Positions 1 to 38,522 of a DNA stretch of 38,522 nt are shown here, one piece after another. The DNA lies in the NCBI RefSeq assembly GCF_900156675.1, contig NZ_FTOH01000016.1:1-38522 (forward strand). The letters run 5' to 3'. The notes below the pieces were generated by a model. That model made no database searches. It was given only the letters and a program-made list of their open reading frames with translations, and was not told where the DNA came from. The stretch's first letter is position 1. Every line of letters starts with the position of its first letter. This DNA is from Thalassolituus maritimus. GTDB lineage: Bacteria; Pseudomonadota; Gammaproteobacteria; Pseudomonadales; Oceanobacteraceae. The position numbers and the translations under genes were made by a program.

Positions 1-2
1 TA

Positions 3-411
3 ATCTATTGTCTGAAGACGCTCCTGCATCGGCTGAGGGGAAACACTGGGCAGGAGACTTCACTTATATCCGCACAGGCTCTGGATGGCTCTATCGCGTG
101 AAAGACCATCTGTTGGATGTATCTTTCATTCGGACCAGGGGATTGAATATGCAGCTCACGAATATCGAGATTTAGTTGAGTCTGCGAATATGCGACGAAG
201 TATGAGCCGGAAGGCGACGCCATTGGATAATGCAATCGTTGAATCCTTCTTTCATACTCTCAAAACAGAGCTGGTTCATCAGCAGAAGTTTGAAAGTGAT
301 ATAGAAGCTGTTGCAAGAGTGGTGGAGTTTATCGAGTTTTATAACCGTGAGAGACTTCACTCTGGAATCGGGTATGAAAGCCCTGAAAACTATTCAAGGG
401 CGTGTGCCTGA
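3..411 (+). pseudogene. IS3-family transposase (OrfB), internally deleted and frameshifted
   Basis: Remains of a DDE (rve) transposase, cut off by the window edge. One frame reads up to about base 100 with the first catalytic Asp context (WAGDFTYI) and ends near WLYR. A different frame, open to base 411, carries the second Asp (FHSDQG), the final Glu (NAIVESFFHTLKTE) and the usual C-terminal FYNRERLHSGIGY motif. The segment normally lying between the first and second Asp is missing, so an internal deletion also shifted the frame. It cannot make an active transposase. IS3 membership is clear from the motifs; the exact IS is not identified. Confidence 0.85.
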
Positions 412-413
412 AG

Positions 414-438
414 TGTCCACGAAAGTGGTAGCAGATCA
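414..438. repeat. Probable terminal inverted repeat of the IS3 remnant
   Basis: Directly after the transposase stop lies a sequence beginning TGTCCACGAAAGTGG, which looks like the right end of an IS3-type element. The IS256-type reading frame begins immediately afterwards (about base 438), so the IS3 element seems to have landed in, and truncated, the IS256 element. The matching left end is outside the window, so this is inferred from position and style. Confidence 0.5.
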
Positions 439-1004
439 ATCTGCATAATCGAGGCGTTAAAGACATTTTGATTTCCTGTGTAGATGGGTTAAAAGGCTTT
501 CCTGAAGCGATTGAAAGTATCTATCCTAATACCGAAATTCAGCACTGCATTATTCATCAGATTCGCAATTCGATGAAATACGTTGCGAGCAAAAATCAGA
601 AGGCATTTATGGCGGATTTAAAGTGTATCTACGAGGCCACGACCAAATCGGCAGCAGAGAGCGCTCTGGATGAATTAGACGCCAAATGGGGAGGCAAGTA
701 TCCGGTCGTAATAAACTCATAGCGTAACAAGTGGGACACGCTGTCAGCGTACTTTAAATACCCTGACTATGTACGAAAGGCGATTCACACGACGAATGCC
801 GTTGAAGTGGTGCATCGTCAATTCAGGAAATTGACCAGAACAAAGGGCGGCTTTCCGAATGAGAATAGCTTGCTGAAGTTGCTTTATGCCGGTATTTTGA
901 AAGCGTCAGAGCGATGGACGCATCCAGTGCAAGATTGGAATCTGACACTGTCTCAGTTGTCGATAAATTTTGAGGGTCGGTTAGACGCTCATATTGACCT
1001 TTGA
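438..1004 (+). pseudogene. IS256-family (mutator) transposase, 5'-truncated with in-frame stop
   Basis: C-terminal half of a mutator-type transposase. From about base 438 the frame reads through a DGLKGFPEAI block and a CIIHQIRNS block, then a TAG stop at 720-722 where the family normally has the Trp of a WRNKW motif. The same frame resumes with NKWDTLSAYFKYP, HTTNAVEVVHRQFRK and a normal C-terminus ending at 1004. The N-terminal half is absent, replaced by the IS3 end. A nonsense mutation plus truncation make it inactive. Confidence 0.88.
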
Positions 1005-1009
1005 CTTAA

Positions 1010-1034
1010 CTGACACAGAGTTTTGAACACCCTC
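1010..1034. repeat. Probable right end of the IS256-type remnant
   Basis: Just after the transposase stop, the segment with GACACAGAGTTTTGAACACC resembles the outer end of IS256-family elements. The left copy is not present here. Bases 1035-1179 contain no gene that I recognise. Confidence 0.4.
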
Positions 1035-1179
1035 AAAGACAGGGATAGTAAGGCTCGTAGTTTTAACAGCACCATCATTAGTAAAACGCCAAATGCGATA
1101 AGTAACATGGATAGCATCAGTGGGGAGGCTCGTTGAAAAGTATTATTCATTACATGTGCGTTGTTTAGGATTATAGTTT

Positions 1180-1935
1180 ATGCAAAACATTTACATTCTA
1201 TATCATCATTATGATACTGACGATGACTTTTCTGCGCGTTATTCGCATTACCTCAATGCTGAGCAGAAAAAACGGGCGGCAGAGTACAGAGTTGCTAAAG
1301 CACGTATGTGCCATGTAAGTTCCCGCGCTTTACTTAATGCAGCATTTCGTCAGTTTCTCTCGTGTGATGTCAATCAACTTGAATTGGAATGGGTGAGAAA
1401 CCAAAAGCCTCATATTGTGACACCGGGTTATGATCATTGGCAATTTAATGTATCTCATGCCAATGGTCTGAGTGCAATGATTTTAACTGAGAATTTACAA
1501 GTAGGGATTGATGTAGAAAGCATTGACCGCAAGGCGCAACCGTTGGAAATTGCTAAGAGTTTTTTTCATCTCGGTGAATATGTAATGCTACAACAGTGTG
1601 AAACAACGCAAGCGCAGCAGCACTATTTCTTCAAAATATGGACATTCAAGGAAGCTTATTTGAAAGCGCTGGGTGTGGGCTTGGCGAAATCGTTGAAGAG
1701 TTTTCAAATTGATATACACCAAAATCATTTTGACTTTAAATCTGAACAAGTATCGGAATATGACTTTTTGTACTGTGATCAATGGATGTTTGCGAAGGAT
1801 GTGATGTGCACATACGTGGTGCTGTCGAATGAAGCTTTGCCGTTTCGAGTATTTGTTTATAGCTATGATATTGCAAAAAATTCATTCTGTTTGCAATCCG
1901 ACTCGACTGAAATACACAAGCTTGATTTAGCCTAG
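1180..1935 (+). CDS. Sfp-type 4'-phosphopantetheinyl transferase
   Basis: Transfers the phosphopantetheine arm of CoA to the active-site Ser of carrier proteins, turning apo-ACP/PCP into the holo form. At 251 residues it has the size of Sfp/Gsp enzymes. FNVSHA lies at about 89-94. The Mg-binding GIDVE motif (Asp111, Glu113) and the WTFKEAYLKA motif (154-163, Glu158 and Lys162) are intact. Start ATG 1180 has AGGA about 9 nt upstream. The window holds five carrier domains that would need this enzyme, so it is probably the dedicated activator of the cluster although it lies outside the main gene train. A small membrane-protein gene follows 23 nt later, probably co-transcribed. Confidence 0.93.
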   Translation: MQNIYILYHHYDTDDDFSARYSHYLNAEQKKRAAEYRVAKARMCHVSSRALLNAAFRQFLSCDVNQLELEWVRNQKPHIVTPGYDHWQFNVSHANGLSAMILTENLQVGIDVESIDRKAQPLEIAKSFFHLGEYVMLQQCETTQAQQHYFFKIWTFKEAYLKALGVGLAKSLKSFQIDIHQNHFDFKSEQVSEYDFLYCDQWMFAKDVMCTYVVLSNEALPFRVFVYSYDIAKNSFCLQSDSTEIHKLDLA

Positions 1936-1958
1936 AAATAAAGGAGACCAAAGCCTCT

Positions 1959-2270
1959 TTGCTTAAACAGATTGTTGCTTGTTTGATGATTGCCGCACTG
2001 GTTTCTGTGGCCTGTTACTTTCTGCCGTTTATAAGTAGGTTGTTTGGTGATTACGTTTTCGGGTTTTTCATCGCCGCTTTGATACTGCCTATTGGTTTGA
2101 AGTGGTACGAGACTCATATGGTTAAAGTAAGAGCATTGTCTAAAAATGGGAAAGTTAATTGTAGTCAATCTTATGGAGAGGATAATGAGGTAACAACCTG
2201 CCTGAGTAACTGCCATGATTTAAGAAATATTGATCAACAGCATCATGTGCTTAATGGGTTTAAAGACTGA
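1959..2270 (+). CDS. Small putative membrane protein, unknown function
   Basis: 103-residue protein not recognised as any named family. The N-terminal half is hydrophobic, with two likely membrane spans (about residues 4-26 and 33-49) separated by a short turn. The C-terminal half is polar, with three Cys and several His and Asn. The only possible start in frame is TTG 1959; AAGGAG at 1941-1946 lies 12 nt upstream, rather far, so expression may be low. It follows the phosphopantetheinyl transferase gene and precedes a terminator. It may be a real gene of the PPTase operon or a remnant; no function can be assigned. Confidence 0.5.
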   Translation: MLKQIVACLMIAALVSVACYFLPFISRLFGDYVFGFFIAALILPIGLKWYETHMVKVRALSKNGKVNCSQSYGEDNEVTTCLSNCHDLRNIDQQHHVLNGFKD

Positions 2271-2281
2271 CGTAGCATGCT

Positions 2282-2326
2282 AACTAATCAAACACATCTT
2301 TGAATGTATTGGTTAGTTTCTTTTTT
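2282..2326 (+). terminator. Rho-independent terminator after the PPTase operon
   Basis: A ten-base stem (AACTAATCAA at 2282-2291 with TTGGTTAGTT at 2309-2318, one G-T wobble) is followed by a run of T to 2326. It closes the 1180-2270 transcription unit. Its T run touches the dehydrogenase scrap that starts at 2329. Confidence 0.75.
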
Positions 2327-2328
2327 GG

Positions 2329-2487
2329 GGCGCAGAAATAGGTGGGGCGTTTGGCGGTGAGAAGGAAACCGGCGGTGGCCGTGAATCTTGGCCGGATACT
2401 TGGAAAGCTTATATGCGTCGGCAGACGAACACCATCAATTATGGTGCCGAGTTACCGCTCGCGCAAGGCATTAAGTTTGAGTTATAA
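2329..2487 (+). pseudogene. C-terminal scrap of aminoadipate-semialdehyde dehydrogenase (ALDH7/AmaB type)
   Basis: A 52-codon open stretch with a stop at 2485-2487 reads [17 protein letters not shown]..., then [15 protein letters not shown] and [11 protein letters not shown]. This is the characteristic C-terminus of ALDH7-type dehydrogenases (alpha-aminoadipic semialdehyde / piperideine-6-carboxylate dehydrogenase). Homology begins abruptly next to the preceding terminator, with no start codon or catalytic Cys, so it is a broken end and not a gene. The substrate of this family is the lysine-derived aldehyde expected as by-product of the hydrazine cassette at 22321-26682. It could be a lost cluster gene or the chromosomal gene end at an insertion boundary. 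Confidence 0.8.
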
Positions 2488-2498
2488 AGAATAGTTTA

Positions 2499-2562
2499 AA
2501 AAGTAAAGAGCCGCCCGTTTTGATCGATGTACAGGGTTTTAAATCAAAACAATGGGCGGCTC
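2499..2562 (-). terminator. Terminator of the papABC operon
   Basis: Long hairpin: GAGCCGCCC (2508-2516) pairs with GGGCGGCTC (2554-2562), and GTTTTGAT (2517-2524) pairs with ATCAAAAC (2543-2550), with a three-base bulge. Read on the minus strand it is followed by a T-rich tail (TTTACTTTTT), and it lies just past the papC stop. Confidence 0.8.
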
Positions 2563-2579
2563 GCTATGTGATGTGAGCA

Positions 2580-3488
2580 TCAAGATGTCGGGTGTTTTTG
2601 TTGGGCGATATGCGTAAAAATACTTTGGCACAAGCTTGATAGTGATTCTTTTTCATCAGCTAGCATACTTGTTAAATGATTAAAAATAGCTTGTGTTTTT
2701 TCAAGTGAACCGGATTCAATAATCGCAGACAGGTGTGATAAACTTTCCTTCATATGTTGGTGAGCTTCAAGCGCATAGGGATTGTCGCGTTGTATTTCCA
2801 TAAAAACATCTGGTTTTATACTCAATATTCTAGCTAATAATGCAAGCATGATATTGTGAGGTGGGGTCCAAATGGCTTTTGCGTCTTGCGGTGTATAACC
2901 GATTGAAGCAAGTGTGCTGCCAAAGGCCAGTATTGCGGCATGGGTTGCTGCTTGCACTGCGGCGGTATGTTGATCGTGTTCCGTCGCACAGCGTGTGACA
3001 ATTTTGCAATCTGCATTTTCAATCAACTGAATAAAAAACTGACTAAGTGGGCCAGGCCTGATGTTGATCAATGATACGGTTTGATGCTTAAAACCGAGAG
3101 AAGGACCGAACATGGGGTTGATGCTAATGTATTCGCAAAGCGATGCTTGTGTCAGTACGGCTTGCTCGATTCTTGTTTTGACGGAGGTTGTATCAATAAA
3201 ACATTGTTGTTTACCGAGTTTAGGCAAAATAGACGGGATCGCTTTTAGTGTTTGATCTTCGGGTGTGGCGAAGAGGATTAATGTTTTATCTTCTAATAGA
3301 TGTGCGTTGACTTCATTGGCATCGTGCTTTATGTATTCAACGCCAGCTATCTTGTTTTTTTTATCAGGTATATGCAAGTCAGCGACAACAGTACGGAGGC
3401 CGGCTTGTGTTAGTAGTCCGCTAAATAGAGTGCCGACCGCACCACACCCGCCAAAGACTATTGCGGACATTTCATTTTTTGTTTTCAT
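2580..3488 (-). CDS. papC: PapC-like 4-amino-4-deoxyprephenate dehydrogenase (TyrA family)
   Basis: Predicted to oxidatively decarboxylate 4-amino-4-deoxyprephenate to 4-aminophenylpyruvate with NAD. The 302-residue protein has an N-terminal Rossmann fold (FGGCGAVGTLFSGLL near residue 12) and the prephenate dehydrogenase pattern NPMFGPSLG near 122, followed by the all-helical C-terminal domain. The family also includes ordinary TyrA; the amino-substrate assignment rests on the operon with papA and papB. Start ATG 3488 has AGGA about 7 nt upstream and lies inside the end of papB (17-nt overlap), so the genes are translationally coupled. No dedicated aminotransferase is present, so conversion to 4-aminophenylalanine probably uses a housekeeping enzyme. 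Confidence 0.88.
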   Translation of the reverse strand: MKTKNEMSAIVFGGCGAVGTLFSGLLTQAGLRTVVADLHIPDKKNKIAGVEYIKHDANEVNAHLLEDKTLILFATPEDQTLKAIPSILPKLGKQQCFIDTTSVKTRIEQAVLTQASLCEYISINPMFGPSLGFKHQTVSLINIRPGPLSQFFIQLIENADCKIVTRCATEHDQHTAAVQAATHAAILAFGSTLASIGYTPQDAKAIWTPPHNIMLALLARILSIKPDVFMEIQRDNPYALEAHQHMKESLSHLSAIIESGSLEKTQAIFNHLTSMLADEKESLSSLCQSIFTHIAQQKHPTS

Positions 3489-3756
3489 TAATTATCCTGT
3501 CTTCTATGCGACATGCTTCACGAATGATTAAATCGTAAAGATGAGTGACAAAGTCTTCACTTAAGTCAAGCGCTGCGCCAAGTTGCGAGCATCGGCTTTT
3601 AACCTCCTGAACCCTGTCTGGCTGCATGACGGGGATATCATAATCTTTCTTGTAGAGACTAATGGATTGAATGACTTTGAATCGCTCGCTGAGCAAGGAA
3701 ATGAGTTCAGTGTCTATTTTATTTAATTGTTCACGAAATTGTTGTAAACTATCCAC
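3472..3756 (-). CDS. papB: PapB-like 4-amino-4-deoxychorismate mutase (AroQ fold)
   Basis: Small all-helical chorismate-mutase domain of 94 residues. It has the AroQ signature: LNKIDTELISLLSERF at about 11-26 (first helix, with the active-site Arg), a KKDYDIPV stretch near 36-43 and the RVQEVKSR helix after it. Here it would rearrange 4-amino-4-deoxychorismate to 4-amino-4-deoxyprephenate. The start is GTG 3756, because a strong AAGGAGGAAG site lies just upstream inside the last codons of papA. Only two bases separate it from the papA stop. It could also act on chorismate; the partner genes argue for the amino substrate. Confidence 0.88.
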   Translation of the reverse strand: MDSLQQFREQLNKIDTELISLLSERFKVIQSISLYKKDYDIPVMQPDRVQEVKSRCSQLGAALDLSEDFVTHLYDLIIREACRIEDRIINENKK

Positions 3757-3758
3757 GC

Positions 3759-5918
3759 TTATCTTCCTCCTTCATTTAGTATTGCGGTTGCTTTTTTAGG
3801 ATAAAAACTCGTTGCTGCGAGGTTGGTTTCTGACAGCGCTTTAACCAGCGCCCTGGACTTGAGTAACATTTCTTCCAGTTCTTCTTCTTGGTTGGATAAA
3901 TCGATGATTGCACCGCCTACGCCAACGGTGACGTTGTCCCCATAAACGACGATGGTACGTATGGCGATGCTAAAATCCGCGCTACCGTTCAGCCCAATAA
4001 AACCAATGGACCCTGAATATATTCCCCGTGCGCCTCCTTCCAAATCATCAATGATTTCCATCGTTCGCTTTTTTGGGGCGCCGGTCATGGAACCGCCAGG
4101 AAAACAAGCGCGTATGCAGTCAATGGTCGATGCACTACGACGCAGCTTTCCTCTGACGGTGCTGACCAGTTGATGTACGGTGGCATAACTTTCTACTGCA
4201 AAAATATTATGCACATGCACGCTACCCAGATCAGAAACTTTACCGATATCGTTACGAAGCAGATCAACAATCATCAGATTCTCCGAGCGGTCTTTCTCAT
4301 TTGTTTTTAAGTCAAGGTACAGCGCTTCATCTTCTTGTACAGAGGCACCGCGTTTACGTGTTCCTTTGATTGGTTTTGATTCGATGCTGCCATTGGCGTT
4401 AATGGCAATAAATCTTTCAGGTGAAGAACTTAATACAGAAACATCCTCATAGTTTAAGTAGGTGGCATAGGGGGCGGGGTTAGAATCTCTCAAGGCGCGA
4501 TATGTGTTTAGTGGATCGATTTCGACATCATGAAATAGCATATTGGTTAAGCATACTTCATAAGATTCGCCTTGCTTGATTTTGGCTTTAATTTTATTAA
4601 TTCTGTCTAAATATTCATCCTTATCAAGCCGCATTGTTTGTTTAATCGGGCTTGGTTTTAAAGAGCGGGTCCAATGGGGTGCCGCTTGCATATTATCGAG
4701 TTTAGACGATATGTCATTTAACCATTGTTCGGCGCGATCATAATGATCTTCATCGTCTAGGCAGACTAAGTAGGCGGTATTCTCTTCGTGATCAAACGCG
4801 ATGATGCGATCGCAAAACACAAACGCTGCATCGGGGGTCGGCGACGCATGCGGGGAGGAATAGCCGCAATCAGCTTTAATCTCGTAGCCTAAATAACCCA
4901 CATAGCCTAGGTTGAAGTCAAAAGGAAGTCCTTCGGTTTCAATGTAGCGGGTCTTTAGCTTTTGATCGAGATAGTCCAGGATAGATTCATGTTTTGTTGT
5001 GACTTCATCTTGATACTTGATGGTAAGTTCTTTGTTAGTGACGCGGTAAGAGAGGTATTCAGCGTGGGGGCCAGCGGCGTCGCCAATATAGGAAAATCTG
5101 GAAAAGCCTCTCACTAGTGCACTATCCAGCCAAAAACTATTTTTGCTTTCAGCATAGAAATTCATGAACACATCTTCGCAGTTCAATTGGTGGGGTATCC
5201 TGCGGTAAAACACTTTAAAAGATTTGCCGTGTAATCTACCGCCTTCAATATTAGAGCTATATAAATTTTTTTCTGTGTGACGATTTTCTACCCTTGAAGC
5301 TGATTGGTTATTCTTATTATATGCAGATGGGTTTTCTTCTAAATAGCGCTGAGACAGGTCTCTAAAATTTTCAAATATCTTATGGCCAAATTGGGTTTTA
5401 ATCGATTCAGGATGAAATTGCACACTCCATATGGGTAAGTGCTTGTGTCTTGCTCCCATGGACATTCCGCTGTCAGTCCAGGCAATCGTCTCCATGTCGT
5501 TACCGGCTGTTTTAGCACAGAGTGAATGATAGCGAATGGCTGTAAACGGTGAAGGAATACCACTGAAAATATCTTCGGCGGAGTGATGTATTTCACTGGC
5601 CCTGCCATGCATAACGGTATCTGCCAAGTCGACTTCGCCACCGAACAGATGAGCGATACCTTGGTGTCCTAGGCAAACACCTAAAATAGGTTTTTTTGAA
5701 TGTAAGATGGCATCCCGAGATACGCCGAAGTCTCCGGCGTTTTCTGGGCGACCAGGCCCGGGTGATATAACGATGTTGTCGAAATCCAGTTGTTCTGCTT
5801 CTTCCCAACTCACTTTATCGTTTTGAATGACAATGGGGAGCGTGCCATTTACCTCGCCTATGAGTTGAAAGAGGTTGTAAGTAAATGAGTCATAATTATC
5901 AATGATGAGTGTTTTCAT
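3759..5918 (-). CDS. papA: PapA: aminodeoxychorismate synthase, glutaminase-synthase fusion (PabA-PabB)
   Basis: Converts chorismate and glutamine to 4-amino-4-deoxychorismate. Residues 1-195 are a class I glutamine amidotransferase with nucleophile Cys82 (GVCLGHQG) and the His169/Glu171 pair (FHPES). After a linker of about 40 residues, 235-700 form the chorismate-binding synthase. The key PIKGT motif (516-520) carries Lys518, as in PabB-type aminodeoxychorismate synthases; anthranilate synthases have Ala there (PIAGT). ENLMIVDLLRND (546-557) and GGSMTGAPK (608-616) are also present. The single-chain fusion of 719 residues is typical of antibiotic clusters making 4-aminophenylalanine (chloramphenicol, pristinamycin) and of some pabAB genes. 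Start ATG 5918 has AGGAT about 7 nt upstream. First gene of the operon. Confidence 0.93.
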   Translation of the reverse strand: MKTLIIDNYDSFTYNLFQLIGEVNGTLPIVIQNDKVSWEEAEQLDFDNIVISPGPGRPENAGDFGVSRDAILHSKKPILGVCLGHQGIAHLFGGEVDLADTVMHGRASEIHHSAEDIFSGIPSPFTAIRYHSLCAKTAGNDMETIAWTDSGMSMGARHKHLPIWSVQFHPESIKTQFGHKIFENFRDLSQRYLEENPSAYNKNNQSASRVENRHTEKNLYSSNIEGGRLHGKSFKVFYRRIPHQLNCEDVFMNFYAESKNSFWLDSALVRGFSRFSYIGDAAGPHAEYLSYRVTNKELTIKYQDEVTTKHESILDYLDQKLKTRYIETEGLPFDFNLGYVGYLGYEIKADCGYSSPHASPTPDAAFVFCDRIIAFDHEENTAYLVCLDDEDHYDRAEQWLNDISSKLDNMQAAPHWTRSLKPSPIKQTMRLDKDEYLDRINKIKAKIKQGESYEVCLTNMLFHDVEIDPLNTYRALRDSNPAPYATYLNYEDVSVLSSSPERFIAINANGSIESKPIKGTRKRGASVQEDEALYLDLKTNEKDRSENLMIVDLLRNDIGKVSDLGSVHVHNIFAVESYATVHQLVSTVRGKLRRSASTIDCIRACFPGGSMTGAPKKRTMEIIDDLEGGARGIYSGSIGFIGLNGSADFSIAIRTIVVYGDNVTVGVGGAIIDLSNQEEELEEMLLKSRALVKALSETNLAATSFYPKKATAILNEGGR

Positions 5919-5962
5919 ATATTGATCCTGCGCCAGTCCTTGCTTTTATGAATCTAAGGCGA

Positions 5963-5993
5963 AGTATAGAGTCATCAGGGCGGAACGTGTCAA
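5963..5993 (-). promoter_or_regulatory. Candidate promoter of papABC, with -35 box supplied by the IS end
   Basis: On the minus strand a perfect TTGACA lies at 5993-5988 and TATACT at 5968-5963. The 19-nt spacing is longer than ideal; a shifted TCTATA gives 17. The -35 box is inside the left inverted-repeat arm (5981-6103), the -10 box outside it. This would leave a leader of about 40 nt before papA. Confidence 0.5.
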
Positions 5994-6103
5994 CCTGTTC
6001 TGCACCAACTCTTTAAAAATTAAATTGCATTTGCTCTCGGTAGCGTAGGGAAATTCACTCCGCTTTCTATAGATTCCCCGTCTTCAGACGGAAGTACTGG
6101 ATT
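5981..6103 (+). repeat. Left arm of a 123-nt inverted repeat (IS end)
   Basis: The reverse complement of 6280-6402 matches this arm over 123 nt with three mismatches that I can count. Both arms include an inner CGTCT/AGACG mini-hairpin. In the right arm the sequence is the last codons of an IS3-type transposase plus the element end, so the left arm is a second, inverted copy of the same IS end. Confidence 0.9.
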
Positions 6104-6363
6104 ATCAGCGCCATCACAGCAGTCTGGCAGGGTTTAAGCCGCGTCAGGGGTTTAGTGGAGAACACACCATGCTGCTAACAAAGCGAATTGATGTATTGAA
6201 TCAGGCAAAGCAAAAGCATCCTGAGCGCTTTGCCCATGGACCGCCTGTTATTCAGAGGCCTGCGGATGTCGTTTATATCAATCCAGCACTTTCGTCTGAA
6301 GACGGGGAATCTATAGAAAGCGGAGTGAATTTCCCTACGCTACCGAGAGCAAATGCAATTTAA
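6094..6363 (+). pseudogene. IS3-family transposase C-terminal fragment
   Basis: An open frame of about 90 codons without the catalytic core. It reads YQRHHSSLAGFKPRQ, then RIDVLNQAKQKHPERFAHG and PADVVYINP, the C-terminal pattern of IS3-type integrase-core transposases (rve_3 tail with HPERF and INP motifs). The first codons overlap the left repeat arm and the last 27 lie in the right arm. An ATG occurs at 6169, but nothing suggests an expressed protein. Confidence 0.7.
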
Positions 6364-6402
6364 TTTTTAAAGAGTTGGTGCAGAGCAGGTTGACACGTTC
6401 CG
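6280..6402 (-). repeat. Right arm of the 123-nt inverted repeat (IS end)
   Basis: Inverted partner of 5981-6103. It holds the 3' end of the transposase fragment, then the element end. An outward-facing TTGACA occurs at 6390-6395, mirror image of the -35 box on the left, but I see no convincing -10 at the right distance on this side. Confidence 0.9.
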
Positions 6403-6921
6403 GGTGATCATGGAAGCATGTTGGACTCAGTCAGGGGGGCTAGCCAAACTGACAGACCGTAGCATAAAGCGAATGGTGCAGCTTCGTGACATAACGCCAA
6501 GCATTGATTACTGAGAGAGTCTGGTTGAGATCATTAGATTAGCTACACGTCGACCCTCTACGTTTAAGGGGAGGGCCGTGCTGATAGTGGGTGGAAGGGT
6601 AGATGAAGCTATCGGGGACCCGGGGTAAGGCCAGCGGTATGTCGGGAAAGAGGATGGAGACTTGGACCTGAAGCCCTACTATTTCCTGTGTGCTCCAGCA
6701 CGGGTAACAGTGATCAAGCCAGATGAACCTGGTAAGTGAAACAGGATGAATAGTGGGATGACGGAGCGGCTTGAAATGATGACGCCAAAGACAACATAAC
6801 ATTGGTTGAGCGTGCGGCCGTACTTTGACGATGTTTGATTGAGAGCCGAGTTAAAGACAGAAATACAGTAGAATAGCCTTCTGTTTTTAGGTGTTTTATA
6901 GGTCAACTAGGAAGTTACCTT
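6403..6921. other. Leader region of the NRPS operon, no gene recognised
   Basis: About 520 nt between the IS remnant and the first plus-strand gene. All frames are broken by stops and no RNA family was recognised. It must contain or transmit the promoter of the long plus-strand operon. Weak candidates such as TTGAAA (6771-6776) with CATAAC (6795-6800) exist, but none is convincing. Confidence 0.5.
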
Positions 6922-8484
6922 GTGGTCATGGAAGAAAAAGAAATATCGCCTCGCTCATTGCGCACAATAATTGCCGATATGTGCATGTCTCGTGGGGCTG
7001 AGCTAGCTTGCGCGGATGGGCTGTTAAGCTTTACATACAGGCAATTGGATTCATTCTCGAACGATATTTATGTTCAATGTAATGATGCTGGCTTAGCTGG
7101 CGCGGTTATTTGTTTAGCTATTCCAAGTAGTGCAAGATATATCGCCTCTGTTTTGTCAATCGTCAAGCTGCGCGGGGTGTTTGTACCAATAGATCTGGCT
7201 TGGCCGGAGGAGCGTATTCGAGCTATTTTGGCGATGATAAAACCAGCGGCAATCTTTGTAGAAAAAGATCAGCTGTCCAGGTTTGAAGGTATTCTTGCTG
7301 CTGTGAATTTATCATGTTTTGCTAAGCCAATATGCGATGAGCAACTATTTCTGCTGCAAAACAACGATAGTTCTAAACACAATGATCTAAGCAAAAGCTG
7401 GACAAATGACTCACTATATTTGATTAGTACCTCTGGCTCTACTGGTGTACCCAATATCGTCGAAGGAAAACACCTTTCTTTGTCTCATTTTATTAATTGG
7501 CAAATATCAACGTTTGGGATAGACAGCACGTGCAGGGTGTCGTTGCTCGCGCCGACGACCTTTGATGTGAGTTTGCGAGATATTTTTTTACCGCTTTGCA
7601 CGGGCGGCACGGTGTTTGTTCCGCCGCCAAAAGCAAGATATCATCCTGTGAATTTTCCCATGTGGGTTCAGCAAAACAAAATTAATTTGATTCACACTGT
7701 GCCGTCAGTATTCAAAATGGCAGCATCCGTTGCGAGTTTTAAGCACTCCTTTGCATCAGTGGAAAAGATGTTTTTGTCTGGCGAGAAATTGTATGTAGAC
7801 GATGCTGCAATATTTTACGACATACTGTCGCCAGCAGCCCAACTGTATAACCTTTATGGCCCTACTGAAAGCACGTTGGTAAAAACATACTACGAAGTAC
7901 CAAGAGATCTGCAAGCTTTAGCGGTGGATATTGTTCCAATAGGTCACCCCATTGCCGATTGTGAAGTCCTCATAGAAAAAGCCGGTGATGATCAATGTGG
8001 CGAGATTATTCTTAAATCTAAGTACTTGTCTCAAGGCTATTATAAAAATAATCAGTTAACAGCAGAAAGGTTTGTAAATTTCGATGGCGATGCGGCAGAT
8101 GTTACTTGCTACAAGTCTGGTGATTTGGGCTATTACGATAACAATGGCTTATTGCATATCGTAGGGCGCAATGATTCCCAGGTGAAAGTGGCCGGGAACC
8201 GGGTTGAATTAAATGAAATCGAGGTATGTCTTAGAAAATTTGCCGGAATTGATGATGTCATCGTGTTGGCATATACAGCCTCGGAGCAAGACCATGAGCC
8301 AAAAATATGCTGCGTTGTTACGTCATCTAAAGGAATTAAAGAGAACGAGATAAGAGATTACCTAAGGGAGCAATTACCGAGTTATTTGGTGCCTTCGAGT
8401 ATCTGCGAGATACCCGCATTTCCATTATTGCCGAATGGGAAAAAGGATCGGAAAAAACTACTTAGCATGGTGCAAACAAAATGA
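6922..8484 (+). CDS. Free-standing NRPS adenylation domain (amino acid-AMP ligase)
   Basis: Activates a carboxylic acid, probably an amino acid, as its adenylate and loads a carrier protein. The 520 residues cover one complete A domain: STSGSTGVP (about 170-178), TFDVSLRDIF (core A4 region), LYGPTES, YKSGDLGYY, the hinge motif GRNDSQVKVAGNRVEL and a terminal LPNGKKDRK with the A10 Lys. No carrier is fused. By eye the pocket positions read D-V-R-H-F-S-L-L-V, loosely like serine codes but with Arg at the third position; I do not assign a substrate. Start GTG 6922 is preferred: AGGAAG ends 7 nt upstream, while ATG 6928 would be 13 nt away. It overlaps the next gene by four bases; the carrier at the start of that protein is its likely partner. 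Confidence 0.9.
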   Translation: MVMEEKEISPRSLRTIIADMCMSRGAELACADGLLSFTYRQLDSFSNDIYVQCNDAGLAGAVICLAIPSSARYIASVLSIVKLRGVFVPIDLAWPEERIRAILAMIKPAAIFVEKDQLSRFEGILAAVNLSCFAKPICDEQLFLLQNNDSSKHNDLSKSWTNDSLYLISTSGSTGVPNIVEGKHLSLSHFINWQISTFGIDSTCRVSLLAPTTFDVSLRDIFLPLCTGGTVFVPPPKARYHPVNFPMWVQQNKINLIHTVPSVFKMAASVASFKHSFASVEKMFLSGEKLYVDDAAIFYDILSPAAQLYNLYGPTESTLVKTYYEVPRDLQALAVDIVPIGHPIADCEVLIEKAGDDQCGEIILKSKYLSQGYYKNNQLTAERFVNFDGDAADVTCYKSGDLGYYDNNGLLHIVGRNDSQVKVAGNRVELNEIEVCLRKFAGIDDVIVLAYTASEQDHEPKICCVVTSSKGIKENEIRDYLREQLPSYLVPSSICEIPAFPLLPNGKKDRKKLLSMVQTK

Positions 8485-10130
8485 AAGCTAGCGAAATGGG
8501 AATTACAGAAAAATTATCGAGCTATTGCCAAGATATTTTAGAGTTTGAGGTCGACACTGATATATCTCTTGTGTCTCAAGGGGTCACCTCCATGAAGTTA
8601 ATGCAGCTAGTCGGTAAGATATATGAGGAGTTTAATGTCATCGTTGATATTACTGACCTCATGGAGGATGTGAGTGTTCGTACACTGGCAACACTTCTTT
8701 GTAGCGAAACTTCTACCGACCATGATATTGAACAGCAATCCGCAATTGAAACGCCGCTGAACGAAATTCAGCGTACTTTTTGGGATATGCAAGAATATTC
8801 AGAGTGCAAAAAAGCTTACAACGAAGGCGTGAGTCATTTGGTTTGTGGCGATTTGGATCTCGATCTTTGCAAGCAAGTTTTAATTCGCTTAGTTGAACGC
8901 CAGCCGGAATTGAGAACGGCCTATTATGTATCTGAGGCCAAGCCTGTGCAACGTGTGCTCGAAATGGCCGATGTTCAAGATAAGCTTAATATCGAATTTG
9001 CTGATTTTAGTGGCGAAAGCGAGCCGATGCAGGCCGTTGAACAAGCGCATCGCGCGCTTTATGCGACAGAGTTTGATTTATCTCAGCCGCCTAACTTTCG
9101 AGTTGCCATGTGGCGGGTGGGTCCTAAAAAATGGGTTGTGTCGTGGGTCGTATTCCATATAGTCACTGATTGGTGGGCTGTTGATATATTGCGAAAAGAA
9201 GCTGCGCTAATATACAGTGCTTTAATTAAGCAAGATGGCCGTGAAGCAAAATTATCCACAGTTACCCCGATAAATTACAATATCGATTGTTATGGTGAGC
9301 GTGAGCGCGACGAAGCTTTTTGGCAGTCACGTTTTGAAGCGGCGCCAGCAGAAGTGGATTTATCTACGTCACGAAGACCCCCCATTAAGTCCTACAAAGG
9401 TGATGTTCATCTGTTCGAACTCACTCAAATTAGTTATGCGGATTTGAATCATGTGCGCGAGACCTTATCGGTGACGATGTCCAGTTTTGTGTTCTCTGCG
9501 TTTAATATCTTAACCTCAGCGATGAGTGATGAAACGGATATTACAACCGGCGTGCCGTTTTTGAATAGATACCAACCAGAAGTGCAAAATGCAGTCGGTA
9601 TATTTGTTAACAGTTTACCTATTCGAATTGGGGTGGATAAAAACTCACATGTTAATGACTTTGTTCTAAGTTGCCATAAAGAATTACTATTGGCATATAA
9701 ACATGGTCGCTATCCCGCCAGATCAATCTTGAGCTTTCAAAATATAAAAACCAAGTTGAGTCGATCGCCTCTTTATGAGCAGCTTTTTACCTATTATGAC
9801 AATACGATTGTAGAAAGCGAGTATGCTGAATTTGGCATTACAGTTAAAGAGATTGAGATACCCAGAGGAACATGCAAGTACGATATTGCTTTTTTTGTGA
9901 CGAAGCAAGGGAATGCATTGCATACCAAGATTGAATACACCAAAGCATTATTTAGCGAAGATGATATAACAAATATGGTGAATGCTTACCAAGAAATACT
10001 GGTTCGCATAAGAGAAAGTCAAGCGCAGCCTGTTGGTGATTTGATTAGTGATATTAGGGCTCAATATTTTTTAAACAACGTTGATGAGATCGAACACAGT
10101 CAATCTCCCGCGTTATCGGTTGCGGAGTAA
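8481..10130 (+). CDS. PCP-C didomain NRPS protein (carrier plus condensation domain)
   Basis: Residues 1-75 are a peptidyl carrier domain; Ser37 in SQGVTSMKLMQL is the phosphopantetheine site. From about 90 the protein is a condensation domain (TPLNEIQRTFW at the start). The HHxxxDG active site reads F-H-I-V-T-D-W (225-231): the catalytic second His226 and Asp230 remain, the first His is Phe and the Gly is Trp. Later motifs (GVPFLNRYQPEVQNAVGIF, then SPLYEQLFTY) fit an LCL- or starter-type C domain. It starts with an ATGA overlap with the A-domain gene. The order A, then PCP-C, suggests one split module: its own carrier is loaded in trans and the C domain joins that unit to an acyl or aminoacyl partner. 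Confidence 0.88.
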   Translation: MKASEMGITEKLSSYCQDILEFEVDTDISLVSQGVTSMKLMQLVGKIYEEFNVIVDITDLMEDVSVRTLATLLCSETSTDHDIEQQSAIETPLNEIQRTFWDMQEYSECKKAYNEGVSHLVCGDLDLDLCKQVLIRLVERQPELRTAYYVSEAKPVQRVLEMADVQDKLNIEFADFSGESEPMQAVEQAHRALYATEFDLSQPPNFRVAMWRVGPKKWVVSWVVFHIVTDWWAVDILRKEAALIYSALIKQDGREAKLSTVTPINYNIDCYGERERDEAFWQSRFEAAPAEVDLSTSRRPPIKSYKGDVHLFELTQISYADLNHVRETLSVTMSSFVFSAFNILTSAMSDETDITTGVPFLNRYQPEVQNAVGIFVNSLPIRIGVDKNSHVNDFVLSCHKELLLAYKHGRYPARSILSFQNIKTKLSRSPLYEQLFTYYDNTIVESEYAEFGITVKEIEIPRGTCKYDIAFFVTKQGNALHTKIEYTKALFSEDDITNMVNAYQEILVRIRESQAQPVGDLISDIRAQYFLNNVDEIEHSQSPALSVAE

Positions 10131-10137
10131 AGTAACG

Positions 10138-11430
10138 ATGGAATTACACTCTTTAAAATACGAACAAGATGAAAGATTAATGAGGTGCTTTGGTAACCTC
10201 GACAAGGCAAAATCAGAGGTTGAATTTGCGCACAAGAAAGTTAGGTATTTCAAAGATAGTTTAAACCTAAATAACGAGTTTTCGAACAGCGCTGGATTAA
10301 ATTCTGTTCCAATCTCAGATAAATCGGTTTATAGAAAAAATTTTCCAGCAGGTATTTTATCAGAAGGCTCATCGCTTAAAGATCCGTATGTGAGTCGCTT
10401 GCAAAGTAGTGGCACAAGCGGTGAGCGTTTAGTAAGCGTAATCCATTCTTTTAAGCTTGCTGAGCGGATGGCCAACTGTTTGTCGATCAATCCGGCTTTT
10501 CAATATCTGTCGAAGGTTCCCAGGATTAAAACGTGTCGATATGCCGCACCTAATTGCTCCGATGTGGAATGCGCCAATCCACGATCTACCATGCAGGATA
10601 GAATTTTAGCGGATGGGACCTTGGTTCTTCCGGTATACCATGATTTGTTAACAACCCCAGATAGCATGCTTCGCATGGCATTTGATGAATTGCACTCCTA
10701 TGAACCAGATTTGTGGTACGTCGACCCTATGCATTTATCCATCCTGATTAAAAAAGCCAAGTCGGAGGGTTGGGCGTTTGACTTAGACAGAAAATTCTCG
10801 GTGCTGCTAACATATACGTTTGCGACGCGCGCATTACTTCGTCAAATCTCCGAGCTATGTGCAGGCCATGCGCCAGTGGCCTCTGTGATGGCAATGTCTG
10901 AATTTGGCTTTGTTGGTTTGGGTTGCGAGCATGGCAATTTACACCTAAATGATAAAGACTATTTCCTAGAATTTATTCAAATGGAGGGCACTCATCCAGA
11001 TGATAATCTTTGGGAATTGGTAATTACCAGTATCGGGGATCGTTTGTGTCCGCATATTCGCTATCAAACAAATGATATCTATCATCTTCATGGTGCTTGT
11101 GATTGCGGAAATTCCATGCCGCGAGTTTCTTTTCTCGGGCGATCTAAAGATTTACTCAGGTTGCCCAGTGGTAAATATATTACCCCAGGTTCGCTGGATG
11201 AGGTTGTTGGTGCGCCCAAATGGATCGACATTTATCAACTGACCGAGCAAGAGGTGGGTGCTTATATTTTCCGCTTTACAGGTAACAAGGATTGTTTTTC
11301 CGACGCGGAAAAATCGCAACTTCGTCAAAAGCTTCAAGCTTTACTGGAAACAGAGAATGTGCGCGTGGATGACGTGAATTACTTTCCATTTGAGCGCGGT
11401 GGAAAATTTCAGCTAATACGAAAGAGTTAA
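10138..11430 (+). CDS. PaaK-like (phenylacetate-CoA ligase family) acyl-adenylating enzyme
   Basis: ANL-superfamily protein resembling phenylacetyl-CoA ligase / coenzyme F390 synthetase, not NRPS A domains. It has the ATP loop SSGTSGERLVS (about 99-109), MSEFGFVGLGCEHG in the acyl-binding region, IRYQTNDIY (Asn-Asp in place of Gly-Asp) and the hinge GRSKDLLRLPSGKYI with a typical C-terminal subdomain. The family activates aryl or simple acids and passes them to CoA or a carrier. ATG 10138 is chosen because GGAG lies 10 nt upstream; an earlier in-frame start at 10081 would overlap the previous gene by 50 nt. Possible substrates are an aromatic acid or hydrazinoacetate; neither can be decided here. 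Confidence 0.82.
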   Translation: MELHSLKYEQDERLMRCFGNLDKAKSEVEFAHKKVRYFKDSLNLNNEFSNSAGLNSVPISDKSVYRKNFPAGILSEGSSLKDPYVSRLQSSGTSGERLVSVIHSFKLAERMANCLSINPAFQYLSKVPRIKTCRYAAPNCSDVECANPRSTMQDRILADGTLVLPVYHDLLTTPDSMLRMAFDELHSYEPDLWYVDPMHLSILIKKAKSEGWAFDLDRKFSVLLTYTFATRALLRQISELCAGHAPVASVMAMSEFGFVGLGCEHGNLHLNDKDYFLEFIQMEGTHPDDNLWELVITSIGDRLCPHIRYQTNDIYHLHGACDCGNSMPRVSFLGRSKDLLRLPSGKYITPGSLDEVVGAPKWIDIYQLTEQEVGAYIFRFTGNKDCFSDAEKSQLRQKLQALLETENVRVDDVNYFPFERGGKFQLIRKS

Positions 11431-11482
11431 TGTTTACTTTGAACGTAAATAACGAGATACGCATAATAAGGTGATGCTATAG

Positions 11483-12709
11483 ATGAGTATTTGTGAAGAT
11501 AAAAAACTTGAAGGATTAGACTCTATTCGTGGTGATTTTCCAGTGTTGGCGCGCGAAGTGGATGGTAGAACGGTTAACTATCTTGATAGTGCCGCGACTA
11601 CGTTAAAGCCACAATCAGTCATAGATGCAGTGACTCGTTACTATACTGAATTTACAGCCAATATTCATCGAGGTCGACACCGATTGTCTGAAGAGGCGTC
11701 GGATCGATATGAGGAAGCACGCTATAAAGTTGCTTTGTTAACAAATAGTGCAAGTAATGAAGTGATTTTTGTTCGTAATACAACGGAAGCTATTAACTTA
11801 GCGAATCATTGCATTGGTTTAACAAAAGACGATTTTGTTGTTTGCTGCTTAGACAATCATCACTCTCATTTTCTACCCTGGTTGCGTCATGGTAATGTGG
11901 TTTTAGTTGAACAAACTGAGGAGATGCAGCCTGATTTAGAGCATTTCGCAGAGTTACTTAAACTGAAACCCAAAGTTGTTGCGTTAACACATTGCTCAAA
12001 TGTCACGGGTAACTATATTCCATTGGATGTGATGTCGAAAATGGCCCACGAGGCGGGCGCGCTGGTAGTGGTTGATGCTGCGCAATCTGCTGCTCACCGC
12101 AAGCTTAATTTCTCAGAAAGCTATATTGATTTTCTTGCAATCTCCTCACACAAAATGCTGGGTCCATCCGGTATCGGCTGCCTGATTGGAAAGGCAGACC
12201 TGTTACGCGATGGTGAGCCTATGCTAGTTGGCGGAGGCGTGGTGGATTATGTCACGGCGGATAGTTACCAGTATCGGAAATTACCCCATAAATACGAAGC
12301 CGGAACGCCAGCGATTGAGGCATCTTATGGATTTGGTGCGGCGATTGACTATTTGGAGTCAATTGGTTTTGATCGCATAGAAGCCCATGAAAAGCAACTT
12401 TCAAAAGCATTTATAGAAAGTATTAACAATAAACCGAATCTTGCCTGTCTTGGTCAAATGAGCCTTGAAAACCGCGCACCAATTTTTAGTCTTTACGTTA
12501 AGGGTGTTAGTGATTTATCAGATATCTGTCGCGCCTTGAGCGATTCATATGGGGTGATGTGTAGAAACGGACATTTATGTGCACAACCTCTAGTTGATCA
12601 CTATGCAGGTGGTCAGGTTATCCGCATGTCAGCTTATATATATAACACCGTTGATGAAATAGAGGCTGCGTTGGAAGCATTGAACAGTGTTGTTCAATCT
12701 TACGTATAA
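11483..12709 (+). CDS. SufS-like PLP-dependent enzyme (cysteine desulfurase/lyase family)
   Basis: Class V aminotransferase-fold protein of 408 residues close to SufS/CsdA. NYLDSAATT opens the fold, IHRGRHRLS follows the usual pattern, VVDAAQS binds the PLP ring, and SSHKMLGPSGIG contains the Schiff-base Lys224. RNGHLCAQP at 361-369 carries Cys366, matching the persulfide Cys of SufS (RTGHHCAQP), so desulfurase or selenocysteine-lyase-like chemistry remains possible. No suf or isc genes are nearby. It lies between an acyl ligase and a free ACP and upstream of a cysteine-type NRPS module, so it may supply sulfur or act on a carrier-bound amino acid by elimination or C-S cleavage. Start ATG 11483, with AAGG 11 nt upstream. 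Confidence 0.88.
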   Translation: MSICEDKKLEGLDSIRGDFPVLAREVDGRTVNYLDSAATTLKPQSVIDAVTRYYTEFTANIHRGRHRLSEEASDRYEEARYKVALLTNSASNEVIFVRNTTEAINLANHCIGLTKDDFVVCCLDNHHSHFLPWLRHGNVVLVEQTEEMQPDLEHFAELLKLKPKVVALTHCSNVTGNYIPLDVMSKMAHEAGALVVVDAAQSAAHRKLNFSESYIDFLAISSHKMLGPSGIGCLIGKADLLRDGEPMLVGGGVVDYVTADSYQYRKLPHKYEAGTPAIEASYGFGAAIDYLESIGFDRIEAHEKQLSKAFIESINNKPNLACLGQMSLENRAPIFSLYVKGVSDLSDICRALSDSYGVMCRNGHLCAQPLVDHYAGGQVIRMSAYIYNTVDEIEAALEALNSVVQSYV

Positions 12710-12729
12710 ATCGAAGGGTGCTTAATTAA

Positions 12730-12999
12730 ATGGACATTGTAGAGTTTGTTGAAGCGGTAATTGAATCGATCGATAGCGGTGAAACCAATGTCGATTCGAC
12801 AAAGAGTTTTATCGAGAATGGTGGTTATTCTCTTGCAGCGGTACGCTTGTCGGATATTGTGTTTAAGAAAACGCAGATAGTGATGAACTTCTTCGATATT
12901 ATGGGGGATGAGTCTTTACAGGCATTGCTTAGCAAGATCAATGAAGCCGTCGTCTCCGATAACGATGAATATGCGGATGTAGACGAAGGTGTTTTATGA
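12730..12999 (+). CDS. Free-standing acyl/peptidyl carrier protein
   Basis: 89-residue carrier. Ser34 in NGGYSLAAVRL is the phosphopantetheine attachment site (GGxSL pattern), with the usual acidic helix downstream and a very acidic C-terminus. It overlaps the NRPS gene start by an ATGA junction and sits directly behind the SufS-like gene, suggesting that the PLP enzyme, this carrier and the Cy-A-PCP-TE protein work together. The loaded group is unknown; the PaaK-like ligase two genes upstream is a candidate loader. Confidence 0.87.
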   Translation: MDIVEFVEAVIESIDSGETNVDSTKSFIENGGYSLAAVRLSDIVFKKTQIVMNFFDIMGDESLQALLSKINEAVVSDNDEYADVDEGVL

Positions 13000-15900
13000 G
13001 CACTAAAGAGAATAGTAAGTTAGCTGCCGCACTCAATGAAACCGAGTCGCTCAATATCAGCGAAGAGACCTATCAACTGGTTGAGACTTTAAGTACAGCT
13101 GGTGTAGAAATCAGTAGCCAGGGTGGCAAGTTAGCGTTTAAAGCTGATAAAGGTGTAATGACCACGGAGTTGATGAATCGGCTGCGTTCGCAAAAAACAC
13201 AATTATTGCTGCTATTGTCGGAAGATGACGCTGATAGAGGGGGTATTTGTGTATTACCGCTTTCTGAACTGCAACAGTCTTATTGGATTGGTGAGGCGGG
13301 CGAGGTTGGTGTTGCTGGCGCCGACCACTGGTACAATCAATTTGAAGTTGAAACGCTGGATCTCGACACGTTGAAGCGGGCATTGGCTATGCTCATCGAG
13401 CGCCACGATTATCTAAGATCCTATATAACAGAAGATGGTTTTTTAACGATATTGGACAAAAGCTATAGCTTTTCGTTTGAATATATTGATCACAGCGGTC
13501 TATCTTTAACAGAAGAAAAAACAGCTGTTCAAAAAATTAAAGATGAGATGTGTCGGCCGATATCCGCGAATCAATGGCCGCTGTATAGAATGTATGTTCA
13601 ACAACTCTCCGGCAGTTTTCGGGTGCATGTGTGCGGACGTCTTCTGATTGGTGATGCAGCCTCTTGGCAGCTCTATGCCGATGAACTGGGGCTATTGTTA
13701 GAAGATACGGCGCGTGATGATCTGTCCGATCCGCAAAGCTTATCTGTTGCTATGCTCAATCAGTTTAGGCAGCGGCTCTCCAAAGAATATCAAATGTCGC
13801 GTCAGTATTGGCTGAGTAGAAAGTTACCTACCTCACCCGCATTGCCTATTCATTCAGTGAATTCAAAGTTTAGTCGGTTAATCGGCGATTTTGATGATGC
13901 AATCACAAACGCGTTGGCGGCTAAAGCACGCGAAAATGGCTTAACCCTCGATAGCGTATTTATGACGTTGTATGCGCTTGTATTAGATATCTGGTCTCAA
14001 GAAAGCAGATTTAGCATTAATGTTTTACACGGCAATAAGCGTCATACTGGTTTTCCATTAGGCAACTTTGGCAGTATTTTAAAGTTAGAGATAGATCTAA
14101 ATAGAGATCATGCATTTGCAGAGATCGCCAAATCTATTCGCAAGCAATTTCTGCAAGATATGGCACATGCCGCTGTTGATGGTGTAAAGGCACAGCGCAT
14201 GAGTAATCATCATGCTGAGTTTTCAGGTACGGCGAGTCAAGTGGCCTATTCAAGTGGCTTTGGCATCGGACGACCGAGTAAGGCCGAAATCGGGCTGGCG
14301 CAAATCGGCTGGGAACCCAACGATGCCTATCTACAAACCCCCGGCGTGATATTGGATTTTCAGGCATTTTACACAGTCGATGGCATTCGCGTTCATTTTG
14401 ATGTGGATTGCGGTAGGTTAGGCGAGGATGTGGCCAATGCTATGTTTAGCAGCCTTCGCGATGCTGTAATAAATATCGCCGCAATGCCCAATTGGAATGA
14501 AACCTTGTTGATTGATCTTCCCAAGGATCAGTTGGCATCGATTAGTCAGGCAAATGCGACCCAAAAGCAACAAACCTTGCATTATTTACACGAGCTTGTG
14601 GCAAAGCGTCTCGATGATGGACAGGGCATTGCATTAAAAACAGATGAATTAACGTTAAGCTATTCGACACTGTCAGAATACGTGGATAAGATGGTGTTAA
14701 AGCTGGTTGAAGATAGTATTAATGTACAGCATCCCATTGCTGTTGTGGCAAAAAAAGGATGGCAACAAATTGTTGCGACCATCGCCATTGTGAAGGCCGG
14801 TGGCAGCTACGTGCCGATTGATCCCTCTTGGCCGGCGACTCGAATTGCCTCTGTGCTTAACCGTATCGGGTGCGAGTGTATCGTTGCAGATCAAGTTGGC
14901 TATGCGTCTATTCAACGAGAGGCTCTTGATCATGGGCGCGCTAACTATCTAATTGATCAGGTGGTGGTGGCGGGCATGAATACAACGCCGCATCAAGCTC
15001 AGATAGAAAAAGATAAGATTGCTTATGTGATATTTACCTCCGGTTCCACCGGCGAACCTAAAGGCGTTGCCATTTCGCATTGTGCAGCCGCGAACACAAT
15101 CGAGGATATGATTAATCGATTTGACATTACAAGTAACGATAGTGTGCTTGGCGTTTCAGCATTGCATTTTGATCTGTCTGTGTTTGATATCTTTGCTGTG
15201 CTTGGTGTTGGCGGTAAATTGGTATTACCTCCAGATTGTGCCCGTCCAGATCCTGAGGAGCTTTTTAACTTAGTATTAACTGAGAATATTACACTTTGGA
15301 ACACCGTACCGGCGATTATGGAAATGGTTGTTGAGTATGCGCTGCCAAGGCAGTTAACGCTATCTTCCTTACGCTGCATTTTTATGTCTGGGGACTGGAT
15401 CCCTGTTGATTTGCCGGCAAAACTCAGGCGTGTTTGTCCTAATGCCAGGCTTATTGGCTTGGGAGGCGCCACAGAAGCATCGATTTGGTCCAACTGGTTT
15501 GAAATTGACCGCATACCCGACGGCTGGAAGAGTGTACCGTATGGTAAAGCCTTGGCCAATCAGGCGCTTTATGTCGTGGATCGCTATGGTGCGTTTTGCC
15601 CAGACTGGGTAGAAGGTGACTTGGTGATTGGCGGGCAGGGACTGGCGCAAACTTACTGGGGTTTGCCTGACGAAACAGCGGCTAGGTTTGTTTCTTCTAA
15701 GTTTGATGGTCAGCGAATATATATTACCGGCGATCGTGCGCGACGCTGGCCCGATGGCAATATCGAGTTTTTAGGGCGTATCGACAGTCAAATCAAACTT
15801 AACGGTTACCGTGTTGAACTGGGGGAAGTTGCATCAGCTTTGAAACAATGCACTGGTGTTGAAAATGCTGTTGCTGTGCCCGTTGATTTGCGTGGGCGCA

Positions 15901-17126
15901 AAGGCATTGCCGGATTTGTCACGCCTGCGACGTTGAACATTGAGGAAATTAGAGAAGCGCTTTATGCGAAGCTGCCATCTTATATGATACCAGCGCAAAT
16001 ATTTTCAGTTGATGCAATACCGCTGACTGCCAATGGCAAAGTCGATCAAAAAAAGCTTGGGGAAATTGCGAGCGAAAGCAGGACAAACGAGCACGTATCT
16101 GCCCCTGAAGGCCGCAATGAGATGGCCATGGCGGAACTGTGGCGTAAAGTACTGCAATACGATATTGAAGACAACGGTATTGGTTTTGTGGATGCCGGTG
16201 GCGATTCGCTCTTGGCTATTCGGTTGATTAATTTAATCGAACAGCGTTTTGGCGTAAGGCCTTCAATAACGGATATCTTTAGAGAACCCACGATTAAAGG
16301 CATGGCGGCAGTGTTGAATCGGCGTGACACTCCCGCAAGTAATGCACTTATTCCGTTGCGGGTGAAGGAACACAACAAGATTGTGGTGGTGCTTGTCCAT
16401 CCGGTTGGTGGAACAACCTATTGTTATAAGCCGCTGATAGACGCGTCCGCGCAAACGATAAGTTTTTATGGATTGCAATCACTGGGTATCAATAGCGAAA
16501 ACTATACTTTAACCCAGCTTGCCGAACTGTATGTCAATGAGTTGCAAAATGCAGGTATTCAACCTAGCCATATCGTGGGCTGGTCTTTTGGTGGCGTTGT
16601 TGCCGGTGAAATGCAAAAACGCTTTAAACAAAGAACACATGCATTAATACCCATCACTATGATTGATCCTTGGGTTCGTGCTAATGATATGATTACCATT
16701 GATGATAAAACTATGGAAGTTAGTTTTGTTTGTGATGTGCTTTTTGGCGAGCGTGAATGCGACCGTGACGAGATAAAAAGAGAACTTCAAACAAAATCAA
16801 TGTTTGAATTATTAAAATCCAATGACGGTAGTGTGTTAGGTAAGCATGTCGATGAAGCTGACATCACAACATTATTTCAACAGTTTAAAAACAATACCCA
16901 AGCCTTGCTAGGGTATGACTGCGTGCCTCCTGAACAGGCGACAATTTGGATCGCTGAAGCACAGCAGGCGTCTGGTTTCCCACACTTATCAAGATTGACC
17001 CAAGTTCATGTTCAATTAGCATGTTTAAACTTAGACGCGGATCATTATTCCATTATAAGCGGTGATCATTTGAAGTCCATTGCGTCCGTATTGAACGAGC
17101 AACTAAATACGGGAGGGGCGCTGTGA
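12996..17126 (+). CDS. NRPS module: docking-Cy-A(Cys-like)-PCP-TE
   Basis: Adds and probably cyclises one residue, then releases the product. Residues 20-76 resemble a TubC-type N-terminal docking domain. From 85 a heterocyclization-type domain begins with LPLSELQQSYWIG; its DxxxxDxxS motif reads R-L-L-I-G-D-A-A-S (215-223), so the first Asp is Arg. The A domain spans about 525-1025: FTSGSTGEPKG near 680, LGGATEASIW, GRIDSQIKLNGYRVEL and terminal NGKVDQKK. The pocket read by eye is D-L-F-N-F-S-L-I-W, close to cysteine codes. PCP Ser is in DAGGDSLLAIRL (about 1070). The TE from about 1120 has GWSFGG (Ser near 1197). Expected outcome is a terminal cysteine or thiazoline unit released as an acid or ring. 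Starts by ATGA overlap with the ACP gene. Confidence 0.92.
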   Translation: MSTKENSKLAAALNETESLNISEETYQLVETLSTAGVEISSQGGKLAFKADKGVMTTELMNRLRSQKTQLLLLLSEDDADRGGICVLPLSELQQSYWIGEAGEVGVAGADHWYNQFEVETLDLDTLKRALAMLIERHDYLRSYITEDGFLTILDKSYSFSFEYIDHSGLSLTEEKTAVQKIKDEMCRPISANQWPLYRMYVQQLSGSFRVHVCGRLLIGDAASWQLYADELGLLLEDTARDDLSDPQSLSVAMLNQFRQRLSKEYQMSRQYWLSRKLPTSPALPIHSVNSKFSRLIGDFDDAITNALAAKARENGLTLDSVFMTLYALVLDIWSQESRFSINVLHGNKRHTGFPLGNFGSILKLEIDLNRDHAFAEIAKSIRKQFLQDMAHAAVDGVKAQRMSNHHAEFSGTASQVAYSSGFGIGRPSKAEIGLAQIGWEPNDAYLQTPGVILDFQAFYTVDGIRVHFDVDCGRLGEDVANAMFSSLRDAVINIAAMPNWNETLLIDLPKDQLASISQANATQKQQTLHYLHELVAKRLDDGQGIALKTDELTLSYSTLSEYVDKMVLKLVEDSINVQHPIAVVAKKGWQQIVATIAIVKAGGSYVPIDPSWPATRIASVLNRIGCECIVADQVGYASIQREALDHGRANYLIDQVVVAGMNTTPHQAQIEKDKIAYVIFTSGSTGEPKGVAISHCAAANTIEDMINRFDITSNDSVLGVSALHFDLSVFDIFAVLGVGGKLVLPPDCARPDPEELFNLVLTENITLWNTVPAIMEMVVEYALPRQLTLSSLRCIFMSGDWIPVDLPAKLRRVCPNARLIGLGGATEASIWSNWFEIDRIPDGWKSVPYGKALANQALYVVDRYGAFCPDWVEGDLVIGGQGLAQTYWGLPDETAARFVSSKFDGQRIYITGDRARRWPDGNIEFLGRIDSQIKLNGYRVELGEVASALKQCTGVENAVAVPVDLRGRKGIAGFVTPATLNIEEIREALYAKLPSYMIPAQIFSVDAIPLTANGKVDQKKLGEIASESRTNEHVSAPEGRNEMAMAELWRKVLQYDIEDNGIGFVDAGGDSLLAIRLINLIEQRFGVRPSITDIFREPTIKGMAAVLNRRDTPASNALIPLRVKEHNKIVVVLVHPVGGTTYCYKPLIDASAQTISFYGLQSLGINSENYTLTQLAELYVNELQNAGIQPSHIVGWSFGGVVAGEMQKRFKQRTHALIPITMIDPWVRANDMITIDDKTMEVSFVCDVLFGERECDRDEIKRELQTKSMFELLKSNDGSVLGKHVDEADITTLFQQFKNNTQALLGYDCVPPEQATIWIAEAQQASGFPHLSRLTQVHVQLACLNLDADHYSIISGDHLKSIASVLNEQLNTGGAL

Positions 17127-18061
17127 AAATTGGTGCATTTTCCTGGGTGCTGGGTAAATCTACTTGTGTGGATAAGCTCCCTGAGCTAAACGGTGATGAA
17201 CAGAAAATCGCAGGGCTGAAAAAGCTTGGGCTCGAATATTATCGTGTTGCTAATTCGCCATGTCGAGACATGATGATCGCGGCAATCACCGAGTCAATAC
17301 AGCTGTCGGGCTGTGATTCATTAGAGATTGATACTGTTTTATTCTCTACCTCCAAGCATGATGATCGTCGCGATATCAGCTTGATTCCCGAGGTATTGTC
17401 AGTTTGTGGATTGCTCAATGCGCGACCGCTAGGCGTCTCGCTGGGCGCATGTGCAAACCTTACCTATGCATTTGAAGTGTGTGAAGGCTTGCTTAAGACC
17501 AATAGATCAAAAAACATTTTAATGGTTTTCAGCGATTTTTATGGGGATCACGAGAGGCTATTGCGGCAAAATGCGGCGCTCGGAAGCGATGGGGTGGGTG
17601 CCTGTGTTATATCGGACAACATTGGTAACGGTTACCTTATTAAGAGTACGAGCAATAAATATAATGTAAATGCGAGTAATCATCTATTGGCCGAAGATAT
17701 TGTTTCCTTTATTCGCACATATTCTGAAGGGGTTCGTCTCTCCACCGAGCAGGCTGTTCGAGAAGCCAATATATGTATATCTGATTGCAATATGTTAGTT
17801 GCACCAAACTTTAATGCAGTTGTTCTTAGGAATATATCCAAAATATGTGGATTGAAATCAGATCGTATTTATAATGGGAATATTAAATCAGTTGGGCATT
17901 GTAGTTCGGTGGATCAGCTTATGTCGCTATCACAAATACTCGCCTTTGATTTGCCTAATGGCACACCCGTTTTAGTTTCATGTCCGGCCGATTTTGTTTG
18001 GGGAAGCAGTGTCATGGTGGTTGATAAGCATACCCCTGGTGTTTGCTCAAAGGGAGAATAG
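17123..18061 (+). CDS. Divergent KAS III-like protein 1 (thiolase fold)
   Basis: 312-residue protein with FabH-type thiolase fold. Cys110 in SLGACANLTYA occupies the nucleophile position. The HQAN motif that holds the catalytic His in FabH is replaced by PNFN (228-231), and the GNTS loop is replaced by a GHCSSVDQL segment with His259 and Asp264. The second copy at 21077 shares this pattern. Loss of the decarboxylation His suggests acyl transfer or C-N/C-O bond formation on a carrier and not Claisen condensation; that is inference. Start GTG 17123 overlaps the NRPS stop and follows a GGGAGGGG site. Lies upstream of an A domain, ACP and P450. Confidence 0.85.
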   Translation: MKIGAFSWVLGKSTCVDKLPELNGDEQKIAGLKKLGLEYYRVANSPCRDMMIAAITESIQLSGCDSLEIDTVLFSTSKHDDRRDISLIPEVLSVCGLLNARPLGVSLGACANLTYAFEVCEGLLKTNRSKNILMVFSDFYGDHERLLRQNAALGSDGVGACVISDNIGNGYLIKSTSNKYNVNASNHLLAEDIVSFIRTYSEGVRLSTEQAVREANICISDCNMLVAPNFNAVVLRNISKICGLKSDRIYNGNIKSVGHCSSVDQLMSLSQILAFDLPNGTPVLVSCPADFVWGSSVMVVDKHTPGVCSKGE

Positions 18062-18063
18062 AA

Positions 18064-19617
18064 ATGCATGCAAATGAATGTTTTGTAGACTTTATACTAA
18101 AGAGAGCAAATCCGGACGACGCAAAAGAGGCGATGACGTTTCAAGATGAAGCATGGTCCTATGGACGGCTTAAGCAAGAGATTGACGCCTTAAAAACAGT
18201 TCTTGTCAACAACGAAGTGCAGCCGGGTGATAGAGTCATTATTCGCATGGACGCAGAACCTATTGCCATAGCGATGTCGTTAGCGATTATGTCGTACGGC
18301 GCGATTTATGTACCCATCGCAACTGACATACCAAATGTTAGATTTCTATCCATTATTGATGCAGTGGCGCCTTCTCTAATCGTTTGCGCGCGCGATGCAG
18401 CAGAAGACTATGGTGCTGAAGAATGTATAGAACTTGATACGATAAAGCTTCATCGAATGGCGGGTAGCCCCCCTACGGATACATCGCATAACCAAGACGA
18501 TAAAGATGCCTATATCATTATGACGTCAGGTACAACTGGCGTGCCCAAAGGCATTACCATGACGCATTCGGCGGCAATCGCAGCGATAAAAGGCTACCAT
18601 GAGATGAGTATCGATGCAGATAATCGCGTGGGCAGTATCTCTCCACTGCATTTTGATTTTTGTATTTTTGATATGGCGATCACCTTTTATTTCGGTGCAA
18701 CACTTGTGCTGGTGCCTAAAATTCTGGCACATTATGCTAAGGGTTTTATTAAATATCTGAATGAACATTCCATTACACGCATGCATTCTATTCCCTCTGT
18801 TTGGCGCCCGGTATTAGATAGCTCAGATGCCAATATTTTAAACAGTTTGACAACTTTGAAATCCGTTTTATATGCAGCGGAATCGTTCCCGGTTAAGGAT
18901 TTACTTACATTACAAAGCAAGCTGCCCAATGCTGAATTTGTTCAGTCTTTTGGCCATACAGAGTCGATGGGCTGTTGCTTTAAAAAACTAAGTAACCCAA
19001 TTTGTGCACACAAAGGATGTGTTTCAATCGGTAAACCGTTGTTAAATACAGAAATGTTTGTTATCAATGACCAGGGAGATTTGGCGCAAGCAGAAGAAGT
19101 GGGTGAACTATATATCAAGGGCCCTCATCTCTTTCGCGGCTACTGGTGCAATCCAGAGCAAACAAATAGAAGCCTGGTGGCTGATCCTCGAGGGGATGAG
19201 GGCATTACCTTTAAAAGCGGCGATTTAGTTTTTCAAGATGCAAATGATGATTTTTACTTTGTTGGTCGTTGTGATCATCAGGTAAAAATAGGCGGTAATA
19301 GGATAGAGCTACCTGAGATCGATCGGGTTATCAATGAGATTAGCGATGTTTCGGCGGCGACCACCATTGTCAATGACAATGAGGGAAGAAAAACCATCGA
19401 ATGCTTTATTGTTAATAAAAGCAGTCTAGACTGGCGTGAATTCGTATTGATGGTACGCAAAAATGTATCTCAACTACTTCCCAGGTATATGATGCCTACT
19501 GACTTTTATGCAGCCCATTCTTTGCCTTTGCTTTCGAATGGCAAGGTCGATCGGTCGGTATTGAAGGATGTTAATAAAAGAAAAGAATATTTGGTTAATA
19601 AAGGAGTGTCCATTTAA
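18064..19617 (+). CDS. Free-standing adenylation domain 2
   Basis: One A domain of 517 residues, expected to load the adjacent ACP (19617). ATP loop MTSGTTGVPKG, core LHFDFCIFDM, FGHTES in place of the usual YGPTE, FKSGDLVFQ, GRCDHQVKIGGNRIEL and terminal LLSNGKVDRS are visible. The pocket read by eye, D-F-F-H-L-A-S-G-C, matches no code that I know, so the substrate may be unusual; 4-aminophenylalanine or another cluster-specific amino acid would fit the context. ATG 18064 is chosen: GGGAG lies 7 nt upstream and the KAS-like gene stops at 18061; the in-frame TTG at 18043 is less likely. TAATG coupling with the ACP gene supports a functional pair. Confidence 0.89.
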   Translation: MHANECFVDFILKRANPDDAKEAMTFQDEAWSYGRLKQEIDALKTVLVNNEVQPGDRVIIRMDAEPIAIAMSLAIMSYGAIYVPIATDIPNVRFLSIIDAVAPSLIVCARDAAEDYGAEECIELDTIKLHRMAGSPPTDTSHNQDDKDAYIIMTSGTTGVPKGITMTHSAAIAAIKGYHEMSIDADNRVGSISPLHFDFCIFDMAITFYFGATLVLVPKILAHYAKGFIKYLNEHSITRMHSIPSVWRPVLDSSDANILNSLTTLKSVLYAAESFPVKDLLTLQSKLPNAEFVQSFGHTESMGCCFKKLSNPICAHKGCVSIGKPLLNTEMFVINDQGDLAQAEEVGELYIKGPHLFRGYWCNPEQTNRSLVADPRGDEGITFKSGDLVFQDANDDFYFVGRCDHQVKIGGNRIELPEIDRVINEISDVSAATTIVNDNEGRKTIECFIVNKSSLDWREFVLMVRKNVSQLLPRYMMPTDFYAAHSLPLLSNGKVDRSVLKDVNKRKEYLVNKGVSI

Positions 19618-19877
19618 TGGAAAGGAAAGAATTCTATTCTAAGGTGATTGCCTATCTTAACGACCGTACAGATGTGCCGAGTGACTGGGCGTGGGGTGAT
19701 ACTGATAATCTATTCGACGTCGGCATTATTGAATCATTTGATTTGCCAGATCTTGTTAATAAAATTGAAGAGATAACAGGGAATGAAATTCAAGTATCTG
19801 GCTTAAAAGTTGAACATTTTTATACATTGCAAACGATGTACGACTCTATTTTACGAGATATGAGGCTATCATGCTAA
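19617..19877 (+). CDS. Free-standing carrier protein
   Basis: 86-residue acyl/peptidyl carrier. The attachment Ser is in VGIIESFDLPDLV (about residue 41), an IES variant of the usual DSL motif. It shares a TAATG junction with the A-domain gene and overlaps the P450 gene by 7 nt, so A domain, carrier and P450 are made together. This arrangement is typical where a P450 oxidises an aminoacyl group tethered to a carrier, for example beta-hydroxylation in nikkomycin and aminocoumarin pathways. Confidence 0.83.
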   Translation: MERKEFYSKVIAYLNDRTDVPSDWAWGDTDNLFDVGIIESFDLPDLVNKIEEITGNEIQVSGLKVEHFYTLQTMYDSILRDMRLSC

Positions 19878-21061
19878 ATTTAGATACACGATCAGACGCA
19901 TTTCTAACTGATCCTTGGCCAGTGCTGAAGAAATTTCGTCAAGAGGCACCAATATGCTGGTCTGAGTCCGAGAAGCTTTTTAACGTTTTTCGACACGAGG
20001 ATATTGCCAAGCTATTTCTTGATCAGCGTTTTACCGTTGAATATCCATGGCGCACAACGACACATTTGTTCGGTAAAACACTACTTGATATGGAAGGTGA
20101 AGAACAGCAACGCTTAAAGAAAATCATCGCAAGTTCGGTGTTGACAGGTATTAACGTTCGAAATTTTTCTGAAAAGTTTGTTGAACCGACTGTGATTAAG
20201 TTAATCGACGATGTTGTTTATGAGCCGAGTTTTGATTTTATGGCGGAAATTGCCAGTCGCGTACCTACCTTAGCAACCTGTCAATTCTTGGGTATTCCAC
20301 TAGATCAAGAGAAATGGTTGTTTGAAAAGATGATGGTGCTTATGAATCACTTAGGCGAAATAGAAATTAATTTCGAAGCCGTCGGCGATGTTCATAAGGA
20401 AGTTGACGAATGGTTGACCAACATTCTTGTTAATAAGTTTGAACAAAAACAAGAAGACCTGGGCTATATGCAAATGTTCGACTGCGTGCGTGACGAGTCT
20501 ATGGAAACGATTAAACTTGTTTACTGGACATTTCTCGCCGGGGGCATTGAAACTTCAATGTGCTTATTAGGCAACGCATTTGTGATTTTGTCCAACCATC
20601 AGGAGTGGTTCAAACGATTGGCAGAAGATAGTTCCATGGCGCGCTTAATCCTCAATGAAGCGCTACGTCTTGAGCCTGTGCAAGGAAATACGGTTAGATT
20701 TGCCACACAGGACCTTGATCTAAATGGTATTTCCATTAAGAAAAATCAATGTGTAAGGTTGTTGTTAACCAGTGCGAGTCGGGATGAAAGTGTTTTTCAG
20801 GAACCTGATGTTTTTAATCCTGAACGTTCAACCCGCAAGCGGGATTTAACGTTCGCTATAGGGACTCACGCATGTATGGGGCGTAACTTTACCCTGACTA
20901 ATTCTGAAATAGTGCTCAGAACATTTTGGAAAAAAATACAGGGTGTTCGTGACATAGATAAAATTGATACTGTTATTAGAGGCTCACTGTTTCGTAAGCC
21001 CGATTCAGTTTGGGTTAATTCGAAAATAAATACTGTTAAAGATTGTTGTTTACAAGCATAA
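19871..21061 (+). CDS. Cytochrome P450, probably acting on carrier-bound substrate
   Basis: Bacterial class I P450 of 396 residues, no membrane anchor. The I-helix motif reads LAGGIETS (about 222-229, Glu in place of the usual Asp). The ExxR motif is EALR near 262, and the heme loop FAIGTHACMG near 328-337 has the ligand Cys. It depends on outside ferredoxin and reductase; none is encoded here. Overlap with the preceding ACP gene suggests that the ACP-tethered amino acid is the substrate, with hydroxylation at C-beta or on the ring as the simplest outcome. Oxidation of a hydrazine cannot be excluded, since heme enzymes act in N-N chemistry elsewhere. Confidence 0.92.
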   Translation: MLNLDTRSDAFLTDPWPVLKKFRQEAPICWSESEKLFNVFRHEDIAKLFLDQRFTVEYPWRTTTHLFGKTLLDMEGEEQQRLKKIIASSVLTGINVRNFSEKFVEPTVIKLIDDVVYEPSFDFMAEIASRVPTLATCQFLGIPLDQEKWLFEKMMVLMNHLGEIEINFEAVGDVHKEVDEWLTNILVNKFEQKQEDLGYMQMFDCVRDESMETIKLVYWTFLAGGIETSMCLLGNAFVILSNHQEWFKRLAEDSSMARLILNEALRLEPVQGNTVRFATQDLDLNGISIKKNQCVRLLLTSASRDESVFQEPDVFNPERSTRKRDLTFAIGTHACMGRNFTLTNSEIVLRTFWKKIQGVRDIDKIDTVIRGSLFRKPDSVWVNSKINTVKDCCLQA

Positions 21062-21076
21062 GGAAGGCAAAGGATT

Positions 21077-21988
21077 ATGATTAACATTAGCTGCATTAAC
21101 TATACATTAGGTGACTCAAAACCCATAACCGAAATTCCTGAATTGGCGGGTGATGATGAAGGAGCAAAGTTTCTTCTCGATAGAGGGTTTAAAAATTTTA
21201 GAAGCTATGATGGCGAGCCATGGCAGGTGGGTGTCGATGCGGCTAAGAAAACTTTAGAAGAAGCTAAGTTTTCGCCAGCAGATATCGATCAGGTGGTTTA
21301 TGCTTCAATCAGTTCTAAAAACCCGATGATTGGGGATTTAGGGGTTGGGCTTTTTGCAAACGCGATGAACATGTTGGAAACGCCTATCGCTGGTGTTTGC
21401 TTTGGTGAGTGTACAAATTCCATGTTGGGATTGGAGTACGCCACTATGTTGGTAGAAACCGGGCGTGCGCGAAATGTGCTATTAGTTTCTACAGATGTTG
21501 CATGCAGTAAAGAACAACGTATGACCAGTGGCTATACCATATGCTCAGATGGTGCGGCGGCGTGCATCGTGTCAAACGAGCGTCATGGTGAAGGTTATTC
21601 ATTTGAGCTGGTGAAATTTCAAAAAGCATATCATCATTTATCCAGAGCCGGCTTGTCCAATCCGGGGCAAGCATTTCGGGATATCGCCAAAGCAGCTTCT
21701 TTTTGTAAAAGCACAGTTACCAAAGAATTTACTGGTAAAATATCTAAGTGGATACCCAATACGGGCAATACTGAAGTTGCCGGTGCATTTGCAAGCGTAC
21801 TAGGTATACCGTTAAAAGACTATTACTTGGATAATTTGGCAGATTATGCCCACTTGTTCTCCACGGATCAACTGGTCAATCTTATTGACTGGGCGAGTCG
21901 TTCTAACATTGCCGATGGTGAATATGGTTGTGGTATTGCTACTGGGTTATCAGGCAGTTGTTCGGCGTTGTGGCGAGTTAGATGCTAA
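21077..21988 (+). CDS. Divergent KAS III-like protein 2 (thiolase fold)
   Basis: 303-residue paralogue of the 17123 protein. Both begin with a similar PEL-x-GD segment. Cys112 in FGECTNSMLG is the presumed nucleophile. As in the first copy the HQAN motif is gone (IPNTGN near 226-231), and His259 and Asp264 (YAHLFSTDQL) occupy the same residue numbers as in the paralogue. The two may form a heterodimer or act at successive steps. It is followed by a free ACP gene at 22046, a likely acyl donor or acceptor. Start ATG 21077 has AAAGGA upstream. Family assignment is firm; reaction is unknown. Confidence 0.85.
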   Translation: MINISCINYTLGDSKPITEIPELAGDDEGAKFLLDRGFKNFRSYDGEPWQVGVDAAKKTLEEAKFSPADIDQVVYASISSKNPMIGDLGVGLFANAMNMLETPIAGVCFGECTNSMLGLEYATMLVETGRARNVLLVSTDVACSKEQRMTSGYTICSDGAAACIVSNERHGEGYSFELVKFQKAYHHLSRAGLSNPGQAFRDIAKAASFCKSTVTKEFTGKISKWIPNTGNTEVAGAFASVLGIPLKDYYLDNLADYAHLFSTDQLVNLIDWASRSNIADGEYGCGIATGLSGSCSALWRVRC

Positions 21989-22045
21989 AGCTGGTTTGCC
22001 CTGGTTTTTGATGTGTGGATACTCAGAACTTGATCAAGGAATATT

Positions 22046-22294
22046 ATGAACAGTATGTTTGATGTCGTTGAGCATAAATTACATAGCTTGGTGCCGACGA
22101 TAGATTCAATAAGTGCTGAGATGAAGTTGCAGGATGATTTACATTTGTCATCACTTGCTCTTGTGTCGTTACTTACTACGCTTTGCGATCAGTTTGGCGT
22201 TGATTTATTAAAGCTGACAGATGCAGATCTCCTAAATTTGGTATCAGTAGAAGATGTAGTGAATTTGTTTGAAAGATATTCAAGCAAATCTTAA
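22046..22294 (+). CDS. Free-standing acyl carrier protein
   Basis: 82-residue ACP. The phosphopantetheine Ser lies in DDLHLSSLALVSLL (about residues 35-36; two adjacent Ser, the one aligned with DSL being more likely). AAGGAA precedes ATG 22046 at a good distance. It sits between the second KAS III-like gene and the hydrazine cassette, and is a candidate carrier for hydrazinoacetate, since triacsin and azaserine routes also process hydrazinoacetate on a carrier. Which of the five adenylating enzymes loads it is not visible. Confidence 0.84.
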   Translation: MNSMFDVVEHKLHSLVPTIDSISAEMKLQDDLHLSSLALVSLLTTLCDQFGVDLLKLTDADLLNLVSVEDVVNLFERYSSKS

Positions 22295-22320
22295 GTAATA
22301 TAGTCAAGGATTGGTTAATT

Positions 22321-23637
22321 ATGATATACGACTTAGTAGGGATCGGCGCCGGTCCGTCAAATCTCAGTTTGGCGGCACTGTCTCCTAAACACCTTAACGC
22401 AATGTATATTGAACGAAGACCTGAATTTTCATGGCACAAAGGCATGGAATTTAGCTTTGCAGATTTACAGGTGAGTTTTGTTAAAGATCTGGTGACATTA
22501 GCAGACCCAACCAATGAGCATTCATTTCTTAACTATCTTCACACCAACGGAAAGCTATATCATTTTTTGAATGCCCAGTTTCAAAGTGTTTCCAGGAAGG
22601 AGTATGCCGACTATTTTAAGTGGGTGTCACAACGTCTAGATAATATTTTAATGAGTGAATGTGTGCTAAGTGTGAATTTCGATGAAGATTTCATTGTTGA
22701 AACCGATAAGCGAACATTGAGAAGTAAGAATATTTCCGTGGGTGTTGGCAAAGTTCAATATATACCAAGTTTTGCCAGACCGTTGTTAGGTAATAATAAC
22801 TTTCACGTCTCGCAATATAAGTATAATGACCATCAACTGGCGGGCAAGAAAATTATTATCGTTGGTGGTGGTCAATCTGGCGCCGAAGCTTTTTATGATT
22901 TGATATCAAGAGATAAAGATGATGCAGTGAAGCAGGTGTATTGGATTACGCGACGCGATAATTTTTTACCTATCGATGACTCGCCGTTTACAAATGATCT
23001 TTTTATGCCTTGTCAAGTAGAGTATTTGCAACAATTTAGTTACAGCAAGAAAAAAGAATATGTTAGAAAAAATATATTAACGAGTGACGGCATCTCCGGC
23101 AAGACCTTAAACGATATTTATCAATTACTGTATAGATACCAGTTTCTGGAAGATAATCCTTTGGAATTTAAATTAATGCCTAGTCGTAGCGTTGAGGGGT
23201 TAACAAAGATCGGTACCAAATGGTTGGTTAACTCCCGACATCTGGAATATGAAGTCGATGAGCACTTTGAAGCAGACGTGATTATTTGGGCAACGGGTTT
23301 TTGTGATGGGCCGAAAAATTTTCTGCGGCCCATAGATCATAAGCTTGAAAAGGTTGGGGTTGGCGAAGAATATATGGTCGATAATGACTACTCTGTTGTC
23401 TGGAATGGGCCCAAAGATCGAAATATTTTTATGCTTAACTCAGTGAAAAATCAAAAAGGGTTGTCTGATCCCAATCTTAGTTTAACGGCATGGCGTAGCA
23501 GGAAAGTGCTTGACCGAATTGAAAATAAGGCATGCCAGCAAGTTGCTAATAAGTCGCTTGTAGAATGGAATCCTATTCAAGAAATTGAACCCTTTGTTGA
23601 ACAGGGCCTGATTCGAGAAGCTAAAGCGTCTATTTGA
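22321..23637 (+). CDS. L-lysine N6-hydroxylase (flavin N-monooxygenase, IucD/Spb38/Tri26 type)
   Basis: Predicted to make N6-hydroxylysine using FAD, NADPH and O2, the first step of hydrazinoacetate formation. The 438-residue protein has the N-terminal FAD motif GIGAGPSNLSLAAL, the family block MEFSFADLQVSFVKDLVTL, the NADPH motif IVGGGQSGAEAF near 181, DDSPFTNDLFMP, and the late ATGF motif. All are typical of siderophore-type ornithine/lysine hydroxylases. Siderophore use is unlikely: no hydroxamate acyltransferase or IucA/IucC synthetase is present, while the next two genes complete a hydrazine pathway. Lysine rather than ornithine is inferred from those neighbours. Start ATG 22321, AAGGA about 9 nt upstream. 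Confidence 0.92.
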   Translation: MIYDLVGIGAGPSNLSLAALSPKHLNAMYIERRPEFSWHKGMEFSFADLQVSFVKDLVTLADPTNEHSFLNYLHTNGKLYHFLNAQFQSVSRKEYADYFKWVSQRLDNILMSECVLSVNFDEDFIVETDKRTLRSKNISVGVGKVQYIPSFARPLLGNNNFHVSQYKYNDHQLAGKKIIIVGGGQSGAEAFYDLISRDKDDAVKQVYWITRRDNFLPIDDSPFTNDLFMPCQVEYLQQFSYSKKKEYVRKNILTSDGISGKTLNDIYQLLYRYQFLEDNPLEFKLMPSRSVEGLTKIGTKWLVNSRHLEYEVDEHFEADVIIWATGFCDGPKNFLRPIDHKLEKVGVGEEYMVDNDYSVVWNGPKDRNIFMLNSVKNQKGLSDPNLSLTAWRSRKVLDRIENKACQQVANKSLVEWNPIQEIEPFVEQGLIREAKASI

Positions 23638-23648
23638 AAGGTTAGTCA

Positions 23649-24662
23649 ATGAAGTATGACATTGTCATTATCGGCGCGGGTATTCAAGGCTTAATTATTG
23701 CACGAGATATCTTGGCGCGGTGCACTGATATTTCTCTTATGGTTGTGGATATGAAGTTGCCGGGCTTAGGGGCAACCGGCTACTCTGCGGGCTATGATAT
23801 ACCGGGCGGACGTACAGCACTTATTAAAGAAATGAGCGAATATTCGCAAGAATATTATCAGCAGTTCTTGAACGATGAGTGCGGGTATTATCCGGTTAAA
23901 ACCTATATACATAGCCACAGTGATGCGAAGTTGTCGTATTTTAATGCGGGTAAGTATGCTGAGGTCTCGGCGCCTGTTGAGGATAACTTCTTGTCGCATT
24001 ATCTTAAAACATGGCAATGTTCAAGTTGTTATCGTGGGGATTTGCATGTAATTACGCAACAAATTACGCGTAGTTTGGGCGATGCGCTAGAGATTATCGA
24101 GGGGCATTTTGTCGAAAGTATTGACGAGAATGATCGCGGAATCCACATTAAATTTGCGGGTGGGCGTTTAGTGCAAGCGTCATACTGTATAATGTGTCCA
24201 GGACCGTGGGTTAACTCACCTTCGTTTGCTAAATATACCGCCCCACTTAATATCGAAATCAAAAAGATCGTGGCCTTTCATGTCGCATGGCCAGTGTCTA
24301 TTAATAGCGCTGCACATTATTTTACTGATGATGATGCTTTTTTGTTGCCATTGTTAGATAAACAGTATTGGCTCTATAGCTATACCTGCCAAACTTGGGG
24401 GGTTGATCCACAAGGGCTTCTCTATGTCAGTGCCAGCGATATTGATACAGGAAAGTCGATTTTGGAGAAATATTCGCTAACGATGAGTCAGCTGGTACAT
24501 TCCGGACGCGCGTTCTGCGATGCGTATAGCCCGCACAGAGAACCGGTTGTTGATTATGTGAATTCTAACAAATCTATTGTGTTTGCCGGTGCGTCTAACG
24601 GGTCGGGTTTCCGCTTGGCACCCGCGATATCCAAAAAGGTTGTAGAACTTTTAAACTTTTAA
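23649..24662 (+). CDS. DAO-family FAD oxidase, probably releasing hydrazinoacetate (Tri27 type)
   Basis: D-amino-acid-oxidase/glycine-oxidase fold of 337 residues. The FAD Rossmann motif IIGAGIQGLIIARDI is at 7-21, with a VVDMKLPGLGATGYSAG segment after it and the C-terminal FAD loop FAGASNGSGFRLAPA near 317. In the hydrazine pathway this type of enzyme oxidises N6-(carboxymethylamino)lysine, splitting it into hydrazinoacetate and 2-aminoadipate 6-semialdehyde. It lies 11 nt after the hydroxylase and 16 nt before the cupin-MetRS gene, the same trio as in the triacsin cluster. Substrate assignment rests on this neighbourhood; on sequence alone it is a generic amine oxidase. Confidence 0.87.
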   Translation: MKYDIVIIGAGIQGLIIARDILARCTDISLMVVDMKLPGLGATGYSAGYDIPGGRTALIKEMSEYSQEYYQQFLNDECGYYPVKTYIHSHSDAKLSYFNAGKYAEVSAPVEDNFLSHYLKTWQCSSCYRGDLHVITQQITRSLGDALEIIEGHFVESIDENDRGIHIKFAGGRLVQASYCIMCPGPWVNSPSFAKYTAPLNIEIKKIVAFHVAWPVSINSAAHYFTDDDAFLLPLLDKQYWLYSYTCQTWGVDPQGLLYVSASDIDTGKSILEKYSLTMSQLVHSGRAFCDAYSPHREPVVDYVNSNKSIVFAGASNGSGFRLAPAISKKVVELLNF

Positions 24663-24678
24663 TTTCGAGAGTGTAAAC

Positions 24679-26682
24679 ATGAAGAAGGCTGAATATGGTG
24701 TTAACGGATTCGAAGAGGCATTTAATATTTTGTGCTCGCATAGCGATGAAGTATACGGCGAAATACAAATAGCATGGGGTGTTGTGGAGCCTGGGCACAC
24801 GTCACAACCGCATCAGCATAGCGAAAAAGAAGTCTATATTATTATTTCGGGTAATGGTTTTGCGCATAGTCGCAACGAAGAGTTCTCGGTAAAGGCGGGC
24901 GATATTATTTTAATTGATCCGCTTGAGACGCACTACTTGAGTAATAATAGTGATACACCGCTCGTAGTTGCAGACCTGTATTGGCATGCAGGTAGCAGCG
25001 AATTAAACGTTATTCAGGCTAACAAGGCAAATAATCTTGATACACCGATATTCGTTTTTTCACCGCCACCAACACCAAATGGTGATTTACATTTAGGCCA
25101 TTTGTCGGGGCCTTATTTGGGTGCGGATGTTTATAAACGCTTTGAACGCATGCGCGGTAGAAAAGTATTTCATCTTACGGGTAGTGACGATTTCCAGAGT
25201 TATGTGCGTTCATTGGCTGAAAAATCGCAGGGTTCAGAATATGAAGTCGCCTTGCAGTACTCGGATGCGATACGTCATACATTGGATTTGTTCGATGTGG
25301 AATATGACAACTTTTTATGTACGTCAACCGATGAGCCTTACAAAGTGTATATGCAGGCGCAATTTAATGCGCTGAGAGAATATTTAGACTATGTCAAAGG
25401 ACCATCGCTCTTTGACGCAACGACAAACCAGTATTTGTATGAAGTTGATGTAAGAGGGGAATGCCCAACGTGTGGCTCGGATGGCAACGGCAATATTTGT
25501 GAACAATGTGGTGCGCCGAATACCTGTGTTGATTTAAAAAATAGTTTTTCAAATATCACTAACACGAAAGCACAGCATGGTGAGAGTGAACGTTTTAGCC
25601 TCGCGCTCCATCGTTACTATCAGGTGATTAGAGACCACTTGGATCAATCGAAGTTGTCACCACGCGTGAGAGTATTGGTAGAAGATATTTTAGCGCGCGA
25701 AACATTTGATTTACCGTTAACCCATCTGGAAAAATGGGGCGTTAAGGTAGGTGATCAAAAATACGATGATCAATCCATTTGGGTATGGGTGAATATGTTT
25801 TTTGGTTTTATGTATGCCATTGACTGTTTAGGTAAAAGGCAAGGCGAGGATTGGTCTGAGCCGAGTGATGACTGGAAGATTGTTCACTTTTTTGGTTTTG
25901 ATAATAGCTTTTATTATACCGTTTTATATCCGGTTTTATTTAAACTTGCCTATCCATCTTGGAAGACGCAGGTTGATTATAATTACAATGAGTTTTATTT
26001 GCTTGAACACAAGAAGTTTTCGACCAGTCGCAGGCATGTTATTTGGGGTAAAGAGATTCTGAACCACCACACAACAGATATCATCAGATATTTCCTATCA
26101 AAGACACGATCCGAATACGATCAAACAAATTTTGATCTTTCAGAGTTACTGGCTGATATAGAGTCAACCCTTATTAATAAGTGGGAAAACTGGACCGCAG
26201 CGTTGCAACAAAAAGTGAAGAATGACTTTGCTGGTGTAACGCCTTCGACAGGACTATGGATGCCTGAGTATGGTGCTTATGTAGATTCCCTAGCATCAAA
26301 ACTGCAACAAATTTCCGTTTATTATACTAGCGAGAATTTTTCTCTGCGCGCTGCGATTAAAGCTATTGATAGTATCGTTGATGATGTGATCAGTTTTTCC
26401 GCCTATTGCAACGCACTTAAAACAAGTGAAAATTTTCATAGTTACTACAGAACCGTAGTGGCCCTTGAAGTGTCTACCTTAAAAGCGCTGGCCGAGGCTG
26501 TGTATCCGGTGATGCCACGATATTCAAAACACTTATTAACACTGTTAGGTATGTCAGAAACACCAACATGGCCAGATAAAGTCACGTTGCTAGACGGCGG
26601 CATTCAGATGGATGTGGAGAGCGGCAATTATTTTGCTGAAGGATACAGTTTAATTAAGCAATATAGATCAGGCAGGGCTTAA
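24679..26682 (+). CDS. Hydrazine synthetase: cupin-MetRS-like fusion (Spb40/Tri28 type)
   Basis: Key N-N bond-forming enzyme. Residues 1-105 form a cupin with metal-ligand pattern PHQH (His45, His47), Glu51 and His85. From about 120 the protein is a methionyl-tRNA-synthetase-like catalytic domain: HLGH (138-141) is the HIGH signature, a zinc knuckle CPTC/CEQC lies near 262-276 and KFSTSR near 446-451 stands for KMSKS. By the known Spb40/Tri28 reaction it activates glycine with ATP and joins it to N6-hydroxylysine; the cupin then rearranges the ester to N6-(carboxymethylamino)lysine with an N-N bond. A housekeeping MetRS has no cupin, and the C-terminal tRNA-binding part seems short. Start ATG 24679, weak GAGAG upstream. 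Confidence 0.94.
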   Translation: MKKAEYGVNGFEEAFNILCSHSDEVYGEIQIAWGVVEPGHTSQPHQHSEKEVYIIISGNGFAHSRNEEFSVKAGDIILIDPLETHYLSNNSDTPLVVADLYWHAGSSELNVIQANKANNLDTPIFVFSPPPTPNGDLHLGHLSGPYLGADVYKRFERMRGRKVFHLTGSDDFQSYVRSLAEKSQGSEYEVALQYSDAIRHTLDLFDVEYDNFLCTSTDEPYKVYMQAQFNALREYLDYVKGPSLFDATTNQYLYEVDVRGECPTCGSDGNGNICEQCGAPNTCVDLKNSFSNITNTKAQHGESERFSLALHRYYQVIRDHLDQSKLSPRVRVLVEDILARETFDLPLTHLEKWGVKVGDQKYDDQSIWVWVNMFFGFMYAIDCLGKRQGEDWSEPSDDWKIVHFFGFDNSFYYTVLYPVLFKLAYPSWKTQVDYNYNEFYLLEHKKFSTSRRHVIWGKEILNHHTTDIIRYFLSKTRSEYDQTNFDLSELLADIESTLINKWENWTAALQQKVKNDFAGVTPSTGLWMPEYGAYVDSLASKLQQISVYYTSENFSLRAAIKAIDSIVDDVISFSAYCNALKTSENFHSYYRTVVALEVSTLKALAEAVYPVMPRYSKHLLTLLGMSETPTWPDKVTLLDGGIQMDVESGNYFAEGYSLIKQYRSGRA

Positions 26683-26716
26683 TGGTGTATACCTTGGTTA
26701 CGATGGAGTTGTAGTT

Positions 26717-27271
26717 GTGAAACATCTATATGAAGCAATAACGCCCAGGCTGAAGAGTTTTATAGAGCGGCAAAAGATGTTTTTTGTCGCTACCTCGCCA
26801 CTATCAGAAGATGGGCATATCAACCTTTCACCAAAAGGATATAATACATTTAGAGTATTGGATTCAAAAACAGTTGCCTATTTAGACTTATGTGGTAGTG
26901 GTGTCGAAACAATTGCCCATGTCAAAGAAAATCGACGGATGGTAATTATGTTTTGTGCATTTGAAGGGCCACCAAAAATTATTCGTTTATATGGAAAAGC
27001 AAGTGTTATTGCGCAGCACTCGAATGAATATAAGAGGCTTATACCTATATTTCCAGAGTTTACGGGCCTGCGCGCCATTATTAAATTAGATGTTACGCGC
27101 GTTTCTGGCTCGTGCGGTTTTTCTGTTCCTTTGTATAAATACGAAGGTGAGCGCGACCAATTGGAAGATTGGGCCAAGGCGAAAGGTAAAGACTGGTTAA
27201 CGAAGTACCAAGAAGAAAATAATTTATTCAGTATCGATAATCTCGGTGCGTTAGATGAAAGTGATTTGTAA
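26717..27271 (+). CDS. PNPOx-like split-barrel flavoprotein
   Basis: 184-residue protein of the pyridoxamine-5'-phosphate-oxidase-like superfamily (FMN-binding split barrel). It shows FFVATSPLSEDGHINLSPKG near 21-40, TVAYLDLCGSG and NRRMVIMFCAF, typical of the uncharacterised COG3576-type group. Such proteins bind FMN, F420 or heme and act as oxidoreductases. In this place, between the hydrazine synthetase and an acyl ligase, it might oxidise a hydrazine to hydrazone or azo state, but that is conjecture. Start GTG 26717 with GGAG 8 nt upstream; the gap from the synthetase gene is 34 nt. Confidence 0.82.
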   Translation: MKHLYEAITPRLKSFIERQKMFFVATSPLSEDGHINLSPKGYNTFRVLDSKTVAYLDLCGSGVETIAHVKENRRMVIMFCAFEGPPKIIRLYGKASVIAQHSNEYKRLIPIFPEFTGLRAIIKLDVTRVSGSCGFSVPLYKYEGERDQLEDWAKAKGKDWLTKYQEENNLFSIDNLGALDESDL

Positions 27272-27297
27272 ATATTTTAATGAAGAGACCCAATATT

Positions 27298-28785
27298 ATG
27301 AATGCAGATTACGTGAACAATATTATCCCACGACTTTCTAGTAGCAGTGTTAAGCTACACTTTTTTGAGAATGGCGAGCATGTTGTATATGATGCAAAAG
27401 CGATTAAGCGCGATATCGCGCGTACAATTGAACTGTTTCAAAAACACGGATTAAAACCAGGTATGCGTATTGGCATTGTTGGTGCTAATAGCTATGAATG
27501 GGTTATTGTTGATTTAGCCTGTCTTGCCTATGGTTTGCTTTCTGCGGGTATGGATGCCGCCGCAGGTCATGATATCGATAGAATTGTCAGCGAGTGTGAT
27601 ATCGATTTTGTATATTATCTCGATAAAGACGAGCAACTGAATAAACATTTTGATAAGTCTGCTTCCCATGATGAAGTTGAATTGTCAATTGATCCTCACC
27701 GCTATGATGGTAAGGAAGCAATTGGATTAAAGTTCACTTCCGGATCGACAGGTCACGTTAAAGCGATGATGCTGCGCTCTACCAGCGTGAGCGATACACT
27801 CACAAATGTTCAAGCTATGTTTAATCACCAACCTGGTGATAATATACTTATCTTTCTTCCACTTTATCTTTTCCAACAAAGGTTTTGGATTTATTCGGGG
27901 ATTTTATTTGATCACGATGTGATTGTTGTGCCTTACCGGTTTGCGATTACCGCCATGCAGCGTCTGAATCCCTCTGTGGTCATGGGGGTGCCTGAGTTTT
28001 TTGAACGCTTGGTGCAAGACATCGATGCCCATGATGAGCAATGTAAATTGGCGTTTAATAGCTTGTTAGGAAACAACATTCGCTATTTGTGGAGTGGATC
28101 TGCGCCTTTATCAGAAGATGCGTTGGATAAATATAAACAGTTAGGCATACCGCTATACCAAGGGTATGGAATGAACGAGACGTGTATCATCGCCAAGAAT
28201 TATCCAGGTAATAACCGAGTGGGTAGCGTGGGCAAAGTGGTTCCATCTAAGAGCGTACTGCTCGAAGGGTCCGGCCAAATATTGGTGCGCTCTAAACACG
28301 CGGTAACCGATGGTTATCTGAACGTAAGCGAAGAGGAAGGCCGCCAGGTGTTTCGCGAAGATGGCTATGTCGCCACGGGCGATATCGGTTATTTAGACGA
28401 AGACGGTTATTTGTATATCACTGGAAGAATAAAAGATTTAATTGTTTTGTCGACTGGTAAAAAAGTAGCACCTGTGCCAATTGAAAAATCTCTGGAGGGG
28501 ATGGCGGTAATAGAAAGGGCGGTGGTGTTTGGTAGCGGCAAACACTATTTAACCGCTGTATTGCAGCGTAAATCCTCATCAGTGTCGACTGATGAAATTA
28601 AGTTAGCGGTAACAGAGTCAGGTCGAAATCGTGTTGCCGATGAGCGTGTGCACAAATATATTGTATGTGATGAGCCGATGTCCCAGGAAAATGGATTGTT
28701 AACATCTCAGTTTAAAGTAAAACGAGACGCAATTTGGGAAAGATATGGAGATGAATTATTGGCTTTATATGAGTCCGCGAATTAA
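27298..28785 (+). CDS. Acyl-AMP ligase / acyl-CoA synthetase-like enzyme
   Basis: ANL enzyme of the long-chain acyl-CoA synthetase type, 495 residues from ATG 27298. Motifs: LKFTSGSTGHVKAMML, YQGYGMNET, ATGDIGYLDEDGYLYITGR and DLIVLSTGKKVAPVPIE. ATG 27298 is preferred over in-frame ATG 27280 because GAAGAG lies 10 nt before it and nothing suitable before 27280. Located right after the hydrazinoacetate cassette, it may activate hydrazinoacetate for transfer to an ACP, as the ligase of the triacsin pathway does, or a fatty acyl group for the product. It is the last gene before a terminator at 28929. Confidence 0.88.
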   Translation: MNADYVNNIIPRLSSSSVKLHFFENGEHVVYDAKAIKRDIARTIELFQKHGLKPGMRIGIVGANSYEWVIVDLACLAYGLLSAGMDAAAGHDIDRIVSECDIDFVYYLDKDEQLNKHFDKSASHDEVELSIDPHRYDGKEAIGLKFTSGSTGHVKAMMLRSTSVSDTLTNVQAMFNHQPGDNILIFLPLYLFQQRFWIYSGILFDHDVIVVPYRFAITAMQRLNPSVVMGVPEFFERLVQDIDAHDEQCKLAFNSLLGNNIRYLWSGSAPLSEDALDKYKQLGIPLYQGYGMNETCIIAKNYPGNNRVGSVGKVVPSKSVLLEGSGQILVRSKHAVTDGYLNVSEEEGRQVFREDGYVATGDIGYLDEDGYLYITGRIKDLIVLSTGKKVAPVPIEKSLEGMAVIERAVVFGSGKHYLTAVLQRKSSSVSTDEIKLAVTESGRNRVADERVHKYIVCDEPMSQENGLLTSQFKVKRDAIWERYGDELLALYESAN

Positions 28786-28794
28786 TATACTGAC

Positions 28795-28833
28795 TGCAAC
28801 ACAGCCCCCAAATAAAGGGGTGAAAATGTTGCA
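28795..28833 (+). other. Two-part stem-loop in the intergenic region
   Basis: TGCAACA (28795-28801) pairs with TGTTGCA (28827-28833). Inside it CCCC pairs with GGGG (28817-28820) around a small AT-rich loop. No T run follows, so it is not a classic terminator. It could be an mRNA 3' stabiliser, processing site or protein site. Confidence 0.45.
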
Positions 28834-28928
28834 CTTCAAAGTTGATGTCAGGGTCTTAGTAAGCAAGATTATATATTTAAGTATTTTAAGTGGTGATCTA
28901 AGCAGTTTGTGGTGAATAGTTTGATGAT

Positions 28929-28960
28929 GGCCGTAGACTGTAAAATATGCGGCCTTTTTT
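28929..28960 (+). terminator. Rho-independent terminator closing the core biosynthetic operon
   Basis: GGCCG (28929-28933) pairs with CGGCC (28950-28954), extended by a T-G and an A-T pair, and is followed by six T. It lies between the acyl-ligase gene and the GNAT gene, so genes from 28989 may have their own promoter or depend on read-through. Confidence 0.75.
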
Positions 28961-28988
28961 AACGCAGTGCATCAATATAAAGGATTAG

Positions 28989-29573
28989 GTGGTGTTTGAG
29001 CAAATCGTGTTGGAAGACGACAAAGTTATTATGCGTCCTATGTCAATTGAGGATACTAAAGGTTTCTCGTCAATTGCTTTCGATGAAGATCTTTGGCGTT
29101 ATTATGTGATGAAGTTATCTAGCGATCTTGAATTGGCAAATTATATAGTTTCATCGATAGAAGAAAATAAAGCCGGACGCCAGCATGTATTCACCATCAT
29201 CGATAAAGCGACAGGCTTGATTGTCGGCAGCACAAGCTTCGGCAATATTTCTTTGAAGGATAGGCGGGTTGAAATTGGCTGGACTTGGCTTGGCAGAAAA
29301 TTTCAAGGAACGGGTATAAATGATCACTGCAAATATCTATTGTTAGCGTACGCGTTTGAACAGGCGGGCATGCTTCGCGTCGAATTTAAAACCGATGTGT
29401 TAAATTTAGCAGCAAGAAACGCCTTAAAGAAATTTGGGGCAACGGAAGAGGGCATATTGCGGTCACACACGTTGATGCAAGATGGTAGACGGCGCGATAC
29501 TATTTATTATTCCGTATTGGCATCTGAGTGGGATGATGTGAAATCTAAGCTAATTAAAAAAATAGCGATGTAA
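28989..29573 (+). CDS. GNAT N-acyltransferase (RimJ/RimL type)
   Basis: 194-residue GNAT of the Acetyltransf_3/RimL type. It has an N-terminal VIMRPMSIEDT strand, EIGWTWLGRKFQGTGI (acyl-CoA pyrophosphate loop, about 96-111) and a NLAARNALKKFGATEEG motif, followed by the aromatic DTIYYSVLASEW ending of the family. It transfers an acyl group from CoA to an amine. GTG 28989 and GTG 28992 are both possible; AAAGGA ends at 28984, so 28992 has slightly better spacing. Followed 24 nt later by a C45-type amidase, it could place a temporary acyl group on a hydrazine or arylamine that the amidase removes. Self-resistance is the alternative. Confidence 0.87.
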   Translation: MVFEQIVLEDDKVIMRPMSIEDTKGFSSIAFDEDLWRYYVMKLSSDLELANYIVSSIEENKAGRQHVFTIIDKATGLIVGSTSFGNISLKDRRVEIGWTWLGRKFQGTGINDHCKYLLLAYAFEQAGMLRVEFKTDVLNLAARNALKKFGATEEGILRSHTLMQDGRRRDTIYYSVLASEWDDVKSKLIKKIAM

Positions 29574-29597
29574 TTTGTGAGTGTTGGTCTGGTATCT

Positions 29598-30662
29598 ATG
29601 AGTATACAAATAGTAGAATTATCGGGAACGCCCTATCAACGGGGAAAGCAATACGGTATTGCCGTTAGAGATGAAATAAATAAGTATTTAAACGATGGCT
29701 TCTTAAGAGTTAATCGGATTAGGACACAGGCGCTGAGCATCTCAGCAATGAATGAATGTCTGGAAACCTATTTAGACGTACTTAAAGACAAAGTCCCTGA
29801 TTTATTATTAGAACTGGAAGGGTTGGCGGATGGTGCGGGGATTACGCGCTTGCAGGCGCTGGCGTTCCAATATCGGCGCGAACTTATCGGTATAAATGCA
29901 CAACCCGATTCACAGAAGGTTGTAGGGGATTGCACGACATTTGCGGTGAATGCGGATAACAGCCACTTGTTAGGACAAACGGTCGATCAAGATGGCTTGA
30001 TATCTGAGTTTGCAACGGTATTGAAAATAAAGTCAGCTGATCCTGCTGCCCCAGAAATTCTGATGTTTAGTTTTGTCGGCATGCTTGGCTATTTGGGAAT
30101 CAATAGCTTTGGCGTGGGTGTTTGCATTAATCTGCTGACGACAAACGTGGTGGCTAAAGGTGTATCGCCTTATCTTCTGGTGCGCGAGATGCTTAATTGT
30201 CGGTCTGCTGAAGAGGCGGTAGCGCGCATTCGCAAGCTGCCAAAAGCAACAGCCAGAGCATTTACGATTGTCGATAAATTTGGTATCACCTGTTGCGAAT
30301 TTACGACGGATAGTTTTTATAGTTGGCAGCCCGAGGGTGACTTTTTCAGAGCAAACCACTTTTTGCATAGCGCGTTAATTCCGGATGATCGTCTTAATAT
30401 ATTCAGTAGAAATGGATCGTTAAAGCGCCAAGAGCTTATGGCACAGGGTATTCGGAAAGAAGGTACTTCGGTCGATGCGTGTTTTAGCGTATTTTCAGAT
30501 CACTCATTATTTCCCGTGGGATTGTGCGCACATGCGCAGGGGGATTATAGGCGACCGGATACTGTGGCGGCCGTGATGTTAAACCCCAGTGAAGGCACGT
30601 TATGGGTATGTAAAGGGCATCCATGTGAGTCTCAGCCTGTTCGATTTCAAATTGGTTGTTAA
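29598..30662 (+). CDS. C45-family Ntn-hydrolase (acyl-CoA:6-APA acyltransferase-like)
   Basis: 354-residue protein of the penicillin acyltransferase-like family, whose members self-cleave before a Cys that becomes the N-terminal nucleophile. Here GDCTTFAVNADN places the cleavage before Cys112. ELSGTPYQRGKQYG at the start and LLGQTVDQDG are further family marks. No signal peptide, so probably cytoplasmic. These enzymes hydrolyse or exchange amide bonds. ATG 29598 starts at the conserved N-terminus; an earlier GTG at 29577 would add seven residues with no clear ribosome site. Together with the upstream GNAT it suggests an acylate-then-deacylate step, or final N-acylation of the product. Confidence 0.85.
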   Translation: MSIQIVELSGTPYQRGKQYGIAVRDEINKYLNDGFLRVNRIRTQALSISAMNECLETYLDVLKDKVPDLLLELEGLADGAGITRLQALAFQYRRELIGINAQPDSQKVVGDCTTFAVNADNSHLLGQTVDQDGLISEFATVLKIKSADPAAPEILMFSFVGMLGYLGINSFGVGVCINLLTTNVVAKGVSPYLLVREMLNCRSAEEAVARIRKLPKATARAFTIVDKFGITCCEFTTDSFYSWQPEGDFFRANHFLHSALIPDDRLNIFSRNGSLKRQELMAQGIRKEGTSVDACFSVFSDHSLFPVGLCAHAQGDYRRPDTVAAVMLNPSEGTLWVCKGHPCESQPVRFQIGC

Positions 30663-30718
30663 CTGCAGCATGTTATAGTGAGTATGCGGGAATAAAATGA
30701 AACTAGGGTTACAAACAT

Positions 30719-31846
30719 ATGGAACCAAGTAACACACAATCTAACGTTTCGGCTGTTATTGTGCAGCAGTCTTCGAGCGATCCCAAGCTTGATGCAAACA
30801 ACGCAAAGCAAGAGACGCCTCAACAGCAAAAAAAGTCGAAAGGCTCTATTCTGCTAAGCTTGGCGATCGTGACCCTTTTAGCAGGTCTTTATTACTACTT
30901 TACTAGCTATCAATACATCGAGTCCACAAACGATGCTTATGTTAAGGCGGATTTAACGTGGATTAGTCCAAAAATTGAAGGCAATGTGTTAGAGATTTTG
31001 GTTGACAATAATGAAGTCGTTAAGCAAAGCCAAATGCTTGTCAAGATTGAAGATGATGAAATTTCCGTGCGTAAGGAAATTGCAGAGGCCAATCTGCGCG
31101 GCAGTTTGGCGGCTTTAAAAATGCAGGAATATGAACGGGTTCAAATTTTATCCGAGCTAGAGCGTGCAAAGGCACATATTCGGGTAGCGGAAGCGGAATA
31201 TAGTCGGATGAAGCTTGAGCTGGAAAGATACGAAGTGCTGTTAAGTCATGGTGTAACGAGTCGACAAAATTTTGAACTGATCAGCAGTCAGTACAGTGTC
31301 GCCAGTGCGAATGTTGCGGCCGCTGTTGAAGAAATGCGTGCCGCTGAAGCCAGGCTGTTAAGAATTAGCACCGCGAGTAATCAAACGCAGGCGGAAATTG
31401 ATGCCGCTGAGGCGAATATCAAGCTTCTCACCATCGATAAAACCTCAACCTCTATTGTTGCGCCCGTTGCCGGGGTGGTGGGTAATTTGGAATTGGAAAC
31501 GGGGAGTCGTGTTTTTCCTCAATCCCGTTTGTTGGCCATTGTACCCCAGGGTTCTGCGTATATCGAGGCTAATTTCAAGGAAACACAAATACACCGTATG
31601 TCGATAGGTCAGCAAGTGAAGGTTAAGATAGATGCTTATCCAGGCCGAGTTTTTGATGGCCATATTGAGAGTTTTTCGCCGGCCGCAGGCATTGAGTTCG
31701 CCATTATTCCGGTTGATAACGCAACCGGGAACTTTAATAAAATTGTGCAACGTATTCCGGTTAAGATACGCGTAGATAATATTGACGCTAAAGTGATGTT
31801 ACGACCAGGATTGTCGGCCATTGTCACTGTGGACACACGTCAATAG
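30719..31846 (+). CDS. EmrA/HlyD-type periplasmic adaptor (membrane fusion protein)
   Basis: Periplasmic adaptor of a tripartite MFS pump, 375 residues. A polar, Gln-rich N-terminus of 40 residues precedes a single membrane anchor (about 43-60, ILLSLAIVTLLAGLYYY). STNDAYVKADLTWISPKIEG is the typical first beta-barrel/lipoyl strand. Long heptad-rich helices (about 120-230) form the hairpin, then VAPVAGVVGNLELETGSRV returns to the lipoyl domain. It lies 25 nt before the EmrB-like gene. Together with the outer-membrane factors at 35630 and 37011 it should export the cluster product across both membranes. Confidence 0.93.
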   Translation: MEPSNTQSNVSAVIVQQSSSDPKLDANNAKQETPQQQKKSKGSILLSLAIVTLLAGLYYYFTSYQYIESTNDAYVKADLTWISPKIEGNVLEILVDNNEVVKQSQMLVKIEDDEISVRKEIAEANLRGSLAALKMQEYERVQILSELERAKAHIRVAEAEYSRMKLELERYEVLLSHGVTSRQNFELISSQYSVASANVAAAVEEMRAAEARLLRISTASNQTQAEIDAAEANIKLLTIDKTSTSIVAPVAGVVGNLELETGSRVFPQSRLLAIVPQGSAYIEANFKETQIHRMSIGQQVKVKIDAYPGRVFDGHIESFSPAAGIEFAIIPVDNATGNFNKIVQRIPVKIRVDNIDAKVMLRPGLSAIVTVDTRQ

Positions 31847-31871
31847 TTCTATTTATTAAGAGTTTGCAAGC

Positions 31872-33446
31872 ATGACACCTGTTTCACCGACACCTCAAGA
31901 TTATTTTTCAACCGCGGTTGCTTGGCGGATTTTCAGTGCAATGATGGTTGGAAACTTTCTGGCGATATTAGATTTTCAAATTGTCGCCAGTTCGATTAAC
32001 GAAATGCGCGCCGGAATGAGTGCAAGCCAGGACGAGATTATTTGGATTCAGACGGTTTATATAATCGGTGAAGTTATCGCGATTGCCTTGGCCGCCGCAT
32101 TTTGTAAAATTTTCTCTACGCGCATTTTTTTTGCGATATCTGCAGTGGGATTCACAATCGCCTCACTGCTGTGTACAATTGCTTGGGATCTTCCATCAAT
32201 GCTCTTCGCTAGAGCGATACAGGGTTTTTTTGGCGGCGGCATGATCCCGGCTGCAATGGCGACGATGTTTATCGTTTTCCCGCGCGAAAAGCTTGCTTTG
32301 CCGTTGGCCATTGTGGGTATGGTGAATACATCTGCACCCACGCTTGGACCAATATTGGGCGGTTGGATTACCAATCATTTTTCCTGGCACTGGCTATTTA
32401 TAATGAATATAATCCCAGGTTTATATGTGGTTATAGCCGTGTTGGCGTTACCGGGGACTGATACGCCAAATCGTCACTTGCTCAACAAAATAGATTGGGT
32501 AGGTATGTTTAGCATGGCGCTATTTCTCGGCACATTGATGTATGTTCTGGATCAGGGGCCAAGGCATGATTGGTTGGATGATCAAAGTGTCGCGCTTGCT
32601 TTTTTTGTTTTCCTTGTGGCGAGCATTATATTTTTTTACAGAACGTTCACCGACGACGAACCTGTTGTTGATCTATCAGTATTTAAAGATACTAGCTTTA
32701 CGATTAGCACAATTATTGTATTTACGGTCGGTATCATACTCTATGGCCTAGTATATATAACGCCGTTTTTTTTAGGAACTGTTCGCGGCTTAAATAGCCT
32801 GCAAATTGGCGAAATTATGGCTGTCACCGGGGTGAGTATGTTTGTTACTGCATTATTGTACGGCATATTTTTTGGAAAGCTTGATAATCGCTACAATATT
32901 TTCTTTGGTCTGATCATTGTGTCGGCCGGCGTATGGCTGAATGTTAACTTTACACCCGAGACAGATTTTTATGAGTTGTTTTGGGCGCAGGTATTAAGAG
33001 GGATGGGACTTATTATTTGCATGATATCGATTTCTAAGGCCGCGATGGAAACACTGCCGCGCGCTAAGATTCGCGGTGCCAGTGGAATTATTAATTTAAT
33101 TCGAAACGTTGGGGGAGCAATAGGTTTTGCTTTAATTAATACCTTGATTAGTTACCTATTCACCATGCATGAAACCGATATCAAATCCCAACTTCAGTGG
33201 GGAAGCTTAGATTTGGCGCTATTTAATGGCAATAATATTGTGCCATCAGATATTGATGCAGAGCATCTAATCGCATTAGATACACGAATATCCAATATTG
33301 CTATTAGTAATTCACTTAACGATTTATTAATGATTTTGGTTTTTTTTACACTCTCTGTAGCAACACTGGCAATTTTTTTGAAAAACGCCAGTAAGGAGCA
33401 GAGAGGTAGTGAGTCGGTAAAAGTAAATAAGACGACGATTAGTTAA
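31872..33446 (+). CDS. EmrB-type MFS efflux transporter (DHA2 family, 14 TM)
   Basis: 524-residue inner-membrane proton-driven exporter with a hydrophobic pattern fitting 14 helices. Family signatures are visible: IVASSINEMRAGM after helix 1 (in DHA2 pumps a D-T-x-N-V-A-like stretch), IQTVYIIGEVIAIALA, the ARAIQGFFGGGMIPAAMAT helix and SAPTLGPILGGWI (antiporter motif C). It pairs with the EmrA-like adaptor just upstream. Expected substrate is the cluster product or a toxic intermediate, so it also serves as self-protection. Confidence 0.94.
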   Translation: MTPVSPTPQDYFSTAVAWRIFSAMMVGNFLAILDFQIVASSINEMRAGMSASQDEIIWIQTVYIIGEVIAIALAAAFCKIFSTRIFFAISAVGFTIASLLCTIAWDLPSMLFARAIQGFFGGGMIPAAMATMFIVFPREKLALPLAIVGMVNTSAPTLGPILGGWITNHFSWHWLFIMNIIPGLYVVIAVLALPGTDTPNRHLLNKIDWVGMFSMALFLGTLMYVLDQGPRHDWLDDQSVALAFFVFLVASIIFFYRTFTDDEPVVDLSVFKDTSFTISTIIVFTVGIILYGLVYITPFFLGTVRGLNSLQIGEIMAVTGVSMFVTALLYGIFFGKLDNRYNIFFGLIIVSAGVWLNVNFTPETDFYELFWAQVLRGMGLIICMISISKAAMETLPRAKIRGASGIINLIRNVGGAIGFALINTLISYLFTMHETDIKSQLQWGSLDLALFNGNNIVPSDIDAEHLIALDTRISNIAISNSLNDLLMILVFFTLSVATLAIFLKNASKEQRGSESVKVNKTTIS

Positions 33447-33538
33447 TCGTATTTGCAAGTAGAGATAGCACCTAGGTTGAAATAACGCCGGGGCAGGTTA
33501 GTTTTTGTTTTAATGGATAGCGGATATGGAGAGAGGTC

Positions 33539-34975
33539 TTGAATAATAATGTAGCAGAGCATGTCCTGGTCGTCGGCGCAGGAACAACGGGGATTTCTGC
33601 TTTTATTGAGCTGGTAGAGCATCATGCAGCGGAACGGATAGATATTGTTGATCCTGGCCTGCCTGGTTTGGGTATGGCTTTTGCTAATACCCGCGAGGAG
33701 CTGTTATGTAATACACCTGCTGAATCGATGTCTTTACTGGCGCATGATCCAGACGACTTTCTTAACTATTTGAGGGAGCGAGGCATTGACGCCTCACCTA
33801 ATGATTGTGTGCCGCGGGTGTATGTATCACAATATACTACTCAAAGATATAGTGAATATTGCGAAAAAGCGCAAAAGAAAAATATTAAGAATGCCTATAT
33901 AGCCGATCGAGTTGCGACCGTTGAAAAAATCGGCGCGAATAGATATTTGGCTACGCTAGAAAGTGGGCGCACGCTGAATGCAAGTCACATCTTAATTTGC
34001 CATGGCTATGGCAAACCTATGGTGCCGGAGATTCTTGGCGAACATATTGGTAGTCCGAGCTTGTCAATTACACCTTATCCAGAGCAAAAGCTCATTGATT
34101 CATTGAAGCCGAATTCAAGCGTTTTAGTGCTCGGAACGCGCCTGTCTGCGATTGATGCGGCCTTGTTGTTAGCAAAGCATGGTCATGGGGTCACCATGGC
34201 ATCGCCATCGGGCGAGATTCCAGCGGTTCGAACACGCGCGCCGGATTTGACCGGTAAAGTTGATGTTAATCTTAAGCAAATAGACTTTAATGGCGATCGA
34301 TGCCATGTGGAATTGCTACGAGAAATTAATAGAACGTTAAAGCAAATGGGCGCGCCTAGACTCAGCAAGCAAATTTGCCGTTCAACTAATACGATCGAAA
34401 GACTTCGCGCCGAGATAGCACTTGCTAAGCAAGATTCGATTCACTGGCAGGATATCCTACTTGCGTTTTTATTGCAGGGCAATGACATGCTGGCGCGTGA
34501 CATGAGTTGCATTCCGCCAAAATCGCTGAAGAAATGCTTGAGAATGTCGACGCGCTATTTGTCGGCAATTCCGGTATCTAACGCTGAGAAAATGCTGCAC
34601 TTTCTAGAACAAAAACAAGTCAATATTATAGGCGCGGCGCCAACAAATATCGTGCGGGATGATCAATGGCTCGTCGCATGGGGGCAAGCAGATGATGAAC
34701 AGAGATTTGACGCAATTATTTCTGCCGCCGGTTACACGCGACCGACACTGCATATGGACGAAGAAAAACTAACGATTTCCCCAGAATATAAAGGGGAAAG
34801 TCGTGAACCAAAAGTTTCCGAAGAGCTGCGTATCTGTTTTCCTGGCGAAGAAAATCCCGAGAAAATATGGCTAGTCGGCGTGGCTTCTTACTTAAGAGCG
34901 CCGCTTGTGAATGGTGTGTTTCAAGCGACACGACAGTCAGAAATTGTTAGACGTCAATTGATGCAGTGCTGTTAG
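33539..34975 (+). CDS. FAD/NAD(P)-binding oxidoreductase (COG4529-like)
   Basis: 478-residue flavoprotein of the NAD_binding_9 / HpyO-like group. VLVVGAGTTGISAFIEL (9-25) is the FAD Rossmann motif. GLGMAFANTREELLCNTP is characteristic of this group, as is the following DDFLNYLRERG segment. A second dinucleotide fold appears near 196 (VLVLGTRLSAIDAALLL), and ISAAGYTRP is the late ATG-type loop. The group includes flavin hydroxylases and many uncharacterised proteins. Start is TTG 33539: GGAG at 33528-33531 is 7 nt upstream. It could be a late tailoring oxidase acting on nitrogen or carbon; no closer call is possible. Confidence 0.84.
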   Translation: MNNNVAEHVLVVGAGTTGISAFIELVEHHAAERIDIVDPGLPGLGMAFANTREELLCNTPAESMSLLAHDPDDFLNYLRERGIDASPNDCVPRVYVSQYTTQRYSEYCEKAQKKNIKNAYIADRVATVEKIGANRYLATLESGRTLNASHILICHGYGKPMVPEILGEHIGSPSLSITPYPEQKLIDSLKPNSSVLVLGTRLSAIDAALLLAKHGHGVTMASPSGEIPAVRTRAPDLTGKVDVNLKQIDFNGDRCHVELLREINRTLKQMGAPRLSKQICRSTNTIERLRAEIALAKQDSIHWQDILLAFLLQGNDMLARDMSCIPPKSLKKCLRMSTRYLSAIPVSNAEKMLHFLEQKQVNIIGAAPTNIVRDDQWLVAWGQADDEQRFDAIISAAGYTRPTLHMDEEKLTISPEYKGESREPKVSEELRICFPGEENPEKIWLVGVASYLRAPLVNGVFQATRQSEIVRRQLMQCC

Positions 34976-35015
34976 TATATTTTATCAGGTTGTTTTTTTA
35001 TAGAGTGATATTTAA

Positions 35016-35522
35016 ATGAATATAGCAAAAACAATGTTTAAAATTGCACCCGTAGAATGCTTGGAGGTGGATGATGCGACGTTATCTGATTTACTTAATG
35101 AAGTATTCGTTAATGGTGGATTCACTTCAGCGGAGATAGCACCAAAAATCTTTAACCCAGCGAAGGTCAGGGAGCGAGGCTTCATTGTTGGTGTATTCGA
35201 TGAGTCGCAAACTGCATTGGCCGGTATTATCATTGTTGTGCCACCGGGTTCATCTGCCCAGCGCTTAGCGCAGGGGGGGGAGGCTGAATTGCACTTGTTA
35301 GCTGTTCTACCTCAATATCGTCGGCAAGGTATTGGTCGCTTACTTGTGAGTGCAGGCATAGAAAAGTCGATCGAGATTGGCTGTAGCAAGTTAATCTTGT
35401 GGACACAGCCGGCGATGACAGCTGCGCAGCGCTTGTACGAATCATTGGGGTTTGTTTTTGTTCGTAATATGTCCCAAGAAGGCCGTGAGTTCAAAGTGTA
35501 TGAACGTGCATTGGCGTTATAG
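35016..35522 (+). CDS. GNAT-family N-acetyltransferase
   Basis: 168-residue single-domain GNAT. ELHLLAVLPQYRRQGIGRLLV is the strand-4 and acetyl-CoA loop (Q/RxxGxG/A, about 92-111), and AAQRLYESLGFVFVR is the C-terminal motif. Its type (small-molecule acetyltransferase) differs from the RimL-like GNAT at 28989. It lies between the flavoprotein and the outer-membrane factor genes, near the export genes, so inactivation of the product in the cytoplasm (self-resistance) is a reasonable guess. ATG 35016 has only a weak ribosome site. Confidence 0.85.
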   Translation: MNIAKTMFKIAPVECLEVDDATLSDLLNEVFVNGGFTSAEIAPKIFNPAKVRERGFIVGVFDESQTALAGIIIVVPPGSSAQRLAQGGEAELHLLAVLPQYRRQGIGRLLVSAGIEKSIEIGCSKLILWTQPAMTAAQRLYESLGFVFVRNMSQEGREFKVYERALAL

Positions 35523-35600
35523 TTATTCCAACATGCAGAGATTGTTATTTTTAACGGGCTGGTGTTGGGCAGCTAAGTTAGCAACTTTGCTGTCGTTTAA

Positions 35601-35629
35601 AACAGCCTGAGGCTTTTGGAGTATCTTGG
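35601..35629 (+). repeat. Leader repeat copy 1 with dyad AGCCTGAGGCT and RBS
   Basis: The stretch before the first outer-membrane factor contains the dyad AGCCTGAGGCT (35604-35614) and GGAG (35618-35621), 8 nt before the ATG. A near copy lies at 36982-37010 before the second factor gene, with the same spacing, so the leader was duplicated with the gene. Confidence 0.7.
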
Positions 35630-36937
35630 ATGTTGGTTGTTAAGGCGCGGGATGAGAGAGGGATATGTTTATCACCCGTTCGTTGTTTAGCTGGTGTAGT
35701 ATGTATATTCAGTGTCTTATTTTTTCATGACGCTCGGGCAACAACCTTGAATGAAACGATTGAGCTCGCGCTTCAACACTCATCGCTGCTACGCCAACAA
35801 TATTTTCAAACTGATTTGGCTGTTATCGATAAGTCTATCAACGAAGCAGAAAGAGAACTTGAATTAGAGCTGCACTTACAAGGGGGATTTGGCCACGTTA
35901 CGATGGGCAAAAATGCATCGCGCTATGTTAAAAAAGGCGAGCGCTTCCCGCTGTCAGCCATTGTCGAACTCAGTTATCCCATCGACATATGGGGCATTGA
36001 TGATCGAGATGATAAAATCGCTGATAAGACGATTCAACAACGCATATTAGAAGCGGAAGTGGTAAAACACCGGACCATTGTTGATGTTGTAAATGTTTAT
36101 GTGGCCTTGGCAAATGGCACGCTTGAGCGTCATAGCCAACAACAAAGAGTTAAGTTCCTAAGCAAGAAAGTGGAAGAGGCAAAGCAGCAGCTTGCCGTTG
36201 GCTTATACACCAAGCCATTTGTCGAGCAAATTATTGGGGAAAAAGTAGAGGCTGAGTCATTGTTAGCAGACTATGATTTGTCATACTCACTCAACAGCCT
36301 GCTCTATCGCAGGCTGACAGGACAACATCCTGATTCTATAGATAATGAAATCGGCGTGCCGTATTTTCCTGATGATATCATTAGTATTCGAGAGGGCGTT
36401 GATCGCTCGCCGCAAGTGAGAGCTTTGCAGTACGCACTGGATGTTGCACAATTGCAAGCAAAAAATACTGAGGCATCATTTCGTTCCACCTTGGAACTTA
36501 CAGCTAACGGGGGAGTGCAGGAGGGGAGTATTTATCTAACGGAGCGGATCTACAATTACGAATTTATGTTGCGTTGGAATATTCCCCTGGGTAATCGTGC
36601 TTCGCGCGCGGCCGCAAATAGATCACGAACGTTAATTTCGCTTCAACAAGAAGCGTTGCAATCCACGCGCGAACTCAATGAATCGCAAATTCTACAACTG
36701 ATCAGGCAACATAAAATCGTTGCACAACAGGTCGGTAAGTTAGAAGAGAAGCTCTTTGTGGACGTGGCGAATCTTGATGCAACCACGCGAGAATCTAATG
36801 TTGGTAAAAGCACTGAATTTGAAGTGATGGCGCGTCGCCTTGATTTGCTAGAAACGCAAAATCTTCTTAAGCTAAATAAAAATACACTTGCATCAATTGC
36901 TTATCAGATTCGTGGCTTGCTCGGTATTGCCGATTAG
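35630..36937 (+). CDS. TolC-like outer-membrane efflux protein, copy 1
   Basis: Outer-membrane channel of tripartite efflux (OEP family), 435 residues. A hydrophobic stretch at about 19-37 ending near ARA is a signal sequence with an unusually long charged lead-in; ATG 35630 is set by GGAG 8 nt upstream. The mature part opens with TLNETIELALQHSSLLRQQ, the usual OEP repeat start, then LELSYPIDIWG-like barrel strands and long helices (KVEEAKQQLAVGLYTKPFVEQ, KVEAESLLADY) in two structural repeats. It should dock with the EmrA-like adaptor. About 60 percent identical by eye to the next gene. Confidence 0.9.
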   Translation: MLVVKARDERGICLSPVRCLAGVVCIFSVLFFHDARATTLNETIELALQHSSLLRQQYFQTDLAVIDKSINEAERELELELHLQGGFGHVTMGKNASRYVKKGERFPLSAIVELSYPIDIWGIDDRDDKIADKTIQQRILEAEVVKHRTIVDVVNVYVALANGTLERHSQQQRVKFLSKKVEEAKQQLAVGLYTKPFVEQIIGEKVEAESLLADYDLSYSLNSLLYRRLTGQHPDSIDNEIGVPYFPDDIISIREGVDRSPQVRALQYALDVAQLQAKNTEASFRSTLELTANGGVQEGSIYLTERIYNYEFMLRWNIPLGNRASRAAANRSRTLISLQQEALQSTRELNESQILQLIRQHKIVAQQVGKLEEKLFVDVANLDATTRESNVGKSTEFEVMARRLDLLETQNLLKLNKNTLASIAYQIRGLLGIAD

Positions 36938-36981
36938 TTCGTTGGAAATTGCAAGATGAACAAAAATTTTCACCCATTCAA

Positions 36982-37010
36982 AATAGCCTAAGGCTGTTGG
37001 AGTCGCTTAG
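36982..37010 (+). repeat. Leader repeat copy 2 with dyad AGCCTAAGGCT and RBS
   Basis: Second copy of the leader at 35601-35629: dyad AGCCTAAGGCT (36985-36995), GGAG (36999-37002) and an 8-nt spacer to ATG 37011. Confidence 0.7.
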
Positions 37011-38288
37011 ATGCCAGTAAACGGCTTGATTTTTATATTGTGTTTATTTTTAATATCGTCTCGTCATGATGCGCATGCCCAGACGTTAGTCGAAACCATT
37101 GATCTGGCACTGAAACATTCATCAGTACTTCGCCAGCAACACTATCAAACGGACCTTGCTTTTATCGACAAAGCAATTAATCAGGCAGCGCGCGACGCTG
37201 AAGTCGAGTTGCATTTGTTGGGCGGTGCTGGGCAGGTGGCGACGAGCAAGGGGGCTGCACGATTTGTCCAAAACGGCGAGCGCTATCCGCTCTCGGCTAT
37301 ATTGGAATTAAGTTATCCCATTGATATTTGGGGCAGTGATAAACGGGATGATGAAATCCACACTAAGACAATTCAACAAAAGGCCTTAGATGCTGAATTT
37401 ACCAAACATTCAACCATTCTCGATGCTGTTGATGTGTACGTGGCATTGGCAAGGGGGAATATTGAGCGAGAATTGCAACAAGAGAGAGTCACTCTATTAA
37501 CTAAAAAAGTAGAAGAGGCAGAAATTCAGCTCTCTGTCGGCTTGTATACGCCGCCTTTTGTCGAGCAAATTATCGCTGAAAAAGTCGAAGCAGAATCGCT
37601 TTTAATGGACTATGAGTTGGCGCTTGGCAGAGATGCGTTATTGTTCCAACGACTGACTGGGCATCGCCCTGTACAAACAACCAATAAAATAGATATCCCT
37701 TTTTTTCCTAAATCTATCGATAGTATCCGAGAGAAAATTGATGACGCACCACAAGTGAAATCTCTCCAGTATGCATTACAAACCGCCCATCTGGAGGTGG
37801 ATAACACAGATGCTGATTATCGCTCTACCTTAGAATTAATCGGCAATGGTGGTGTTCAAGAAGGTAATATTTATCTGGCTGAACGAATATATAATTATGA
37901 GTTTATGTTGCGTTGGGAAATCCCGCTGAATAATCGCGCATTGCGTTCGGCCGCTAAGAGTCGATCCCAAGTATTAGCCGCCATTCGCCAAGAAGGAGTA
38001 AAGGATGCACGTGAACTCATCGAATATCAAATTATGCAGCTTATCAAGCAATATGAAACCGCGCTCGCACAGGCAGACAAGTTAGAGAGGATACTGGTTG
38101 TTAAATCAGAAAATCTTGCCGCAACCAGCCACGAAGCGAAGGTTGGTAAAAGTACCGAGTTTGAGGTGATGGAACGTCACTATGATTGGAAGGAAACACA
38201 AAGTCTTTTGAATCTAAATCACAACACACAAGCCTTAATCGCCTACCAGGTACGCAGCTTGCTTGGCATGACACATGACGTTGAGTAA
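37011..38288 (+). CDS. TolC-like outer-membrane efflux protein, copy 2
   Basis: 425-residue paralogue of the preceding gene, alignable from the mature N-terminus (TLVETIDLALKHSSVLRQQ) to the C-terminus (YQVRSLLGM). It has a clean signal peptide of about 23 residues (hydrophobic core LIFILCLFLIS, cleavage after AHA). Conserved blocks shared with copy 1 include GERYPLSAILELSYPIDIWG and GNGGVQEGNIYLAERIYNY. Both copies look intact, so the duplication is being kept. It may form hetero-trimers with copy 1 or serve a second substrate. Confidence 0.9.
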   Translation: MPVNGLIFILCLFLISSRHDAHAQTLVETIDLALKHSSVLRQQHYQTDLAFIDKAINQAARDAEVELHLLGGAGQVATSKGAARFVQNGERYPLSAILELSYPIDIWGSDKRDDEIHTKTIQQKALDAEFTKHSTILDAVDVYVALARGNIERELQQERVTLLTKKVEEAEIQLSVGLYTPPFVEQIIAEKVEAESLLMDYELALGRDALLFQRLTGHRPVQTTNKIDIPFFPKSIDSIREKIDDAPQVKSLQYALQTAHLEVDNTDADYRSTLELIGNGGVQEGNIYLAERIYNYEFMLRWEIPLNNRALRSAAKSRSQVLAAIRQEGVKDARELIEYQIMQLIKQYETALAQADKLERILVVKSENLAATSHEAKVGKSTEFEVMERHYDWKETQSLLNLNHNTQALIAYQVRSLLGMTHDVE

Positions 38289-38522
38289 ATTTTAATTCTT
38301 CAGGTGGAGTGCCAACTGCCAATACTTAATTCTCCTAATTCGTGCAGTTATCTATAACACCATTTTATGTATCAGATATTGTCGCAAGCTAGCAAATGCA
38401 TTGATAATGTAGTAGAATGTTTTTCACTGCTTGCACCCAGCGGGTTTGCAAATAACACAACAGATAAAGGCGTCGATTGCCAATAAACTGGCGCTGCAGC
38501 TTGGCACCGTAGTAGTTCACCC
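38289..38522. other. End of window, no complete gene
   Basis: About 230 nt after the last channel gene. A small hairpin is possible around TTGCACCC (38431-38438) and GGGTTTGCAA. A short open frame from TTG 38446 runs off the edge (about 25 codons), too little to judge. Confidence 0.4.

What the first reader, a model, noticed from the sequence alone, without database searches (positions are those of the whole stretch)
22321..26682. Complete hydrazine-forming (hydrazinoacetate) cassette in a Gram-negative NRPS cluster
Seen: IucD-type hydroxylase, DAO-type oxidase and a cupin-MetRS-like fusion with cupin ligands, HLGH and KFSTSR motifs, in three adjacent genes with 11- and 16-nt gaps. Known: this trio (Spb38/Spb40 in s56-p1, Tri26-28 in triacsin) makes hydrazinoacetate from lysine and glycine. 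Inferred: the cluster installs an N-N bond. The surrounding thiotemplate genes do not match any cluster I know, so a new hydrazine, hydrazone, azo or diazo natural product is likely.
Basis: partly seen in the sequence, partly recalled or inferred. Interest (0 to 1): 0.9.

Follow-up and report, generated by a model that had tools for sequence, protein, structure and literature searches.

The report
Divergent hydrazinoacetate cassette without its dehydrogenase
A Gram-negative bacterium carries a probably imported gene cluster that very likely joins two nitrogen atoms to make a hydrazine building block for a small-peptide pathway; the chemistry is known, but this version is unusually divergent, lacks one usual enzyme and sits beside genes that point to an unknown product.

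Summary
The genes at 22321-26682 encode an N-hydroxylase, a DAO-type oxidase and a cupin-MetRS hydrazine synthetase with intact zinc-ligand, HLGH and KFSTSR motifs. Its MetRS-like part matches the PyrN synthetase better than any tRNA synthetase found and does not group with the host's own MetRS. So the surroundings match known logic in part. What differs: the dehydrogenase that makes the hydrazone there is absent from the window and, as a close homologue, from the genome; a PNPOx-type flavoprotein gene lies in the operon. The six cassette proteins compared rank first to third in divergence in their sets, and the synthetase has Asn where 87 of 87 relatives have Glu. Genes for 4-aminophenylalanine and a PaaK-cysteine desulfurase pair beside a Cys-type NRPS suggest an undescribed product. 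New variant of a known kind. Substrates, step order and product are inferred; nothing was assayed.

The parts
22046..22294 (+). Free-standing carrier protein (82 aa), AzsQ/DobQ-like; start 22046 or 22055
   Evidence: PP-binding 21.8 bits, cut-off 20.8; 39% identity over 76 aa to the stand-alone ACP of the S. meliloti cluster, E 2.6e-12
22321..23637 (+). Flavin N-hydroxylase (lysine N6-hydroxylase type; AzsL/Tri26/DobG-like)
   Evidence: PF13434 E 1.3e-93; 46-49% in the best eight of 86 matching loci
23649..24662 (+). DAO-type FAD oxidase (AzsM/Tri27/Spb39-like), expected to release hydrazinoacetate
   Evidence: PF01266 E 4.9e-21; 33-36% in the best eight of 74 matching loci
24679..26682 (+). 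Cupin-MetRS di-domain hydrazine synthetase
26717..27271 (+). PNPOx-type FMN flavoprotein; candidate stand-in for the missing dehydrogenase (inference)
   Evidence: PNPOx_N 39.8 bits, cut-off 28.1; no match at E 1e-6 in 87 hydrazine synthetase loci; homologues to 53% identity elsewhere
27280..28785 (+). Adenylase, AzsP/DobC-like
   Evidence: PF00501; 39% to the S. lavendulae homologue, E 9e-100
28989..29573 (+). GNAT, AzsS/DobB-like (succinylates hydrazinoacetate there)
   Evidence: 49-51% in the best eight of 69 matching loci; 47%, E 1.3e-60 to the S. lavendulae one
29577..30662 (+). C45 autoproteolytic hydrolase, AzsT/DobA-like
   Evidence: NF040521 199 bits, cut-off 85; 32% over 355 aa, E 4e-49
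17123..18061 (+). KASIII-like protein 1, AzsD-like trans-acyltransferase candidate
   Evidence: AzsD-type S. lavendulae protein hits it at E 7e-12 in a search of the window alone; Cys kept, the His of the aligned LHxN motif not kept
21077..21988 (+). KASIII-like protein 2, AzsD-like trans-acyltransferase candidate
   Evidence: E 1.8e-12 in a search of the window alone; Cys kept, the His of the aligned LHxN motif not kept
12996..17126 (+). NRPS: TubC-type docking, Cy-like, A (Cys-like code), PCP, TE
   Evidence: Pfam domains; code DLFNFSLIWK; first Asp of the Cy motif replaced
12730..12999 (+). Carrier-like small protein (89 aa, GGYSL), assigned by eye
   Evidence: ORF; no Pfam match
11483..12709 (+). 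SufS-like cysteine desulfurase with catalytic-type Cys (GHLCAQP)
   Evidence: TIGR01979 397 bits, below its cut-off 475; 45-46% to SufS-like neighbours of the same PaaK-like gene
10081..11430 (+). PaaK-like adenylase, paired with 11483
   Evidence: no Pfam match at E 0.001; 39-41% to PaaK-like genes next to SufS-like genes
6922..8484 (+). Free-standing amino-acid adenylation enzyme
8481..10130 (+). PCP-condensation protein
18043..19617 (+). Free-standing amino-acid adenylation enzyme
19617..19877 (+). Carrier-like small protein (86 aa, FDVGIIES), assigned by eye
   Evidence: ORF; no Pfam PP-binding match
19871..21061 (+). Cytochrome P450
   Evidence: PF00067 E 4.9e-22
3759..5918 (-). Fused aminodeoxychorismate synthase (PapA-type)
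   Evidence: TIGR00553 358.6 bits, cut-off 328.4
3472..3756 (-). Chorismate mutase (PapB-type)
   Evidence: PF01817 E 2.5e-19
2580..3488 (-). Prephenate dehydrogenase-like (PapC-type)
   Evidence: PF02153 and PF20463 above cut-off
1180..1935 (+). Phosphopantetheinyl transferase
   Evidence: PF01648 E 1.7e-18
30719..33446 (+). HlyD-type adaptor and MFS exporter
33539..34975 (+). FAD/NAD(P)-binding oxidoreductase, role unknown
   Evidence: PF13454 E 5e-27
35016..35522 (+). Second GNAT, possibly self-protection (inference)
35630..38288 (+). Two tandem outer-membrane efflux proteins, 61% identical

Best explanation
The genes at 22046-30662 make hydrazinoacetate and turn it into a carrier-bound thioester. 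The hydroxylase converts lysine to N6-hydroxylysine. The MetRS-like domain esterifies its oxygen with an amino acid (most likely glycine) and the zinc cupin rearranges the ester to an N-N bond. The DAO-type oxidase cleaves off hydrazinoacetate. The GNAT caps the hydrazine with succinate, the adenylase loads it on the carrier protein at 22046, and the C45 hydrolase removes the cap. The KASIII-like proteins then move the unit towards the NRPS stations. Because the usual acyl-carrier dehydrogenase is absent, the unit is either passed on as a hydrazine or oxidised by another enzyme, with the PNPOx-type protein as first candidate. Shown here: homology, catalytic motifs, gene order, and absence of the dehydrogenase from the window. 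Inferred: every substrate, the step order and the product.
For: Trio confirmed. The MetRS-like part matches the PyrN MetRS-like domain best by sequence (E 9e-53 to 9vq4 and 1e-52 to 9l8v, next 1.7e-41) and by predicted fold (9l8v, TM 0.92 by target length, rmsd 2.3; MetRS chains among the 50 listed reach 0.84). Tree: inside the synthetases, apart from the host MetRS. Adenylase-, GNAT- and C45-type genes occur together beside 58 of 87 related synthetases, among them loci from species known for azaserine, triacsin and Dob products (L041, L084, L059, L051, L058 by title). The carrier at 22046 matches their stand-alone carriers. The biochemistry of those enzymes is in PMC13061610 (section 8 read) and PMC10445470 (passages).
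Against: The window is a long branch (2.26) and ranks 1 to 3 in departures from near-invariant columns in all six cassette proteins compared. Its synthetase has N372 where 87 of 87 loci have E and F374 where 86 of 87 have S or A, so glycine and even activity are not secure. No assay exists. The KASIII relation is weak (21-29% identity to the AzsD-like ORFs) and the aligned His of most relatives is not kept.
Confidence: 0.75

Rival explanations
1. The synthetase joins N6-hydroxylysine to an amino acid other than glycine, or uses a different hydroxylamine, giving a hydrazinoacetate analogue that the equally divergent downstream enzymes have co-evolved to accept.
For: Pocket columns depart from the family: P371V, E372N, S/A374F. 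The downstream adenylase and C45 are the most divergent of their sets (22 of 111 and 23 of 80 near-invariant columns). Relatives using Ser, Ala, Tyr and Glu are reported (PMC8664883 section 12).
Against: W370 is kept as in 87 of 87 loci, while the Glu-using PyrN has Ala there in the alignment. The GNAT, which sees the hydrazine, is 49-51% identical to those of other clusters in its best eight matches.
Confidence: 0.18
2. The PNPOx-type flavoprotein replaces the AzsF/DobM dehydrogenase and oxidises the carrier-bound hydrazine to the hydrazone. (This can be true together with the best explanation.)
For: It lies between the synthetase and adenylase genes. AzsF-type dehydrogenase is absent from the window (best E 0.05) and the genome's best-scoring homologue is 26% identical. 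PNP oxidase itself oxidises a C-N bond (recalled).
Against: The protein belongs to a broad family with relatives up to 53% identical, the closest one seen in a non-cluster setting, and was found in 0 of 87 synthetase loci. No solved homologue, and its model was unusable.
Confidence: 0.3
3. The cassette is decaying or inactive in this genome, since the whole set is divergent and transposase-like debris lies in the divergent promoter region.
For: A 123-nt inverted repeat with transposase-like remnants, read by eye, at 5981-6402; strong divergence.
Against: The cassette and NRPS frames are open and tightly packed, and the metal-ligand and HIGH/KMSKS columns are intact.
Confidence: 0.08

Closest known systems
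Azaserine (azs/aza) and N-nitroglycine (nng) clusters
   Same: Hydroxylase, oxidase, synthetase, adenylase, carrier, GNAT, C45, a KASIII-type protein and a docking-Cy-A-PCP NRPS
   Different: Window lacks the AzsF dehydrogenase and AzsE-type oxidase, has a PNPOx-type protein, two KASIII-like proteins, 4-aminophenylalanine genes and a PaaK-SufS pair; its synthetase has no C-terminal carrier domain
Dob (4-diazo-3-oxobutanoate) and triacsin clusters
   Same: Most of the same hydrazinoacetate activation block
   Different: No DobM/Tri22-type dehydrogenase; no PKS domain among the window ORFs scanned. Dob3 itself was not searched for
S. meliloti pSmeSM11b cluster (L004, product unknown to me)
   Same: One of the nearest synthetases (43.6%; L014 reaches 45% over its best segment) and the nearest stand-alone carrier (39%)
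   Different: Has an acyl-CoA dehydrogenase and an iron-containing redox enzyme gene; other NRPS genes
V. coralliilyticus pOCN014, K. pneumoniae pC696_1 and Nonomuraea gerenzanensis clusters
   Same: Adjacent PaaK-like and SufS-like genes (39-41% and 45-46%) with a Cy-A module of Cys-like code
   Different: No match above 60 bits to the hydrazine cassette in the fetched stretches
Thiotetronate (thiolactomycin) sulfur insertion
   Same: Cys-type Cy-A-PCP-TE, a P450 and a cysteine desulfurase in one pathway (PMC5518548, passages)
   Different: There the desulfurase locus is separate and paired with a thiouridylase-like gene; no PKS domain in the window

Membership tests
Cupin-MetRS hydrazine synthetases (Spb40/Tri28/PyrN) | Cupin fused to a MetRS-like domain | tested here: met
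Cupin-MetRS hydrazine synthetases (Spb40/Tri28/PyrN) | Zinc-cupin residues incl. the catalytic Glu (RHS1 D63/H65/E69/H103 set) | tested here: met
   H45, H47, E51, H85; H at the first as in 79 of 87 relatives
Cupin-MetRS hydrazine synthetases (Spb40/Tri28/PyrN) | MetRS part closer to synthetases than to housekeeping MetRS | tested here: met
Cupin-MetRS hydrazine synthetases (Spb40/Tri28/PyrN) | ATP-dependent N-N bond formation | not testable with these tools
   needs enzyme assay
Cupin-MetRS hydrazine synthetases (Spb40/Tri28/PyrN) | My own extra check, not a published defining feature: Glu at the column of N372 | tested here: not met
   E in 87 of 87 loci; PyrN also has E in the alignment
Hydrazinoacetate trio | Adjacent lysine-type N-hydroxylase and DAO-type oxidase | tested here: met
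   lysine itself inferred
Hydrazinoacetate trio | Glycine as amino-acid partner | tested here: inconclusive
   W370 kept, but E372N and S/A374F
Azaserine/triacsin/Dob hydrazone-thioester block | GNAT, adenylase, carrier and C45 hydrolase | tested here: met
Azaserine/triacsin/Dob hydrazone-thioester block | AzsF/DobM/Tri22-type dehydrogenase | tested here: not met
   so I do not file it as a full member, only as working like it up to the desuccinylated thioester
Azaserine-type cluster | AzsE-type iron-containing oxidase | tested here: not met
   absent from the window (best E 1.1); not searched genome-wide
Azaserine-type cluster | AzsD-type KASIII transferase | tested here: inconclusive
   two weak homologues, E 1.8e-12 and 7e-12 in a search of the window alone; Cys kept, aligned His not
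Azaserine-type cluster | AzsO-type NRPS with active Cy domain | tested here: inconclusive
   same architecture plus TE; first Asp of DxxxxDxxS replaced; higher scores to other Cy-A modules
4-aminophenylalanine (pap) pathway | Aminodeoxychorismate synthase, free chorismate mutase and prephenate dehydrogenase together | tested here: met
   logic of the pathway recalled
Thiotetronate-type sulfur insertion | Dedicated desulfurase acting with a Cys-loaded PCP | tested here: inconclusive
   genes present; function untested

The most novel reading that the evidence does not exclude
The cluster fuses hydrazine chemistry with sulfur delivery. A divergent synthetase with a changed amino-acid pocket makes a hydrazino acid. 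A PNPOx-type flavoenzyme, not an acyl-ACP dehydrogenase, sets its oxidation state. KASIII-like shuttles bring it to a Cys-charged NRPS whose degenerate Cy domain and partner desulfurase use the PCP-bound cysteine as a sulfur source. 4-Aminophenylalanine supplies an arylamine. The result would be a sulfur- and hydrazine-bearing natural product class exported by a Gram-negative.
Probability: 0.15. Interest if true: 0.8.

Novelty: new variant of a known kind. Interest (0 to 1): 0.52.

Why it matters
Enzymatic N-N bond formation is a young field. This version of the hydrazinoacetate block is among the most divergent in the sets compared (60 to 87 rows per protein). It keeps homologues for succinylation, loading and desuccinylation but lacks the dehydrogenase, so it makes directly testable whether the hydrazine can be used unoxidised or by another flavoenzyme. 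The order of desuccinylation and oxidation differs between reports (PMC13061610 section 8). The neighbouring genes predict a compound combining a hydrazine, an arylamine and cysteine-derived sulfur; the rows listed by my open-access searches showed no such report.

Tried and rejected
Housekeeping MetRS as the identity of 24679-26682: rejected. Gram-negative occurrence as the novelty: rejected, since 23 of the 80 loci kept (of 357 confirmed relatives) are proteobacterial by title. AzsO orthology of the NRPS: not upheld. Its best plasmid-collection scores are to Nostoc modules (607 and 606 bits); modules beside other PaaK-SufS pairs score 512, 506 and 494 by tblastn; NRPSs of the synthetase loci reach at most 439 by blastp. 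First genome-contig scan with one protein found no relative; the second, allowed by the stated rule, used an alignment and worked. The PNPOx-type protein modelled from one sequence gave pLDDT 33 and was not used. The host could not be named; a 16S search found none in the assembly. Three paper searches around the PaaK-SufS pair, its host clusters and sulfur insertion (1, 2 and 10 rows listed) showed no paper on the pair. PADLOC gave nothing for three proteins. Rfam gave no match at gathering score. The 123-nt inverted repeat was considered as a switch, but both arms are its only copies in the genome and it overlaps transposase-like debris.
Full report
Observation. Pfam gives Lys/Orn monooxygenase, DAO, and Cupin_2 plus tRNA-synt_1g, all above their cut-offs. 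The window is G000:C26:1-38522 of a 3.86 Mb genome in 30 contigs. Its GC is 40-46% in 2-kb steps; five loci from other contigs of the same genome have 52-54%. The synthetase is in 1 of 9 genomes searched in the genus, 1 of 293 in the order (both E 1e-60) and 1 of 398 in the phylum at a strict 1e-150, each time only the window's own genome. This points to horizontal acquisition (inference).

What the 24679-26682 protein is. Against the PDB it matches the chains 9vq4 (E 9e-53) and 9l8v (1e-52) best, then an archaeal MetRS (1.7e-41). The molecules are named methionine-tRNA ligase there, but the entry title of 9l8v is the PyrN C-terminal domain with a glutamyl-adenylate analogue. 5UQP, which is RHS1 according to PMC8664883 section 10, matches the cupin part (E 1e-4). 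A model from 22 sequences (pLDDT 82, pTM 0.80) is closest to 9l8v (TM 0.92 by target length, rmsd 2.3; MetRS chains among the 50 listed reach 0.84). In a tree of 89 rows (88 different) the window lies inside the synthetases and away from the host's own MetRS, on a long branch of its own (2.26); the tool warns that the exact place of so long a branch is unsure. A five-protein tree with 65 loci joins it to an uncultured Pseudovibrio locus, flagged as a possible long-branch join. PMC8664883 (abstract; sections 8, 10 and 12 read) gives the mechanism: the MetRS-like domain makes an O-aminoacyl hydroxylamine and the zinc cupin rearranges it.

The larger block. Of 382 candidate stretches in named genomes 357 encode relatives and 80 were kept; with 7 plasmid loci I compared 87, of which L008 and L070 are one plasmid under two accessions. 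The adenylase, GNAT and C45 hydrolase of the window all have homologues in 58 of 87 (bit thresholds 150, 50 and 60). These are the counterparts of DobC, DobB and DobA (PMC13061610 section 8) and AzsP, AzsS and AzsT (PMC10445470, passages found by term). Two KASIII-like proteins resemble AzsD, which moves the hydrazone unit between carriers in azaserine synthesis: the AzsD-type protein of S. lavendulae hits them at E 1.8e-12 and 7e-12 in a search of the window alone. The active-site Cys is kept in both, but the His aligned with LHxN in AzsD and most relatives is not; a second His (GHC or AH) is kept by eye. AzsD-like ORFs over 240 aa lie within the stored flank in 19 of the 87 loci.

What is missing. 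No AzsF-type dehydrogenase or AzsE-type oxidase is in the window (best hits E 0.05 and 1.1). The genome's best-scoring dehydrogenase homologue is 26% identical (E 5e-20) and none of the 12 matches lies on the window's contig. Of the 58 loci with adenylase, GNAT and C45, 49 have the dehydrogenase within the stored flank. Of the nine others, six have a homologue of 47-88% identity somewhere in their genome (the 88% one, for L013, with a stop codon inside), L072 has none at E 1e-40, L015 was not held and L076 was not tested. Five further loci have adenylase and GNAT without C45 or dehydrogenase; of their genomes one (L018) holds a 45% dehydrogenase, three hold only 30-37% ones and one has none at E 1e-40. 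So the absence is uncommon, not unique. In the operon of the window a PNPOx-type protein (26717-27271) stands between synthetase and adenylase. It has no match at E 1e-6 in the 87 loci but relatives to 53% elsewhere. PNP oxidase oxidises a C-N bond (recalled), so it is the natural suspect, but nothing here tests that.

Divergence. Leave-one-out counts of near-invariant columns (at least 95% of the other rows) put the window first to third in departures for all six proteins: hydroxylase 8 of 94 (third of 86 rows), oxidase 7 of 52 (first of 75), synthetase 28 of 188 (second of 87), adenylase 22 of 111 (first of 70), GNAT 12 of 58, one of them a gap (second of 69), C45 23 of 80 (first of 60) (rows covering under 75% of the query were dropped). 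In the synthetase the stretch aligned with the MetRS methionine pocket reads WVWVNMFFGF. E372 of 87 of 87 relatives is N, S or A at 374 (86 of 87) is F, and P371 (84 of 87; two others also have V) is V; W370 is kept as in 87 of 87. In the alignment PyrN, which uses Glu, has A at 370, E at 372 and A at 374. I read this as favouring a small amino acid but leaving glycine unproved.

Surroundings. The minus-strand genes are a fused aminodeoxychorismate synthase (TIGR00553 above cut-off), a chorismate mutase and a prephenate dehydrogenase-like protein, which together are the 4-aminophenylalanine set (recalled). The NRPS at 12996 has a docking domain, a Cy-like domain, an A domain with code DLFNFSLIWK, PCP and TE. 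That is near the Cys code (DLYNLSLIWK, recalled) and near the AzsO-type DLWNMSLIWK. The first Asp of the Cy motif is replaced, while the AzsO-type Cy domains and those of the three PaaK-SufS clusters keep it. The genes before it, PaaK-like 10081 and SufS-like 11483, form a pair also found side by side in V. coralliilyticus, K. pneumoniae and Nonomuraea (39-41% and 45-46%). Thiotetronate synthesis uses a Cys-type Cy-A-PCP-TE, a P450 and a cysteine desulfurase (PMC5518548, passages), and the paulomycin cluster has a KASIII-like acyltransferase and a desulfurase (PMC4425429, passages). This is why sulfur delivery is my boldest reading; it is inference.

Literature. Searches for hydrazine synthetase or cupin plus MetRS, hydrazinoacetic acid, aminophenylalanine with hydrazine, and hydrazinoacetic acid with Gram-negatives listed known N-N papers among others; in the 15 of 26 rows listed the word aminophenylalanine has zero occurrences, and one search listed 15 of 2,413, mostly off topic. 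The library holds open-licence papers only. PMC11705231 (review, passages) lists characterised synthetases, including Por11 of Pseudomonas, so Gram-negative members are known; PMC13274452 (abstract and passages) describes the N-nitroglycine cluster.

Verdict. A real, divergent member of the synthetase family in a block that works like the known one up to the desuccinylated thioester, with an unusual gene complement. The N-N step is likely; the partner amino acid, the oxidation state of the nitrogen unit and the product remain open.

Noticed in passing
window 10081-12709; L096 17989-20503; L097 17989-20489; L100 15001-17444: A PaaK-like adenylase next to a SufS-like desulfurase occurs in the window and in three other NRPS clusters; the two plasmid ones are alike in gene order and also carry a serine O-acetyltransferase gene. 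It looks like a sulfur module that I could not find described.
   Followed up: partly
window 5981-6103 and 6280-6402: A 123-nt inverted repeat, 98% complementary, in the divergent region between the pap genes and the main operon; these two arms are its only copies found in the genome, with transposase-like debris by eye.
   Followed up: partly
window 85-543: Insertion-sequence remnants at the contig start: an rve-type integrase piece (85-411) and a piece at 447-543 that matches three Acinetobacter records at 81.6%, two of them annotated IS256-like there.
   Followed up: no
window 35630-38288: Two outer-membrane efflux proteins in tandem, 61% identical, downstream of an HlyD-MFS pair.
   Followed up: no
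L072, L076 (Xenorhabdus): Azaserine-like blocks with NRPS, adenylase, carrier and C45, but no AzsF-type dehydrogenase in the stored stretch, and none at E 1e-40 in the searched genome of L072.
   Followed up: partly
L011, L024 (Chromobacterium): Hydrazine synthetase clusters with adenylase and GNAT homologues but neither C45 nor AzsF-type dehydrogenase found within 10 kb.
   Followed up: partly
L005 11829-17001 (Mesorhizobium plasmid): A hydrazine synthetase without a DAO match lies near nif genes, with a phytanoyl-CoA dioxygenase-like gene between hydroxylase and synthetase; ten rhizobial loci in all, this one included, had no DAO match.
   Followed up: no
L099 3221-12915 (Nostoc plasmid pn4): A small cluster with cupin, FAD oxidoreductase, acyl-CoA dehydrogenase, NRPS and a KASIII-like protein that matches the window's (22.9%).
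   Followed up: no
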